NCBI RefSeq assembly: GCF_026151205.1
Contig: NC_087078.1
Location: 2,942,175 to 3,006,174 of the forward strand
Reading direction: 5' to 3'
DNA: 64,000 bases
From: Bolinopsis microptera
Lineage: Eukaryota > Ctenophora > Tentaculata > Lobata > Bolinopsidae
Part shown: piece by piece, positions 1-64,000 of the stretch
How positions within the stretch are numbered: the stretch's first letter is position 1
Layout: every line of letters starts with the position of its first letter
Notes under the pieces: model-generated
What the model saw: the letters and a program-made list of their open reading frames with translations, nothing else
Database searches by the model: none
What the model was told of the DNA's origin: nothing
Made by a program: the position numbers and the translations under genes

Positions 1-2176
1 CAGAAATTTAAAAAACTTTACCCCCCGTACGGGTTTTTTTTTTTCCGGGGGAGGGGGAAAATTTTTTTAGTTTTAAAAAAAGGCTTCTGCCTGTCCCAAA
101 CCCTCCCTAAAAAAATCAAGTTTTGACCCTCAACCAAACCCCCCTCCCGGGGCCCCTCCTCCAAGGGGGGGCCCCCGCCCATCCCAAAAAGACCGGGAAA
201 ACCAAACAAAAACCCAGAAATTTAAAAAAACTTTACCCCTGTAGTCTTTTATGTTCCGGGGAAAATTTGGGGCAGTTTTTTGTTTAAAAAAAAAGGGTTT
301 TTTGCCTGTCCCAAAAAACCCCATAAAAATCCCAAATTTCGACCCCTCAAAAACCCCCCTCGGGCCCCTCCAGGGGCCACGCCCCATCCCCAAAAAGAAA
401 CCCAAATCCCCCCCAAAAAACCAGACTTTTAAAATCTTTACCCCTGTAGTGCCCTTTTTTTTTCCGGGGTAGGGGGGGACAGGGTTTTTTGTTTTTAAAA
501 AAGGGTTCGCCTGTCCCCAAAACCCTCATAAAAATCAAATTTCACCCCTCACCCACTCGGGGGCCCCTCCCAGGGGGCCCCGCCCATCCCAAAATGACCG
601 AAATCCCCAAAAACCAGACTTTTAAAAAAATTTTCCCCTGTAAATGCTTTAAAAATTTTCCCCGGGGAGGTGGGACCTGTTTTAGTTTAAAAAAAGGGTT
701 CTGCCCTGTTCCCCAAAACCCTCATAAAAAACAAGTTTTCGACCTTTTCAAACCCCTCGGGGCCCCTCCCAGGGGGCCCCGCCCATTCCCAAAAAACCGA
801 AATCCCCGCTAAATCCCGAATTTAAAATCCCTTTTCCCCTGTAGTGCTTTTTAATTCCGGGGTAGGTTGGGACATTTTTTAGTTTAAAAAAGGGGTTTAT
901 TTCCCTTCCAACCCTTAAAAAATCAAGTTTCGACCTCTTTAAAACCCCCTCGGGGCCACCCCAGGGGGCCCCGCCCATCCCAAATGGGCCGAAAACCCCC
1001 TAAATCCCAAATTTAAAAAAAACTTTACCCCTGTAGTGCTTTTTAAAGTTTCCCGGGGAGGTGGGACATGTTTTTAAATTTTTAAAAAAAAAGGGTTTCT
1101 GGGCCCCGTCCCAAAAACCCCAAAAAAATCAAGTTTTCGACCCCAACCCCCCACACGGGGGCCCCTCCCCGGGGGGCCCCGCCCAACCCAAAAAAGACCA
1201 AAAACCAGCTAAAATCCCCGACTTTAAAAAACTTTAAACCCCCGTAGTGCTTTTTTTTTCCGGGGTAGGTGGGACATGTTTTAAATTTAAAAAAAGGCTT
1301 TTCCTGGTTCCCCCCAAACCCTCAAAAAAACCCAAATTTTTGCCCCCCCAAAACCCCTCGGGCCACCCAGGGGCCAAAGCCCCATCCCAAAATGAAACCC
1401 AAACCCCCTAAAAACCAAACCTTTTAAAAACCCTTTTCCCCCCGTATGCTTTTTTTGTTCCGGGGAGGGGGACAAGTTTTAATTTAAAAATGGGTTCCCG
1501 CCATCCCAAACCATCATAAAAATCAAATTTCGACCCCCTCAACCCCCCTCGGGGCCCCCCCAGGGGCCACGGCCCCCTCCCAAAAAAGGGCCGGAAAACC
1601 AGTAAAACCAGACTTTAAAAAAAATTTTCCCCTGTAGTGCTTTTATGTTCCCGGGGGAGGTGGGGCATTTTTAGTTTAAAAAAGGGTTCGCCTTTTCCCC
1701 AAAACCCTCATAAAAATCAAGTTTTTGACCCCCCCTCAAAAACCCCCTCGGGCCCCCCCAGGGGGGACCCCAACCCCCAAAATGAAACCCAAATCCCGCC
1801 CAAAACCAGACTTTTAAAAATCTTTACCCCTGTAAATTTCTTTTTATTTTTTCCGGGGGGGGTGGGACATGTTTTTTGTTTTAAAAAAGGGTTCTGGCCC
1901 CGGGCCCAAACCATCAAAAAAAATTTCCCTTCGACCCTTTAACCCACTCGGGCCACCCCGGGGGCCCCGCCCCCCCCCCAAAAAGACCGAAATCCCGCTA
2001 AAATCCCGACTTTAAAATCTTTACCCCTGGTTTTGGCCTTTTTTTTTCCCGGGGGAGGGTGGGAAAATGTTTTGTTTTAAAAAAAAGGCTTCTGCCGGGC
2101 CCAAACCTCATAAAAAAACAAGTTTTTGACCTCTCAACCCACTCGGGGCAACCCCCCAGGGGGCCCCCCCATCCCC

Positions 2177-2235
<59 letters not shown>

Positions 2236-5200
2236 GGGAAAAAAAAAAAAAAACCCAGCTAAATCCAACTTTTAAAATCTTTTCCCCCCGAAATGCCTTT
2301 TATGTTCCCCGGGGTAGGTGGGCCCTGTTTTTTGTTTAAAAAAAAAGGGGTTTTGCCAGTCCCCAAAAACCCCATAAAAATCAAGTTTCGACCTCCAAAC
2401 CCCCTCGGGCCACCCCCAAGGGGGGCCCCGCCCACCCAAAATGACCGAAATCAAGCTAAATCCAGACTTTAAAAACTTTACCCTTGTTTGGGTTTTTTTG
2501 TTTTTCCCGGGGGAGGGGGGACATGTTTTTTGGGGTTAAAAAAGGGGGTTTGCCTGTCCCCAAAACCCTCATAAAAAATCAAGTTTTGACCTCTCAACCC
2601 ACTCGGGGAACTCCCAGGGGCCACGGGCCCCTCCAAAAAAGGGGCCGAAAAATCCAGCTTTAAAACCAGACTTTAAAAAACTTTTCCCCTGGTTTTCTTT
2701 TATTTTTTCCCGGGGAAAGGGGGGACTGTTTATAGTTTAAAAAAGGGTTTTTTGCCTGTTTCCCCCAAACCCCATAAAAAAACCAAATTTCGACCCCCTC
2801 AAAACCCCTCGGGGCCACTCCCAGGGCCACGCCCCCTCCCCAAAATACCGAAATCCAGCTAAATCCCCAACCCTTTTAAAATTTTTTACCCCGAAATGCT
2901 TTTAAGTTCCGGGGATGGGAAAATGTTTTTAGGTTAAAAAAGGGTTTTTTTTGCCTGTCCCAAACCATCTAAAAATCAAGTTTTCGGGCCTCCCCAAACC
3001 CCCTCGGGGGGCCCCTCCCAAGGGCCCCCCCACCCCCAAAAAGACCGAAAACCCCGCTAAATCCCCGAAAATTTTAAAAACTTTACCCCTGTAGTCTTTT
3101 AAGTTCCGGGGAGGTGGACCTGTTTTAGTTTAAAAAAAGGGTTCTGCCCTTTTCCCCCCCCATCATAAAAATCAAGGGTTTTGACCTCTTTAAAAAACCC
3201 CCGGGCCACTCCCAGGGCCCCCCCAACCCCAAAATACCCAAATTTCCCCCCTAAAATCCAGACTTAAAAATCTTTAAAAAACCCCCGGGAGGCTTTTTTT
3301 GTTTCCGGGGGAGGTGGGACATGTTTTATTTAAAAAAGGTTTTTCTGGGCCCGTCCCAAACCCCTCAAAAAAATCAAAATTTCGAAAAACCCCTCCCAAA
3401 CCCCCCCGGGCAACTCCCAAAGGGGCCCCGCCCCCTCCCAAAAATTACCGGGAAAAACCCCTAAATCCAACTTTAAAAACTTTTTTCCCCTGTAAATGCT
3501 TTATTTTTCCGGGGTAGGTTTGGGGCCCGTTTTAGTTTAAAAATGGGGTTTGGGCCCTTCCCCCAAAACCCAAAAAAAAAATCAAGTTTCGACCTCTCAA
3601 CCCACCGGGCCCCTCCCAGGGCCACGCCCCTCCCAAAATACCCAAAACCACTTTAAAACCAACTTTAAAATCTTTTCCCCCCGTATTTCTTTATGTTCCG
3701 GGGTTGGGGGGGGACATGTTTTTGTTTTAAAAAAGGGGGGCTTTCCCCTCCCCCCAAACCCCTTTAAAAAATCAAGTTTTTACCTCCCCAAACCCCTTCG
3801 GGGCCCCTCCCAGGGGCCACGGCCCCTCCAAAAAAGACCGAAATCCAACTTAATCCCGACTTTAAAATCTTTTCCCCCTGTAGTGCTTTTATGTTTTCCC
3901 GGGGAGGGTTGGGAACCCTGTTTTAGTTTTAAATGGGGTTTTGCCAGTCCCCCAAACCCAATTTATAAAAATCAAGTTTCGACCTCCAAACCCCCTTTTG
4001 GGGCCCCTCCCGGGGCCACGCCCCCCCCAAAATGGAAACCCAAATCCAGCAAAAACCAGACTTTAAAAAACTTACCCTTTTAGTGCCTTTTATGTTCCGG
4101 GGGAGGTTGGGGGCATGTTTTTGTTTAAAAATTTGGGTTTTTTCTTGGGCCCGTCCCCAAAACCCTCATAAAAAAAAAAAATTTTTGACCTCCAACCCCC
4201 CTCGGGGGGCCCCTCCCCGGGGGCCCCCGCCCCCTCCCAAAATTACCGAAATCCAGCTAAAAACCAGAAATTTAAAATCTTTTAAAACCCCTTACTGCCT
4301 TTTTTGTTCCGGGGGAGGGGGGACGTTTTTAGTTTAAAAAAGGGGCGCCCTGTCCCAAACCCTCCAAAAAAAAACAAGTTTCGACCCCTTTAAACCCCCT
4401 CGGGGGGCCCCTCCCAGGGCCCCCGCCCAACCCAAAAAGACCGAAAACCAGCTTTAAAAAAGACTTTTAAAACCCTTTTCCCCCGTAGTCTTTTATGTTC
4501 CCCGGGGGGGGTGGGGGCAAAGTTTTTTGTTTAAAAATGGGTTTCTGCCTGTCCCCAAAACCCCATAAAAATCCCAAATTTTTGCCCCCTCAAAACCCAC
4601 TCGGGGGGCCCCTCCCAGGGGCCAAAGCCCCTCCCAAAAGACCGAAATCCCAGCAAAATCCAGACTTTAAAAAAACTTTAAACCCCCCTATGGGTTTTTT
4701 TTCCGGGGGGGGTGGGACCTTTTTTTAGTTTAAAAATGGGTTCTGCCTTCCCCCCAAAACCCTCATAAAAAATCAAGTTTTCGGCCTCTCAACCCACTCG
4801 GGGGCCCCTCCCAAAGGGGGGACGCCCAAACCCAAAAAACCCGAAATTTCCCGCTAAAAACCCCAAATTTAAAATCTTTACCCCCGTATTCTTTTTTTGT
4901 TCCGGGGGAGGTGGGACAGTTTTTGTTTAAAAAAAAGGCCTCTGCCTGTCCAAAACCCTCCCTAAAAAACAAGTTTCGACCTCCTTTAACCCCCTCCCGG
5001 GGCCCTCCCCCCGGGGGGGCCCCCCATCCCCAAAAAAACCCCCAAATTTCCCGCTAAAAACCCCGACTTTTAAAAAACTTTACCCCCCCGTAGTGCTTTT
5101 TTTTTTCCGGGGTAGGTGGGACATGGTTTTTTTGTTTAAAAATGTTTCTGCCCGTCCCCAAAACCCTCATAAAAATCAAATTTCCCACCCCTCAACCCCT

Positions 5201-7700
5201 CGGGGCCCTCCCAGGGGCCCCCGCCCCTCCCAAAATGAAACCCAAATCCAGCTAAAATCCAGAAATTTAAAATCTTTTCCCCTGTAGTGCTTTTATGTTT
5301 CCGGGGAGGTGGAGACATTTTTTTTGTTTTTAAAAAGGGTTCTTTCCTGTCCCCCCCCCATCATAAAAAAAACAAGTTTTTTTACCCTCTCAACCCCCCC
5401 GGCCACCCCAGGGCCACGCCCAACCCCAAAATGACCGAAATCCCGCTAAATCCAGAAATTTTAAAATTTTTTTCCCCGTAATGCCCTTTTTTTTCCGGGT
5501 AAAATGGGACATTTTTTAGTTTTAAAAAATTGTTCCCGCCCCGTCCCCAAAACCCTCATAAAAATCAGTTTCGACCTCTCAACCCACTCCCGGGCCCCCC
5601 CAGGGCCCAAAGCCCCTCCCAAAAAAGACCAAATCCACTAAAATCGAGACTTTTTAAAAACTTTACCCCCGGTTTGTTTCTTTTATTTTTCCGGGGTTTT
5701 TTGGGGGGGCATGGGTTTTTGGGTTTTAAAAATGGGGTTTCCCGCCCGTCCCCCAAAACCCCAAAAAAAACCAAGTTTTTTGACCTCTCCCCCACTCGGG
5801 CCACTCCCCCCGGGGCCACGGGCCCCTCCCAAAATACCGAAATCCAGCAAAAACCAGACTTTAAAAAACTTTACCCCCGGGAAGTGCTTTTTATGTTTTT
5901 TGGGGGAGGTGGACATTTTTAGTTTTAAAAAAGGGGTTTTCCTGCCCAAACCCTCCCTAAAAATCAAGTTTTTCCGGGCCTCTCAAAACCCACTCGGGGC
6001 CCCCCCAGGGGCCCCCCCCACCCAAAAGAAACCCAAATCCAGCTAAATCCAGGGCTTAAAATCTTTACCCCCCGTATGCTTTTAATTTTTCCCGGGTAGG
6101 GGGACATGTTTTTTGTTTTTTAAAAAGGTTTTCTGCCGTCCCAAACCTTTATAAAAACAAGTTTTCCCCCTCTCAAACCCCCTCGGGCCACTCCCCCGGG
6201 GCCACGCCCTTTCCCCAAAAAGACCCAAATCCCCCTAAAAACCAGACTTTAAAACTTAAACCCCCGTATACCCCCCTTTTTGTTTCCGGGTTTGGTGGGA
6301 CATGTTTTAGTTTTAAAAAAGGGGCCCGGGCCCGTCCCCAAAACCCTCATAAAAAACAAGTTTTTGGGCCCTCCCAAAACCCCCTCGGGGGGCCCCTTTC
6401 CCCGGGGGCCCCCCCTTTCCCAAAAAAAGAAACCCAAATCCAGCTAAAATTTCCCGACTTTAAAAAACTTACCCCCCCTAGTGCTTTTTTTTCCGGGGGA
6501 GTGGGACAATTTTTAGTTTAAAAATTGGGTTTCTGCCTGCCCAAAAACCCCATAAAAATCAATTTTTTTACCTCCCCCAACCCACTTTTGGGGCCAAATC
6601 CCCGGGGCCCACGCCCATCCCAAAATTACCGAAATCCACAAATCCAGACTTTTAAAACTTTAAACCCCCGTAGTGGGTTTTATGTTCCCGGGGGAGGTTT
6701 TTGGGGTATTTTTAGTTTTTAAAAAAGGGTTTCTGGCCCGTCCCCCCCCATCATAAAAATCAAAATTTTGGGCCTCTCAACCCACTCGGGCCACTCCCGG
6801 GGCCCCCGCCCATCCCAAAATGACCGAAATTCCCCGCTAAAACCAACTTTTAAAAAACTTTACCCCCCCCCGTAGGCTTTTATGTTCCGGGGTAGGTTGG
6901 GGCATGTTTTTAGTTTAAAAAAGGGTTCTGCCTGCCCCCCCCACATAAAAAAACAAAATTTCCCAACCCTCCCCCAAAAAACCCCCGGGCCAAAAAACCC
7001 CCAGGGGGCCACCCCCCCCCCCCCCCCAAAAGGAAACCCAAATCCCGCTAAAATTCCCGACTTTTTTAAAACTTTTAAACCCCCCCGGGGAGTGCTTTTA
7101 TGTTCCCCCGGGGTAGGGGGGACATGTTTTAGTTTAAAAAAGGGTTTCCGGCCCCGCCCAAACCAACATAAAAATCAAGTTTCGGAAAAACTTCAACCCA
7201 ACGGCCCCCTTTCCCCGGGGCCCCGCCCCTCCCAAAATTTAAAACCCAAATCCGGGTAAAAAAATTTTCCCTTTTTTAAAACTTTAAAAACCCCTGTAGT
7301 CTTTTATTTTTCCGGGGGAGGGACCCTGTTTTAGTTTAAAAAAAAGGGTTCTGCCTGTCCCAAACCATCAAAAAAATCAAGTTTCGGTTCCTAAAAACCC
7401 CAAAAACCCACCCGGGGCCCCCTCCCAGGGGCCACGCCCATCCCAAAATGACAGAAAAACCCCCTAAATCCAGAAATTTTTAAAAACTTTTAAACCCCCC
7501 CCCCCGTAGCGCTTTTAAAAGTTCCGGGGTAGGTGGGGGCCAAAGTTTTTTGGTTTTAAAAAAGGGTTCTGCCTGTCCCCCCCCAACTAAAAATCAAATT
7601 TTCGAAACCTCCCAAACCCCCTCGGGCCACTCCCCGGGGGCCCCGCCCCTCCCAAAATTTTTCTTTAAAACCAGGTTTTATTTTTCGGGGGAAAAACAAA
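1..7700 (-). repeat. Tandem satellite (about 185-bp unit), very poor consensus
   Basis: About 40 head-to-tail copies of one unit. Recognisable landmarks recur in order every 185-210 bp: GTAGTGCTTTTATGTTCCGG, then GGTGGGACATGTTTTAGTTT, then CCTGTCCCAAACC, then CAAGTTTCGACC, then CCACGCCCATCCC. The same unit is present cleanly, in the opposite orientation, at 10,491-11,025. Almost every copy here is corrupted in one style: short motifs are replaced by runs of C, A, G or T. That is the look of an uncorrected or over-collapsed long-read consensus at a contig end, not of natural divergence. All open frames in this stretch are artefacts of the low-complexity sequence; I see no gene. Confidence 0.85.
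2177..2255. repeat. Poly-A-rich tract inside the degraded satellite
   Basis: An almost pure A run broken by a few G and C bases. It sits where the GCCCATCCC part of the satellite unit should continue, so it is probably a consensus failure rather than a genomic poly-A. Confidence 0.5.
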
Positions 7701-8310
7701 AATCCAGACAGAAGGGGAATCTTAAAAAAACCCGGAAGGGGTTTAATTTTTTCCGGGGATTCCTTTTTGGGATTACTTTTCTAACAACCCACTCAATTTG
7801 AGGGAAAAGGGTTCATTTTCCATTTTTTTTAAGAATAATTTATTTCATTTTTTTTTAGGGAAAGGGTTTATGAACGCATTTTAATTCCCATAGTTTAATA
7901 AACAATCGAGCCACATTTTTGGATCTAAATTTTGGGCCCTTTCCAAAAATTTCTTTTGATTTTGAAAAAATGAGGGGTTTTAGCCCTCAAAAGACCGAAT
8001 TTCGAACATGAAAAGAGTTTAACCCCTTTGTTTTTTCGGTGATTCGATTACCTGTTCAGTGTTTAAAAGGGCCCCCCTCCAAAAAGCAAAGGGGAAACCC
8101 AAAATTTGGTGACCTATCACATAATCACCCTATCAATTTTGTTAACGAGATACATTAAATGCTTGATAACGTCGTCATTTCAAATACGTTTGGGCTCAAT
8201 TTTTCAGATCAGATACAACAATTAATTATCTGCAGTAATCTGAAATAAATGGGCGTCTAGCATGTCCGGAAAGAACAATATAGGTGATTTAATATTATAT
8301 GGGCGTAGTC
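7701..8310. other. Transition from corrupted to clean sequence; no gene seen
   Basis: The satellite ends near 7,650. From 7,700 to about 8,110 the sequence is unique but still shows homopolymer inflation (for example CAAAGGGGAAACCC). After about 8,110 it looks normal. No coding region or RNA gene is apparent. Confidence 0.5.
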
Positions 8311-10440
8311 TTTCAGAGGTACGTATCGAGAATGACTCGGACCGAAAATTTTCTAAGTCACAATTTTTCAAAGTTTTTCTGGAAACTACTTTTGTTCATG
8401 TTTCATGCTATCCTGATCATTCTGAGCCAAAAATATTTTTTTCGGTTTTCGAAGTTCGATATACGATTTTGGACTCGAGGGTCCCCTTTGTAATGCGATC
8501 TCGGAAGGCAGGCCTCCCGTTCGCAATACGAGCTCGGAAGCGGGAGCTCTGCTTTCAGAGGTACGTATCGAGAATGACTCGGACCGAAAATTTTCTAAGT
8601 CACAATTTTTCAAAGTTTTTCTGGAAACTACTTTTGTTCATGTTTCATGCTATCCTGATCATTCTGAGCCAAAAATATTTTTTTCGGTTTTCGAAGTTCG
8701 ATATACGATTTTGGACTCGAGGGTCCCCTTTGTAATGCGATCTCGGAAGGCAGGCCTCCCGTTCGCAATACGAGCTCGGAAGCGGGAGCTCTGCTTTCAG
8801 AGGTACGTATCGAGAATGACTCGGACTTAAAATTTTCTAAGTCAAAATTTAAAAAAATTTTTTCTGTAAACTACTTTTGTTCATGTTTCATGCTATCCTG
8901 ATCATTCTGAGCCAAAAATATTTATTTCGGTTTTCGAAGTTCGATATACGATTTTGGACTCGAGGGTCCCCTTTGTAATGCGATCTCGGAAGGCAGGCCT
9001 CCCGTTCGCAATACGAGCTCGGAAGCGGGAGCTCTGCTTTCAGAGGTACGTATCGAGAATGACTCGGACTTAAAATTTTCTAGGTCAAAATTTAAAAAAT
9101 GTTTTTCTGGAAACTACTTTTGTTCATGTTTCATGCTATCCTGATCATTCTGAGCCAAAAATATTTATTTCGGTTTTCGAAGTTCGATATACGATTTTGG
9201 ACTCGAGGGTCCCCTTTGTAATGCGATCTCGGAAGGCAGGCCTCCCGTTCGCAATACGAGCTCGGAAGCGGTAGCTCTGCTTTTAGAGGTACGTATCGAG
9301 AATGACTCGGACCGAAAATTTTCTAAGTCAAAATTTTTCAAAGTTTTCCTGGAAACTACTTTTGTTCATGTTTCATGCTATCCTGATCATTCTGAGCCAA
9401 AAATATTTTTTTCGGTTTTCGAAGTTCGATATACGATTTTGGACTCGAGGGTCCCCTTTGTAATGCGATCTCGGAAGGCAGGCCTCCCGTTCGCAATACG
9501 AGCTCGGAAGCGGGAGCTCTGCTTTCAGAGGTACGTATCGAGAATGACTCGGACCGAAAATTTTCTAAGTCAAAATTTTTCAAAGTTTTTCTGGAAACTA
9601 CTTTTGTTCATGTTTCATGCTATCCTGATCATTCTGAGCCAAAAATATTTTTTTCGGTTTTCGAAGTTCGATATACGATTTTGGACTCGAGGGTCCCCTT
9701 TGTAATGCGATCTCGGAAGGCAGGCCTCCCGTTCGCAATACGAGCTCGGAAGCGGGAGCTCTGCTTTCAGAGGTACGTATCGAGAATGACTCGGACTTAA
9801 AATTTTCTAAGTCAAAATTTTTCAAAGTTTTCTGGAAACTACTTTTGTTCATGTTTCATGCTATCCTGATCATTCTGAGCCAAAAATATTTTTTTCGGTT
9901 TTCGAAGTTCGATATACGATTTTGGACTCGAGGGTCCCCTTTGTAATGCGATCTCGGAAGGCAGGCCTCCCGTTCGCAATACGAGCTCGGAAGCGGGAGC
10001 TCTGCTTTCAGAGGTACGTATCGAGAATGACTCGGACTTAAAATTTTCTAAGTCAAAATTTAAAAAAAGTTTTTCTGGAAACTACTTTTATTCATGTTTC
10101 ATGCTACCCTGATCATTATGAGCCAAAAATATTTTTTTCGGTTTTCGAAGACCGCACCTACCCTTTCGATATACGATTTTGGACTCAAGAGTCCCCTTTG
10201 TAATGCGATCTCGGAAGGCAGGCCTCCCCTTCGCAATACGAGCTCGGAAGCAGTAGCTCTGCTTTTAGAGGTACGTATCAAGAATGACTCGGACCGAAAA
10301 GTCAAAATTTTTCAAAGTTTTTCAAAGTTTTTCTGGAAACTACTTTTGTTCATGTTTCATGCTACCCTGATCATTCTGAGCCGAAAATATATTTTTCGGT
10401 TTTTTGAAGTCCGTACCTACATTCGGAAGGTTGTGGATGT
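8311..10440. repeat. Satellite with 242-bp unit, about 9 copies
   Basis: The phrase CAGAGGTACGTATCGAGAA recurs at 8314, 8556, 8798, 9041, 9284 (as TAGAGG), 9526, 9768, 10009 and 10265, giving periods of 241-243 bp; the last full unit is 256 bp because of a small insertion near 10,151. Copies are nearly identical, so the array is young. The unit contains small palindromic blocks (AGGCAGGCCT, and GAGCTCGGAAGCGGGAGCTC). Identical open frames of 64-157 codons on both strands follow from the period and copy identity; I do not treat them as genes. Confidence 0.9.
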
Positions 10441-10486
10441 GAGTGGGTTGAGAGGTTGTGGAATATTGTGGATGTGAGTGGGTTGA

Positions 10487-11025
10487 GAGGTCGAAACTTG
10501 ATTTTTATGATGGTTTGGGACAGGTAGAACCCCATTTTTAAACTAAAACATGTCCCACCTACCCCGGAACATAAAAGCACTACAGGGGTAAAGATTTTAA
10601 AGTCTGGATTTTAGCTGAATTTCGGTAATTTTGGGATGGGCGTGGCCCCTGGGAGTGGCCTGAGTGGGTTGAGAGGTCGAAACTTGATTTTTATGATGGT
10701 TTGGGACAGGTAGAACTCATTTTTAAACTAAAACATGTCCCACCTACCCCGGAACATAAAAGCACTTCAGGGGTAAAGATTTTAAAGTCTGGATTTTAGC
10801 TGGATTTCGGTAATTTTGGGATGGGCGTGGCCCCTGGGAGTGGCCTGAGTGGGTTGAGAGGTCGAAACTTGATTTTTATGATGGTTTGGGACAGGTAGAA
10901 CCCATTTTTAAACTAAAACATGTCCCACCTACTCCGGAACATAAAAGCACTACAGGGGTAAAGATTTTAAAGTCTGGATTTGTCACAGATTTCAAGCTAT
11001 TTGGGATGGGCAGCCTGAGTGGGGT
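10487..11025 (+). repeat. Clean copies of the 185-bp satellite (3 units)
   Basis: GTCGAAACTTGATTTTTATG starts at 10,490, 10,676 and 10,861, so the period is 185-186 bp. The unit is the reverse complement of that in 1-7700 and shows what the uncorrupted unit looks like, including GGGATGGGCGTGGCCCCTGG. The third copy diverges after about 10,980 and fuses to unique DNA. The junction with the 242-bp satellite at 10,410-10,490 contains two copies of GTGGATGTGAGTGGGTTGAG. Confidence 0.9.
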
Positions 11026-11339
11026 GGATGTGTTACTTAGATTTTCATATCTTATAAGTGTCTTTAAAAGTATAAGTACGAGCAGTTTATTGAGACTTCT
11101 GACTGCTACCGTCGTACTACGACTCTACGACTCGTAGATTCTACAATGATAAATATTGTTAAGTACGTGCGGCGCGCAAAATCCACTACAAAATCCACTA
11201 CAAAATTCAGGGAAACGTCTTCTGGTTGTTTAAGTACTAGTATACATTCTCCGAAATATAGAGATCTTAGCGCGTAAAACCTAATTACTGCGCGCCACGG
11301 CTGTTCAGAACGTCGATTTCTGCGATTCTAATTAGACAG

Positions 11340-11660
11340 GATTACCCTAGGATTTATCCTAGCGCGTCCGAGATCTCTCGGATTTTATCAATCCTAACGC
11401 CGATCCAGTCCCCCCAGGATACCTCCGATGAATTCCTATCGCCGAGCGGCGATAGGATGTGTAAGTTCCGAGAGGCGATAGGATTTGCTCTCGGACCCGA
11501 TAGGAAATTAAAAACCTATCGGATCCGAGCGCTAATCCTAGCGGAGATAGGATTTAACAATTCCGAGTGCCGATAGGATTTGCTCTCGGACCCGATAGGA
11601 TACTCAAATCCAATAGGATCCGAGAGCAAATCCGAGAGGCGATCAATTTTCAAATATCAG
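11340..11660. repeat. Left subterminal repeats of the TIR element
   Basis: Several near-copies of a block reading GATAGGATTTGCTCTCGGA plus CCCGATAGGA (around 11,487, 11,573 and 11,605), mixed with their reverse complements (TCCGAGAGC, CCTATCGGATCCGAG). The mirror region is 13,600-13,800. Clustered subterminal motifs in both orientations are typical transposase-binding architecture in several DNA transposon superfamilies. Confidence 0.55.
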
Positions 11661-11954
11661 GACCGATATAATTGGAATACGACGCATATCTAACTGTAGG
11701 TTGAAACTTCATGCTTTCTGTCAGTTAACTTCAGGATCATATCATCGCTTTATCTTAAGTTGATCCACGGTTGCCTGCAGGTTACAACAACATGGAGGTT
11801 GTTTAGGTTAAATTAAGTAGATAAATGATAACTTGAAGCTAACTTGTAGTTCTCTATTGTTATGAATACTGAGATCAAACTATCAATCTACAGGCTATCG
11901 TCAAACATGTTGCAAGGCGTCATCTTCAGTGACATAAGCCCTCAATAAATGAGT

Positions 11955-13072
11955 TAAATCCAGGATACTTTGTAGTACTCTTCAAGTTAACTTCAAGATA
12001 CCTTATAGCTAGTACTCTTCAAGTTAACTTCAGGTTACCTTGTAGTACTCTTCAAGTTAACTTCAGGATACCTTGTAGTACTCTTCAAGTTAAGTTCAGG
12101 ATACCTTGTAGTACTCTTCAAGTTAACTTCAGGATATAACCTTGTAGTACTTTTTGAGTTAACTCTAGGATACCTTGTAGTACTCTTCAAGTTAACTTCA
12201 GGATACCTTGTAGTACTCTTCAAGTTAACTTCAGGTTACCTTGTAGTACTCTTCAAGTTAACTTCAGGATACCTTGTAGTACTCTTCAAGTTAACTTCAG
12301 GATATAACCTTGTAGTACTTTTTGAGTTAACTCTAGGATACCTTGTAGTACTCTTCAAGTTAAGTTCAGAATACCTTGTAGTACTCTTCAAGTTAACTTC
12401 AGGATATAACCTTGTAGTACCTTTTGAGTTAACTCTAGGATACCTTGTAGTACTCTTCAAGTCACCTTCAGGATAACTTGTAGTACTCTTCAAGTTAACT
12501 TCAGGATACCTTGTAGTACTCTTCAAGTTAACTTCAGGATACCTTGTAGTACTCTTCAAGTTAACTTCAGGATAACTTGTAGTACTTTTTGAGTTAACTC
12601 TAGGATACCTTGTAGTACTCTTCAAGTTAACTCTAGGATACCTTGTAGTACCCTTCAAGTTAACTTCAGGATACCTTGTAGTACTCTTCAAGTTAACTTC
12701 AGGATATAACCTTGTAGTACCTTTTGAGTTAACTCTAGGATACCTTGTAGTACTCTTCAAGTCACCTTCAGGATAACTTAAGTAGTACTCTTCAAGTTAA
12801 ATCCAGGATACTTTGTAGTACTCTTCAAGTTAACTTCAGGTTACCTTGTAGTACTCTTCAACTTAACTTCAGGATACCTTGTAGTACTCTTCAAGTTAAG
12901 TTCAGGATACCTTGTAGTACTCTTCAAGTTAACTTCAGGATATAACCTTGTAGTACTCTTCAAGTTAACTTCAGGATAACTTGTAGTACTTTTTGAGTTA
13001 ACTCTAGGATACCTTGTAGTACTCTTCAAGTTAACTTCAGGATACCTTGTAGTACTCTTCAAGTTAACTTAA
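11955..13072. repeat. 33-bp minisatellite (33/36-bp units)
   Basis: About 33 copies of a unit containing CCTTGTAGTACTCTTCAAGT plus TAACTTCAGGATA. Length variants are 33 bp or 36 bp (extra TAA in GGATATAACC), so the minus strand stays open over long stretches and would encode KSTTRYPEVNL repeats. I see no promoter, splice or codon evidence that it is translated. Degenerate relatives extend leftward to about 11,700. Confidence 0.85.
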
Positions 13073-13329
13073 GAATATATTCTAATCAATTTAGAGCAGA
13101 TAAGAATGTTTCAGATAGATCTTAGAATGAAACAACAAAGCCCTTTCAGACAAAACTTTGTAGCTATTCTAAGCCATGTTATTCTGACATTTGGAAACAT
13201 TTCCTTGCGTTTGAACATAGACTATATTGCTAAGGATAAAATGCTATTCTTAATAACAACTGCAATTCTGAAAAAGCCATTCACAATTTCTTCTGTTCAG
13301 TAAAACAATTCTTCGGAAATATAACAAAA

Positions 13330-13446
13330 GGATACGGCACCGGGAATTCCCAGGCGGTCACCCATCCAAGTACTAACCCGGCCTGCAGTTGCTAACTTCC
13401 CAGATCGAACGAGATGAGGTGTATTAAACCGAGTATGGCCGTATCC
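13330..13446 (-). rRNA. 5S ribosomal RNA
   Basis: On the minus strand the sequence starts GGATACGGCCATACTCGG and ends CCCGGTGCCGTATCC, so the first and last 9 bases pair perfectly (helix I). The internal control region is intact: GAAGTTAGCAAC (box A region), GGTTAGTACTTGGATGGGTG (intermediate element and box C) and GACCGCCTGGGAATTCCCGG. The length is 117 nt against the usual 119-120. A TTTT run follows the 3' end directly, as needed for RNA polymerase III termination. It lies inside the TIR element 11,290-13,835, well away from any other 5S copy in this window, so it may be a dispersed, transposon-borne copy. Whether it is transcribed cannot be told from sequence. Confidence 0.93.
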
Positions 13447-13993
13447 AATGATGATGAATTTTGCTTCTCTATATTTTCTCATTAATTTTACGGAAGAATG
13501 AAAACATACTAAAAGTTAATATTTTAAATTTTTTTTCATGTTTTCGATCTCGATGGAATTTTATTTGAGTTCGGAAACGCGCAACACGCATTTTATCTCC
13601 CGGAAATGATAAATCTGAGAGCACACCTCTCGGAAACGTAAAATCCTAGAGCTAGGCTCTCGGATTTTTTTATCCTATCGCCTCTCAAAAATAAAATCCG
13701 AGCGCCTAGCGATCAGGAGCGATCGGACGACGATCTGAAATGCGATCGGATCGCCCTAGGACAGCGAACGTCGTCCAACCAGGAATGGCGTAATCCTATC
13801 GGATTAGAATCCACGCTAGAACAGCCGTGGCGCGCGCATTCGGAATGTGGGCATAATATAACATTGAGCATGCTGATGATCGATCAGCTCATCCCGTCCA
13901 ACATCAGACGTCACAGGAGAGAGAACTGTTTACTTGTTGATTTATAATGAGCCATTTTCCTTGTAATAATCTACTGATAATTATTTATCCCAG

Positions 13994-14072
13994 CTCGCCA
14001 CACGAGAGCATCAAGAATCACTCTGGAGAAAACAGTTCAACAGAGGAAGACGAACTATTTTACCCTTCTGAC
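13994..14072 (+). CDS. PACS: PACS exon A (first in window), acidic linker
   Basis: Acceptor TTTATCCCAG, donor GACgtacgt. It enters in phase needing two upstream bases and ends on a codon boundary. It encodes SPHESIKNHSGENSSTEEDE and LFYPSD, an acidic stretch like the linker before the KKF motif in the family. It is the least certain exon because it lacks a diagnostic motif and the next exon is 10.2 kb away. Confidence 0.65.
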
Positions 14073-17000
14073 GTACGTATTTTAATCATGATAATGGTAT
14101 CTTACAGTGCTTTCAATTATCAAATTGTGTCAATAATGTTACATTTTGATAATTTACTGAGAAACTCAGGCAACGATGTTGACCATACCTTCATACTTAT
14201 TGCCTGTAAGTGAATTGTGATACAGCCTTTTTCGCTAAACTTTTCTTAATGTCTTCTCCGGCTACCCTACCTATTCTAAGATAATATTTAGGGTGTATCT
14301 AACTTAATGTTTCAGCTTACTTTGTATTATCACCTCTTCTTGGGCTTCTATTTTTGGCTAATCTCTTCCAATTAAAATTGTTGCTTCTAATGATTTATCT
14401 CTAAAAAGTGAGAAATATTTCTCTCAACCTCATCATCCTCAAAAGTCAATGTTAAGGGTTCTTACTTCTTTGCAAATAAGACGATGTATTCAAAGAAGAT
14501 CAAACAACCGTGATAACTTTGAAATTTTGAGCGAAGGTAGCCATAAGTAGCAAAACATTAAAACAAGAACATGTAAAGCTTAGCGAACGTTTATATTCTA
14601 TTGATAAATCAGTTTGTTTATTTTGTTTTTCATTAAAATCGAATTAAAATTAATTTCCTCACTCTTCGTTACAGAGACTGAAGTCTAAAATGTCGTTCAC
14701 TGAGCTTTTTAACTCGTTGAAAATAATGTTACGACTCTGCGTCCAATCCTCCGCCTCTTTCGATTAAACTTCACCGAGAATTTACCCGTCAGCATTTTCG
14801 TGTATCCAGCAAAACTCTTAATAGTCAGGAGGTATATCAGAGGATTGACCATAAAGTTGACGTTAGCAGCCTGAAGCGAGAACCGGAACAAGGCACTGAA
14901 CCAGTAAGCTGATTTAGCGTCCTCGTCCAGCACTTCCTCCAGGAGATAGAACACACCTGTTGGCAGATAGGATAGAACAAAAGCTGCTGAGATTGCCATC
15001 AGTGTTATCACAGCCTGTCTGTGAATACCCCTAACTTTAGCAACGTAACAAATTATCCAGACAGTGGTAACCAGGATCACCAGCAGTGGTACTAGAAAGA
15101 AAATGATGGCCACCATTGGTGCGACTATACGTAGGGGACCTTTCTGGTAGAACTCTGTGAAGCATTTGAAGGAGGCTGAGGAGTACACTACGGTGAAGTT
15201 TCCTGGAATCAGAGCTGCTGCTAGGGTGACGGTTATAAACACCATCATCAGGATCCAGATACCATAGGAGATATGTCTCCCTCTCCGATACCGTCTCATG
15301 TTGGAGTGCAGCGGGAATATGAGTGAGCTTAGCTTGCTGGCCATGAGTGCACTTAGGAAGATACAGCTTGTCCCCATTAAGAAATGTGAGAGGGTAGAGA
15401 GGATGTAGCAAGCCAGATCTCCGTAAACATTTGTCTGTGTGATGATGAGAACGGGGGTTGTCATGATGTAGAGACCGTAAACCAGATCTGATGCAGCTAG
15501 ATTCCTGATCAGGATTATAGATATCCGGTCTAGTCGTATTGCGTTGTACCTGATAGAGGACACCAGGATGAAGGTGTTACCTGTCACCGCGATGAGAGCC
15601 ACTACCAGGGTCCAGGTCACCAGGACTGCTTGTTCAGGGGTCGTTAGGGGGTGGTGGAACCAGAATGAGGCATCAGAAGGGAGGTGGTTCGCCTGAGTGG
15701 TATCCTCCATTTGGAATGCTGTACTGAACAAGTTAGGAATATGGCTCCGGAATACTGTCGTGTTGTTGCCTTCCATTCTGTAAAGTAGATTTGTATTATT
15801 TTGGATTGAAATATGGAAATAAATCATTACCTTTGTAATGATAGAAGAACATAATCTTTCACAAACAGAAGATACAAGAAAGTAAAAATTGTTATCGAAT
15901 GTAACATAGAACTTTGAAAAAAAATTGCCCATGAAATTATAAACTGCTTGGGGGGGGGGGGGGGGGGGGGGGGGGGGTCATGACTATTTTTGATAGTCCC
16001 GACGAAAATGCAAAATTCTCATTCTTGAGTATTTTTGAGGAAAGTTTCCTGGAGAGGCAAAAACTCATTCTCTAAAATTGATTTCGAGTATTTTTGGACC
16101 ACATTGCACTGATATGAAGAATGATTTGGTATCACTATTTTTGAGTGGACAATTTTTGAATAAATGAGAAATCCATGCTGAATTTCTCAGATTCAAAAAT
16201 AATTTTTGAGACATTTTTGAGTATTCCTGGCGAAAATGGTCAAATTCTCAGATTAACAAGAATTGCGCCCGTTGTTTCGTTTTGGCGGACGCTAGATTTC
16301 CATTTCACATTTACTATAAATTTAAGTATAAGCTCCAATCAGCTCACTTCAATCTTCATGATAATAATATTGATAAATTATCCATCAAATACGGGAAACA
16401 CTTGAAATTCAGTTCCATTGCCGTAGAACTTAACTTGTATCTGTAATTCAAGAAATTATCAGCAAAGGTAAACTATACTCGTGTACACATCAATACACTA
16501 CGCGTGCCACGTACAAATTGGCCGTATTACCTAATAGTAATATTATACATTACATGCATCATATACATTAAAACACAATCGCGCCGCGCATTCATAGATC
16601 ACAGGCTATCTATACATCACATCTCCGCAAGCAATCCTCGCGCGCGCCCAACTTTTTCGTTGCATGGTAACGAACGGAAGGAAGGACACACGACATATTT
16701 AAACCCACATCCTGAAAAATCCTGAACATTTACATACAGCTCAGGAAATATTTTCCGATTGCAATATAGATATCAGAATAGATGGTCAAAGGCATTTAGG
16801 AGCTGTGCTGGGGACGCCTGAATTCAAGGATACCTACATTAACAACCTTGTAGTTGAGTGGAGTGATATGCTAAAAAAGTTAGTACAGTTTGCCAAATCA
16901 CAGCCTCAGGCAGCCTATGCTTGTTTTACGCACGGTGTCCGCCACAAATTTACATATTTTATGAGGACATTATATATCAGCTCTTATATGGGCCCTCTTG

Positions 17001-20000
17001 ACAAAATAATCACTCATGAGCTTATTCCAACTATATTTGGTTGTCCAGTATCTCCTATACACCGAGAGCTTATGTCATTACCATTAAAGAACGGAGGTAT
17101 GGGAATGCCACAGTTGGAGTATCTAGCGAAAAGAGAACATGCTGCATCGCTTTTGGTAACCCGGGGACTGGTAAATTCCATGAAAGGAAAATCTCTTGCT
17201 ACAACTGACACGGAATCGAGAGATGAGCTTCAAGATATGTTAAAACAGCGTGTTTTGGAATATAAAGAACAACAAGAGGAGATACTTAAAAAGGTTGACA
17301 AGAAGACTGCAAGGGTTTTGGAGCAGATTAGCGAACCAGGGAGCTCAAATTGGCTCTCATGTCTACCACTAAGAAAACATGGTTTCGTTCTAAATAAATC
17401 TGAATTTAGGGATTCTATCAGATTGCGGTATAACTTAGATCTGGATCGTTTACCTTCACACTGTCCATGTGGAAAAACGTTTGATGTGAACCATTCTCTA
17501 AATTGCCATCTTGGTGGCTACATCATTATCAGACACAACGAGATTAGGGATTTTTTAGCTGGCTTGCTGAAGAGTGTTTGCTCGGACGTGGAAGTTGAAC
17601 CTCAGCTTCAAGAACTAGAAGGAGAGCAGTTCACGAGGTCATCAACACTTACGGGTGACCAGGCAAGACCCGATATAAGAGCTCGTGGTTTCTATAGGCC
17701 GGGCCAAATGGCTTTTTTCGATGTTAAGGTAATTAATCCTAATTCTAATTCCTACCTTCAACATTCGACAAAGAAGACCATGGAGAACGCCGAGAAACAG
17801 AAATCACGATGCTACAATGAGAGAATACTTAATGTAGAGCACGGATCATTCGCTCCATTAATTTATTCTGGTGGCATGGGACCCCAAGCCAGGACATTTG
17901 AAAAACTGCTTTGCAACAAACTTGCTTATAAGAAAAAGCAGAATTACAACGATATTATAAATTTTTATCGGTGTAAATTATCTTTTTTAATTAGGAAATT
18001 AATTTTATTGTGTATTAGAGGATCAAGAAATACCTCAAACAAAACTTACGAATTATCTAACATGGATGATTTAGAATTTAACTCTTTCGAATCGAAAGTC
18101 AACTAATTTTTTCAGTCCCATGGACTGGGTTTTATTTTTGCAATGATGATTTTCATAATATATAACCTCTGGTGGCAAGAGATTATTTGGTGGCAAGAGA
18201 TTATTTTTAATCTCAGGGAATAGTGATCGTGTCACCTATAACCTCTCCTATTCCAATGACCATAGTGCGTGATGAAGAATCACATCCTTTTCGAGGTGCT
18301 ACTATTAAGCTTTGTAATCTGTCCTGGGTGACTCCAGTTTAAACAGATGACGTGCAACAAAACACTATGGATCTAGACAGGCAAAGGTCGATAAAAAACC
18401 GGGTGCGAGATGCTGGCAACTTTTCCTCTCTAAACATTTGCTGCAGAAACATCACAAAGTAACAACAAGAAACGGTGTGTGGCTCCCTCTGCAAGGACGG
18501 ATGATACCAGTATGAAGGTGGCGGGGCAAAGCCTAAGGGACCCCCGTGGCCAGATGAGTGTTGGGAGAACACGTCATTGTAGCAGATTTATTTCTCCACA
18601 GATCATCCATGTGGACTCCGACTCTAATAAGAAACAGCCAGCGAATTATTCTAAAACAGGTCTTACATTTGGGACATGGAATGTATTATCTCTGACAAGT
18701 AGTTCAAGTCAGTTGTTCCAGCTATCAGAGAATATCTCTGAGTATAAGTTGGACTTGCTGGGTATAACTGAGACCCATATGCCTGGTACAGGATCAGAGC
18801 TACTGGATAATGGCTCCTTACTTATTTATTCAGGGAGGACGGACGGTATAAGAAGGCGAGGTGTCGGTCTTACCCTTTCAAAGAGGACTAAAAATTCATT
18901 AATTTCCTATCTACCAATATCTGACCGTTTGTTGAGTGCAAGGCTGCATAGTCAACACCTGAACATCTCTGTTGTTGTGGCATATGCGCCAACTGAGGGG
19001 GCTTCAGATAATGATAAGGATGAATTCTACCAGCAGTTGTCAAGTGCATTCGATGAGCTACCCCGACATGATTTAAAATTACTGCTCGGTGATCTTAATG
19101 CTAAGGTCACATCGGACTGCAGTTCTATGTCAGGTGTCATTGGTGGACACTCGCTTCACAGCTCATCAAATGACAATGGTACCCGATTGTTGGACTTTTG
19201 CATTGCCCACCAACTTACCATCGGGGGCACTATGTTTCAGCAAAAGGATATACATAAAGGTACGTGGAGATCACCTGATGGTCGTACTGTAAACCAAATA
19301 GACCACATCTGTATCAGTAAGAAGTTTGGAGGCTCCTTGCTAAATGTAAAAGTTTGTAGGGGGGCTGACATTGGGTCTGATCACTATTTGGTAAGAGCAC
19401 GACTGAGAATGAAGCTTATGTCAGTGAAAAAGAAGCAGGAACGTAAGCTTGAGATTCCTGCTATTGAGCATCTGCGTGATCATTCACTTGTTTCCGAATA
19501 CAATATTGTTCTGAGAAACAAATTTGACTGTTTGGAACCTGAGGTTGACCTGGAATCAATGTGGGACAACTTCAAGACAACTGTCCAACAAGTTTCCATG
19601 GAAATCCTTGGGCAAAGACCTCGAAAAAAGAAGGACAGGCACCAATCTCAGAAGACAAAAGAATTATTGAAGAACCGTAAGGAATTTAAGCGTAAAGACC
19701 CTAATTCGAACGCTAACAGGTCAGAGTATTCTAGATTGAATAAGCTCTTTAAAAAAAGTAGCAAGGTGGACGATAACAACTGGGCACGTAGAATGGCCAA
19801 TGACTTGGAAGAAGCTGCGAGAAAAGGTCAGCAACGTGAGGTATGGCAGAAGATCAATGTCATATCTGGAAAGAAGAAGAAGCAGTCAACTGCAGTTAGA
19901 GACGTATCTGGCCAGTTGATTGCCGACCCACATGCCCAGAAAGAAAGGTGGAAAGAGCACTTCTCTAGGCTATTGAACCCTCCCCCGCAAGAGGCCAATA

Positions 20001-23000
20001 TTTCTGACCTAGACAACATCCCTCCGCAACCCAGTTTTGACGACCTTTCCGATTCGGATGAAGCTCCTACAAGAAACGAGATTGTTGATGCCCTCAAAAA
20101 ACTCAAGAATCACAAAAGTCCAGGAGTGGATGGTATCACCAACGAGCAACTTAAGTATGGACAGGATGGGTTGGTCGATCAACTAGTTGTGTTGTTCAAG
20201 AAAGTGTGGGAAGATGAGAAGATTCCTGAGGATTGGTCCAAAGGTGTTATTATCATCGTTGGAAAGAAAGGTGACACCTCTCATTGCGCTAACAACAGAG
20301 GCATTACATTAAGATCCACAGCCTCGAAGCTCCTGCAGATGATACTCCTGCGGAGACTTAGCAATGGCATGGAAAGATTCCTCCGAGAAAATCAAAGTGG
20401 TTTTAGGCAGAATCGCTCATGTATTGACCAGGTTTATTCACTCCGCTGTATTATACACCAATGCATTGAGTATAATATCCCTCTGTATATTAATTTTGTT
20501 GATTTCAAAGCAGCTTTTGATTCAATTGACAGGCAGTTCATTTGGAGAAGTATGCAGCACTACGGCTTACCTGACAAGTACATTAGAATTATGAAGGCGT
20601 TCTTCACTCACACAGTTAGTGCTGTTAGGGTCAATGGAGAGGTTACAGGTTGCACAGTGGGGCTCGCGTAAAGGGCATGCTGACATTTGGTTTTTTTGCC
20701 CTTTTATGCCTCTGGCCACATCTTGGTGGTGTCAATTTGGATTAAATCGTCAATTATGACTTATTTCAGTGAAATTGGACAACTTTCACTACTTTTTTGG
20801 GCAAAAAATCAATTTTTTCGAAAATTTGGCACTTTCTGTCACACAAAAAGCATCTTTTTCGACTAGCAGTTTTAAGATTTCATCGAATTTTAAGCGGTTT
20901 CTGTCCCATTTTTCTGCTTTTTCGTATGGAAATGGTCATCAATCATGCTGATGTGATTGTTTAAGGGTATTTCAGAAAGGAGAACCATAAAAACTATGCA
21001 ATATGACAAAAACATAAGAAAAATCCTATGAAATCAGAGTTGCCCCTGGATTTTCCGAGCTCAAATTGCCAGATTTTGGCTATTTTTGGCTCATATGCAC
21101 TATTTTTCCATCCAAATATTGCTTATTCCAATTGAACTTTGCTGGTATTAGCATAAAATATCGAAGTGTGCACCAAAAAGCTATGAAATAAATGAAAAAA
21201 TCAGTTTTTAATCTATCAGTTTTCATTTTTCGCGCTATTTTGACGCGATTTTTCACCTCAGGCTCGTACCAAAAATGGGTCATAATTTTTTTTCCGAAGC
21301 GTTCCGAAGCCAAATCTTCTGGGTTCTGCTAGAAAAATTATGGGAAAACATAGAAAACATAATGAAACCCGGGCCATATGGGGCCATTTATAACTTTACC
21401 ACCCATTTGTGGTCAGCGAATGAAATTTTAAGGCCTATTTTTGAAAAATATTCTAATTTTAGCTACCAAAAATCCAAAATTGACCGAAATCATGGTTTTT
21501 TCTTCTTAAACAGTACTAAGAATGCTTATATCCATGTTCAATCAATCAAAAGTTGAAAAACATTGAAAACAAAAGGAACCTCAGCCTGACTCAAAAATGG
21601 CAGTGAAATTGAGTTTCTGGGCATGTGCAGGCAGGTTATTTTCAGGCGCGCTTTTCAAATGGTTGTAAATTTTGACCCAACCGAGATATTGAGCTAATTT
21701 AAAAAGCATTGAATCCGGTTATTTATTCTCTATCAGAATTTACAACAATCTAAAACATTAGGAAAACTCGTTTTTAGGCTAAATGTCAGCATGGAGCCCC
21801 ACTGTGGGTTGGTTTGATGTCAACTCGGGTACTGGGCAAGGTGATATACAGGGACCACCAGTCTTCAACTTTTGTTTGAATTTTTCGGCATACCTTATGG
21901 AACTGAACAAGGTCATTAGCAAAGGGGCTTTATTACAGCTGCCAGCCCCCGGGGTAGAAGAGAAACATCTTTTGGACACTGATTACGCTGATGACATGGC
22001 TATGTTAGATAACTCAAAAGAGGGGCTGCAGGAAACCACTGACCTTCTCTGCAAATACAGTGCCTATGCGGGTCTGAAGATTAATGCTGGCAAGACACAG
22101 AGCATGGTTGTCAGCAAAAGTGCATCGCAGAGGCCGTATTCTAAAGACGACACTATGGACATCAATGTGGAAGGTCTCCCAATACAGCAGGTCAGCAATT
22201 TCACTTACTTGGGTGCAATCATCAGTGCGAATGGAACAATTGACAAAGAATTTTCAGCTCGAATTCAAAAGGCCTCTGGGGCATTCTATCAGCTCAGCAG
22301 TATATGGTACAGTCGCAACATCAAGACTCCAACGAAAATCAGGATTTACAAAGCGGCTGTTCTCACTATACTGCTTTATGGAAGTGAGGTATGGAATACC
22401 ACACAGACGCAGATGAAAAGATTTGAGGTGTTCCATCATAGATGTCTCAGGAGAATCCTGAAAATAAAATGGTTTTATCATGTATCTAATGCTGATGTAC
22501 TTAAGCGGGCTAACATCGCCCCTGTTGATACTTTCGTACGAGCAGCTAGACTCCGATGGTTTGGCCATGTGGTGAGGATGCCAGAAGAAAGAATACCCAA
22601 CTATCTTCTGCACTGGATCCCAAAGCATGGTAAAAGGTCAAGAGGTAGACCTCGGAAAAACTGGTTGTCATGTGTCCGGGAGGATGCAGCGATCTTCACA
22701 GGTGTCGATAACATCACGATAGAAGATGCAGAACAACAAGCTACAGACAGGGTTCACTGGAGAGGTCTAATACACCGGAGAAAGGAGTTACTTTGTGGTG
22801 CAGGCCACTCCAACGACTAGGAGGAGACCTTTTCAAGTACAAGTACAAGTATAACCTGTAATACTATTTTGTATATATTTAATTTCGTTTTCCAAAAAAA
22901 ACCTATCTCGTTCTCCAAAATCCACGTTTTTCTGCAAAAACCTCCATTCGTAACCTTTCACTATTGCCTTTTTTCAAAAGGGTGAAAAGGAAAAAATTCT

Positions 23001-26000
23001 CAAAAGTACTCATGACGTATCAGTTGAATTGCAGGCGGTGGCAAAGCTCCAGCACACTGCTTACATTACTTCGACTCTTACATTACTTCGACCAGTTCCA
23101 GAACTTGTCTTGACGGTTATATTTGTCCGGTAAATTTTGTCATAGCAATTGCCCTGTTTGATATGAGCCATGTATTATAGTCGTCTACTTTGATGAACTT
23201 CATGACACGATATCAACTCCACCTTTTTCCGCTTGCCAGGCTTAACTCGACGCCCCTTATTGATATTCATTCAACGTTCGGACTGACGAACTATGTATAA
23301 ATAGAACGCCAATTTCAAATGTCATAGTACCTTAGTTTTATTTATCTAGTAGTATAATATACGTCCCAATTCCATTTCATATTTTCCATACTGATCTCAT
23401 ATAGCTAGAATGAAAGGTAAATATTAAAATGAATTAGCCCTAGCACTTAGCAACACCCGGAGGAGTTTATAACACAAAACCCCGGCACGCTTAAGGATGT
23501 ATTGAAATAACCTCTCGTGCTAAAGCACGTCGGCGATATTTTTATGAACGGTAAGTTTTTGATCAAATGCGACCTTTTTAATATGTACGGCGTTTTGAAA
23601 CAATAGAAGTTGTTCTGCAGTCGATAAAACCTCGATATAATGAACAAATGCACCCTCGTGATGCCAGATTGTAACTAATCATCATCTTGCGGCCTCTGTG
23701 TATCGTAATATCACGCACTACTCATACAAAATAACTGTGCAAAAAGATCCAATCACACCTTTTTAGAGCGGGTTCACAGGGTTTGGATAAAAGTCGAAGA
23801 TGTAGTTCAAGTCAATTCCATCATTCGTGGTTAATTTGAGAATCTGAGAATCTGATCACGTCACTGATTGAGAACCTGTTAATGTATGGGAAATCTGCAG
23901 TCTTAAATTAGTCTGTAAGACATCTTCTTTCCTTCTAACGTCACCTAGATAACGGTCGAGAATTTAGTTAAAGTCCATCACATAGGCCATTTTAATCCGC
24001 AGTCTTAAATTAGTCTGCGAGAAATCTACTTTAATCACTGTATTGGTTAGATCAGAGTGCAATTTCTTAATTATCTTTATCGCCTATAGTAACTTAGTAT
24101 GGGCTTTGATAGTTCTATGAGGCAAACCATACGAATTAAATAATGTGCCCTGAGCTCTCAATGCCAGATTAGAAGTTAAGTCAGCTGGTCAGATTAAGAA
24201 GTTAATCAAAGATAATTAAGTTCTTCAGTCTTTAAACTCTTTGAGTTGAAATAATAAAAGCCTGAAATGAGGCTGTTTCAGGAGGACCTGGACTCAGAAG
24301 GCGAGGAGCGCACGAAAAAGAAACCCAGTAAATTTAAAGACGATCTTAAGCTTAAGAAAAAATTCAATGCCCTCCTACGAAAGATGAAGCTGAATGATAC
24401 GGACGAACCTATGATCGATGATGAGGTCGGTTTTGTAAGTTTGATAATATTATTATTTACTGACATCTTGAATAACCTGTAACTAATACAGGTAGCTTAT
24501 AATCATCTAATTGAACAAGACGTCTAGTTGTTAGCATTCAATTTATGGATATCACGTTTAAATAAAGTTACCCAATGATAGTCCTTTTAAAGGAACAGAC
24601 CCAAATGATAGTCATGTCGATTTAATTAATCAAAAACATAAGTTTGATCAAACAAAGATCCATTTACCAATGAGCAAGGTACACCATATTATAAATCATA
24701 CGGCATATCCGATATCGTTCATATAGTGTAAACCCACGAGCCACCTCTACCATATACCCCCGAGAATTATTATTTACATAATATTGTAATAGAATAAATC
24801 ACAACACCAGATTTCTGATTTACTGGATCTTTTCTCCAGTAAATCGGTGTTTTACAGTGTCTTGTTCAGGTAACACAGCCGGACCAGTATTCTGCCACCT
24901 TCAGCTCTATCATGAGGGACGACAGTGACGACAGTGTACATAGTGACAGTGATAGTGTTGGCACCCTGCCAAAACCTCATCTTCGGTAAGTAGTAGTTCT
25001 GGCACCCTGTCAAAACCTCATCTTAGGTAAGTAGTAGTGTTGGCACCCTGCCAAAACCTCATCTTAGGTAAGTAGTAGTGTTGGCACCCTGTCAAAACCT
25101 CATCTTAGGTAAGTAGTAGTGTTGGCACCCTGCCAAAACCTCATTTTAGGTAAGTAGTAGTGTAGGGACACTGCATAAACCCCATGGTGTGGAACTGAAT
25201 TGCTTACCCTTATTATTCAATAAGGTTGATTATGAAAAACAAACTCCGTAATTTTGAAAATCCTGGCTACTGGGCTACGGAACACACCAGCTCGCAAAAT
25301 TGAACACTAAATAGCTTTAGTTGAGGTCGATACTATTTATTCAAACGAAACCCAATTTTACGCCATAGCAATATCCCGCGTTTCTTTGACGCGTTTATCT
25401 GCATTTAGAGAAACAGCAACTTTTAAGATTTAAAGTCTAGCGACTCAAAGAAATATTACAAGTACCTACCACGCGGAGAAATTAATTACATGGTTCATTA
25501 CAGTTTCCCCTCTTTATGATGTCCATAATATGAATATCCATAATATGATATATGGAAGATTGAAGTTATTTTTATAATACGTATTATTATGAAATAGAAG
25601 TGGCGAGTTTTGAGTTAAACAGTTTGTCTATGCCGACCATTATCAGATTATAAAATATTGTATATTAACACAAGTTTATTAAGTATCATATTAACAACAC
25701 ACAGGAGCTTGCATAACTGGCTCTGTCTACATGCTTGTAATAAAATAGTCTCGTCTGAAACTGGAACTGGCTTTTAAACCCACATATCAAGATGTAAATG
25801 AATGGAGCGATCCTAGCAAGCTTGTGGAGGAGGTACTGATCTCCTTTTCTTTTCCAGTATGGCCACAGCCCTTTCTGCACAGATTTCACTGCAGCATAGT
25901 CGGGACACAACCCCAGGCACAATGCATGATATGCACTCGTGTTATGCCGCTCTAATGGAAGGCTTTGTGAGTGACGTCACATCTGCCCTACAGTTTTGAG

Positions 26001-29000
26001 ATCTAATCGGGATTCGAACTCACTACCTCAGGGCCTGTAGACAAAAGGACTCAAGTGAATCAAGATATTGAGAATAGTACTAATGGGCCACTTTCCTACT
26101 TTCCAGCTTTTAGCACGTCTTATAAATCTGGATTCACAGTTTTGATTAATAAATACTGGAAGCTGATTGGTTGATCTGTCATGTGACACATGTGGTTATC
26201 CTCTACTACATATGGTTACGACTAAACTACTAGTACTGTATATTATATCAACTCTGTACACGCCCGTTAAGCAGGGTAGTAGTTTTATCCAAGGGTCTTT
26301 ACATTTCGATATGATAAGGAGTGATTCAGCTCGTCGCTCAATCTGATGTAAATAAAACGCACCATACTTATAAGTAATATTCCTCATACAGTACAATGCT
26401 GCCCTAAAATAGATATTATCGATATTTCAAAACACAATGTCATGACCCCTGTAAATCTTCAGGCCCTACTTCACTGATGACTTTCAAAACACAATGTCAT
26501 GACCCCTGTAAATCTTCAGGCCTTACTTCACTGCTGACTTTCAAAACACAATGTCATGACCCCTGTAAATCTTCAGGCCCTACTTCACTGTTGACTTTCA
26601 AAACACAATGTCATGACCCCTGTAAATCTTCAGGCCTTACTTCACTGGTGACTTTCAAAACACAATGTCATGACCCCTGTAAATCTTCAGGCCCTACTTC
26701 ACTGCTGACTTTCAAAACACAATGTCATGACCCCTGTAAATCTTCAGGCCCTACTTCACTGCTGACTTTCAAAACACAATGTCATGACCCCTGTAAATCT
26801 TCAGGCCCTACTTCACTGCTGACTTTCAAAACACAATGTCATGACCCCTGTAAATCTTCAGGCCCTACTTCACTGCTGACTTGCAAAACACAATGTCATG
26901 ACCCCTGTAAATCTTCAGGCCCTACTTCACTGCTGACTTTGACCGAGATTCAGATAAAGAAAGCAGCACCGACGAGGGTACAAGTAGCAAGAAAGCTGAC
27001 CACGAGCCTCCTAGTACTGCTACACGCAAAACATCTGAGGAAAACAGACGCGGGTAATTAAATGAGTAGTTCTAGTTTTGTTGTTAAGTAATTGTCAGTA
27101 AGGTCTGATATGCCAGGAAGTTTCATTATACGTACGAATCAAATTATATCCAAAATAATCTTCATAATTAGAATATTCATAGCCCCTAATAAAAACGAAA
27201 TCACTGAATCATGCTATGCTCTTAACAATATAAAATAAGCTTCAAGTAAGCTCGATTAGTCATCAAATACTTTTTCGGCTTCCTGTAATTGGCTGGTTGC
27301 ACTTGTGTAACAATAAGGCTGTTGGAATACTCCGAAGTAAAATAAGTGTCTTGATAAAAAAAGACCACCGCATCTCCTTCTTTTCACCACATAAGTTCAA
27401 CACAACCCCCCTCAGAAGCAGCATGCTCGGCAGCCCAGTCTCATAACATTAACCCCCCCTCAGAAGCAGCATGCTCGGCAGCCCAGTCTCATTACATTAA
27501 CCCCCCCCCCTCAGAAGCAGCATGCTCGGCAGCCCAGTCTCATTACATTAACCCTCCCCCCCCCTCAGAAGCAGCATGCTCGGCAGCCCAGTCTCATAAC
27601 ATTAACCCCCCCCCTCAGAAGTAGCATGCTCGGCAGCCCAGTCTCATTACATTAACCCCCCCTCAGAAGCAGCATGCTCGGCAGCCCAGTCTCATTACAT
27701 TAACCCCCCCTCAGAAGCAGCATGCTCGGCAGCCCAGTCTCATTACATTAACCCTCCCCCCCTCAGAAGCAGCATGCTCGGCAGCCCAGTCTCATAACAT
27801 TAACCCCCCCTCAGAAGCAGCATGCTCGGAAGCCCAGTCTCATTACATTAACCCCCCCCCCCCTCAGAAGCAGCATGCTCGGCAGCCCAGTCTCAGTACA
27901 TTAACCCCCCTCAGAAGTAGCATGCTCGGCAGCCCAGTCTCATTACATTAACCCCCCCTCAGAAGCAGCATGCTCGGCAGCCCAGTCTCATTACATTAAC
28001 CCCCCCCCCCCCCTCAGAAGCAGCATGCTCGGCAGCCCAGTCTCATTACATTAACCCCCCTCAGAAGTAGCATGCTTGGCAGCCCAGTCTCATTACATTA
28101 ACCCCCCCCCCCTCAGAAGTAGCATGCTCGGCAGCCCAGTCTCATTACATTAACCCCCCCTCAGAAGTAGCATGCTCGGCAGCCCAGTCTCATTACATTA
28201 ACCCTCTCTTCAGAAGCAGCATGCTCGGCAGCCCAGTCTCATAACATTAACCCCCCCCCCCCCTCAGAAGTAGCATGCTCGGCAGCCCAGTCTCATTACA
28301 TTAACCCCCCTCAGAAGTAGCATGCTTGGCAGCCCAGTCTCATTACATTAACCCCCCCCCCCCTCAGAAGTAGCATGCTCGGCAGCCCAGTCTCATTACA
28401 TTAACACCCCCTCAGAAGTAGCATGCTCGGCAGCCCAGTCTCATTACATTAACCCTCTCTTCAGAAGCAGCATGCTCGGCAGCCCAGTCTCATTACATTA
28501 ACCCCCCCTCCTCAGAAGTAGCATGCTCGGCAGCCCAGTCTCAGGGGCACAGCGACCCTCAACCCGGACCAGTAGTGCAGGTCCTGCTCCAGTTATAGGG
28601 GATTTGAGACAGGACGCAGTGGACGAGGAAAGCAACAGTGTGGCTAGCCCCCTGAGGCAGAGTCCTACAAGTCAGGGGAGTGCGGATGATACCAGGATGG
28701 GATCTTTTGATGTGAGTACAGTGGGGGTGGGGGGGGGGGCAGGGGGAATGTTGATATTAGTGAGGTTACTGAGTATAGTGGGGGGGGGGGGGGGGCAGGG
28801 GGAATGTTGATATTAGTGGGGTTACTGAGAACAATACGTCAAAAAGTTAGATGTTATAATTTGTGAATAACGGACAGAAGCATAAACGGTACTATATTTC
28901 ATCTCGATGACACGTGGATAGAGCACTCAGAGCAGTAAAAGATTTCCGATAAGACCTGAAACCATTATCCACTCATAATAGCATCTAACAAATGAGTCTA

Positions 29001-32000
29001 ACAGATTCGTAAAGTATTCATGGGTGTGGTGATAAGGAACAATTGCCACTCCCTCAAATTGAAATACCATGTTTTGTATCTAAATTCACTCCTGATAAAA
29101 TACCACGTTTTGTTTACCACTAAAATATTAATCCATTAAAGACACTCCCATACAAGTCTAGTCTGTACTGCTCAGTATTAACAAGACTTTCAATGACGCA
29201 CCTAACAGATTGAACGTGGAACGCAATTGCCAACATTTCTTTCAGCTCACTATTATATAAGTACACTATAAGTACAAGCGCCTCAAATTTCTAACGGCTA
29301 ACCAGCGTTTTTGGCAGCAAAGGATTCAAAAGTCAATTTCAAATGCTAATACCGAACTTAAGTTGACGCTAAGATTTGCTGAGTTCATCGTCATGTTAAC
29401 TGGAAATTGAGCAACCAGAGCCAGCTTAGCTATCCTGATCCTTGATATACTGACAAATTGGGGTGTGGTTCAGTCAAGTTAGGGGGTCCAGAAATCATCA
29501 TCAAAGATCAGCATTAGTCCTTTTAGCACTTAGTCCTTTTAGTACTTAGTCCCTTTTAGCACTTAGTCCCTTTAGCATTAGTCCTTTTGAGCACCACATG
29601 GCTTTGAGTTTGACTATTTGTATTTATAAAAATAGTCAAAATAGATTATAATCGAACTGGCCTCGCCCAGCATCTTGACAACTGTCTCCATGTTGTTCAA
29701 TCAGCCTAGTAGTATAACTATCTACAATAACCTAGATCATACAACTTAATATTCCCACTCGTGTTGTAGTAACTAAATAATAAAAAACTGGAATTTTACT
29801 ATAAAAACTTGATCTAATTCGCCACTACAGTTTACTCTGGAATAATTTGCGTAGACCGCAATTTAACCTTCAAGACAAATTACCAATTTAACGACAAAAC
29901 CAGTTCCCCGCGTGCAGGCAGAGGGTTTTAACCCCTGATTGAAGACTACGAGCATGGAAAAAGCACAGTTTTAAATGCCCTCTTAAAGGGGGGGGGGGGG
30001 GATCATGTTCCCCCCCCCCCCCCCTTTTAAATGCCCACTTAATTTTAAACCGTCACGGTTTGAAATTAAGTGGGCATTTAATTTGAATCTTGGGCGGCAC
30101 CATTTTATTATTAGAAGCTAAGTGGACTCTTGTTTGACGGGGAAACGATATGTTCAAGATACTTCACCTCACAAAAGTCAAAACTTGATATTAAATACTT
30201 AAGTCGGGACACATTATATTTATAAGCGTTTAGGGGGTTTGGTACAATTTATCTTCGTTAAATCAAAGCTGGTAAAATATCGCTATTTTCGCCACAGATT
30301 TTTGGGAATTTTTGGAATAAACATAGCGGAGAATGACTTATATCTAAATCACCAACGATGGCTCATTAACGAAACGCACACCTTCCAGACATAAAGCAAT
30401 CAAATTTCTAATGGTTCTTGAAATTTAGAGGCTACAAACCATTAATATGTACCAGGTGACTCGAGCAACAGATTCCTTTTAATAACAAAATAATTGCCAT
30501 AAGATACTTTTAAAACTATAATACAAAAGTCTTGCTATACTAGTACTACTTTTTGTCTATTTGTCTGAACTTTAATATTACGACTTTACAATTATTTATG
30601 GCAATTATTTTGTTATGAAAAACATGCACCTGGTATTTAAACACTAAAAATTTCATTGCTCTAAATGGTACTCCTGCTATGGTAAGTAGAATAAAGTGAC
30701 CTCAAACATTTTACGAAAAATGAAGGTCTGCAAATTTCTAACGTAATACGTACCGTCTAGTCAAAGTGTTTACAGCTTAACCTAAGTGCTGTTACTTCAA
30801 ATCCCCCAAATCGAAATACTTAAAAACCAAGAAATCTAAGATTTGCTACATCAGAGAGCTGAAAGAGTGATGTCAGGGTCCAATTTTAAGTAAATTTCCT
30901 TAGTCAGACGGGGTTTACGTAATGCGTGAATCATCGTGATACAGTTGTTGCAGATCTTCATTTTCCGTAAAATGTTAAAGGTCAAATGTTAAAGGTCAAT
31001 ACGATTATAACATTGACCAATGAAAATAGTGCGGTAATAGTACTGCGGTTCACAAATCCCGTTGTATGACACTCCATGGTCTTGAGCACGTTCAAGATAC
31101 ATTGAGTGCAAAATACTTTGAATTACGGCAGATTGAGGGGAATAATCGACCTCGTTAGAAACCTTAAAAGATGCAGTAAAAACTCAGTAAAGTTCATTAA
31201 CGCGTGTTGACTGAGTTAAATCTCTAGTGATTATAATTTCCAAACTAATAACTTTAATACCTCAGTTAATTAATTAATTAACACCTCAATTAACACCACC
31301 AGGATATGTCGGAGGGTCACAACATCATTGACCAGCTGGACGTTATCTTCAACAAGGGAGACACAGCCAGCCTGGCAGTACCTGAAACTATTGTCTTAGC
31401 TTACTGTAAAGATAAAAACTGCTATCATGTGAGTATGATTATGAAATGAAAATGAAAATGAAATGAGGTATTTATATCCCGCTCATATGATTAAGCAACA
31501 ACACAAGGAAGGTGGTTACTGGTTATTAACCAGTGGTTAACCATGTCAGAACGGCTAGTTGTGAGTGATATGAGCGAATGGGAATAACTTTTAAAATACT
31601 ATATACATTAAATATATATTTTGATATATAAAATATGTATTTAAATGGGCGAATAGTGCAGACTACTTGTCAACTACAATAACAGGCCACCAAATTACCA
31701 ATTAAATAATATGATAATAATCAAATTGTAGTGATAAGAAAATATTTGATTGCTCACTTCACACTTATATAAATAATCTCACACATGGTCCCCACTCCGC
31801 AAGCGTTACTGCACCTTGTTTTATTATTTCTACATATTATAAGAAGCCCAATATATAGCTAGTCTCATGCAAGCACCAAATTTACATACTTTAAAGTGCA
31901 GCTCTATGAGAGTATGAGTCTGCAATGACTGACATATTTCTGAAAAATCGAGACATTCTCGGAATATTTACGGTCGCAGTGGTATACTACAGTGCACGTT

Positions 32001-35000
32001 CTGCGTGCCTTACAAACCTCACGTTGGAACAATCCCAGAAAACACCTTCTGGGACCTGAAAATAGGAACAGGTTGCACAGAAGGTGAATAAAAAGGATAT
32101 TTTACTGTATTTTGTCCTGCATTTCCTATATAACTATATAACTAGCACCACACTACAACGGCCCACCTTGCAGTTTAACTAACGCACAATACAAAGGAAT
32201 TTAAATGGAAAGTCGTCTACAGGTTGAGACTGACCCCCACATTAACCATCGAGTTTAATTATGCTGAATGGGGCTAATAGAGCTGGTAGTGAAAGAGCAG
32301 CCATTCTACTTTGTTAATATATTCGGGAATATTGCAGTATTAGCAGCTTTCCTACTATATTATTTTATTATTATTAAGAAACTGTTTACACCATTAAAAT
32401 ATTCAAAACCCCTAAAAGAAATCAAGTCATCCTAAAATGGTGATCAGTACAGATCAAGACAGCTAGAGTTAAAATTTGTTTCTCCAAGCAACTCTATCAT
32501 CGGCTAATATCTTAAGCTTATTAAGATCATTCAAAGAGTTAAGTTTTAAACCTCTACGGGTCAAATCATTCACAATAATCTTGAACAAATTCTTACGATG
32601 CGCACCGACGCGCCCTTTACAGTTTGTTGTGACAGCAAACTTTAACGCTAATGCAGCGGGGGAGTCATCAGCACTACGCAAGATATGACCTAGGAGCTTC
32701 CACCTTGCTTTAGGGACACGATCACGATTATTTTATATATAATATTATTAAATATTACTATATTATATTATTACATCATTTAAACTGCGATTTTAATATC
32801 TTCAATCACCTCTGACCTCATTGGTTAATATAGTATTAGTAGTTCGAGAAAGTACGGAGATTTTATTATGCAATTCATGTCCATTATATTATAATACGAC
32901 TAACCTGGCTCAATTTTACCCATATTTTACGAGGTATCCAGCTCAGTAAAGAAATGATACCCGTAAGAGCAAAAAGACGAGAGCACCAGTTTGATCTTTA
33001 GAGCATTTAAAATGAAATTGCATACCTATGTTTTCTCCAATACGTTTTATGTAATTTATTGAAGTCTACGAGGTAAACGGCGACACGCAGAATTTATGGA
33101 AAGTAGTATAGTAGTATCATATTGTGCAGCATTTTAATATTCGGTCTAGGTCAAACCACTGCAAACCACTGTCCCAGAGCAGTGCTTTATTCAAAGTATT
33201 TAACAATTAGTTAGGGAGGGTATGTAATGGCGTGGGATTAGTTTAGTAAAAGCAATTTGACTTCAAGAATCACTAGTTGGAAGCCTAAACTAAAGGATTT
33301 TTATAGGTGGCAATTTTTATTTTGGCGGGAACACCCATATACGGGCCACGCCCTTTTTCAGGGTTTCGCGGTCACTCGAATTTTTGTATTTCAGCCCAGG
33401 AAGGTCTTAAAGACTATTCCGATACACCAAAATGTGCCTAATAGCCATATTTATATACAACTTATGAAGCAACATATACCTTAAAATGCTTCGTTTCGGA
33501 AATATGGCCGAAAAACGGTTTTTGGCTTGACGCAGTTCATAATTTCCGTGATTTTTGGCATTTCCACCTAGGAAGGTCGTAGAGACTATTCTGATACACT
33601 AAAATGTACATAATGGCCACATTTATATACAACTTATAAAGCAACATATACCCTAAAAGACTTATTTTCGGAAATGTGGCTGAAAAACGGATTTTTGCCG
33701 AGCGAACAATGACAATATTCACAAATGGGCTATTGGACTGTTAACTAGAAAGGTCTTAAAGACTCATGAGCAACACAGCATTTGTCACAAGATGTAAGAT
33801 GACTCACTTTGTGTCCAGAAACACCTACAAAAATTGGAGAATGATCTACTTTATTGGGCATCTCTCTTAATGGGCCAGGCCAGCAGCATATTTTTGTCTT
33901 ACGAAAGGGCAATTTTTCAAAATTACTGTTTCTTCAGTAAAGTTCAATGGGTCAGTTGCTAACAGCAAATTGTTCGCAATTGCCGACTCATGCACATCAT
34001 ATACTCAAAAACGCTCACTTTAGGAGTCGTTAATAAATAACTACTACATGATTTGTGAAAACTCCAACAATTTTTCCTTTTCACCAATTTAAATAAAATG
34101 TGTGACGTGCCAGACCAAAATTCAACTTCAAATTTTTATTTATTCATGCCATGAAACCATGATATATGTGCCAAGAATACCGGACCTAAAATAAATCGGC
34201 ACTAGATCCGGGCCAGATTGTTGCTTGACCGCTGACCAGTACCCCACTTTATAATTATGATTGATTTCGCTGCCTCGACCAATATTGGTCTGTAATTCCT
34301 GGATTGAGATCTGTTGGCCGCAGTTTAATTTAGCTAATTTCCTATAATACCGCAGTGGTTTGGTTCCCACTTCAGAATGACCCCATATTCTTTTTTTTAG
34401 TCGCATAGATTTTCCCATCGTATATGGGTGTTCCCGCCAAAATAAAAATTGCCACCTATAAAAATCCTTTAGTTTAGGCTTCCAACTAGTGATTCTTGAA
34501 GTCAAATTGCTTTTACTAAACTAATCCCACGCCATTGATATTCCTGACATATCCTCCCTAACTAAATGTATTTACATACAGTTTAAATAATTTAAATTCC
34601 TCAGCCTATAATGAAAGCGATGCTGGCATCAAACGCATGTGTCTTTCTACACACGGGCTCTGACGCAAAAGTGTTCATTTCAACTCTCGTTAACAAGATG
34701 CAGAAATGGTTGGTTTTGGAATCTCAAATATGACGAACATTTGATGATGACGCTTTACAAAATTTCAGAAATATTAAAGTTTGAAAATTGTTAAATAGCA
34801 GAAATAAAATAACATGATAATAATAAAATAATATAAAAAATAAATAACAGACCAAGTTTATAAAGCAAAACATCAAAGGAAAATAAAATTTATCCCAGCA
34901 CTCATCAACCTATCCCTAGCACTCATCAACCTATCCCTAGCACTCATCAACCTATCCCTAGCACTCATCAACCTATCCCTATCACTCATCAACCTATCCC

Positions 35001-38000
35001 TATCACTCACCAACCTATCCCTATCACTCATCAACCTATCTCTAGCACTCATCAACCTATCCCAGCACTCATCAACCTATCCCTAGCACTCATCAACCTA
35101 TCCCTAGCACTCATAGACCATGAGCAGAATTTAAAGGTGGTCGCCGCGCTGATCACGTGATAATGATCTGAGTATTTAGTGCGACCTCTGACTAACGAAC
35201 CCTTCTCCCAGTGCGACTAGACACTCTCGACTATCACCCGTTAAGTTAGCTGTAATCGGGGACCTCTCCTCAACTAACGTCATACTGAAGCCTCTAATGG
35301 ATAGCCTTAATAACAAGAGCCCAGAATGGATCCAGAACTTCCAGTTCATATTCATACCTACAGGTAATGCTTGCGTAGGATTCATACCCACAGGTAATAC
35401 ATGCGGATTGCGGAGTAAATACCACAGTCAAGGCTATAATAGTAGCTGTAGGTGTGATTATTTATTTCAATGGTCGATTGTATGAGAGATATCTTCACGG
35501 CCTTTATTTACCAATGCAAATCCGAATACATTGAACAACGAATTTAAAGAATGATGCACCGAATGTGACCATTTTTGAAATAAATTTCGTCGTCAAATTT
35601 TTAATGTAAATATTGATCGTTATAATTGAATTAATACTATTTCAGAATATGACGTCAAAATGTCGATACGTTATTCATCTATTTATTTCCATTAGAATTT
35701 GTCATCACTGAGTCTATTCAAAAACGATCAGAAATTTGAATGAAAGAACTATCAAATCATGAGACTCTATAACAATACATAGAGAGTTTATAGAGGTTTT
35801 ATAGAGGTTTTATAGAGGTTTTATAGAGGTTTTATAGAGGTTTTATAGTGGTTTTATAGAGGTTTTACAGAGGTTTTATAGAGGTTTTATAAAGGTTTTA
35901 TAGAGGTTTTATAGAGGTTTTATAGAGGTCTTATAGAGGTTTTATAGAGGTCTTATAGAGGTTTTATAGAGGTTTTATAGAGGTTTTATAGAGGTTTTAT
36001 AGAGGTTTTACAGAGGTTTTATAGAGGTTTTATAGAGGTTTTATAGAGGTTTTATAGAGGTTTTATAGAGGTTTTATAGTGGTTTTATAGAGGTTTTATA
36101 GAGGTTTTATAGAGGTTTTATAGAGGTTTTATAGAGGTTTTATAGAGGTTTTATAGAGGTTTTATAGAGGATTTATAAAGGTTTTATAGAGGTTTATAGA
36201 GGTTTTATAGAGGTTTTATAGAGGTTTTATAGAGGTTTTATAGAGGTTTTATAGAGGTTTTATAGAGGTTTTATAAAGGTTTTATAGAGGTTTATAGAGG
36301 TTTTATAGAGGTTTTATAGAGGTTTTATAGAGGTTTTATAGTGGTTTGACTGTGATTTTTATCTACTCTAGTACAAGTACTCTCCCAGCTGTTTCGAAAT
36401 AATTTTAAACTGACAAAAAAATGGAACCACTTGATGAATTTAAACGGAATGAGTGCTATATTTAACTTCGAATGACAACTTAAATACGCAGGTGCAATAA
36501 CAATTAATAAAAATTGCTTGGTTAAATTTTTGGATTTGATTAATTCTTTAATTTTGCGTGGACACGCCGTATATTTACCGTATACTGACACTGACAGTAA
36601 AGTTACCGTCACGTATAGTGGCCGTATCTTTTCCAAACCTAAACTCTCAATTTCTACTATAGTTAACCAAAAATCATTTTTGAATAATGTGTTATTGCTA
36701 AAAAAGGAAGCTGAACAAAAACCAGAACATAAAAAATATAGAAAAATACGAAAAGATTTAAAGATTCAATATTGTTAACCGCGTGATTGTTCACGCGTCT
36801 CGTTGTGTTCACGCGCTTCACTTCACACGTGATGTCTAGCCCCATACTTAACTTTAATTGACCAGTTTTTGCACAAGAAATTTTATTTTTACTGGCGGCG
36901 GCAAGACAGCAAAGTTAATAATTTAAAAATTTTTATTTCAGCGGTACTGGTAATTTCATCAGTCGGACGATGATATATATGATGTAAATCATTTTGATTG
37001 CGATGATTCTCCAACGTTTACATATGAACATTTTCGTGGTAATCACGCCCAGATAGGTCAAAATCATAGGTACCTATGTCAATCCAAACTAAATATATTA
37101 AAATTACCTCAGATCCGAACAACCCGATATCTCGATACGTCAGCTCCGTGGACGAGTCGTACACGCGACTACTAGATTCGCTATCAGTGGAATGCGAAAC
37201 TGATGTCCTTGCTGCTTATCAGGTACACAGATCCATCACTAGGGGCCATCACTAGGGGCCATCACTAGGGGCCATCACTAGGGGCCATCACTAGGGGCTA
37301 TCACTAGGGGCCATCACTAGGGGCTATCACTAGGGGCTATCACTAGGGGCCATCACTAGGGGCTATCACTAGGGGCTATCACTAGGGGCCATCACTAGGG
37401 GCTATCACTAGGGGCCATCACTAGGGGCCTTCACTAGGGGCTATCACTAGGGGCTATCACTAGGGGCTATCACTAGGGGTCATCACTAGGGGCTATCACT
37501 AGGGGCTATCACTAGGGGCTATCACTAGTTAGGATAAACTCGCATCTAAAGTGGTAGTCTGACAACAGATACTGTTTTAATGCGGGGGGGGGGGGGGCCC
37601 TTAATGCTGTGATTATTAAAATACCTGTTTCTTCAGAGGGACGCTAAAGATATTGTAAACTTGTCCATCGGAAGAGTCTTGGTGACCCAGCTTGTGAACG
37701 AGTAAGTACTTTTATGTACATATTTTGACTCTTTCAGTCAGCTATTCCGGGAGGCTATCTGATGTAATTTTAATAATCGACCGTAAAATGCACGTTACTT
37801 AAGATCAATTTAGCTTTACTTTAATGTTACAGGACCGATGAAGACACCAAACAGTTTGAGGTGCCGTTTCTAAACTCCGTCTCGATAGTGTTCAACAGAA
37901 AGAGTTGCGTGAACTGTGCTGAGGAAGACGATCCCGAAAAGTGCAGGTTCATAATACTCAAACACAAGGATATATCTTATTCTTGATCATTTTATTGTAA

Positions 38001-41000
38001 ATAACTTTTCCAACACAAAATAAAACACAAGTTAACTTGGTAAACAGTTGCTTCCAACGATTAGATCGCCAAACCAAGACTGGATTGTTTTAAAACTGAA
38101 CAAGATAGAATCGCTTGATGCATTTAATCGCTTGATGCATTTTAACGGCAAGACTTTAATTTTAACTTCGTAGGTATGCACGCGGGTGCAATAATAGTTA
38201 AAATTTAAACAAAAGAGGTCAGTTTAGTAAATGATTAAAATAGGTGTTATCATCCACTGCACATTGGACAGGTGGCTGTAAAAAACCAATTTGATTGGCC
38301 ACCGCTAAACATGACCGTGTAAAGCAAAGTGATTGCGTCCTGCTGCCTGGTCAGCTAAATAGTTTTGATATTTGTAAAAATGTCTACGATACCTCTTTAT
38401 AATGGCGTCGGGAAGCCTCTATAGACAAACATTCTTATATTACAGTATTAAAATCGCAGTATAATAACGTTGTGCATTTAAACAATGAAGAGCGAGTATT
38501 GGTCAAATATTTGACTGCCGTTTAACAGTGTTTAACGTGCATTATACATAATAGCAGGAACCCGTCTTTTTGAGGTTCAGTACCGGCGATGTGAATTCCA
38601 AGAATCTCTAGTAAAGTTGATAGCAAGTATAAATTGAGACGGCTACAGATCAGTCAGAGTACCGTCTGTGCAGATATCTTCTTCTTCTTCTTCCTCCTGT
38701 AAATGTGCGAACCCCTGCCTCCTGCTTACCACACTGTGCTTCATTTTGTGGTATCCAGCTGATAACATGGACATTAGTCGGTGGATGAGCTGCTTTAATT
38801 CCATCCGTAGGGCGGGTTTCCCGAGCGTTATTATCAGGGGAACCAGGACAGCAGTAAGCAGCGGTAAAGTGAATTTAACCGTCATCAGCAACGGTTTATA
38901 CTTGGTCAGGAATTTTAATTTATACCTTTTAACGTGAGCTAGAGAGAATACCACTACAAATGCGCTGTTGTAGATCAAGTAGAGCAAGGAAACCAGGAAG
39001 ACGGACAAGTTGGAATGTTGCAGCCAGTTCTCTGTATCTTGTACATACTCAGAACCTACAACATGAGCTTTCTTGTTGGAACAGATTCGTACCATAATGC
39101 AAAGTAGGATTACCAAGCAGGGGAGGGAGTAGTCGAAATGTAGTATAATACCACCTGATATGGACTGCTGTTTGTGATTGTGGGAGAAGTGAACTGCCAC
39201 CCCTTCCCCCGTGTAGCTCACTGCTTTTAGCTTCAACCATTGCTGGAAACAAGAGGAGGTGGAGCTGAGTTGTCTGTTCCAACAGATAACATCACCTACT
39301 GCCAACAAGACTCCTACCAGAGTGATCACCACCAGCACTACCCTCACAACTGTGTAGTTGACCCTGTAGGATGGGGTGAGGATCTGCAGTGTGGTGAGGA
39401 GAGTTAGAACCATGTTGAAGAAGATGGAGCACTGGTAACTGGAGACTCCGAGGGAGAGATAGCTCAGTACTATCCAGGTTGGGACTGGAATGTTGTTATT
39501 TCTCAGACAGGACAGGGAGACTGAGTCCCGGGCTACGTTACTTACTGCTGTCATAACGTTACATACCTGGTGATACGTTGGCTTGTTATTTGTTATTTGT
39601 TGATTTAAGATGATGTTTAACATATGGAATATGAGTGACTTAATCTAAAGCTACGAATTTAGTGCAGTTGGTGGAATGACAGCATCATCTCGTTTTTAAC
39701 TCGGTATACAACGAGTCTTGTTCTTAGTTTTTAGGGCCCATTTTACCTTTAAAAATATGATAAAACTATAAAACAACTCACAGATATAAGCATTAACAAG
39801 ATGGAGGAATAGCGAGATCTTTCTTTGTAGAGATGATTTATTACCTGTCCAAGAATTCTGTACTAGTGTCAACACAACAAGTTTCAACTTTAAAAGTGAT
39901 TCTTCAATACAAATGAATTCTAAAGTGCACCATGTTTTTGACGCAGCCTGATAAGACATACCAAACAGTTAAGAGCGATAGCCAATAGAGCGAGGGTGAG
40001 GTTGATGGGAGCTTGGTAGCTCAGTGCCCCCTGGCGGAAGGGACCTGATGTTATCATGGTCCGGTAACTGAGCTGTGAGGGTCAAGTAGCACACTCCCAA
40101 ACTGAATACTGTTATATAATAAAACAGCGTGTAATGTGCAATGTGTACCGAGGAGTAGCAGACAAAGAAGAAGTTATCAAGTTATTATACTGAATACAAG
40201 TGCGCTCAGTGCGATCTATTGTGTACTCTTTATCAGTAGTTCACAGCAACGTACCGACTGAAGCGCTATTGTTAATAACCGAGAGAGTGAGGTTGCCGTG
40301 CCAAACACAATGTCACTATTAGCCTCTATTCTGCTTAATTCTCTTGAGGAGATATATATACACGTGTTTTACTTCGGTTGGTTGCGAATTATACGGACAT
40401 ATTTGTTTCTTGATTTAAAACCAGATTCTCATCTCTCCTTCAATTTACTCTAATTTCAGTATTCACGAGATAGATATCCAAGTTGACTACACCTCCCTGC
40501 ACAAGAAAGACGCTAATTCAAAGGTTACTTGCTACTTGATTTCGTGGTTATACTGTCAAAGCTATTTTAGAAAGATATAGCTTATGGAGATGGTATTGTC
40601 TCTGGTATCCAATATTAGAAGTTTAATCGAAATTAATTTGCAGCAAATGCAAGTAAAGGGGATATTCCGGGAGCTTGGAGTCACGAGGGAGCTAGGAGAT
40701 CAATCTATAACTCTCAAAGCTGCTTACAGGGAACGCAAACCTAAGGGTAACTTTACATTTTGGTTTTTTGCAAGCTTGATTGTTCGCAGACATTGGAAAT
40801 TTATAACATATTTATGATGTAAATTTGTTGATTATTTCACGGTGTGTGTGTGTGTGTCCTTTCTGATATTTTTAAAATTTCTGACCACCGTTCAGTGGCA
40901 CTGTCAAGACTGAAGAAGCAACAGCAGCCCGATATCAACAGTATCAACTGTCATGTCAACAGTTTCACCTGCATGATACGACCGCACACCTGTCTCACAT

Positions 41001-41315
41001 GTACTGGTGAGTTGAATTTACTTCAATTGTTCACTGTAATTCTTAAATCATCGTATATATCCGTAGTTTTGTAGAGTTTTTTCCAGCCAAAGTTGGTTTT
41101 CAAGATAATATCCAGTCAGATTTATCCTGACCACTTTACACTAGAAAACGGTGCGTATTTATTTAGGTTCCATAATTATCTCAATTACAGTCCGTGTTGA
41201 TGGGGAGGAGTACAAGAACGTGTTGTCTCTCTACGTCTTCCCCCTGTGGAGCCCTAACCATAACTTTATACCACTCCTTGTCTCGTCTCCTGCTACTGCG
41301 GGTGTACTCTGTTAA
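13994..41315 (+). CDS. PACS: PACS-family sorting adaptor (phosphofurin acidic cluster sorting protein), 15 exons, 5' partial
   Basis: Exons: 13994-14072, 24282-24434, 24870-24985, 26919-27053, 28516-28711, 31303-31428, 34605-34708, 35212-35363, 37113-37222, 37637-37701, 37833-37946, 40460-40523, 40644-40746, 40896-41006, 41191-41315. All 14 junctions keep phase and the joined frame (about 583 codons) has no stop until TAA at 41313. Family hallmarks in order: acidic linker (STEEDELFYPSD), basic KKFNALLRKMKL, acidic DSDDSVHSDSDSV followed by GTLPKPHLRPYF, then the C-terminal domain with VKLAVIGDLSSTNVIL, NFQFIFIPTDPNNPISRYVS, SVDESY, DIQVDYTSL, KKDANSK, VDGEEYKNV and a short tail. PACS proteins are cytosolic connectors that link acidic-cluster cargo to AP-1/AP-3 and COPI and act at TGN/endosomes and ER-mitochondria contacts. 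The N-terminal furin-binding region is not in this window. Introns 1 and 11 host antisense receptor genes; introns 3, 4 and 8 carry duplicated splice sites. Confidence 0.92.
14073..14700. other. 5' part of PACS intron 1; no further gene
   Basis: AT-rich unique sequence between exon A and the end of the receptor gene. It contains only the putative receptor poly(A) signal. A short frame running on from exon A into the intron is read-through. Confidence 0.5.
14709..15776 (-). CDS. Class A (rhodopsin-like) GPCR with degenerate DRY motif
   Basis: Intronless 355-residue frame. I chose the Met at 15,774-15,776 because it is preceded on the minus strand by a TTTACAG acceptor-like site and by residues that do not look like receptor; the frame itself stays open to 15,932. 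Features: N-glycosylation site NNTT at 4-7; TM1 about 50-74 with GN at 66-67; TM2 with LAASD at 93-97; TM3 from conserved Cys123; Cys205 as disulfide partner; TM6 SYLP at 269-272 in place of CWxP; TM7 NPLIY at 311-315; basic tail (RKRRRIGRR). The DRY box position reads SKL before SSLIFPL, so both Asp and Arg are missing. A minus-strand AATAAA at 14,617-14,622 could be its poly(A) signal. It lies antisense in PACS intron 1. The ligand is unknown. Confidence 0.88.
   Translation of the reverse strand: MEGNNTTVFRSHIPNLFSTAFQMEDTTQANHLPSDASFWFHHPLTTPEQAVLVTWTLVVALIAVTGNTFILVSSIRYNAIRLDRISIILIRNLAASDLVYGLYIMTTPVLIITQTNVYGDLACYILSTLSHFLMGTSCIFLSALMASKLSSLIFPLHSNMRRYRRGRHISYGIWILMMVFITVTLAAALIPGNFTVVYSSASFKCFTEFYQKGPLRIVAPMVAIIFFLVPLLVILVTTVWIICYVAKVRGIHRQAVITLMAISAAFVLSYLPTGVFYLLEEVLDEDAKSAYWFSALFRFSLQAANVNFMVNPLIYLLTIKSFAGYTKMLTGKFSVKFNRKRRRIGRRVVTLFSTS
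15949..15977. repeat. Poly-G run
   Basis: An almost uninterrupted run of about 28 G, upstream of the receptor gene on its own strand. Long G runs recur in this gene region (29,988; 37,586). Confidence 0.9.
15978..16702. repeat. AT-rich stretch with imperfect repeats
   Basis: The phrases GAGTATTTTTGA, CAAAATTCTCA and GGCGAAAATGG recur imperfectly between 15,990 and 16,260, suggesting a degenerate tandem repeat. From 16,450 to 16,660 CG-rich islands (GCGCGCGCCC) alternate with AT-rich DNA. No coding signal was found before 16,703. Confidence 0.4.
16703..18106 (+). pseudogene. C-terminal part of an RLE-type non-LTR retrotransposon protein (5'-truncated)
   Basis: The frame is open from 16,703 (TAA just before) to TAA at 18,104-18,106, about 467 codons, with no believable start; an internal GTG at 16,805 is not a start. 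It begins in the thumb region that follows reverse transcriptase (RHLGAVLGTPEFKDTY, then QPQAAYACFTHG and LPLKNGGMGMPQLE). A zinc-binding cluster follows: CPCGKTFDVNHSLNC. Next come RHNEIRD, a Glu (VEPQLQ), RPDIRARG and FFDVKV, the order found in the restriction-like endonuclease (PD-(D/E)XK) of R2/NeSL-type elements; then HGSFAPLIYSGGMG and a basic C-terminus. The RT palm and fingers are missing, as expected for 5' truncation. The remaining frame is intact, so the insertion is young. It sits in PACS intron 1, sense orientation. Confidence 0.8.
18107..18478. other. 3' UTR of the RLE fragment and start of the next LINE
   Basis: After the stop there is a direct repeat of TGGCAAGAGATTATTT (about 18,173 and 18,191). 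The 5' end of the following APE-type LINE is somewhere in 18,200-18,400; no clear target duplication was seen. Confidence 0.35.
18479..20652 (+). pseudogene. LINE polyprotein, N-terminal part: APE endonuclease and RT fingers/palm
   Basis: The first ATG is at 18,512; the frame is open from upstream of 18,479. Apurinic-type endonuclease motifs in order: FGTWNVLS (Asn), GITETHM (Glu), VVAYAPTEG, LLGDLNAKV, NQIDHICIS, and GSDHYLVRARL (SDH catalytic pair). A basic, coiled linker follows (RPRKKKDRHQ), then RT motifs NHKSPGVDGITNEQL, ENQSGFRQNRSCID and INFVDFKAAFDSID (motif A with the catalytic Asp). The native frame is cut after VNGEVTG by the inserted element; the last residues to the stop at 20,671 are read from that insert. 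Confidence 0.88.
20653..21806. mobile_element. Non-autonomous DNA transposon with CACAGTG ends and 5-bp TSD (Transib/RAG-like)
   Basis: The insert starts CACAGTGGGGCTC and ends in its inverse, GAGCCCCACTGTG, within an otherwise intact LINE, so its borders are exact. The flanks are GGTTG (20,648-20,652) and GGTTG (21,807-21,811). CACAGTG-type ends with 5-bp GC-rich duplications are characteristic of the Transib superfamily, the relatives of RAG1. Similarity of the two ends continues as CATGCTGACATTT, but it is offset by a 10-bp block (GCGTAAAGGG) present only at the left. The 1,154-bp body is AT-rich, with no frame over 93 codons, so it encodes no transposase. Confidence 0.75.
21807..22820 (+). 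pseudogene. LINE polyprotein, C-terminal part: RT catalytic YADD and thumb
   Basis: It resumes in frame after the insert with WFDVNSGTGQGDIQGPP (motif B), DTDYADDMAML (motif C, catalytic Asp pair), YAGLKINAGKTQSM (motif D) and FTYLGAIISANG (motif E). The thumb and tail read RWFGHVVRMPEERIPNYLL and GKRSRGRPRKNW, typical of RTE-like elements. No stop interrupts it before 22,820. Clade assignment (RTE, RTE-X, CR1) needs a tree. Confidence 0.88.
22853..24281. other. 3' part of PACS intron 1; no gene seen
   Basis: AT-rich. The phrase GCAGTCTTAAATTAGTCTG occurs twice (about 23,898 and 23,999), a loose 101-bp duplication. CTTACATTACTTCGAC is tandemly doubled near 23,065. No coding or RNA gene was recognised. 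Confidence 0.5.
24282..24434 (+). CDS. PACS: PACS exon B, basic KKFNALLRKMKL motif
   Basis: Acceptor CTGTTTCAG, donor TTTTgtaagt; phase 0 at both ends. It encodes EDLDSEGEERTKKK and KKFNALLRKMKLND, which match the family motif of the type FKQKFIALLKRF. A weaker in-frame donor (GAGgtcggt at 24,426) would drop three codons. Confidence 0.85.
24435..24869. other. PACS intron 2
   Basis: Unique AT-rich sequence between gtaagt and CTTGTTCAG. Near the acceptor, GATTTACTGG...CCAGTAAATC forms a small inverted repeat (about 24,818-24,845). Confidence 0.5.
24870..24985 (+). CDS. PACS: PACS exon C, acidic cluster and GTLPKPHL
   Basis: Acceptor CTTGTTCAG, donor CTTCGgtaagt; phase 0 in, phase 2 out. It encodes MRDDSDDSVHSDSDSVGTLP then KPHL. 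In the family an acidic serine-rich cluster directly precedes STPKPKLRPYF. The last 28 or so bases and the donor are repeated four more times downstream. Confidence 0.9.
24950..25163 (+). repeat. Splice-donor array: 41-bp unit, five gtaagt sites
   Basis: The end of exon C (TTGGCACCCTGCCAAAACCT then CATCTTCG) plus the donor is followed by four more copies. Donors GTAAGTAGTAG start at 24,986, 25,027, 25,068, 25,109 and 25,150, exactly 41 bp apart. Use of any downstream donor would read CGG TAA at once, so only the first is productive. A partial sixth copy fades out after 25,163. Confidence 0.92.
25164..26405. other. Body of PACS intron 3; no gene recognised
   Basis: A box-B-like GTTCGAATCCC on the minus strand near 26,014 hints at a degenerate tRNA-derived SINE, but no box A is convincing. 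The 78-codon minus-strand frame at 25,686-25,922 has no recognisable motif. Confidence 0.4.
26430..26935 (+). repeat. Splice-acceptor array: 57-bp unit, nine acceptors
   Basis: The unit consists of the intron end (CAAAACACAATGTCATGACC, then CCTGTAAATCTTCAG) and the first 22 bases of exon D (GCCCTACTTCACTGCTGACT TT). Acceptor boundaries fall at 26,463, 26,520, 26,577, 26,634, 26,691, 26,748, 26,805, 26,862 and 26,919, strictly 57 bp apart. If one of the first eight were used without later removal, the PACS frame would reach TGA (in GTCATGACC) within 12-13 codons. The period is divisible by three, which opens a 194-codon shadow frame (TFKTQCHDPCKSSGPTSLL repeats). Confidence 0.93.
26919..27053 (+). 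CDS. PACS: PACS exon D, RPYF and acidic serine-rich segment
   Basis: Uses the last of nine tandem acceptors (AATCTTCAG). It completes the Arg codon from exon C to give LRPYFTADFDRDSDKESSTD; it ends CGCGGgtaatt in phase 2. An overlapping 194-codon frame through the repeats is a shadow created by the 57-bp period. Confidence 0.85.
27054..27404. other. 5' part of PACS intron 4
   Basis: AT-rich unique sequence; no feature recognised. Confidence 0.4.
27405..28543 (+). repeat. Splice-acceptor array: 46-58-bp unit, 23 acceptors with C-tracts
   Basis: Each unit has a run of 6-14 C, TCAG, then 28 bases copied from the start of exon E (AAGCAGCATGCTCGGCAGCC, CAGTCTCA), then TTACATTAA. There are 23 units including the real exon start at 28,516; the C-run length varies. 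Every unit is therefore a complete polypyrimidine-AG acceptor. From each of the first 22, the PACS frame reaches TAA (CAT TAA or TCA TAA) inside the unit. Blocks of units repeat as groups, for example the TGCTTGG variant near 28,074 and 28,322, which shows higher-order amplification. Confidence 0.93.
28516..28711 (+). CDS. PACS: PACS exon E, low-complexity Ser/Pro linker
   Basis: Uses the last of 23 tandem acceptors (CCTCCTCAG), donor GATgtgagt. It encodes GSSMLGSPVSGAQRPSTRTS and continues to TRMGSFD. Entry in phase 2 and exit in phase 0 agree with both neighbours. This is the variable, phosphorylation-rich linker of the family, so homology is weak and the call rests on phase, splice sites and position. 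Confidence 0.8.
28722..28832 (+). repeat. G-rich duplication just inside intron 5
   Basis: Two copies of a block with a long G run followed by CAGGGGGAATGTTGATATTA and GTGAGGTTACTGAGTATAG. G runs of 10-15 lie at about 28,730 and 28,782. They are complementary to the C-tracts of the array upstream of the same exon. Confidence 0.8.
29510..29595. repeat. Short tandem repeat TTAGTCC(T)TTTAGCAC
   Basis: Five imperfect copies of a 15-17-base unit. Confidence 0.7.
29988..30080. repeat. G-run/C-run hairpin next to a 25-bp stem-loop
   Basis: A run of about 13 G, then GATCATGTTC, then about 15 C, which can fold on itself. Immediately after, TAAATGCCCACTTAATTTTA with AACCG pairs with CGGTTTGAAATTAAGTGGGC plus ATTTA around a TCA loop (30,028-30,080; one G-T wobble). 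The outer TTTTAAATGCCC also occurs before the G run (about 29,970), so part of the stem is duplicated on the left. Confidence 0.85.
30450..30645. repeat. Inverted repeat, MITE-like
   Basis: TACCAGGTG and AATAACAAAATAATTGCCAT (30,451-30,500) are mirrored by ATGGCAATTATTTTGTTAT and GCACCTGGTA (30,597-30,637). Internal sequence is AT-rich; no target duplication was identified. Confidence 0.55.
31303..31428 (+). CDS. PACS: PACS exon F, start of C-terminal domain
   Basis: Acceptor CACCACCAG, donor CATgtgagt; phase 0 at both ends. It encodes GHNIIDQLDVIFNKGDTASL and AVPETIVLAY, comparable to the family segment with YDQLNQIL and LPENVILV. Confidence 0.88.
31429..32460. other. 5' part of PACS intron 6; no gene
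   Basis: It starts with GAAATGAAAATG microsatellite-like DNA, then AT-rich unique sequence. Nothing coding was recognised. Confidence 0.45.
32469..32735 (-). pseudogene. C-terminal fragment of a non-LTR retrotransposon
   Basis: The minus-strand frame reads VPKARWKLLGHILRSADDSP then AALALKFAV, GRVGAHRKNLFKIIVNDL and ADDRVAWRNKF, ending in a stop at 32,469. The order (KxRWxLLGHILR, RGRPR-like basic stretch, ADDRVxWR) is the usual C-terminal tail of cnidarian-type LINE polyproteins. Only about 90 codons survive. It is antisense to PACS in intron 6. Confidence 0.7.
33210..34562. mobile_element. TIR element of 1,353 bp with probable TA target duplication
   Basis: The first roughly 135 bp (GTTAGGGAGGGTATGTAATG...) are repeated inverted at the right end (about 34,420-34,562) with only minor changes, including GCCTAAACTAAAGGATTTTT. 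Flanking TA on each side (33,208-33,209 and 34,563-34,564) fits a Tc1/mariner-like TA duplication. No transposase is visible; frames of 75 and 121 codons are reverse images through the TIRs. The core contains two tandem copies of a roughly 178-bp block (33,395-33,700; ATACACCAAAATGTGCCTAA type). It ends 42 bp before PACS exon G. Confidence 0.75.
33395..33705. repeat. Two imperfect 178-bp tandem copies inside the TIR element
   Basis: GGAAGGTCTTAAAGACTATTC...ACAACTTATGAAGCAACATA...CGGAAATATGGCCGAAAAACG is repeated with about ten percent changes; copies begin near 33,400 and 33,571. Confidence 0.75.
34605..34708 (+). CDS. PACS: PACS exon G
   Basis: Acceptor AATTCCTCAG, donor AAATGgttggt; phase 0 in, phase 2 out. 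It encodes MLASNACVFLHTGSDAKVFI and STLVNKMQK, aligned with the family segment ending in LLxRIQRY. The exon starts only 43 bp after the right end of a TIR element. The donor is non-consensus; GTTTTG seven bases on would break phase with exon H. Confidence 0.8.
34893..35116. repeat. 21-bp minisatellite in PACS intron 7
   Basis: About 11 copies of CATCAACCTATCCCTAGCACT with TAGC/TATC/CAGC variants. It ends about 95 bp before the exon H acceptor and provides a pyrimidine- and A-rich region there. The period is a multiple of three, so a minus-strand frame (RDRLMSA repeats) stays open; I do not regard it as coding. Confidence 0.9.
35212..35363 (+). CDS. PACS: PACS exon H, VKLAVIGD core
   Basis: Acceptor CTTCTCCCAG, donor ACAGgtaatg; phase 2 in, phase 1 out. 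It encodes LSPVKLAVIGDLSSTNVILK and WIQNFQFIFIPT, the best-conserved PACS C-terminal segment (VKVAxVG, then a FLIIPLG-like strand). A second donor copy 30 bp downstream adds ten codons in frame. Confidence 0.93.
35351..35404 (+). repeat. Duplicated splice donor of exon H (30-bp unit, 2 copies)
   Basis: TTCATACCTACAGgtaatgc at the exon end is repeated as TTCATACCCACAGgtaatac 30 bp downstream. Both donors are good. Use of the second adds ten codons (GNACVGFIPT) in frame, without a stop. Confidence 0.9.
35410..35777. other. 5' part of PACS intron 8
   Basis: AT-rich unique sequence, no feature recognised. Confidence 0.4.
35778..36347. repeat. 12-bp minisatellite (TTTTATAGAGGT)
   Basis: About 47 copies of a 12-base unit in PACS intron 8, with sparse TATAGTGG, TACAGAGG and TATAAAGG variants and two copies lacking one T. 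Confidence 0.95.
36348..37112. other. 3' part of PACS intron 8; one unassigned frame
   Basis: A frame of 86 codons (36,518-36,778, + strand, no ATG start) contains GRIFSKPKLSISTIVNQKSF and a basic end. I recognise no family. It is followed by CGCGTGATTG and CACGCG motifs that could be the end of an element. Confidence 0.3.
37113..37222 (+). CDS. PACS: PACS exon I, SVDESY segment
   Basis: Acceptor ATTACCTCAG, donor CAGgtacac. It encodes DPNNPISRYVSSVDESYTRL then LDSLSVECETDVLAAYQ, comparable to the family segment with KYLGSVDSKYSSSFLD. A 13-bp tandem repeat starts about 10 bp into the intron. Confidence 0.9.
37232..37530. repeat. 13-bp minisatellite right after the exon I donor
   Basis: About 23 copies of CATCACTAGGGGC/T beginning about 10 bases inside intron 9. 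The repeat contains TAG and is not derived from the exon. Confidence 0.93.
37584..37597. repeat. Poly-G run in intron 9
   Basis: Run of about 13 G, 40 bases upstream of the exon J acceptor region. Confidence 0.85.
37637..37701 (+). CDS. PACS: PACS exon J
   Basis: Acceptor TTTCTTCAG, donor GAgtaagt. It encodes RDAKDIVNLSIGRVLVTQLV NE in two blocks, aligned with the family GRVMQYVNGA segment. Phase 0 in, phase 2 out. Confidence 0.83.
37833..37946 (+). CDS. PACS: PACS exon K
   Basis: Acceptor AATGTTACAG, donor TGCAGgttcat (weak). It encodes TDEDTKQFEVPFLNSVSIVF then NRKSCVNCAEEDDPEK, comparable to the family DEDSYQKFIPFIGVVKVG segment followed by an acidic loop. Confidence 0.83.
37947..38642. 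other. PACS intron 11, part 5' of the nested receptor
   Basis: AT-rich unique sequence with a small duplication (CGCTTGATGCATTTAA at about 38,112 and 38,129). No gene recognised. Confidence 0.45.
38643..39566 (-). CDS. Receptor 2, exon 2 (TM1 end to C-terminus)
   Basis: 924 bp, open throughout. An open extension upstream to 39,623 exists, but it lacks membrane character and is better read as intron. Confidence 0.82.
   Translation of the reverse strand, partial: VCNVMTAVSNVARDSVSLSCLRNNNIPVPTWIVLSYLSLGVSSYQCSIFFNMVLTLLTTLQILTPSYRVNYTVVRVVLVVITLVGVLLAVGDVICWNRQLSSTSSCFQQWLKLKAVSYTGEGVAVHFSHNHKQQSISGGIILHFDYSLPCLVILLCIMVRICSNKKAHVVGSEYVQDTENWLQHSNLSVFLVSLLYLIYNSAFVVVFSLAHVKRYKLKFLTKYKPLLMTVKFTLPLLTAVLVPLIITLGKPALRMELKQLIHRLMSMLSAGYHKMKHSVVSRRQGFAHLQEEEEEEDICTDGTLTDL
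38643..40057 (-). CDS. Seven-transmembrane receptor, two exons, nested antisense in PACS intron 11
   Basis: Exon 1 is 39962-40057 (minus), ATG at 40,055-40,057; exon 2 is 38643-39566, stop TAG. The donor reads TTGgtatgt and the acceptor ATCACCAG, joining in phase 0. The join restores TM1: INLTLALLAIALNCL from exon 1 continues as VCNVMTA in exon 2. Predicted length is 339 residues. TM2/TM3 region: WIVLSYLSLGVSSYQCSIFF then TLLTTLQILTPSYRVN; TM4 VVRVVLVVITLVGVLLAVGD; TM5 SLPCLVILLCIMVRI; TM6 SVFLVSLLYLIYNSAFVVV; TM7 LLTAVLVPLIITLGKPALRM. The C-tail has an acidic run (QEEEEEEDI). No DRY or NPxxY. The SIFFNM...PSYRVN signature resembles divergent rhodopsin-like/chemoreceptor-type GPCRs. The ligand is unknown. 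Confidence 0.8.
39962..40057 (-). CDS. Receptor 2, exon 1 (N-terminus and most of TM1)
   Basis: 96 bp, 32 codons from MITSGPFRQGALSYQAPINL to LNCL. The sequence would read on into the intron as VCLIRLR before a stop, and exon 2 starts with the same GTATGT, so the splice junction sits in a short direct repeat. Confidence 0.75.
40460..40523 (+). CDS. PACS: PACS exon L, DIQVDYTSL
   Basis: Acceptor CTAATTTCAG, donor AAGgttact. It encodes IHEIDIQVDYTSLHKKDANS K, matching the family LQVDYW motif and the following KRDASSK. The long variable loop of vertebrate PACS between exon K and this exon seems to be missing or very short. Confidence 0.88.
40644..40746 (+). CDS. PACS: PACS exon M
   Basis: Acceptor AATTTGCAG, donor AAGGgtaact. 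It encodes MQVKGIFRELGVTRE and SITLKAAYRERKPK, aligned with the family LKSVFRSVQVSRL and MAMTVVTKEKNKK. Confidence 0.86.
40835..40857. repeat. (GT)n microsatellite in PACS intron 13
   Basis: GTGTGTGTGTGTGTG run about 40 bases before the exon N acceptor. Confidence 0.9.
40896..41006 (+). CDS. PACS: PACS exon N
   Basis: Acceptor ACCGTTCAG, donor ACTGgtgagt. It encodes ALSRLKKQQQPDINSINCHV then NSFTCMIRPHTCLTCTG. It aligns with the family [20 protein letters not shown] region; several cysteines here are unusual. Confidence 0.86.
41191..41315 (+). CDS. PACS: PACS terminal exon O
   Basis: Acceptor CTCAATTACAG. It encodes VRVDGEEYKNVLSLYVFPLW then SPNHNFIPLLVSSPATAGVLC and stop TAA. The family ends with a VSIDGVEWSDIKFF segment and a HVKHFPVGLF tail, so this is a natural C-terminus. 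No close AATAAA is visible; one occurs at about 42,094, beyond a MITE. Confidence 0.9.
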
Positions 41316-41795
41316 ATTGCAGGAAGATACTAGACCGGTTGGGGCTGTTCACATATTACGTAAGCCAGCCTAGTATAATAGGGGGAGGGGGTTTGGGGAA
41401 GCTTACTGTCAATTCTACACAATAGCTATTTGTAAAGTGGCTCACGCAGGAGAGGGGGGATATAAAATGGACTAATTATGTGGAATTATGTGATATGCGA
41501 ATTGTGAACGACCGTTTGATCAAAATCTAAGCTCCAATTCTGCGTTATTTGAACTCTATTATTGTAATTTTTATTGAATTTTGTAAATTATGGATTAATT
41601 TGTTGTGTGATGATGCAACTTTAACGTTATTTGAAGGATACTGTAAGTTCAATAACTGACAATAATTGCAATATGCAAGTTACCTAGATACGATTGTTAT
41701 GTTGTAAGTGTAACTATGAACCCTGCATACGTGCTGACTAAACTTTCTATTTTTGAACTTGAATGTTAAAGACTTAAATTATAGCTTCTTATATT
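41316..41795. other. PACS 3' flank
   Basis: 3' untranslated or intergenic DNA, AT-rich with a GGGGGAGGGGG stretch near 41,380. No clear poly(A) signal near the stop codon. Confidence 0.4.
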
Positions 41796-42269
41796 AACGG
41801 GTGATACTCGTAAAATATTTGTTCCGATCCATATTGTTACATATATCCAGGACCGTCGACGAGTCCAACTCGGCGCGCGTCCTGGTAGGTTATAAACCTA
41901 CAACTTCTTATATAATCATAACATGTCTTATGGCCACTGCTCATTGTTATAAATATAATGTCATAGCAGGCGACTTACTCATTGCAGACAAAACTAAACT
42001 ATTTTGATCCGAAGATTTTTGAAAATAATGAGATAACACCTAAAGATTTGATTAACATTTTGATTTTATCTAAGCTGATCATGATTAGAACAAATAAAGT
42101 AGTTTTCATTCGACAGCGCGTAATATCAACAAGATTTCATTGCTTAGCAGTCATATTGTAAATATAACCGGATGTTTTGTAGGTTTACAACCTACCCTAC
42201 CAGGACGCGCGCCGAGTTGGACTCGTCGACGGTATGGAACAGATATTTTACGAGTATCACCCGTTAACC
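41795..42269. mobile_element. MITE with long TIRs and TTAA at both ends
   Basis: The left end TTAACGGGTGATACTCG... is mirrored by ...CGAGTATCACCCGTTAA on the right. The inverted similarity runs about 110 bp each side and includes GACGAGTCCAACTCGGCGCG and CGTCCTGGTAGG. TTAA at both borders suggests a TTAA target duplication, as in piggyBac or Kolobok elements. No coding capacity. Related copies occur at 49,282-51,157 (split) and 52,506-52,575. Confidence 0.75.
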
Positions 42270-43139
42270 TGATGTTGCGTTACGACATAGGCCGTATATG
42301 ATAGAGTACAGTGTACACTGTTGACTGTTCTCGTAACAATTTTCAGTCTGTGTTAGGTGTGGTAAATTATGTTTTTAATCGCTATTTGGACACGTTCATT
42401 TGAGTTTGAGGATATTGGTAAATATAAGTGACCCTATTAAAAAGCACAGTGTAGTTGACTTTGTCACACTATGAAATTACACAAACCCTTGATGGTTAGG
42501 ATAATCGTCTCATCCTCTAGGCTAACTTTGTCACATAACGATATCTTAATCAGGTGATAAGATATTGCTTAAATACGGCCGGCACGGAAATGGTTACATT
42601 GTCACACTATAAACATGTGACAGAGTAAATATGGACCCCTTGCTGCCGTTTTTGACCAAAATTTTGAGTGTCCAGTTGATTGGATGGGTACATATGACCA
42701 TTACCTACATATTTGACGACTTTTTTCGTTAGATGGTGCACTCAGGTTTACTGTGTCACACATTTAAGAAAATATGTGAAGAATGTTTAGGGAACCCTGA
42801 TAAGCAATGCTGAGTAGTGTAGGTTTATTTAATGGCCTGGAAGTGCTAGGAATTGTTATTATATCATATAGTCGCAAGGAATTAAAACACAGAAGGCACA
42901 GACAAGTTTACTTTGTCACATAATCTTGATGATATCTAAACATGTGTGAAATTGAACAAATAATGATATACCAGCTTAAACCCTTTGTATTACGTACTAT
43001 GGATCAAACAACACTGCTAGTACCATGCACCAGTCACATAAATCATTATCGGGTGGTAATATGTTAACAGTGTCACAATTAAACTACCGCAACATGGCCA
43101 AAAATAGGGTAATTTCGTCACAAAAAAATTATTATAACT

Positions 43140-44215
43140 CTGTCAGTTCCTTGCTGGCAAAATAACTAGTTTATCGAAATTTGTTTGATGATAAAGTTAC
43201 ATAGTATTCTAATAGAGGTATAGTTCTTCAAAATAGGGGCAAGACATGTTTACTTTGTCACATCAGTTATTATAAGAGTTAGGTAATCGTCATCAGATTA
43301 ACCGATCTTTTTCGTAGTATGGATCGATTAATATAGGCAATAAAGCATCCTAATTCCTATGCCAATTTTAACACACTATCTTGATATTGTTGGGGCAGGA
43401 AAAGTTAATTTTGTCACATTTTTAGTGACTTAGACAAATTTAACCTGAAATTGTTAAACTTGAGCTCTGATGTTCTGGACAATATTCTACCAATCGTTTC
43501 TGAAAGAATGTTGAATTCTAATACAGTTATAGATAAATAGATCTTCAAAATAGGGGCAAGACATGTTTACTTTGTCACATCAGTTATTATTAGAGTTAGG
43601 TAATCGTCATCACATTAACATATATTCTTTTGTAGTTTGGATTGATTTATTTAGGTAATAAAGCAGCCTATGCTAATTTTTACACACTATTTTGAAATTG
43701 TTGGGGCAGGAAAAGTTAATTTTGTCACATTTTTAGTGACTTAGACAAATTTAACCTAAAATTGCTAAACTTGAGCTCTGATGTTCTGGACAATATTCTA
43801 CCAATCGTTTCTGAAAGAGTATTGAATTCTAATAGAGTTATAGATCTTCAAAATAGGGGCAAGACATGTTTACTTTGTCACATCAGTTATTATTACAGTT
43901 AGGTAATCGTCATCACATTAACATATATTTTTTGTAGTTTGGATTGATTTATTTAGGCAATAAGGCATCATAAGCTAATTTTTACACACTATCTTGAAAT
44001 TTTTGGGCAGGAAAAGTTAATTTTGTCACATTTTTAGTGACTTTGACAAATTTAACCTAAAATTGTTAAACTTGAGCTCTGATGTTCTGGACAATATTCT
44101 ACCAATTTTTTCTGAAAGAATGTTGAATTCTAATAAAGTTATAGAATATATAGATCTTCAAAATAGGGGCAAGACATGTTTACTTTGTCACATCAGTTAT
44201 ATTATTATAAGAGTT
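43140..44215 (+). repeat. Tandem repeat with unit of about 305-315 bp, four copies
   Basis: AAATAGGGGCAAGACATG starts near 43,231, 43,549, 43,851 and 44,161. Each unit also carries GGCAGGAAAAGTTAATTTTG, TCACATTTTTAGTGACTT and CTGATGTTCTGGACAATA. It is the core of the TTTGTCACA region. Confidence 0.9.
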
Positions 44216-44307
44216 ATTAAAGGAGACTATTTCATTATATAATCATTGTTTTTAACCTACCTACCTATGTCACCTATGTTGAGATTCGTTAAGCTTTAAC
44301 AGGGCCA

Positions 44308-45060
44308 TCACATTGTGTGACCACCCCACAGAGAGGAGATCTCTCTGTCATTCCTCCAGCAAAGCAGCGAGTTTGAGTTCTGAGGAGTGTAGCCCCTGAT
44401 GGGCGGTGTATCCGGAAGAGATAGCATGAACTGGGTGAGCTGCGATTTGAAATGCTCTCGGTCGCCGATGGAATTCAAATGGTAAGGCATTGCATTCCAC
44501 AATTTTGGGCCTATGACTGCAAATGAATTATCATACAGTGACTGATTTGCTGCTGAGCTGTGTCTGCATGCAGATGGAATGACTGCAAGGTTTCCAAAAC
44601 GTGGCCTGGAGACAAACTGCACGTTAATGTCGTTGCTGGTATGGTGATGGAAAATCTTCCACATATGAAGTAAAATGAACCGCTCCCTGCGACGCTGTAG
44701 AGACATCAGAGATAGCCGTTGAAGACGGTCCCAATAATGGAGATCACGCATTCCAGTAATCCTTGCGGTGAAAGCTTTCTGTACGCTTTCAAGCTCCTGG
44801 ATGTCACATATCTTGGAGGGGTGCCATAGCGGGCAACAGTATTCCAGTAAACTACGAACCATCGACTTGTAAAGCGTAAGCATTATGACTGGAGATCTTG
44901 TCTGAAAGACACTGAAAACCCAGGCAGCTTTTTGTCGAGCCTTGTTTGCTGCGGTCTTGATGTGGGGTTGCCAAGATAGATCGTTGGAGACGAGAACCCC
45001 GAGGTCTCTTAGTTGACCTACAGGTGCGAGTGACTTATTTGCGATTTCGTATAATTTTTT
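44308..45060 (-). pseudogene. C-terminal fragment of a second non-LTR retrotransposon (CR1/Jockey-like)
   Basis: The minus-strand frame is open from about 45,057 to a stop at 44,308. It reads PVGQLRDLGVLVSNDLSWQP, then KTAANKARQKAAWVFSVF, LTLYKSMVRSLLEYCCPLWH, ITGMRDLHYWDRLQRLSLMS and LQRRRERFILLHMWKI. These are the RT thumb and C-terminal signatures of CR1/Jockey-type LINEs (LGVxVSxDLSWxxHI, LYKSxVRxxLEYCCPLW, RRRERYxIxxxWK). The palm is missing through 5' truncation. The junction at 45,057 falls in a TGTGACAATGTAAAC motif of the host element. Confidence 0.82.
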
Positions 45061-46090
45061 GTGACAATGTAAACATCAACTGATCTTAACTTGCATCAAC
45101 TACATTGTCATCATGTAAAGTTTTCCCGCCTTTCAAACCAAAATCAGATATAAATAATTCGCCCAAAATTTTAAATTCCATATATTTGGAGGTTTGCCGT
45201 GTTCCTACTTTAATTTACTTTGCGTTCTCTACTTTGAGAAGGAGCAAACAAAGAGAAACGAGGAGGATAACAACGTTAGAACAAAAGGGTATATTAGGGA
45301 ATAGAACAACACGTATAAACAAGACCGACTAAAGGGAATAGGGAAATGTGGGGGGAATAGGGAAAGTGTGGGATAACTTTACTCCAAAACTTTTACTATT
45401 TATATGGGCTGATTGCTTGCGAGGCAATACTAACGGTGCATCTGAAATATCTAATCAGTGCGTGGCGTTGCTTAACTAAGCTTAAAAACGGTTTCACTAA
45501 TGAGCCAAATAATTGCTTAAGATCGCAATGGCTATTGACACTGAACATAAAACGGTTTGAACTTGGAACCAAATACCGTTAACTTTAAACCAACCAATAT
45601 CTGGGATCCCTACATATTGTGACAGAATTAACCTCATTTCCCAATAACCAAGTGCCTGTATTAGCTAACTTTTCAAAGCAACATATTTAAGGGCTATGAT
45701 TGGTACTCCGTACTTGGTAGATCAACCATCAAATAATGAGTAAAAAGGGTTTTGAGGACACATCACAGAGAATAGAGGTATGGTATTCTGAGTGTGACAA
45801 AGTTACCTAAATATTGCCTTGTAACCGTTCAATCCGTGCCCTTTAACCAATGTTGTATCATAATTGTTAGATTGACCTAATCTACTATGTTTCAGGCCAA
45901 GGAATGGTAATTAGACAACTGCAGTTAATTAAGTCACACAAAATGTGACATTTGATACATTTTAGTGCCTAACAACAATAGATTTTCTTTCTGAGCAGTG
46001 CATATGGGAGTATGGGTTATGTGGCTAATGTTCAGAACTTCTGAACGTGCTAGGTTAATAGATGTCAAAATTAAGCCACTATCGTCAAAA
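45061..46090. other. Right inner part of the 4-kb element; no gene
   Basis: AT-rich, with inverse TGTGACAAA motifs. A short + strand frame at 45,105-45,332 has no recognisable content. Confidence 0.4.
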
Positions 46091-46351
46091 ACGCTATTAT
46101 TTTTATTTACCAATATCCTCAAACTCAAATGAACTTGTCCATTTCTCGAAATTGCTAAGATTTTTAATTTTAATTCGCCGTCAAGTTTTAAGTTTGAATT
46201 AAATTATCACCGGTTCATGCAGGGTACAGTCATGTCGTAACGTAACATCTACTACTCCCAGGAAACCTTACTGGCTGGAGCCTAACTTTGAAAGTAAAAG
46301 AGATAGAAACGTCTGGTTTTCAATAAAATGTTCGCCTTGTAAAAATAACGT

Positions 46352-46374
46352 TTCCCCCCCCCCCCCCCCCCCCA
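46352..46374. repeat. Poly-C run
   Basis: About 22 C between AACGTTT and AGGGGGA. Confidence 0.9.
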
Positions 46375-46640
46375 GGGGGAAATTAAAAACAACGTATATT
46401 TTGAATTATCGCGAAAAGTCATATTTTAGGTCATATAAAACTGCACAGCTTTAACTTTGCAGATTGTTGTTCTCTGATTGGCTGAATCGTATCACGTGGT
46501 ACGCGGTACAATTGCATCTTTGGAATGTTTGAAGCGTGCAAATGCAATGAACTCACGAGCGCGCGCGGAGCTCAACAAGCTGTGAAAAGGCGATCACCCT
46601 GTAGTAATATCGCTAGCCAGTAAGGTCTGCTGGGCTGTTT

Positions 46641-49036
46641 ATATATATATACATATCACCGGAGACTCGCGGGCGGAACAAAATATTGCACGCGCACGCG
46701 CGTGCAATATTTCATATGTCCCCGAGGGCGCTAGCCCGAGGAGGACATATTTTCGTATAGCACGGAGGGCCCATCGGGCCCGAGTGCTATACGATTTTTC
46801 CGCCCGCGGGTCGAGGTGATGTGGATTATATCCACCAGCGGGCGTATTACAGTTAATATATAATTTTATAAATAAACAATGGAGCTTGTATAAAAGTCAA
46901 CTCTAGAAAAGGTCGCCACTAATTGTTGTAACCATGGTAACACGTCACGTGTTCAATGTAAGCCAATCATAAAGGGATGTGTCGTATATATAGGGGCTGG
47001 AGATGCACTGCATTCCTGGGCCGTGGGAATAATGAATGTAATGTCAGTGACGATGAATATCAATAATATAGGGGGATTATAGTGCTGATGTGTATTATGT
47101 AATGTGTTATAATAACTTTGATATAAATCAAGTATCATGTCATCTGCATGAGCAGCCCTATCGGACACAAAAATAAAATGTATTATATAGTCAGTGTAAT
47201 AAGGAATTTCACATGGAGACGATACAGAAACTGAAAATATTTTAGAGAACTCCGGGCTATATTGCTACTGGTAAAATTAAATGTCACTTGTTAGCGGGCT
47301 ATATCGTGAGCGGGCTGTAGAGATATCGGGCCCTTTGACAGCGGGCTGGTGAGAGCCCGCTATGCGAAAAAGCGCACGCTGGTGGATATACTAGCAGGAA
47401 CCTGTCTAACCCTAAAGTGGTTTCAAGACTCGAGAGACTAAAATTAGGCCGTGCGACATCGACAGTAAGACGCGCGCGCTGACCATTGAATGGTTTTTTA
47501 GCTCGTATTTCGGCCAGCACATTATTTAGGAAACAATCAAAAAGTTATAATACTTCCCATGTAACAATTTTGTTGAAATTTGGTCAGCTTACGTAAACAT
47601 GAACACTTATGTTCTACTGAAACTTAATTATTTTGAGCAATTTCGATGGTCAGAATTTGAGTTATCAACGAATTTATATCTATTTTGTCATTTTTAGACC
47701 TCTTAATTGTTAATCAAGGCCAATCTCTACCAAATAATTTAGGTTCGGTAGTTGAGTATGATTGGAAGGTTTTGACAAATTTTCAGCATGATTCATGTTC
47801 CGGAATCAAAGATATGAGAGAATAATACGACAAAAATCAACGAATTTCGTCAAATTACGCGACTTTTACACCTAATTTTGCTTGCTAAAGCCGCGCACCA
47901 TCAAATATGGCACATAGGCGAAACTCACTGATCATTTCAAAAAGGCCAAGGTATGACAAATTTGGTACTGCGAAAATTCTCACAGTCTCTGGAAAAAAAT
48001 GGTACAAACATTTTGAAAATCCGAGCAAGTTTTTTTTAATCGTGCACCCCATACTCAAATAATTATTACCTATTTAATTCGCGTTTTTGGGCACTGAAAT
48101 TCTTATTCCTTGGCCAATTTTTTATTTTTTCATACTGATTTAAAGGCCATTAAAGCATTTGACCCAGTCAAAAAAGTTTCAGTTGTATATCTTTTACGGT
48201 TTTTGCGGAAAGTCGCGTTAAATTTGATGCCGTGGTGTCAGTAAAATGGCACGGATCCAATATCCATCTATCCATGACCATTTATATATATCCACCAGCG
48301 TGCGCTTTTTCGCATAGCGGGCTCTCACCAGCCCGCTGTCAAAGGGCCCGATATCTCTACAGCCCGCTCACGATATAGCCCGCTAACAAGTGACATTTAA
48401 TTTTACCAGTAGCAATATAGCCCGGAGTTCTCTAAAATATTTTCAGTTTCTGTATCGTCTCCATGTGAAATTCCTTATTACACTGACTATATAATACATT
48501 TTATTTTTGTGTCCGATAGGGCTGCTCATGCAGATGACATGATACTTGATTTATATCAAAGTTATTATAACACATTACATAATACACATCAGCACTATAA
48601 TCCCCCTATATTATTGATATTCATCGTCACTGACATTACATTCATTATTCCCACGGCCCAGGAATGCAGTGCATCTCCAGCCCCTATATATACGACACAT
48701 CCCTTTATGATTGGCTTACATTGAACACGTGACGTGTTACCATGGTTACAACAATTAGTGGCGACCTTTTCTAGAGTTGACTTTTATACAAGCTCCATTG
48801 TTTATTTATAAAATTATATATTAACTGTAATACGCCCGCTGGTGGATATAATCCACATCACCTCGACCCGCGGGCGGAAAAATCGTATAGCACTCGGGCC
48901 CGATGGGCCCTCCGTGCTATACGAAAATATGTCCTCCTCGGGCTAGCGCCCTCGGGGACATATGAAATATTGCACGCGCGTGCGCGTGCAATATTTTGTT
49001 CCGCCCGCGAGTCTCCGGTGATATGTATATATATCG
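46641..49036. mobile_element. Foldback element: two 750-bp inverted arms around an 896-bp centre
   Basis: Positions p and 95,677-p are complementary almost without exception for 46,641-47,390 against 48,287-49,036, with no net indel. The ends lie in a TATATATA stretch: ATATCACCGGAGACTCGCGG left, mirrored right. The centre (47,391-48,286) is AT-rich with no frame beyond 73 codons. Identical short frames at 46,953-47,168 (-) and 48,509-48,724 (+) are one sequence seen twice through the palindrome. The arms are rich in CG-dense short hairpins. Confidence 0.93.
46670..46810. repeat. Three hairpins inside a closing stem (left arm; mirrored at 48,867-49,007)
   Basis: The closing stem CGCGGGCGGAA pairs with TTCCGCCCGCG. 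Inside, in order: ATATTGCACGCGC/GCGCGTGCAATAT (15-bp stem with AAATATT edges, 2-nt loop); ATATGTCC...GGACATAT with inner GGGC-GCTA-GCCC; CGTATAGCAC...GTGCTATACG with inner GGGCCC-ATC-GGGCCC. The three-arm design is complete in both element arms. Confidence 0.88.
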
Positions 49037-49049
49037 TCTCGCTTTATAT

Positions 49050-49281
49050 ATAGTAAAATAATCGCTCCTACTATAAATCGCTCACCCAAATTTTAAGAAA
49101 ATTCTTGTGAAAAGGCCCTTTGGGTATGATAGCGATATAAATCGGTGTATTTTTGGATGCTGATTCCGAATCACCCCCCATGACGTAGGGTTAAAATGCT
49201 TCCCTGGAGAGTTATGGGCAAAAAACTGTTTTGGTCACGTGACAGGCTAGTAAAATACGAATTCGATCGTTTAGGGCTCGG
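49050..49281 (-). mobile_element. Partial copy of the telomere-tract MITE family (reverse orientation)
   Basis: It begins CGCTCCTACTATAAATCGCT CACCCAAA and runs through CTTGTGAAAAGGCC, GCTGATTCCGAATCACCCC, ATGACGTAGGGTTAAAATGC and GGTCACGTGACAGGCTAGT to TTTAGGGCTCGGGTT. This matches the right half of the copies at 51,203 and 53,103 in inverted orientation, truncated before the other end. Confidence 0.75.
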
Positions 49282-51157
49282 GTTGTAGGTTTACAACCTA
49301 CCAGGACGCACGTGTTAGGTACGTGTGTATTACCTCAGAACTAGAAGTTAAGTTGAACCCCAGTATGCTGCGTTTAATTCCAGTTTAATTCCTTGGCATA
49401 AGGTTTCATAAAGATGAATCAAGTGATAACTTATATGATTAAGATCCGATTGGATAGGTTTGCAGAGCAATGCAGCCATTGGTCAGAAAGGACATTTAGT
49501 GTTATTAGAATTATTTACAAAGAAATTATTGGATTAATAGTGTTATTGAATTCATCAATTAGTGGAACAATATTTTAACCAGTTTTAAAAAACCTGTATT
49601 TGTATTATTAAACCTGTTTGTTTGCAATAACCTGTTTGCAATAACCTGTTTGTTTGCAACTCTCCTGGATAACGCGTGGACTGCCTCTTCCACTGGAGCT
49701 CCTCTTCCACAGAACACCTAGACTACAAAAGATGAACACACAAGATTCTCACTGCCGTTAGCCTTTAGCCTTTTCCCGAACGCCTCTCCTATGATTGGTT
49801 TTCTCTACACGGCCCGGGATGTTAGTATGCTGCGCTCTCTCCCACGTCACTAGTTTCATAAATAGGTTTGTAGTCCTTTATTTTAAATCATTGACCTTAG
49901 TATTTTGTTCCTAAGACCGTATCAATATCATGCATAATTAGGTTAAGATTAAATCCGTGAGTTCAAGTTCTGTGCAAGTATCATAATATGCGGGTAAAAT
50001 ACTTATCCGTTATTTTCACCAGATTTTCCTAACGTCATGCCAGATCATTGTAATTGGTTCCCGTCGCTTCTGTTGAATTCCTGATAGGCTAGGAAGTTTG
50101 TTCCTCGAGGTATAGCTTTTATAATTATTAAACCATTAATTAGATGTTGTTCATTGCAATGTTATTTCCCATTTATTGATTCACATTGTTCGTAATACTA
50201 GAGTCATTCCCGATAGGTTAGTAATTAAATTCTAATAGGTTTATACATTTCCTAGGTAATATTGTGGTGACCCTATCCTACCTGTTTGCTTGTCCTAACC
50301 TTAGCAGCACCTACATTATTACCTCGTAAGTCATTTGAGCATTTATTGATAAGTTCTTACATATTTCGTATTCTACAGTTCACTCTAATTTAACTTTATC
50401 ATGTTTAATTTTATCCTAGTTAGTATATTATTGTCTTTAATTAATCCGTCATTTGCTAATAATTTGTCCCTTTCTAGGACATTCCCCTCCCACGGATTCT
50501 GCCCTCGTTGGCAGCATTGAAGGAACGTAGCCATGATATAGCAGCTACCTGTCCATCGTCCAGAGAGAGAGTCAGCCAGCCCGTTATAATACACACCAGT
50601 TCCCATTGATCACCCAGCTACCCAACTGATTTAGGGTAACGGACTTTACCATGAGATTGAACACTTATTTTATGTACGATTGGATTGGTCTTGCATTATT
50701 TTACAGTCCTTAATTAACTTGTTTTAATTGGTTATCTTCCAGATATAAATTCATCTAAAAGTTCGAAGTTAAAACTCTAGACATAATTTCCCCTAAAAGT
50801 TCGAAGTCCATAATTATAACATAAATTCCTGTCATAAATCTACCATTGTACACTGAGAGTTTGGGTTTGAACTATGCCCTGAGTGAGTCTCAAACCGGGA
50901 GGTATTCCATAATATCGGAACCTGAATATCCATACTCTAGTTAAAAGGAGCCCATTATACGTAGTTAAATTAATACCATCACAATTTAATGAAATATAAT
51001 AAATAAATAATCTCTAGAAGTCATGGAAAATTGGAGCAGTAAATAGGCCGTTAAGTAAGTTGTCGTGCTAAAATCCGAGTACGCCTCTTAACAGCACGCC
51101 GAGTTGAACTCGTCGACGGTCCAATATATGGAACAGATATATTTACGAGTATCACCC
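49282..51157. mobile_element. MITE fragment (TTAACGGG family) interrupted by a probable LTR insertion
   Basis: GTAGGTTTACAACCTACCAG GACGC (49,285-49,309) and CGCCGAGTTGAACTCGTCGA ... CGAGTATCACCCGTTAA (51,097-51,157) are adjacent in the intact copy at 41,795-42,269. Here 1.8 kb lies between them. Confidence 0.7.
49313..51093. mobile_element. Probable solo LTR (1,781 bp) with GCACG target duplication
   Basis: The inserted DNA starts TGTTAGG and ends CTTAACA (TG...CA with TGTTA/TAACA inverted ends). It is flanked by GCACG at 49,308-49,312 and 51,094-51,098. A 5-bp duplication and TG/CA termini are LTR hallmarks. A TATA-like CATAAATAGG is near 49,857 and AATAAA near 50,998-51,006. There are no coding frames of note, and I see no second LTR in the window. 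Other 5-bp-TSD elements are possible. Confidence 0.6.
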
Positions 51158-51159
51158 GT

Positions 51160-51668
51160 TAAGGTTCGGGTTAGGGTTAGGGTTGTGGTAAGGGTTATGG
51201 TTGGCTCTTACTAATTCGCTCGCCCAAACATTTCACGTGACTTTGGTTTTTATGGTTTTGAAGCCGTACAAAACGGTTTTACATAAACCCTAATCCCAAC
51301 CCTAACCCTAACCATAACCCCGAAGCTAACCATAACCCTTACCACAATTAGCTTGTCACGTGACCAAAATGGTTTTTTGCCCATAACTCTCCAGGGAAGC
51401 ATTTTAACCCTACGTCATGCATCATGGGGGGTGATCCGGAATCAGCGTCCAAAAATACACCGAATTAGATCACTTTCATGCCCAAAGGGCCTTTTCACAA
51501 GAATTTTCTTAAAATTTGGGCGAGCGATTTAGTAGGAGCGGTTATGGTTAGCTTCGGGGTTATGGTTAGGGTTGGGATAAGGGTTTTTGTAAAACCGTTT
51601 TGTACGGCCGCAAAACCATAAAAACCAAAGTCACGTGGAATTTTTGGGCGAGCGAATTACTAAGAGCC
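51160..51668. mobile_element. Telomere-tract MITE copy plus an inverted second half
   Basis: The full copy 51,203-51,540 starts GGCTCTTACTAATTCGCTCG CCC and ends GGGCGAGCGATTTAGTAGGA GC (TIR of about 25 bp). Inside are CCCTAACCCTAACC tracts, ACGTGACC, CATGGGGGGTGATCCGGAAT and CAGCGTCCAAAAATACA. From 51,541 to 51,668 the left half recurs in reverse complement, ending GCGAATTACTAAGAGCC, so the whole is palindromic in outline. The left flank 51,160-51,200 holds GGGTTAGGGTTAGGGTT. Confidence 0.8.
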
Positions 51669-52505
51669 TAAGATAATAACATCGTCATCACCGTTGAACT
51701 TCCAAATTAAAATTCGCAAATTTCGATTCGAAAGATCCACTATTCCTTAATTGACGATTCCAATTCATCGCAGCTCGTCGAGGCACAGTTAGTTTAAGTT
51801 AAGTAACGCATTTTGCCGATCAATGATCAAGCCGTTGCGAGAAGCATAATTGAGTGCGCGGCGCAGCACAGTAAAGCATCGCGCTACAACACTATTCCCA
51901 GAAAAGACCATCATACAGGGTGCGTAAAAAATTATGGAAGAAAAACTGTAAGGAGTTGGCACGAATCCTTTTGGAAAGTATCAGTTATATAATGCCTTGA
52001 GATGAGATAGCTGCTACAAAATCAAGTGGATTGAAGAATTTGGTCATGCATTTCTTTACGGCTAAAAATAAAGGGCCGGGTTCAAAATTTAAATTCTTAA
52101 AATATAGTACAATTCTTGCATGTTTCTGTGTGCGGTTCTGCCTCTGAGTGCTGAGACTGTAGCTCAGCCAAAAATGTATAGTTTTATTTATCTTTCCATG
52201 TTCCATACTAGCTTAGACACTTCTCCCATACTAGCTTGGACACCCCTAGGAGTTGGAGTGCTAACAAAGTACTGTGCCGGCTATGTATGTTAAGATATCA
52301 ATTGAATATTGAGATGTCATGTACCAAAAATGAGCCATATCTAATCTAGCTAGATCGGGTTGATGCGAAGGATTGACATCGTGAATCAAGTCAAACTGCA
52401 AACATCAAAGGGGGTTGCCGATTTAAAAAAATGTTTGCAGGCCAATTCCAAAAAACTCTTCGGCTAATACATACGTACTATATATATAGTATAACTGTCA
52501 AAAGA
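51669..52505. other. Intergenic DNA without recognised genes
   Basis: AT-rich. CCATACTAGCTT is tandemly doubled at 52,204-52,240. The minus-strand frame at 51,985-52,206 has no family features. Confidence 0.4.
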
Positions 52506-52575
52506 GTCTTAACGGGTGATACTCGTAAAATATTTGTTCCAACTCGGCGCGCGTCCTGGTAGGTTATAAATCTAT
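52506..52575 (+). mobile_element. Deleted copy of the TTAACGGG MITE family
   Basis: TTAACGGGTGATACTCGTAA AATATTTGTTCC is joined directly to AACTCGGCGCGCGTCCTGGT AGG, missing the segment between that the 41,795 copy has. Confidence 0.8.
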
Positions 52576-52689
52576 TGACCATTGTTAATGATCTGGCCCG
52601 GCGCGCGCTACTTCGCGCGTAGCTCGTGCCATCGCGGGAAGAAAGCGGCACGTACGTGCTACTTCGAAGAAATTTAGACGAGTAACATC

Positions 52690-52815
52690 CGTCAAATCAG
52701 CGAGCGTGCTAAATCACTTTACAGTCGATCTTTGAAATTGTTCTAAAAGGGCCCCCCGACAGTTGAGGCCAACTTCATTCGATGTTTTTTCGGACGCTGA
52801 TTCCGAATCACCCCT
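52690..52815 (+). repeat. Dispersed repeat, copy 1
   Basis: GCGAGCGTGCTAAATCACTT, ACAGTCGATCTTTGAAATTG, AAAAGGGCCCCCCGACAGTT and CGGACGCTGATTCCGAATCA. It shares about 120 bp with 60,186-60,305 and overlaps the GCTGATTCCGAATCACCCC core of the telomere-tract MITE family. Confidence 0.8.
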
Positions 52816-53102
52816 AACATCTGTCAAGTATTATGTTGCACGTTTATAATTATAACTATAAGTACAAGATCAGACGTCAGACGTGGGTAGTAAACAGCTA
52901 GAAAATTTATTTAAAGGTCAAGCAGATCATTGTTATTGTGCGTGTAGGGTTTTGGTGTTTTTAGAGGCAATCAGTTTTAGGAAAGGTATTTGTTCACTTA
53001 GTACTTCGAATCGATAAAAAGTACTTTAAGTGGATTTAGTTATAGGTAACAAGTGATACAAGTTTGATACATGCTAACTATTAAAGTATTAACTATAAAA
53101 GG

Positions 53103-53522
53103 GCTTTTACTAATTCGCTCGCCCAAAAATTATCACGTGTCTTTGGTTTTTAAGATTTTTCAGCCGAACAAAAGGGTTTTACATAAACCCTGATCCCAAC
53201 TCTAAGCTAACCCTATACTAACCATAGGCATAACCCCAAAGCTATCCACAACCCTAACCACTACACAACCCTAACCCTAACCACTACACAACCCTAACCC
53301 TAACCCGAGCCCTAAACAATCGAATTCGTGTTTAACTAGCCTGTCACGTGACCAAAACAGTTTTTGCCCATAACTCTCAGGGAAGCATTTTTACTTCATA
53401 TGGGGGTGGTTTAGAATCAGCGTCCAAATATACACTGAACAAAAGTACTTTCATATCCTCAAGGCCTTTTCACAAGAATTTTCTTAAAATTTGGGCGAGC
53501 GATTTTAGGGGAGCGTTACTAA
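53103..53522 (+). mobile_element. Telomere-tract MITE copy
   Basis: It starts GGCTTTTACTAATTCGCTCG and ends GGGCGAGCGATTTTAGGGGA GCG. The centre carries AACCCTAACCCTAACCACTA CACAACCCTAACCC tracts. The right half contains CAGCGTCCAAATATACA and CACAAGAATTTTCTTAAAAT. Non-coding. Confidence 0.8.
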
Positions 53523-54905
53523 ACTTAAAGTGAGTTCGATCAAGACAAGATTATGTTCACACGAAATAGTTCGGTACAGTACTGTACTCTGGGCCAAAAC
53601 ACACAAATATACTTTTACATTCCGCGTTCTTCGCGCTAAACTTGCTGCAACGGCTTCCAATTAAGAATCATGTTTCCGTGCACTCAAACAATATCAGCTC
53701 GATCAAATCTGAAACCTTTTATTTTTCCCGTTACGGGCTCTCAGGCTTTGATAAACTTCATGCTTCATAAATCTAAATTACTGCACGAGAAAGTTTGATT
53801 ACAATTCCTGCAGGATGAATCGATCTGCAGTTCACAATACTATTATATCAATTATAAAAAGAGTCCGACTGATTCGAAATACCGGTCAATACCATTTAAA
53901 GTTAATCAGCCGTGATGCATAAAATACCAATAATTTAACTTTAATTTAGATGCTAGAGGGGCTTTTCCGTGACCATAAAGGTGCTAACTCCTTGGGAGGT
54001 TCCTTACTGATTAAATTTAAAGAGCTAGGTTCTCGGTATTACCGCTTATTAACGACCATATTAAATGTTCAAATCAGAACGGATAATAAAATCAGGATCA
54101 TAAAGTCACGAATCATAAAATTCCGGATATAAAATACCCGGATCATAAAATCAGGAAGGTAAAGGCCCCATTATGATTAATGCAGATAGTGGTTCTAAGG
54201 TGATAGCGGTTCTAAGGTATAAGGATTCATTATGATTAAATTTAATGCAGATAGTGGTTCTAATGTAACTGACAGGAGCCTGACTTGAAATAAAATTACA
54301 ATCTACAATCTACATCGACAATTTGAACATTGAAACATTTAAACAGAAGTATTTAAAGAAAAGTCAAAGTGTAACTCAATCGTCCATAGCTAATAGTAAT
54401 AAGATGTGACCACCCCTGGGCCCTGAGAGTAGTACCACAGATCAAGCTCGCGAACATTGACAACTTCTAATCGGACACTCTGTACTGTCCCTAACTAGTA
54501 TGCAAAATGGAAATTTAAAAGTCTATGCTGTAATCAGAACTTTTTGTGCGGTTCGTCCTGAAATAAATTAGAATTTTAGATATAAAAAAGACAAAAATAG
54601 CTATCCGATGTTATGTGTGAACTATTGAGATAAAACATAAAAACCTTTACAAAGCTGAGTCATTAATATGATAGGAATTTAATCAAATTTTCTAATTAAT
54701 TAACAAAAAATAATGGTAGTAATTAAATAAAATAAAAGTTACCATAACTAGAAGAGCATCATGTAACAGACGAAGATTGCAGCTATGTATTGATAAGCAG
54801 ATCTAGATCGCGAACTGGCAGTGTTTCCTGAAATTTTGATATGAAGATTATATCGGATCGATTTGGAAAGGATGCAATAATTATACAAAACATACCAAAT
54901 ACCTT
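53523..54905. other. Intergenic DNA, AT-rich; small repeats at 54,060-54,260
   Basis: GGATCATAAAATCA-type units (54,080-54,160) and GATTAATGCAGATAGTGGTTC TAAGG units (54,175-54,265) are repeated imperfectly. No gene recognised. Confidence 0.45.
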
Positions 54906-54906
54906 A

Positions 54907-54995
54907 CACAGGACTTTATTTTAACGAACACCATTGGCATTTGGTCGCTGGTGGCCGAAGCGTGTATTTTTATGTCCGTTAAAATAAAGTCTGCC
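54907..54995. repeat. Small hairpin element
   Basis: GGACTTTATTTTAACG at the left is mirrored by CGTTAAAATAAAGTCTGC at the right, enclosing about 55 bases with GGTCGCTGGTGGCC. It resembles a minimal MITE. Confidence 0.7.
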
Positions 54996-55093
54996 CTATT
55001 AAAGTCTGTCCACAGTCCAAGTACAGTCCGTTCAAATTTGTTCCCAAACGTATTCCACTACGAAATTATTGTCCAGGATTGACTACTTTTTGG

Positions 55094-55345
55094 CTCTTAC
55101 TAATTCACTCGCCCAAAAATTATCACGTGACTTTAGTTTTTATGGTTTTGCAGTCGAACAAAACGGTTTTACATAGACCCTAATCCAAACCCTAACATTA
55201 TGATTAACCACAACCCTAGCCCTAGTATAGGCCTAACTTAACCCGAGCCCTAAACAATCAAATTCGTGTTTTACTAGCGTTTTACCCTACGTCATGCCCA
55301 TGGGGGGTGATTCGGAATTAGCGTCCAAAAATACATCGAACAACA
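55094..55345 (+). mobile_element. Telomere-tract MITE copy, 3'-deleted
   Basis: It begins GGCTCTTACTAATTCACTCG CCC, continues through the degenerate CCCTAA region and CCATGGGGGGTGATTCGGAA, and breaks off after CGTCCAAAAATACATCGAAC. The right TIR is missing. Confidence 0.75.
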
Positions 55346-55574
55346 TTAAATGTATGGCGCAGTTTATATCTCCGCCAAAAGCAAATTTGTAAGCACTCAC
55401 GCGCATTATATCCAAATGTGATTTTAAATTTTCGCATTGGATCGTTGCGCATTGGATGGTTACTATGCCGCGCCCTGCAGCATTACAATTTATTTGAGAC
55501 CTTCGCCCCGCATTTAAGCTACTCGTCTGATATGATACCTTTATTTTTTAACAGCTTATTTTTTAAACATTTGA

Positions 55575-55790
55575 TCAATTATTCTGTCTTATTTTGTTCC
55601 ATTTTAAACTGTACGATTAATTGTGAGTGTGTTTTATATTATATACATTTGATTTCACAGTTGTGAACTTTATTTTCAGTATTTTATGTGACAGAGATTA
55701 GTTTAACTAATATTTGCTTCTCCTAAATCAGCTTATTTTTAGAGACATTCTGTCTTATTTTGTTCCATTTTAAACTGTACGATCAGTTGT
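55575..55790. repeat. 165-bp partial duplication
   Basis: ATTCTGTCTTATTTTGTTCC ATTTTAAACTGTACGAT occurs at about 55,580 and 55,748. Confidence 0.75.
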
Positions 55791-55810
55791 GTATGAAAAT
55801 TAAAATGATT

Positions 55811-58800
55811 GTCACGAGATGTTTGATCTAGTTATTAGAGTTGAGCTATTCCTAGTCCTTGTTATGACAGTATTAAAACTGTAATAGTTGTCACGAGATG
55901 TTTGATCTAGTGGCTAGAGTTGAGCTATTCCTAGTCCTTGCTATGACAGTATTAAAACTACAATAGTTGTCACGAGATGTTTGATCTAGTGGCTAGAGTT
56001 GAGCTATTCCTAGTCCTTGTTATGACAGTATTAAAACTGTAATAATTGTCACGAGATGTTTGATCTAGTTGTTAGAGTTGAGCTATTCCTAGTCCTTGTT
56101 ATGACAGTATTAAAACTACAATAGTTGTCACGAGATGTTTGATCTAGTGGCTAGAGTTGAGCTATTCCTAGTCCTTGCTATGACAGTATTAAAACTACAA
56201 TAGTTGTCACGAGATGTTTGATCTAGTGGCTAGAATTGAGCTATTCCTAGTCCTTGTTATGACAGTATTAAAACCACAATAGTTGTCACGAGATGTTTGA
56301 TCTAGTTATCAGAGTTGAGCTATTCCTAGTCCTTGCTATGACAGTATTAAAACTACAATAGTTGTCACGAGATGTTTGATCTAGTGGCTAGAGTTGAGAT
56401 ATTCCTAGTCCTTGCTATGACAGTATTAAAACTACAATAGTTGTCACGAGATGTTTGATCTAGTTATTAGAGTTGAGCTATTCCTAGTCCTTGATATGAC
56501 AGTATTAAAACTACAATAGTTGTCACGAGATGTTTGATCTAGTGGCTAGAGTTGAGCTATTCCTAGTCCTTGTTATGACAGTATTAAAACTGTAATAATT
56601 GTCACGAGATGTTTGATCTAGTTGTTAGAGTTGAGCTATTCCTAGTCCTTGTTATGACAGTATTAAAACTGCAATAGTTGTCACGAGATGTTTGATCTAG
56701 TTGTTAGAGTTGAGATATTCCTAGACCTTGCTATGACAGTATTAAAACTGTAATAATTGTCACGAGATGTTTGATCTAGTGGCTAGAGTTGAGCTATTCC
56801 TAGTCCTTGTTATGACAGTATTAAAACTACAATAGTTGTCACGAGATGTTTGATCTATAGTTATTAGAGTTGAGCTATTCCTAGTCCTTGCTACTCTAAC
56901 AACTAGATCAAACACCTCGTGACAACTATTGTAGTTTTAATACTGTCATAACAAGGACTAGGAATAGCTCAACTCTAATAACTAGATCAAACATCTCGTG
57001 ACAACTATTGTAGTTTTAATACTGTCATAGCAAGAACTAGGTGTAGCTCAACTCTAATAACTAGATCAAACATCTCGTGACAACTATTGTAGTTTTAATA
57101 CTGTCATAGCAAGAACTAGGAATAGCTTAACTCTAATAACTAGATCAAACATCTCGTCACAACTATTGTAGTTTTAATACTGTCATAACAAGGACTAGGA
57201 ATAGCTTAACTCTAATAACTAGATCAAACATCTCGTCACAACTATTGTAGTTTTAATACTGTCATAACAAGGACTAGGAATAGCTCAACTCTAGCCACTA
57301 GATCAAACACCTCGTGACAACTATTGTAGTTTTAATACTGTCATAACAAGGACTAGGAATAGCTTAACTCTAATAACTATAGATCAAACATCTCGTGACA
57401 ACTATTGTAGTTTTAATACTGTCATAACAAGGACTAGGAATAGCTCAACTCTAGCCACTAGATCAAACACCTCGTGACAACTATTGTAGTTTTAACAAGG
57501 ACTAGGAATAGCTCAACTCTAATAACTATAGATCAAACATCTCGTGACAACTATTGTAGTTTTAATACTGTCATAACAAGAACTAGGTGTAGCTCAACTC
57601 TAATAACTAGATCAAACATCTCGTGACAACTATTGTAGTTTTAATACTGTCATAGCAAGAACTTGGTGTAGCTCAACTCTAATAACTAGATCAAACATCT
57701 CGTGACAACTATTGTAGTTTTAATACTGTCATAGCAAGGACTAGGAATAGCTCAACTCTAATAACTAGATCAAACATCTCGTGACAACTATTGTAGTTTT
57801 AATACTGTCATAGCAAGAACTAGGAGTAGCTCAACTCTAATAACTAGATCAAACATCTCGTGACAACTATTGTAGTTTTAATACTGTCATAACAAGGACT
57901 AGGAATAGCTCAACTCTAATAACTAGATCAAACATCTCGTGACAACTATTGTAGTTTTAATACTGTCATAGCAAGGACTAGGAATAGCTCAACTCTAATA
58001 ACTAGATCAAACATCTCGTGACAATTATTACAGTTTTAATACTGTCATAGCAAGGACTAGGAATAGCTCAACTCTAATAACTAGATCAAACATCTCGTCA
58101 CAACTATTGTAGTTTTAATTCTGTCATAACAAGGACTAGGAATAGCTCAACTCTAGCCACTAGATCAAACACCTCGTGACAACTACTGTAGTTTTAATAC
58201 TGTCATAACAAGGACTAGGAATAGCTCAACTCTAATAACTAGATCAAACATCTCGTGACAACTATTGTAGTTTTAATACTGTCATAACAAGGACTAGGAA
58301 TAGCTCAACTCTAGCCACTAGATCAAACACCTCGTGACAACTATTGTAGTTGTAATACTGTCATAACAAGGACTAGGAATAGCTCAACTCTAATAACTAT
58401 AGATCAAACATCTCGTGACAACTATTGTAGTTTTAATACTGTCATAACAAGGACTAGGAATAGCTCAACTCTAATAACTAGATCAAACATCTCGTGACAA
58501 CTATTGTAGTTTTAATACTGTCATAACAAGGACTAGGAATAGCTCAAATCTAATAACTAGATCAAACATCTCGTGACAACTATTGTAGTTTTAATACTGT
58601 CATAGCAAGGACTAGGAATAGCTCAACTCTAATTACTAGATCAAACATCTCGTGACAACTATTGTAGTTTTAATACTGTCATAGCAAGAACTAGGTGTAG
58701 CTCAACTCTAATAACTAGATCAAACATCTCGTGACAACTATTGTAGTTTTAATACTGTCATAACAAGGACTAGGAATAGCTCAACTCTAATAACTAGATC

Positions 58801-59262
58801 AAACATCTCGTGACAACTATTGTAGTTTTAATACTGTCATAGCAAGGACTAGGAATAGCTCAACTCTAATAACTAGATCAAACATCTCGTGACAACTATT
58901 GTAGTTTTAATACTGTCATAGCAAGAACTAGGAATAGCTTAACTCTAATAACTAGATCAAACATCTCGTGACAACTATTGTAGTTTTAATACTGTCATAG
59001 CAAGAACTAGGAATAGCTCAACTCTAATAACTAGATCAAACATCTCGTGACAAATATTGTAGTTTTAATACTGTCATAACAAGGACTAGGAATAGCTCAA
59101 CTCTAGCCACTAGATCAAACATCTCGTGACAACTATTGTAGTTTTAATACTGTCATAACAAGGACTAGGAATAGCTCAACTCTAACAACTAGATCAAACA
59201 TCTCGTGACAACTATTGTAGTTTTAATACTGTCATAACAAGGACTAGAGATAGCTCAACTCT
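55811..59262. repeat. 79-bp satellite, two arrays in opposite orientation
   Basis: From 55,811 to about 56,892 there are 13-14 head-to-tail copies of a 79-base unit beginning GTCACGAGATGTTTGATCTA. At about 56,893 the orientation flips and about 30 copies of the reverse complement (CTAGATCAAACATCTCGTGA...) run to 59,262. Variants (GCTAGAGTT/TTAGAGTT, CATCTCGTCAC, ATAGATCA) are interspersed on both sides. The junction reads CCTTGCTACTCTAACAACTA. The arms could fold into a hairpin of about 1 kb. Confidence 0.95.
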
Positions 59263-60015
59263 AATAAATTCTATTCGTTGTTATCACAATAATATAACTC
59301 AGAATGTTAACAAGTTTTTGAAAAGACTGTAGAAGAAGATATCATGCCTTATTCGTTGGAGTTCTCAGACCCGTCGACACTCTACTGCACAATTTCTAAG
59401 AAGAGGGTTGACTTCCTCAAAATGGGAAACAGGAGAAAAAGCTACAGACCATCAAGGCAGAATTAAAAGAATCATTTACCTAATACTTTTTAACAGTCAC
59501 AGAGTTTTATAATAAAACTTTGTAAGAATTTCGATCGTTCTTTAAAGTTGTGTTTTGTTAACATCATATTTTGTATTTCTCGACTCAAAAAAAGCATTAT
59601 TATATAACAAACGAATCTTTTATCATTAAAGCATTTCATGCTTTACTGCCGGTTTACTATACAACTGAAGTGCACAATTGTATGGAAAAGAAAATTTATT
59701 CTCAATAATACGGGAGGAGGTGTTCTAACCAAATTGTACTAATATCACCCCGTTAGGTATACCGGTACCGGTACACCGTAGGTACCGGTTTATTCTCTAC
59801 TAAATATCGCCCATGTATAATATCGTCTCCCATGCTATTAATGTGCCAAGTTCGAATTCGGTTTCTTGCACTTTACTTATATATAATATTTTGCTTCCTA
59901 TAAACTGGTATGTTAGGAAGCAAAAGAGGCTGTTTAATGTAACTTCAGGAAGGCGCGACTGTGAAAATAGTTGAGAGAACTACGCGCATTAATGCTAAAA
60001 TGTGATGCTTTTGGC
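59263..60015. other. Intergenic DNA, no gene recognised
   Basis: Unique AT-rich sequence; the short motif TACCGGTACCGGTACACC near 59,760 is a small tandem repeat. Confidence 0.4.
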
Positions 60016-60016
60016 G

Positions 60017-60018
<2 letters not shown>

Positions 60019-60052
<34 letters not shown>

Positions 60053-60056
60053 TATA
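60019..60056. repeat. (TA)n microsatellite
   Basis: Alternating AT run of about 35 bases. Confidence 0.95.
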
Positions 60057-60185
60057 TGCCTTCTGTCAATTTCTGTCGTCGGATTTTATTGCTTAACGCC
60101 TGCCTTTCTTACTTACACTTACAGTTACACTTACTGTACAAAAAATCTATCAAGAAATGTTTACTAAATTGTAAATAAAATTAAA

Positions 60186-60370
60186 AAACGCGAGCGTGCT
60201 TAATCACTCTACAGTCGATCTTCGAAATTGTTTTAAAAGGGCCCCCGTCAGTTGAAACCAACTTCATTAGATGTATTTTCGGACGCTGATTCCGGATCGC
60301 CCCGGCCCCATGACATGGTGTTAAAATGCTCCCTGACGAGATATTGGCGAAAAACTGGCTCGATCACATG
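60186..60370 (+). repeat. Dispersed repeat, copy 2, with telomere-MITE core
   Basis: GCGAGCGTGCTTAATCACTC, ACAGTCGATCTTCGAAATTG, GGACGCTGATTCCGGATCGC, then GACATGGTGTTAAAATGCTC and ATATTGGCGAAAAACTGG, parallel to 52,690-52,815 and to the inner part of 49,050-49,281. Confidence 0.75.
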
Positions 60371-61049
60371 ATATGACCGTATAGTGTAATATGGTAAGCT
60401 AGTTGCAGCAGTATTTATATATATATTAGGCTTTTTAGATCTTTTAGAATATTCTAGTATAAGTGTTGAATAACCGTTAGGATTAGTATAAGATTAGATT
60501 AGATTAGTGGAATAGATTATGGATGGTTTTGCGGAGGAAGGCACGTGTTAGTCAGGTTAGCTAGTTAAGTTAGGTTATTGGACAGACTGGGCCGCGCGGT
60601 GTCACGTGGTTCGCCATGTGATGTCACGTGACCCAGAGCTGGTAGGTTTTGCTTGCCCCGTTAGCGGCAGTTCTTCGGGAAGCATTGAACGGTAAGGTTG
60701 TAAAAGTTACCGCTTCCGAGGACAGTGTAGCGTGGCCTTCGAGTCGCTAGTCTTGGTTTATTGATCTAATAGTAATATATTACCTTTCGAGACTTATTGT
60801 TCGAACCCCCTGTTTCCTTTGTTCTTACCTAACTTAGGACTCGATCAAGTCATTCGATCATTTAAAGTTGTACGGCACTCAGAAGCCTGTAAGAGTTAAA
60901 GTTGCAGAGCTAGAGATTTGCAGGTATCCGTGTACGATACTTCAGTATCGTGCCCGTGTATTTCTTAGTACCGTGTACGACACTTCTCTATCGTACCCTT
61001 GTACAGTTTAATTACCCGTGTACGCCACTTCGTTACCGTACCTTTGTGA
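60371..61049. other. Leader region upstream of the retropepsin frame
   Basis: It contains GATTAGATTAGATTAG, CACGTGGTTCGCCATGTGAT and GTCACGTGACCC, and three spaced copies of GTGTACGAYACTTC with TATCGT (60,930-61,040), the first two of which form small hairpins. It may be the 5' untranslated part of an LTR element. I could not define LTR borders or a primer-binding site. Confidence 0.35.
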
Positions 61050-62681
61050 GCAGGCAGAGTTTACCATCGGTACGCCCCGAGGGAGGACTGTTCTGGTGCC
61101 TACCTTATTTTACACTATCTGGAGGCCACGGTTGACAGCGGGTCGGCTGTGAGTATTGTGTCCACGGGTTTTGTGAGAGAACTGGATCTAGAGAGCGGAA
61201 TCCGACCGTGTGGCATGACATTGAAGTCATTTTCTCAACACAAGATACAAATCAGGGGAGAGTTGGAGCTACAGGTAGTAGTTGCTGGCAATAGATTTGT
61301 ACACACCTTCGTGGTAACTGATCAGTTAGACACAGAATTCTTGATTGGAGATGATTTCTTGAGGTCAAATAGGGTAACTCTGGACTACAGCAAGTGCAGA
61401 CTGGTGCTGACTAATGGAGATAGTGTACCATTCACGGAGAAGCCGGAGAATGTCAAGCAGCAGATAAAAGTTAGATGTAGCAAGGTCACAATTATTCCTC
61501 CTAACACGGTGCAGTACATCAGGGGAAAATTACAGGCGAAAGGAGTGAATTTTAAAGGTGTGATTAAGCCACAGTACAAGCAAGGTTTCGGGGACACGGG
61601 CATTTCATTTGCTCATGCAGTTGTGCACTCTGATAAAAGATTGGTCCCGATAAAGTGTGTTAACTCTACTGATGAGCCAATAACGATCCGCAAGAACAAG
61701 ATCGTCGCACTATTGAAACCTGTAGGCGGTAAGAAATTTATACACGGCGTGCAGAGGATCAGAGGTCACGATATCGGTGTTAGAGGGACTGCGATTGATA
61801 GACAAGCTCAGGAGAACAGGGGTCAGGCAGAAAAGTTCTGTGGTGAAAGATGGACTCAGAATGAATTGTTGGAGAGTCACGGGCTGAACATGATAAAGGC
61901 GACAATGTCTAATGCTGAGGAGGACAGACGAAGCAGAGTTCCATTCAGAAGGAGTTTTGCCGAAGCATCGTGCCAGACAGAGGTCAGTCTAGATGAGAGA
62001 TCGGGAGGAGAGGAGTTTACTAGGTCTGTTGGTGTCAATACCATTCCGAGTCACAACGCTTCAGCCATTAGTGAGTTAGATAGTGTTAGTAACGTAGAAT
62101 GTGATTATAACGCTTCAGCCGTTAGTGAATCCTTCAGTAATGTTACACGTGATCACAACGCTTCTTCCGTTAGTGAATCCTCTAGTAATGTTACACGTGA
62201 TCACAACGCTTCTTCCGTTAGTGAATCCTCTAGTAATGTTACACGTGATCACAACGCTTCTTCCGTTAGTGAATCCTTCAGTAATGTTACACGTGATCAC
62301 AACGCTTCTTCCGTTAGTGAATCCTCTAGTAATGTTACACGTGATCACAACGCTTCTTCCGTTAGTGAATCCTCTAGTAATGTTACACGTGATCACAACG
62401 CTTCTTCCGTTAGTGAATCCTTTAGATCTTTCTACACACCCGGGTGGAGCAGAGGGGTTGAGGAACCTACATCCGAGATAGAGGATAGTTTAAGTCCTGT
62501 CGAGCTGGGGGAGAGCAACAATACACTAGCTTACTCACCTGATGAACAGAGTACGCCTGTAGCCAGTGGAGTACGTTCTCTAAGAAATAGAGCTCAGTTA
62601 AAGAGGCCGGATTACTATAGACCGGTGTCGAAGATTAGTGTTGTTTTGAAAGGGGTGAAGGACTGTTTACTTGGTTTTTAG
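61050..62681 (+). CDS. Retropepsin-bearing ORF of a Ty3/gypsy-like element, lacking reverse transcriptase
   Basis: The frame is open from 61,050 (TGA just before) to TAG at 62,679-62,681; no ATG precedes the protease, so it would be reached by frameshift, splicing or a fused upstream gag. The active site is EATVDSGSAVSIVS at 61,122-61,163. A flap-to-C-terminal region follows (TEFLIGDDFLRSN, VTLDYSKCRLVL), then the segment that normally links protease to RT (VTIIPPNTVQYIRGKL, VPIKCVNSTDEPITIRKNKI). Instead of RT it continues into a Ser/Asn-rich region with seven 16-residue repeats (NASSVSESSSNVTRDH) and ends in SLRNRAQLKRPDYYRPVS, like the tail of gypsy polyproteins. RT, RNase H and integrase are absent, yet there is no stop or frameshift. 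It could be a non-autonomous element or a co-opted protease; sequence alone cannot decide. Confidence 0.7.
   Translation, partial: AGRVYHRYAPREDCSGAYLILHYLEATVDSGSAVSIVSTGFVRELDLESGIRPCGMTLKSFSQHKIQIRGELELQVVVAGNRFVHTFVVTDQLDTEFLIGDDFLRSNRVTLDYSKCRLVLTNGDSVPFTEKPENVKQQIKVRCSKVTIIPPNTVQYIRGKLQAKGVNFKGVIKPQYKQGFGDTGISFAHAVVHSDKRLVPIKCVNSTDEPITIRKNKIVALLKPVGGKKFIHGVQRIRGHDIGVRGTAIDRQAQENRGQAEKFCGERWTQNELLESHGLNMIKATMSNAEEDRRSRVPFRRSFAEASCQTEVSLDERSGGEEFTRSVGVNTIPSHNASAISELDSVSNVECDYNASAVSESFSNVTRDHNASSVSESSSNVTRDHNASSVSESSSNVTRDHNASSVSESFSNVTRDHNASSVSESSSNVTRDHNASSVSESSSNVTRDHNASSVSESFRSFYTPGWSRGVEEPTSEIEDSLSPVELGESNNTLAYSPDEQSTPVASGVRSLRNRAQLKRPDYYRPVSKISVVLKGVKDCLLGF
62101..62425 (+). repeat. 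48-bp in-frame tandem repeat in the retropepsin ORF
   Basis: Seven copies of CACAACGCTTCTTCCGTTAG TGAATCCTCTAGTAATGTTA CACGTGAT, with TTCAGT/TCTAGT alternation. Exact multiples of three keep all three forward-related frames open, including a 126-codon shadow frame. Confidence 0.95.
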
Positions 62682-63095
62682 AGGATTGCTGGTCAAGGGA
62701 TGCCAGTTAACTACCTGTTGCTCGGGCAGATACGACGATTGTTGTCATGTTTTGCAGACTACCTGGAACCTGTGGAAGGTGGTCATCGTTGCATTTCTTA
62801 TCTCCCGCCGTGCTTAGGGTATGCCTGGTGTCCTTAATATCAGTTGATATGGTTGAGTGATGTCTGGTTTTTATTTTGAAGGGCTTGTTACCCCGGAGAG
62901 TGGAGAGTTTGCTAGAGGTGGAGTTAGTTGTTGAACCGTGGAGGAGAGTAGAGTGTAGAGTGTGGGTCACCTTAGTTCCGGTAGAGCATCGCTCCTGATG
63001 CCTAGGTTTGCCTTTAGTTGACTTTTTATCTTGTGCCGATAAGGTCTTAATCTAGATGATTGACTTCATATCTATGTATATGACAGTTTGAGGTG
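62682..63095. other. 3' flank of the retropepsin ORF
   Basis: Non-coding GT-rich sequence; no polypurine tract or LTR start could be fixed. Confidence 0.35.
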
Positions 63096-63592
63096 ACTAG
63101 CAGGTTCGTACCTAAAGCGTACTGAGCATTTTAGATAAGTATGTTAGTACCTAAAGCGTACTGAGCATTTTAGATAGGTATGTTAGTACCTAAAGCGTAC
63201 TGAGCATTTTAGTTAAGTTAGTTTGTACCTGAGCGTACAGAATTTCTTAGTTAGAGTATGTTCGTACCTAAGCGTACTGAGCATTTTAGTTAAGTTAGTT
63301 TGTACCTACGCGTACAGAATTTCTTAGTTAGAGTATGTTCGTACCTAAGCGTACTGAGCATTTTAGTTAAGTTAGTTTGTACCTAGGCGTACAGAATTTC
63401 TTAGTTAGAGTATGTTCGTACCTAAGCGTACTGAGCATTTTAGTTAAGTTAGTTTGTACCTACGCGTACAGAATTTCTTAGTTAGAGTATGTTCGTACCT
63501 AAGCGTACTGAGCATTTTAGTTAAGTTAGTTTGTACCTGAGCGTACAGAATTTCTTAGTTACAGTAGGTTCGTACCTAAAGCGTACTGAACA
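63096..63592. repeat. 77-bp tandem repeat made of two half units
   Basis: TTCGTACCTAAGCGTACTGA GCATTTTAGTTAAGTTAG alternates with TTTGTACCTGAGCGTACAGA ATTTCTTAGTTAGAGTATG. Full units start near 63,261, 63,338, 63,415 and 63,492 (77 bp). The first copies (63,105-63,200) are pure A-type half units. Confidence 0.92.
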
Positions 63593-64000
63593 TGATGAGG
63601 AGTAGAGGGTTCGTGACTGGGTGTGCCGAGTAGAGGAGTATTTTTCAGGCATCGATCACCAAGTGGAGAATGCAGGAGACGATACAGATACTACATCTAC
63701 ATTCTACATCAGTCAAATTAACATCAGAGACAGGAGCAGAGACAGCAGGAGGGACAATTTGGAAAGGACAGTTAGGACAATTTAGGAGAGACTAGAGGGT
63801 AGCAAGTGTGTATATATATTTGAAATTTTATGTTTGTATGACGTGATGTCGTGATAGTTATCACGGGATAATTTTAATATTTGTTGTTACGAGCATTTAT
63901 TATATGTGCGTAATTGTTTATTTTGTAGTTGAAAGTTTTTTACACGTGCAGTGTATTACGTGAAATTTTTTGATTGTGTATGGAGTTGGACACGTGAGGT
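63593..64000. other. Window end; no gene recognised
   Basis: Contains CATCTACATTCTACATCA and purine-rich GACAGCAGGAGGGACAATTT near 63,740-63,760, then GT-rich DNA with TGTCGTGATAGTTATCACGG GA (small hairpin). It could belong to the 3' end of the retropepsin element. Confidence 0.3.

Follow-up and report, generated by a model that had tools for sequence, protein, structure and literature searches.

The window analysed here, a stretch of 64,000 nucleotides from the ctenophore Bolinopsis microptera, contains a gene in which three tandem arrays are built from exon–intron borders. Based on its predicted protein, this gene is PACS: the Pfam profile Pacs-1 matches the joined peptide of the downstream exons (E 4.4e-22). 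The exon preceding intron 2 gives a weak, non-significant match (E 18) to a PACS sequence, and the matches around intron 3 are likewise weak (E 6-8; E 8.1 for the KPKLR region). In a Pfam search to E 1, the stretch bordering intron 3 gave no match. Both intron 3 borders fit the vertebrate PACS sequence, STPKPKLR|PYFEG. The peptide over the canonical joints reads ...GTLPKPHLR|PYFTADFDRD...ENRRG|SSMLGSPVSG.... The features are listed in Table 1.

Table 1. Exons, border-spanning arrays and a donor duplication of the PACS gene, in positions of the window.
Feature	Position	Strand	Description or basis
Exon before intron 2, EDLDSEGEERTKKK...DDEVGF	24282..24434	+	Read from sequence
Exon 3, authentic donor CG|GTAAGT at its end	24870..24985	+	Open frame over the canonical joint
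Donor array	24953..25185	+	41 bp x 5 full units; ~28 nt exon end + ~13 nt intron start
Acceptor array	26425..26940	+	57 bp x 9; ~35 nt intron end + ~22 nt exon start; 8 decoys
Exon 4, authentic acceptor the ninth and last	26919..27053	+	Open frame over the joint
Acceptor array	27406..28543	+	~50 bp x 23; variable-length poly-C tract in units; 22 decoys
Exon 5, authentic acceptor the 23rd and last	28516..28711	+	Open frame over the joint
Exon DMSEGHNIIDQLDVIF...	31304..31429	+	In the Pacs-1-matching joined peptide; borders read by eye
Exon ATRHSRLSPVKLAVIGDL...IPTG	35212..35363	+	PF10254 match in genome search; Pacs-1 peptide match
Two-copy 30 bp duplication of the donor of exon 35212..35363	35334..35393	+	
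Exon DPNNPISRYVSSVDE...LAAYQ	37117..37223	+	Pacs-1 peptide match

In all three arrays, the repeat unit crosses the exon–intron border, and the joint is backed by an open frame. Both border types are touched, one 5' (donor) and two 3' (acceptor). Listing the units by splice signal yields 5 donors, 9 acceptors and 23 acceptors, the same numbers as by unit consensus, which bears out the anatomy and copy numbers given in the preliminary description; TRF run on the window recovers the arrays with 5.7, 9.1 and 22.8 copies, respectively. The last exon base of the donors lies at 24985, 25026, 25067, 25108 and 25149, a spacing of 41 bp, and the four decoys read AG|GTAAGT. The short motif TAGTGT flanks this unit on both the exon and intron sides. 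In the 57-bp array, the last intron base of the nine acceptors runs from 26462 to 26918 at a spacing of exactly 57 bp. All nine of its units share the same 35 intronic bases, and every difference falls in the exonic part, a pattern that plain uniform drift does not explain. The 23 acceptors of intron 4 are located between 27415 and 28515, with a unit spacing of 47-55 bp. Arrays this long are not due to chance.

The assembly holds a second, noisy copy of positions 24265-28855 (L003, at G000:C8). Across four stretches outside the arrays, its differences from the window amount to 75 substitutions, 16 of them transitions, and 131 runs of indels, 113 of which are one base long; they occur in exons and introns alike. 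One edge of the copy falls inside a clean zinc-finger frame. On the raw-read error pattern and this edge, an evolved paralogue was rejected; most likely, a raw long read was placed here wrongly. It contains 9 and 23 acceptor units, as does the window, and 6 donor units compared with 5, this being a single raw-like copy. Since such a copy again displays the arrays, with 6 donors rather than 5, they are real. The preliminary description had allowed for an assembly artefact, and two observations could favor one: the PACS locus is present twice, once in noisy form, and the Bolinopsis microptera assembly that is the likely source was made with long-read gap filling, according to its report (PMC10232365). 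However, the raw-like copy itself bears the arrays, so that an artefact is largely refuted and its probability is minimal.

The preliminary description knew of no system of this kind. This does not hold, as amphioxus mirages are of the same kind: two papers describe minisatellite-like tandem repeats that span exon–intron borders on the donor or acceptor side, in Adh3, the globins BflGb6 and BflGb9, troponin C and PGBD5 repeats (PMC3087553, PMC3902484). According to these papers, mirages are compatible with regular splicing, and BflGb6 carries 6 and 3 units on its two haplotypes. The PACS arrays resemble the mirages so described in their border-spanning units, many with AG/GT signals, and in their occurrence on both border sides. 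They differ in unit number, which reaches 23 in PACS and 44 in a second gene, in the presence of three large arrays in a single gene, and in that PACS splicing is predicted from sequence. The ctenophore host also lies outside the cephalochordate range given in these accounts (PMC3087553, PMC3902484), which we take as an extension of range and not as a difference in anatomy. In line with a ctenophore host, an iGluR exon of this genome matches the ML032222a structures best, ML names denoting Mnemiopsis. The arrays would extend mirages from amphioxus to another phylum; a limited literature search found no earlier report of this. The amphioxus Adh minisatellite was reportedly the subject of a 2002 paper.

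The claim that the exon-proximal site alone keeps the PACS frame is upheld. For intron 3, a single one of the 45 donor–acceptor combinations is free of stops, namely, the outermost pair (donor 1 with acceptor 9), and for intron 4 this is true of one of the 23 acceptors, the last; the other 44 and 22 joints all contain stops. Using generic weights that we devised, the authentic donor scores 9.1, compared with 11.3 for its decoys. Therefore, donor strength would not be the factor that preserves the frame.

The same frame rule was found in both other genes tested. A myosin-like gene (L031) has 22 donors, of which the first alone preserves the frame; over the joint made with this donor, the Myosin_head profile continues without a break (profile 53-170, E 2.1e-17). 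This gene carries two duplicated donors, and short direct repeats, CCTTC, flank its unit. Similarly, in a Sushi gene (L011) with 44 donors, only the first is open, and a Sushi match extends over both exons (E 5.6e-9).

These stops bear on one of the two readings offered in the preliminary description, a tunable NMD switch, in which copy number would set the use of inner sites, stop-bearing transcripts would be degraded, and PACS dosage would thereby be tuned. Stops in nearly all alternative joints, decoy donors that outscore the authentic one, and alleles that may differ in donor units (5 vs 6) are all consistent with such a switch. Conversely, stops are just as prevalent in the two unrelated genes (one open donor among 22 and one among 44), and the second donor of the two-copy duplication at 35363 leaves the frame open, adding 10 aa without a stop. 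Additionally, amphioxus mirages are reported to leave splicing undisturbed (PMC3087553, PMC3902484). We therefore regard the switch as very unlikely. A wider proposal, in which the arrays act as a copy-number dial, every added decoy increases leakage into transcripts with stops, PACS output depends on whether an allele has 5 or 6 donors, and dosage is set in this way in many ctenophore genes, appears even less credible.

Twelve donor-word loci (L004-L015) were inspected, eleven from the triplet matches listed and one a two-copy pair (L015); they are the first among the matches listed and not a random draw. By eye, six resemble exon borders (L004, L006, L007, L008, L011 and L013) and six do not (L005, L009, L010, L012, L014 and L015). 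Among the six border-like loci, a clear protein-family match was found for L011 only. L004 gives a weak full-length alignment to importin-7 (E 1.3), the peptides of L006, L007 and L008 are open frames with no Pfam match, and that of L013 is an open frame with weak Pfam matches, all below cut-offs. Two of these loci carry arrays on two sides: L007 has 3 acceptor and 42 donor copies, and the retrieved piece of L008 has 12 donor-like and 19 acceptor copies.

The units of L008 carry CAG|GTAAGT, which by sequence could serve as both acceptor and donor. This would suit arrays that are stages on the way to intron gain or to a sliding border, with the exonic part of the unit recruited to form a new exon or to move a border. 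Such recruitment was proposed for amphioxus globins, and the duplication of both border types in units that combine an exon part with a splice signal is what that model requires (PMC3087553). However, all inner copies of PACS introns 3 and 4 run into a stop and are thus unusable at present, which makes this explanation improbable. Intron gain by tandem genomic duplication (AGGT proto-splice; PMC4974935) likewise creates extra splice signals beside an exon, but in PACS the intron already exists and the copies are those of its borders.

The placement of arrays on splice borders is above random within PACS. Three of the four arrays with a period of at least 25 cover a junction (P ~0.0004 for random placement), as do three of nine when shorter periods are included (P ~0.003), in a post hoc test within this gene alone, using 19 partly inferred junctions. 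Three junction arrays in a single gene exceed what uniform placement predicts, which, like the two-sided arrays of L007 and L008, counts against the neutral reading preferred below. It is possible, although unlikely, that arrays are targeted to splice borders because new minisatellites arise there at an elevated mutation rate, transcription-linked breaks being one conceivable cause. The PACS placement is in line with this, as are the two-sided arrays of L007 and L008, the two duplicated donors of L031, and the counts for ACAGGTAAGT in three copies (182 matches vs 0 for the reversed word) and for GGTAAGT in three copies at 40-42 bp (777 vs 0). The donor word occurs in 1491 spaced triplets compared with 12 for its reversal, counted as overlapping triplets and not as arrays. 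However, two scrambled words of the same composition and their reversals give 1051, 159, 441 and 917 matches, so that all six of these 8-base words occur in spaced triplets. Because scrambled words reach 1051 and 917, the reversed word is a poor control, and donor-word enrichment was dropped as proof of targeting. Some donor-word arrays are, moreover, dispersed repeats (L010, L012), identical units also recur at two places each among the GGTAAGT matches at 40-42 bp, and a nearby copy was found at none of the 84 tested myosin junctions, compared with 24 of 1195 intronic control draws; two further myosin junctions, outside the 84, do have one. A modest splice-site preference is possible, as none of the other five words reaches the count of the donor word.

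Means per word, extrapolated from small samples, are 265 for the window, 138 for the window minus the three arrays, 412 for the myosin loci and 0 for the iGluR loci (10 kb). The acceptor word TTTTCAGG in three copies gives 368 matches vs 93. Among the matches listed, four lie at two places and the rest in two related C3 arrays, and these counts therefore support no conclusion.

We propose that the PACS arrays are mirage-type minisatellites that arose by neutral slippage across borders and are tolerated with the outermost site working, a reading to which we assign a probability of about 0.8. The seed would be a short tandem duplication that by chance spanned each exon–intron border, probably generated when short direct repeats such as TAGTGT underwent slippage or end-joining. 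Through slippage and unequal exchange, further copies of the unit could then spread into the intron. Splicing would continue to use the outermost copy, beside the exon body, since exon definition couples it to the opposite end of the exon and since any other choice yields a stop. The remaining copies would be intronic and evolve as neutral repeats, and with splicing still taking place at the outermost sites, the arrays would be tolerated. The genome is rich in arrays, with 61 overlapping TRF rows in the window. Together with the other genes and the flanking repeats, this makes a by-product of slippage the better supported of the two earlier readings, and the arrays are probably tolerated side effects of a rampant expansion of minisatellites and not a switch.

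In the literature examined, mirages are an amphioxus oddity. Judging by the border arrays of 22-44 copies in PACS, the myosin-like gene and the Sushi gene, they may occur in any animal genome that is rich in minisatellites, and they have a bearing on gene annotation and on how changes of intron borders are modelled. The arrays are also natural experiments on splice-site choice, offering dozens of near-identical sites. NAGNAG and other tandem alternative splice sites involve few sites a few bases apart, and poison exons are conserved cassettes. As in those systems, neighboring sites in PACS would compete and a wrong choice could cause decay; in contrast, the copies here are near-identical and number up to tens. 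Since the apparently correct donor scores below its decoys, position (exon definition) can be tested against strength with long-read RNA, and RNA-seq and Iso-Seq data of Bolinopsis microptera exist, according to the assembly report (PMC10232365).

The arrays at PACS introns 3 and 4 are confirmed as a case of a known, though little-known, kind of tandem repeat whose unit spans an exon–intron border. Unit listing and TRF recover all three arrays alike, with the numbers of sites and the spacings first claimed for them (Table). The further claim that the exon-proximal site alone keeps the PACS frame also holds. When exon 3 is taken to begin at 24870, and exons 4 and 5 to end at 27053 and 28711 respectively, a single stop-free pair is found among the 45 donor–acceptor combinations of intron 3 (donor 1 with acceptor 9), and only the last of the 23 acceptors of intron 4 is stop-free. 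The donor 1–acceptor 9–acceptor 23 joint gives a single open frame of 149 residues. In the 57-bp array, 35 intronic bases are invariant in all nine units, and variation is confined to the exonic part.

The identity of the gene is supported by the downstream exons. When exons within 31304-37946 are joined by hand, with a guess at one border, the product matches Pfam Pacs-1 (E 4.4e-22), and the exon at 35231-35380 is the sole PF10254 match in the genome search. A Pfam search of the array-bearing mid-region up to E 1 gave no match. The vertebrate PACS sequence gives weak matches to this region (E 6-8), which, together with the open frame, suggest agreement with PACS at KPKLR|PYF. A PACS exon donor is copied once at 35334-35393 (30 bp, in frame, without a stop), and judging from the sequence an isoform with 10 extra residues is possible.

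The reality of the arrays is further supported by a second copy of window positions 24265-28855 on contig C8 of the assembly (G000). Over four non-array stretches it differs from the window by 75 substitutions, of which 16 are transitions, and by 131 runs of indels, mostly of a single base (113), in exons and introns alike; its left edge interrupts a zinc-finger reading frame that shows no such errors before the break. From this pattern, gap filling most likely left an uncorrected long read in the wrong place. This reading fits the method described for B. microptera, the likely source assembly, namely TGS-Gapcloser followed by Pilon (PMC10232365). The noisy copy carries 6 donor, 9 acceptor and 23 acceptor units, a seventh donor-like match, at the distance limit of 10, being the degenerate flank and left uncounted. 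Since all three arrays are thus present in raw-like data, the possibility of an assembly artefact, raised in the preliminary description, is argued against. The sixth donor unit, seen in this one raw-like copy, may represent a six-unit allele.

Junction-spanning tandem repeats have been termed mirages in amphioxus, where the consulted parts of the literature report them in Adh, globin genes and troponin C, and also count the imperfect repeats of PGBD5 (PMC3087553, PMC3902484). The globin mirages lie at both borders, number 6 units on one haplotype of a single gene and 3 on the other, and gave RT-PCR results compatible with regular splicing (PMC3087553, PMC3902484). The preliminary statement that no system of this kind had been described therefore does not stand. 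Copy numbers in the consulted parts of these papers are lower than here (PMC3087553, PMC3902484). No ctenophore or Mnemiopsis mirage appeared among the matches listed for the open-access literature (main texts), and by inference the PACS arrays bring mirages into a new phylum.

The same anatomy is found at other loci of the genome (Table). A myosin-like gene (L031) has 22 donor copies with a 40-bp unit, the first alone keeping the frame. The Myosin_head match (53-170 of 679, E 2.1e-17) continues across the joint and so, by homology, puts the true border at the outermost copy. In another exon of this gene the donor seems to be present in two copies, through a 26-bp duplication. A Sushi gene (L011) has 44 donors with a 54-bp unit, an open frame from the first alone, and Sushi matches covering both exons (two stretches, E 5.6e-9). 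By eye, 6 of the 12 fetched donor-word loci are border-like and 6 are not. Two candidates, G000:C1:35700-39200 and G000:C1:760500-763700, were rejected as exon borders; they share a 32-bp donor-like satellite with similar flanks, a dispersed repeat. Two near-alike 47-bp arrays on contig C3, about 200 kb apart, carry the acceptor-like TTTTCAGG in their units.

Features of the window and of the assembly G000 (window coordinates unless a contig is given)
Feature	Location	Strand	Basis
PACS intron 3 donor array: 5 donors at 41-bp spacing	24985 to 25149 (last exon base)		unit listing, TRF
PACS intron 3 acceptor array: 9 acceptors at 57-bp spacing	26462 to 26918 (last intron base)		unit listing, TRF
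PACS intron 4 acceptor array: 23 acceptors at 47-55 bp spacing	27415 to 28515 (last intron base)		unit listing, TRF
Noisy PACS copy (L003)	G000:C8:3948000-3957900, about 1244-5873 of reverse complement		
Exon whose acceptor is present in 3 copies and whose donor is present in 42	L007		unit count
Apparent single intron: 12 donor-like units before, 19 acceptor units at end	L008		fetched piece
55 donors	L006		unit count
5 donors	L013		unit count
4 donors	L004		unit count; importin 7 alignment, E 1.3
47-bp arrays	G000:C3 from 10522198 to at least 10525883; from 10725660 to at least 10727316		matches listed
Rhodopsin-type GPCR, single open frame	14709-15977	-	7tm_1, E 2.4e-17
Non-LTR retrotransposon, open frame encoding endonuclease and reverse transcriptase domains	18434-20671	+	profile match
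Two identical 103-residue frames, opposite orientation	46953-47264; 48413-48724	-; +	reading frames

The frequency of such duplications was estimated from myosin genes, for which the genome search gave 73 Myosin_head pieces, 63 of them inside fetched loci. At 42 introns with abutting profile ranges (scored automatically, a few doubtful), no copy was present within 600 bp of any of the 84 junction 26-mers. Control positions had such copies at 24 of 1195 sites in introns and 20 of 2000 in exons; they were drawn at random with replacement and, for controls only, low-complexity sites were excluded. Both junction duplications of the sample sit in L031, in a pair skipped by the script. The 63 pieces have 126 edges (partly tested singly), and 2 junction-spanning duplications are known among them. 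Arrays beside other myosin exon pieces, inspected by eye at eight places, occupy the intron side; at loci L024 and L023 the repeat begins at the donor itself. At window 28713-28833, a two-copy 56-bp repeat confined to the intron starts with the second base of the donor of exon 5; G000:C3:9157283-9157380 (L023) resembles it.

Across the genome, overlapping triplets of the donor word AGGTAAGT at 28-58 bp spacing number 1491, against 12 for the reversed word (single words, 10764 and 7968). Scrambled control words give 1051, 159, 441 and 917. The donor word ranks top of the six but lies near two controls, and genome-wide targeting is therefore not established. Within PACS, a gene chosen for its arrays and with some of its 19 junctions inferred, 3 of 4 arrays of period at least 25 cover a junction (P about 0.0004 under random placement), or 3 of 9 once arrays of shorter period are counted as well (P about 0.003).

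Slippage and end-joining need short direct repeats. In PACS, the exon has TAGTGT where the donor unit begins and the intron has it again past the last unit, and in L031 CCTTC occupies the corresponding two places; these are the two arrays inspected by eye. We propose that a duplication between such repeats, by slippage or end-joining, would provide the seed, and that units would then be added between the exon-side and intron-side copies. Splicing at the outermost sites would leave the protein intact, and the extra copies would thereby be hidden in the intron. The authentic PACS donor, CG|GTAAGT, which keeps an arginine codon, scores 9.1 with our own generic weights, versus 11.3 for the four AG|GTAAGT decoys. 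Its use, if confirmed by RNA, would mean that position beats strength. The switch proposed in the preliminary description is a possible but improbable alternative.

Elsewhere in the window, the retrotransposon may also include a second open frame, at 21783-22820. The two identical 103-residue frames, being in opposite orientation, indicate an inverted duplication; Pfam searched up to E 0.01 gave no match for the minus-strand frame. In L023, the neighbouring pieces G000:C3:9154012-9154203 and 9154255-9154485 both match one stretch of Myosin_head (105-167 and 102-167, respectively) and probably represent a tandem exon duplication. For an ionotropic glutamate receptor exon (L018), the closest among the best 60 of 242 matches are structures of ML032222a (E 2.9e-34 to 5.5e-34), presumably from Mnemiopsis, followed by the kainate-like receptor 4zdm (1.6e-24), presumably also from a ctenophore, and NMDA receptors (1.7e-16 and weaker).
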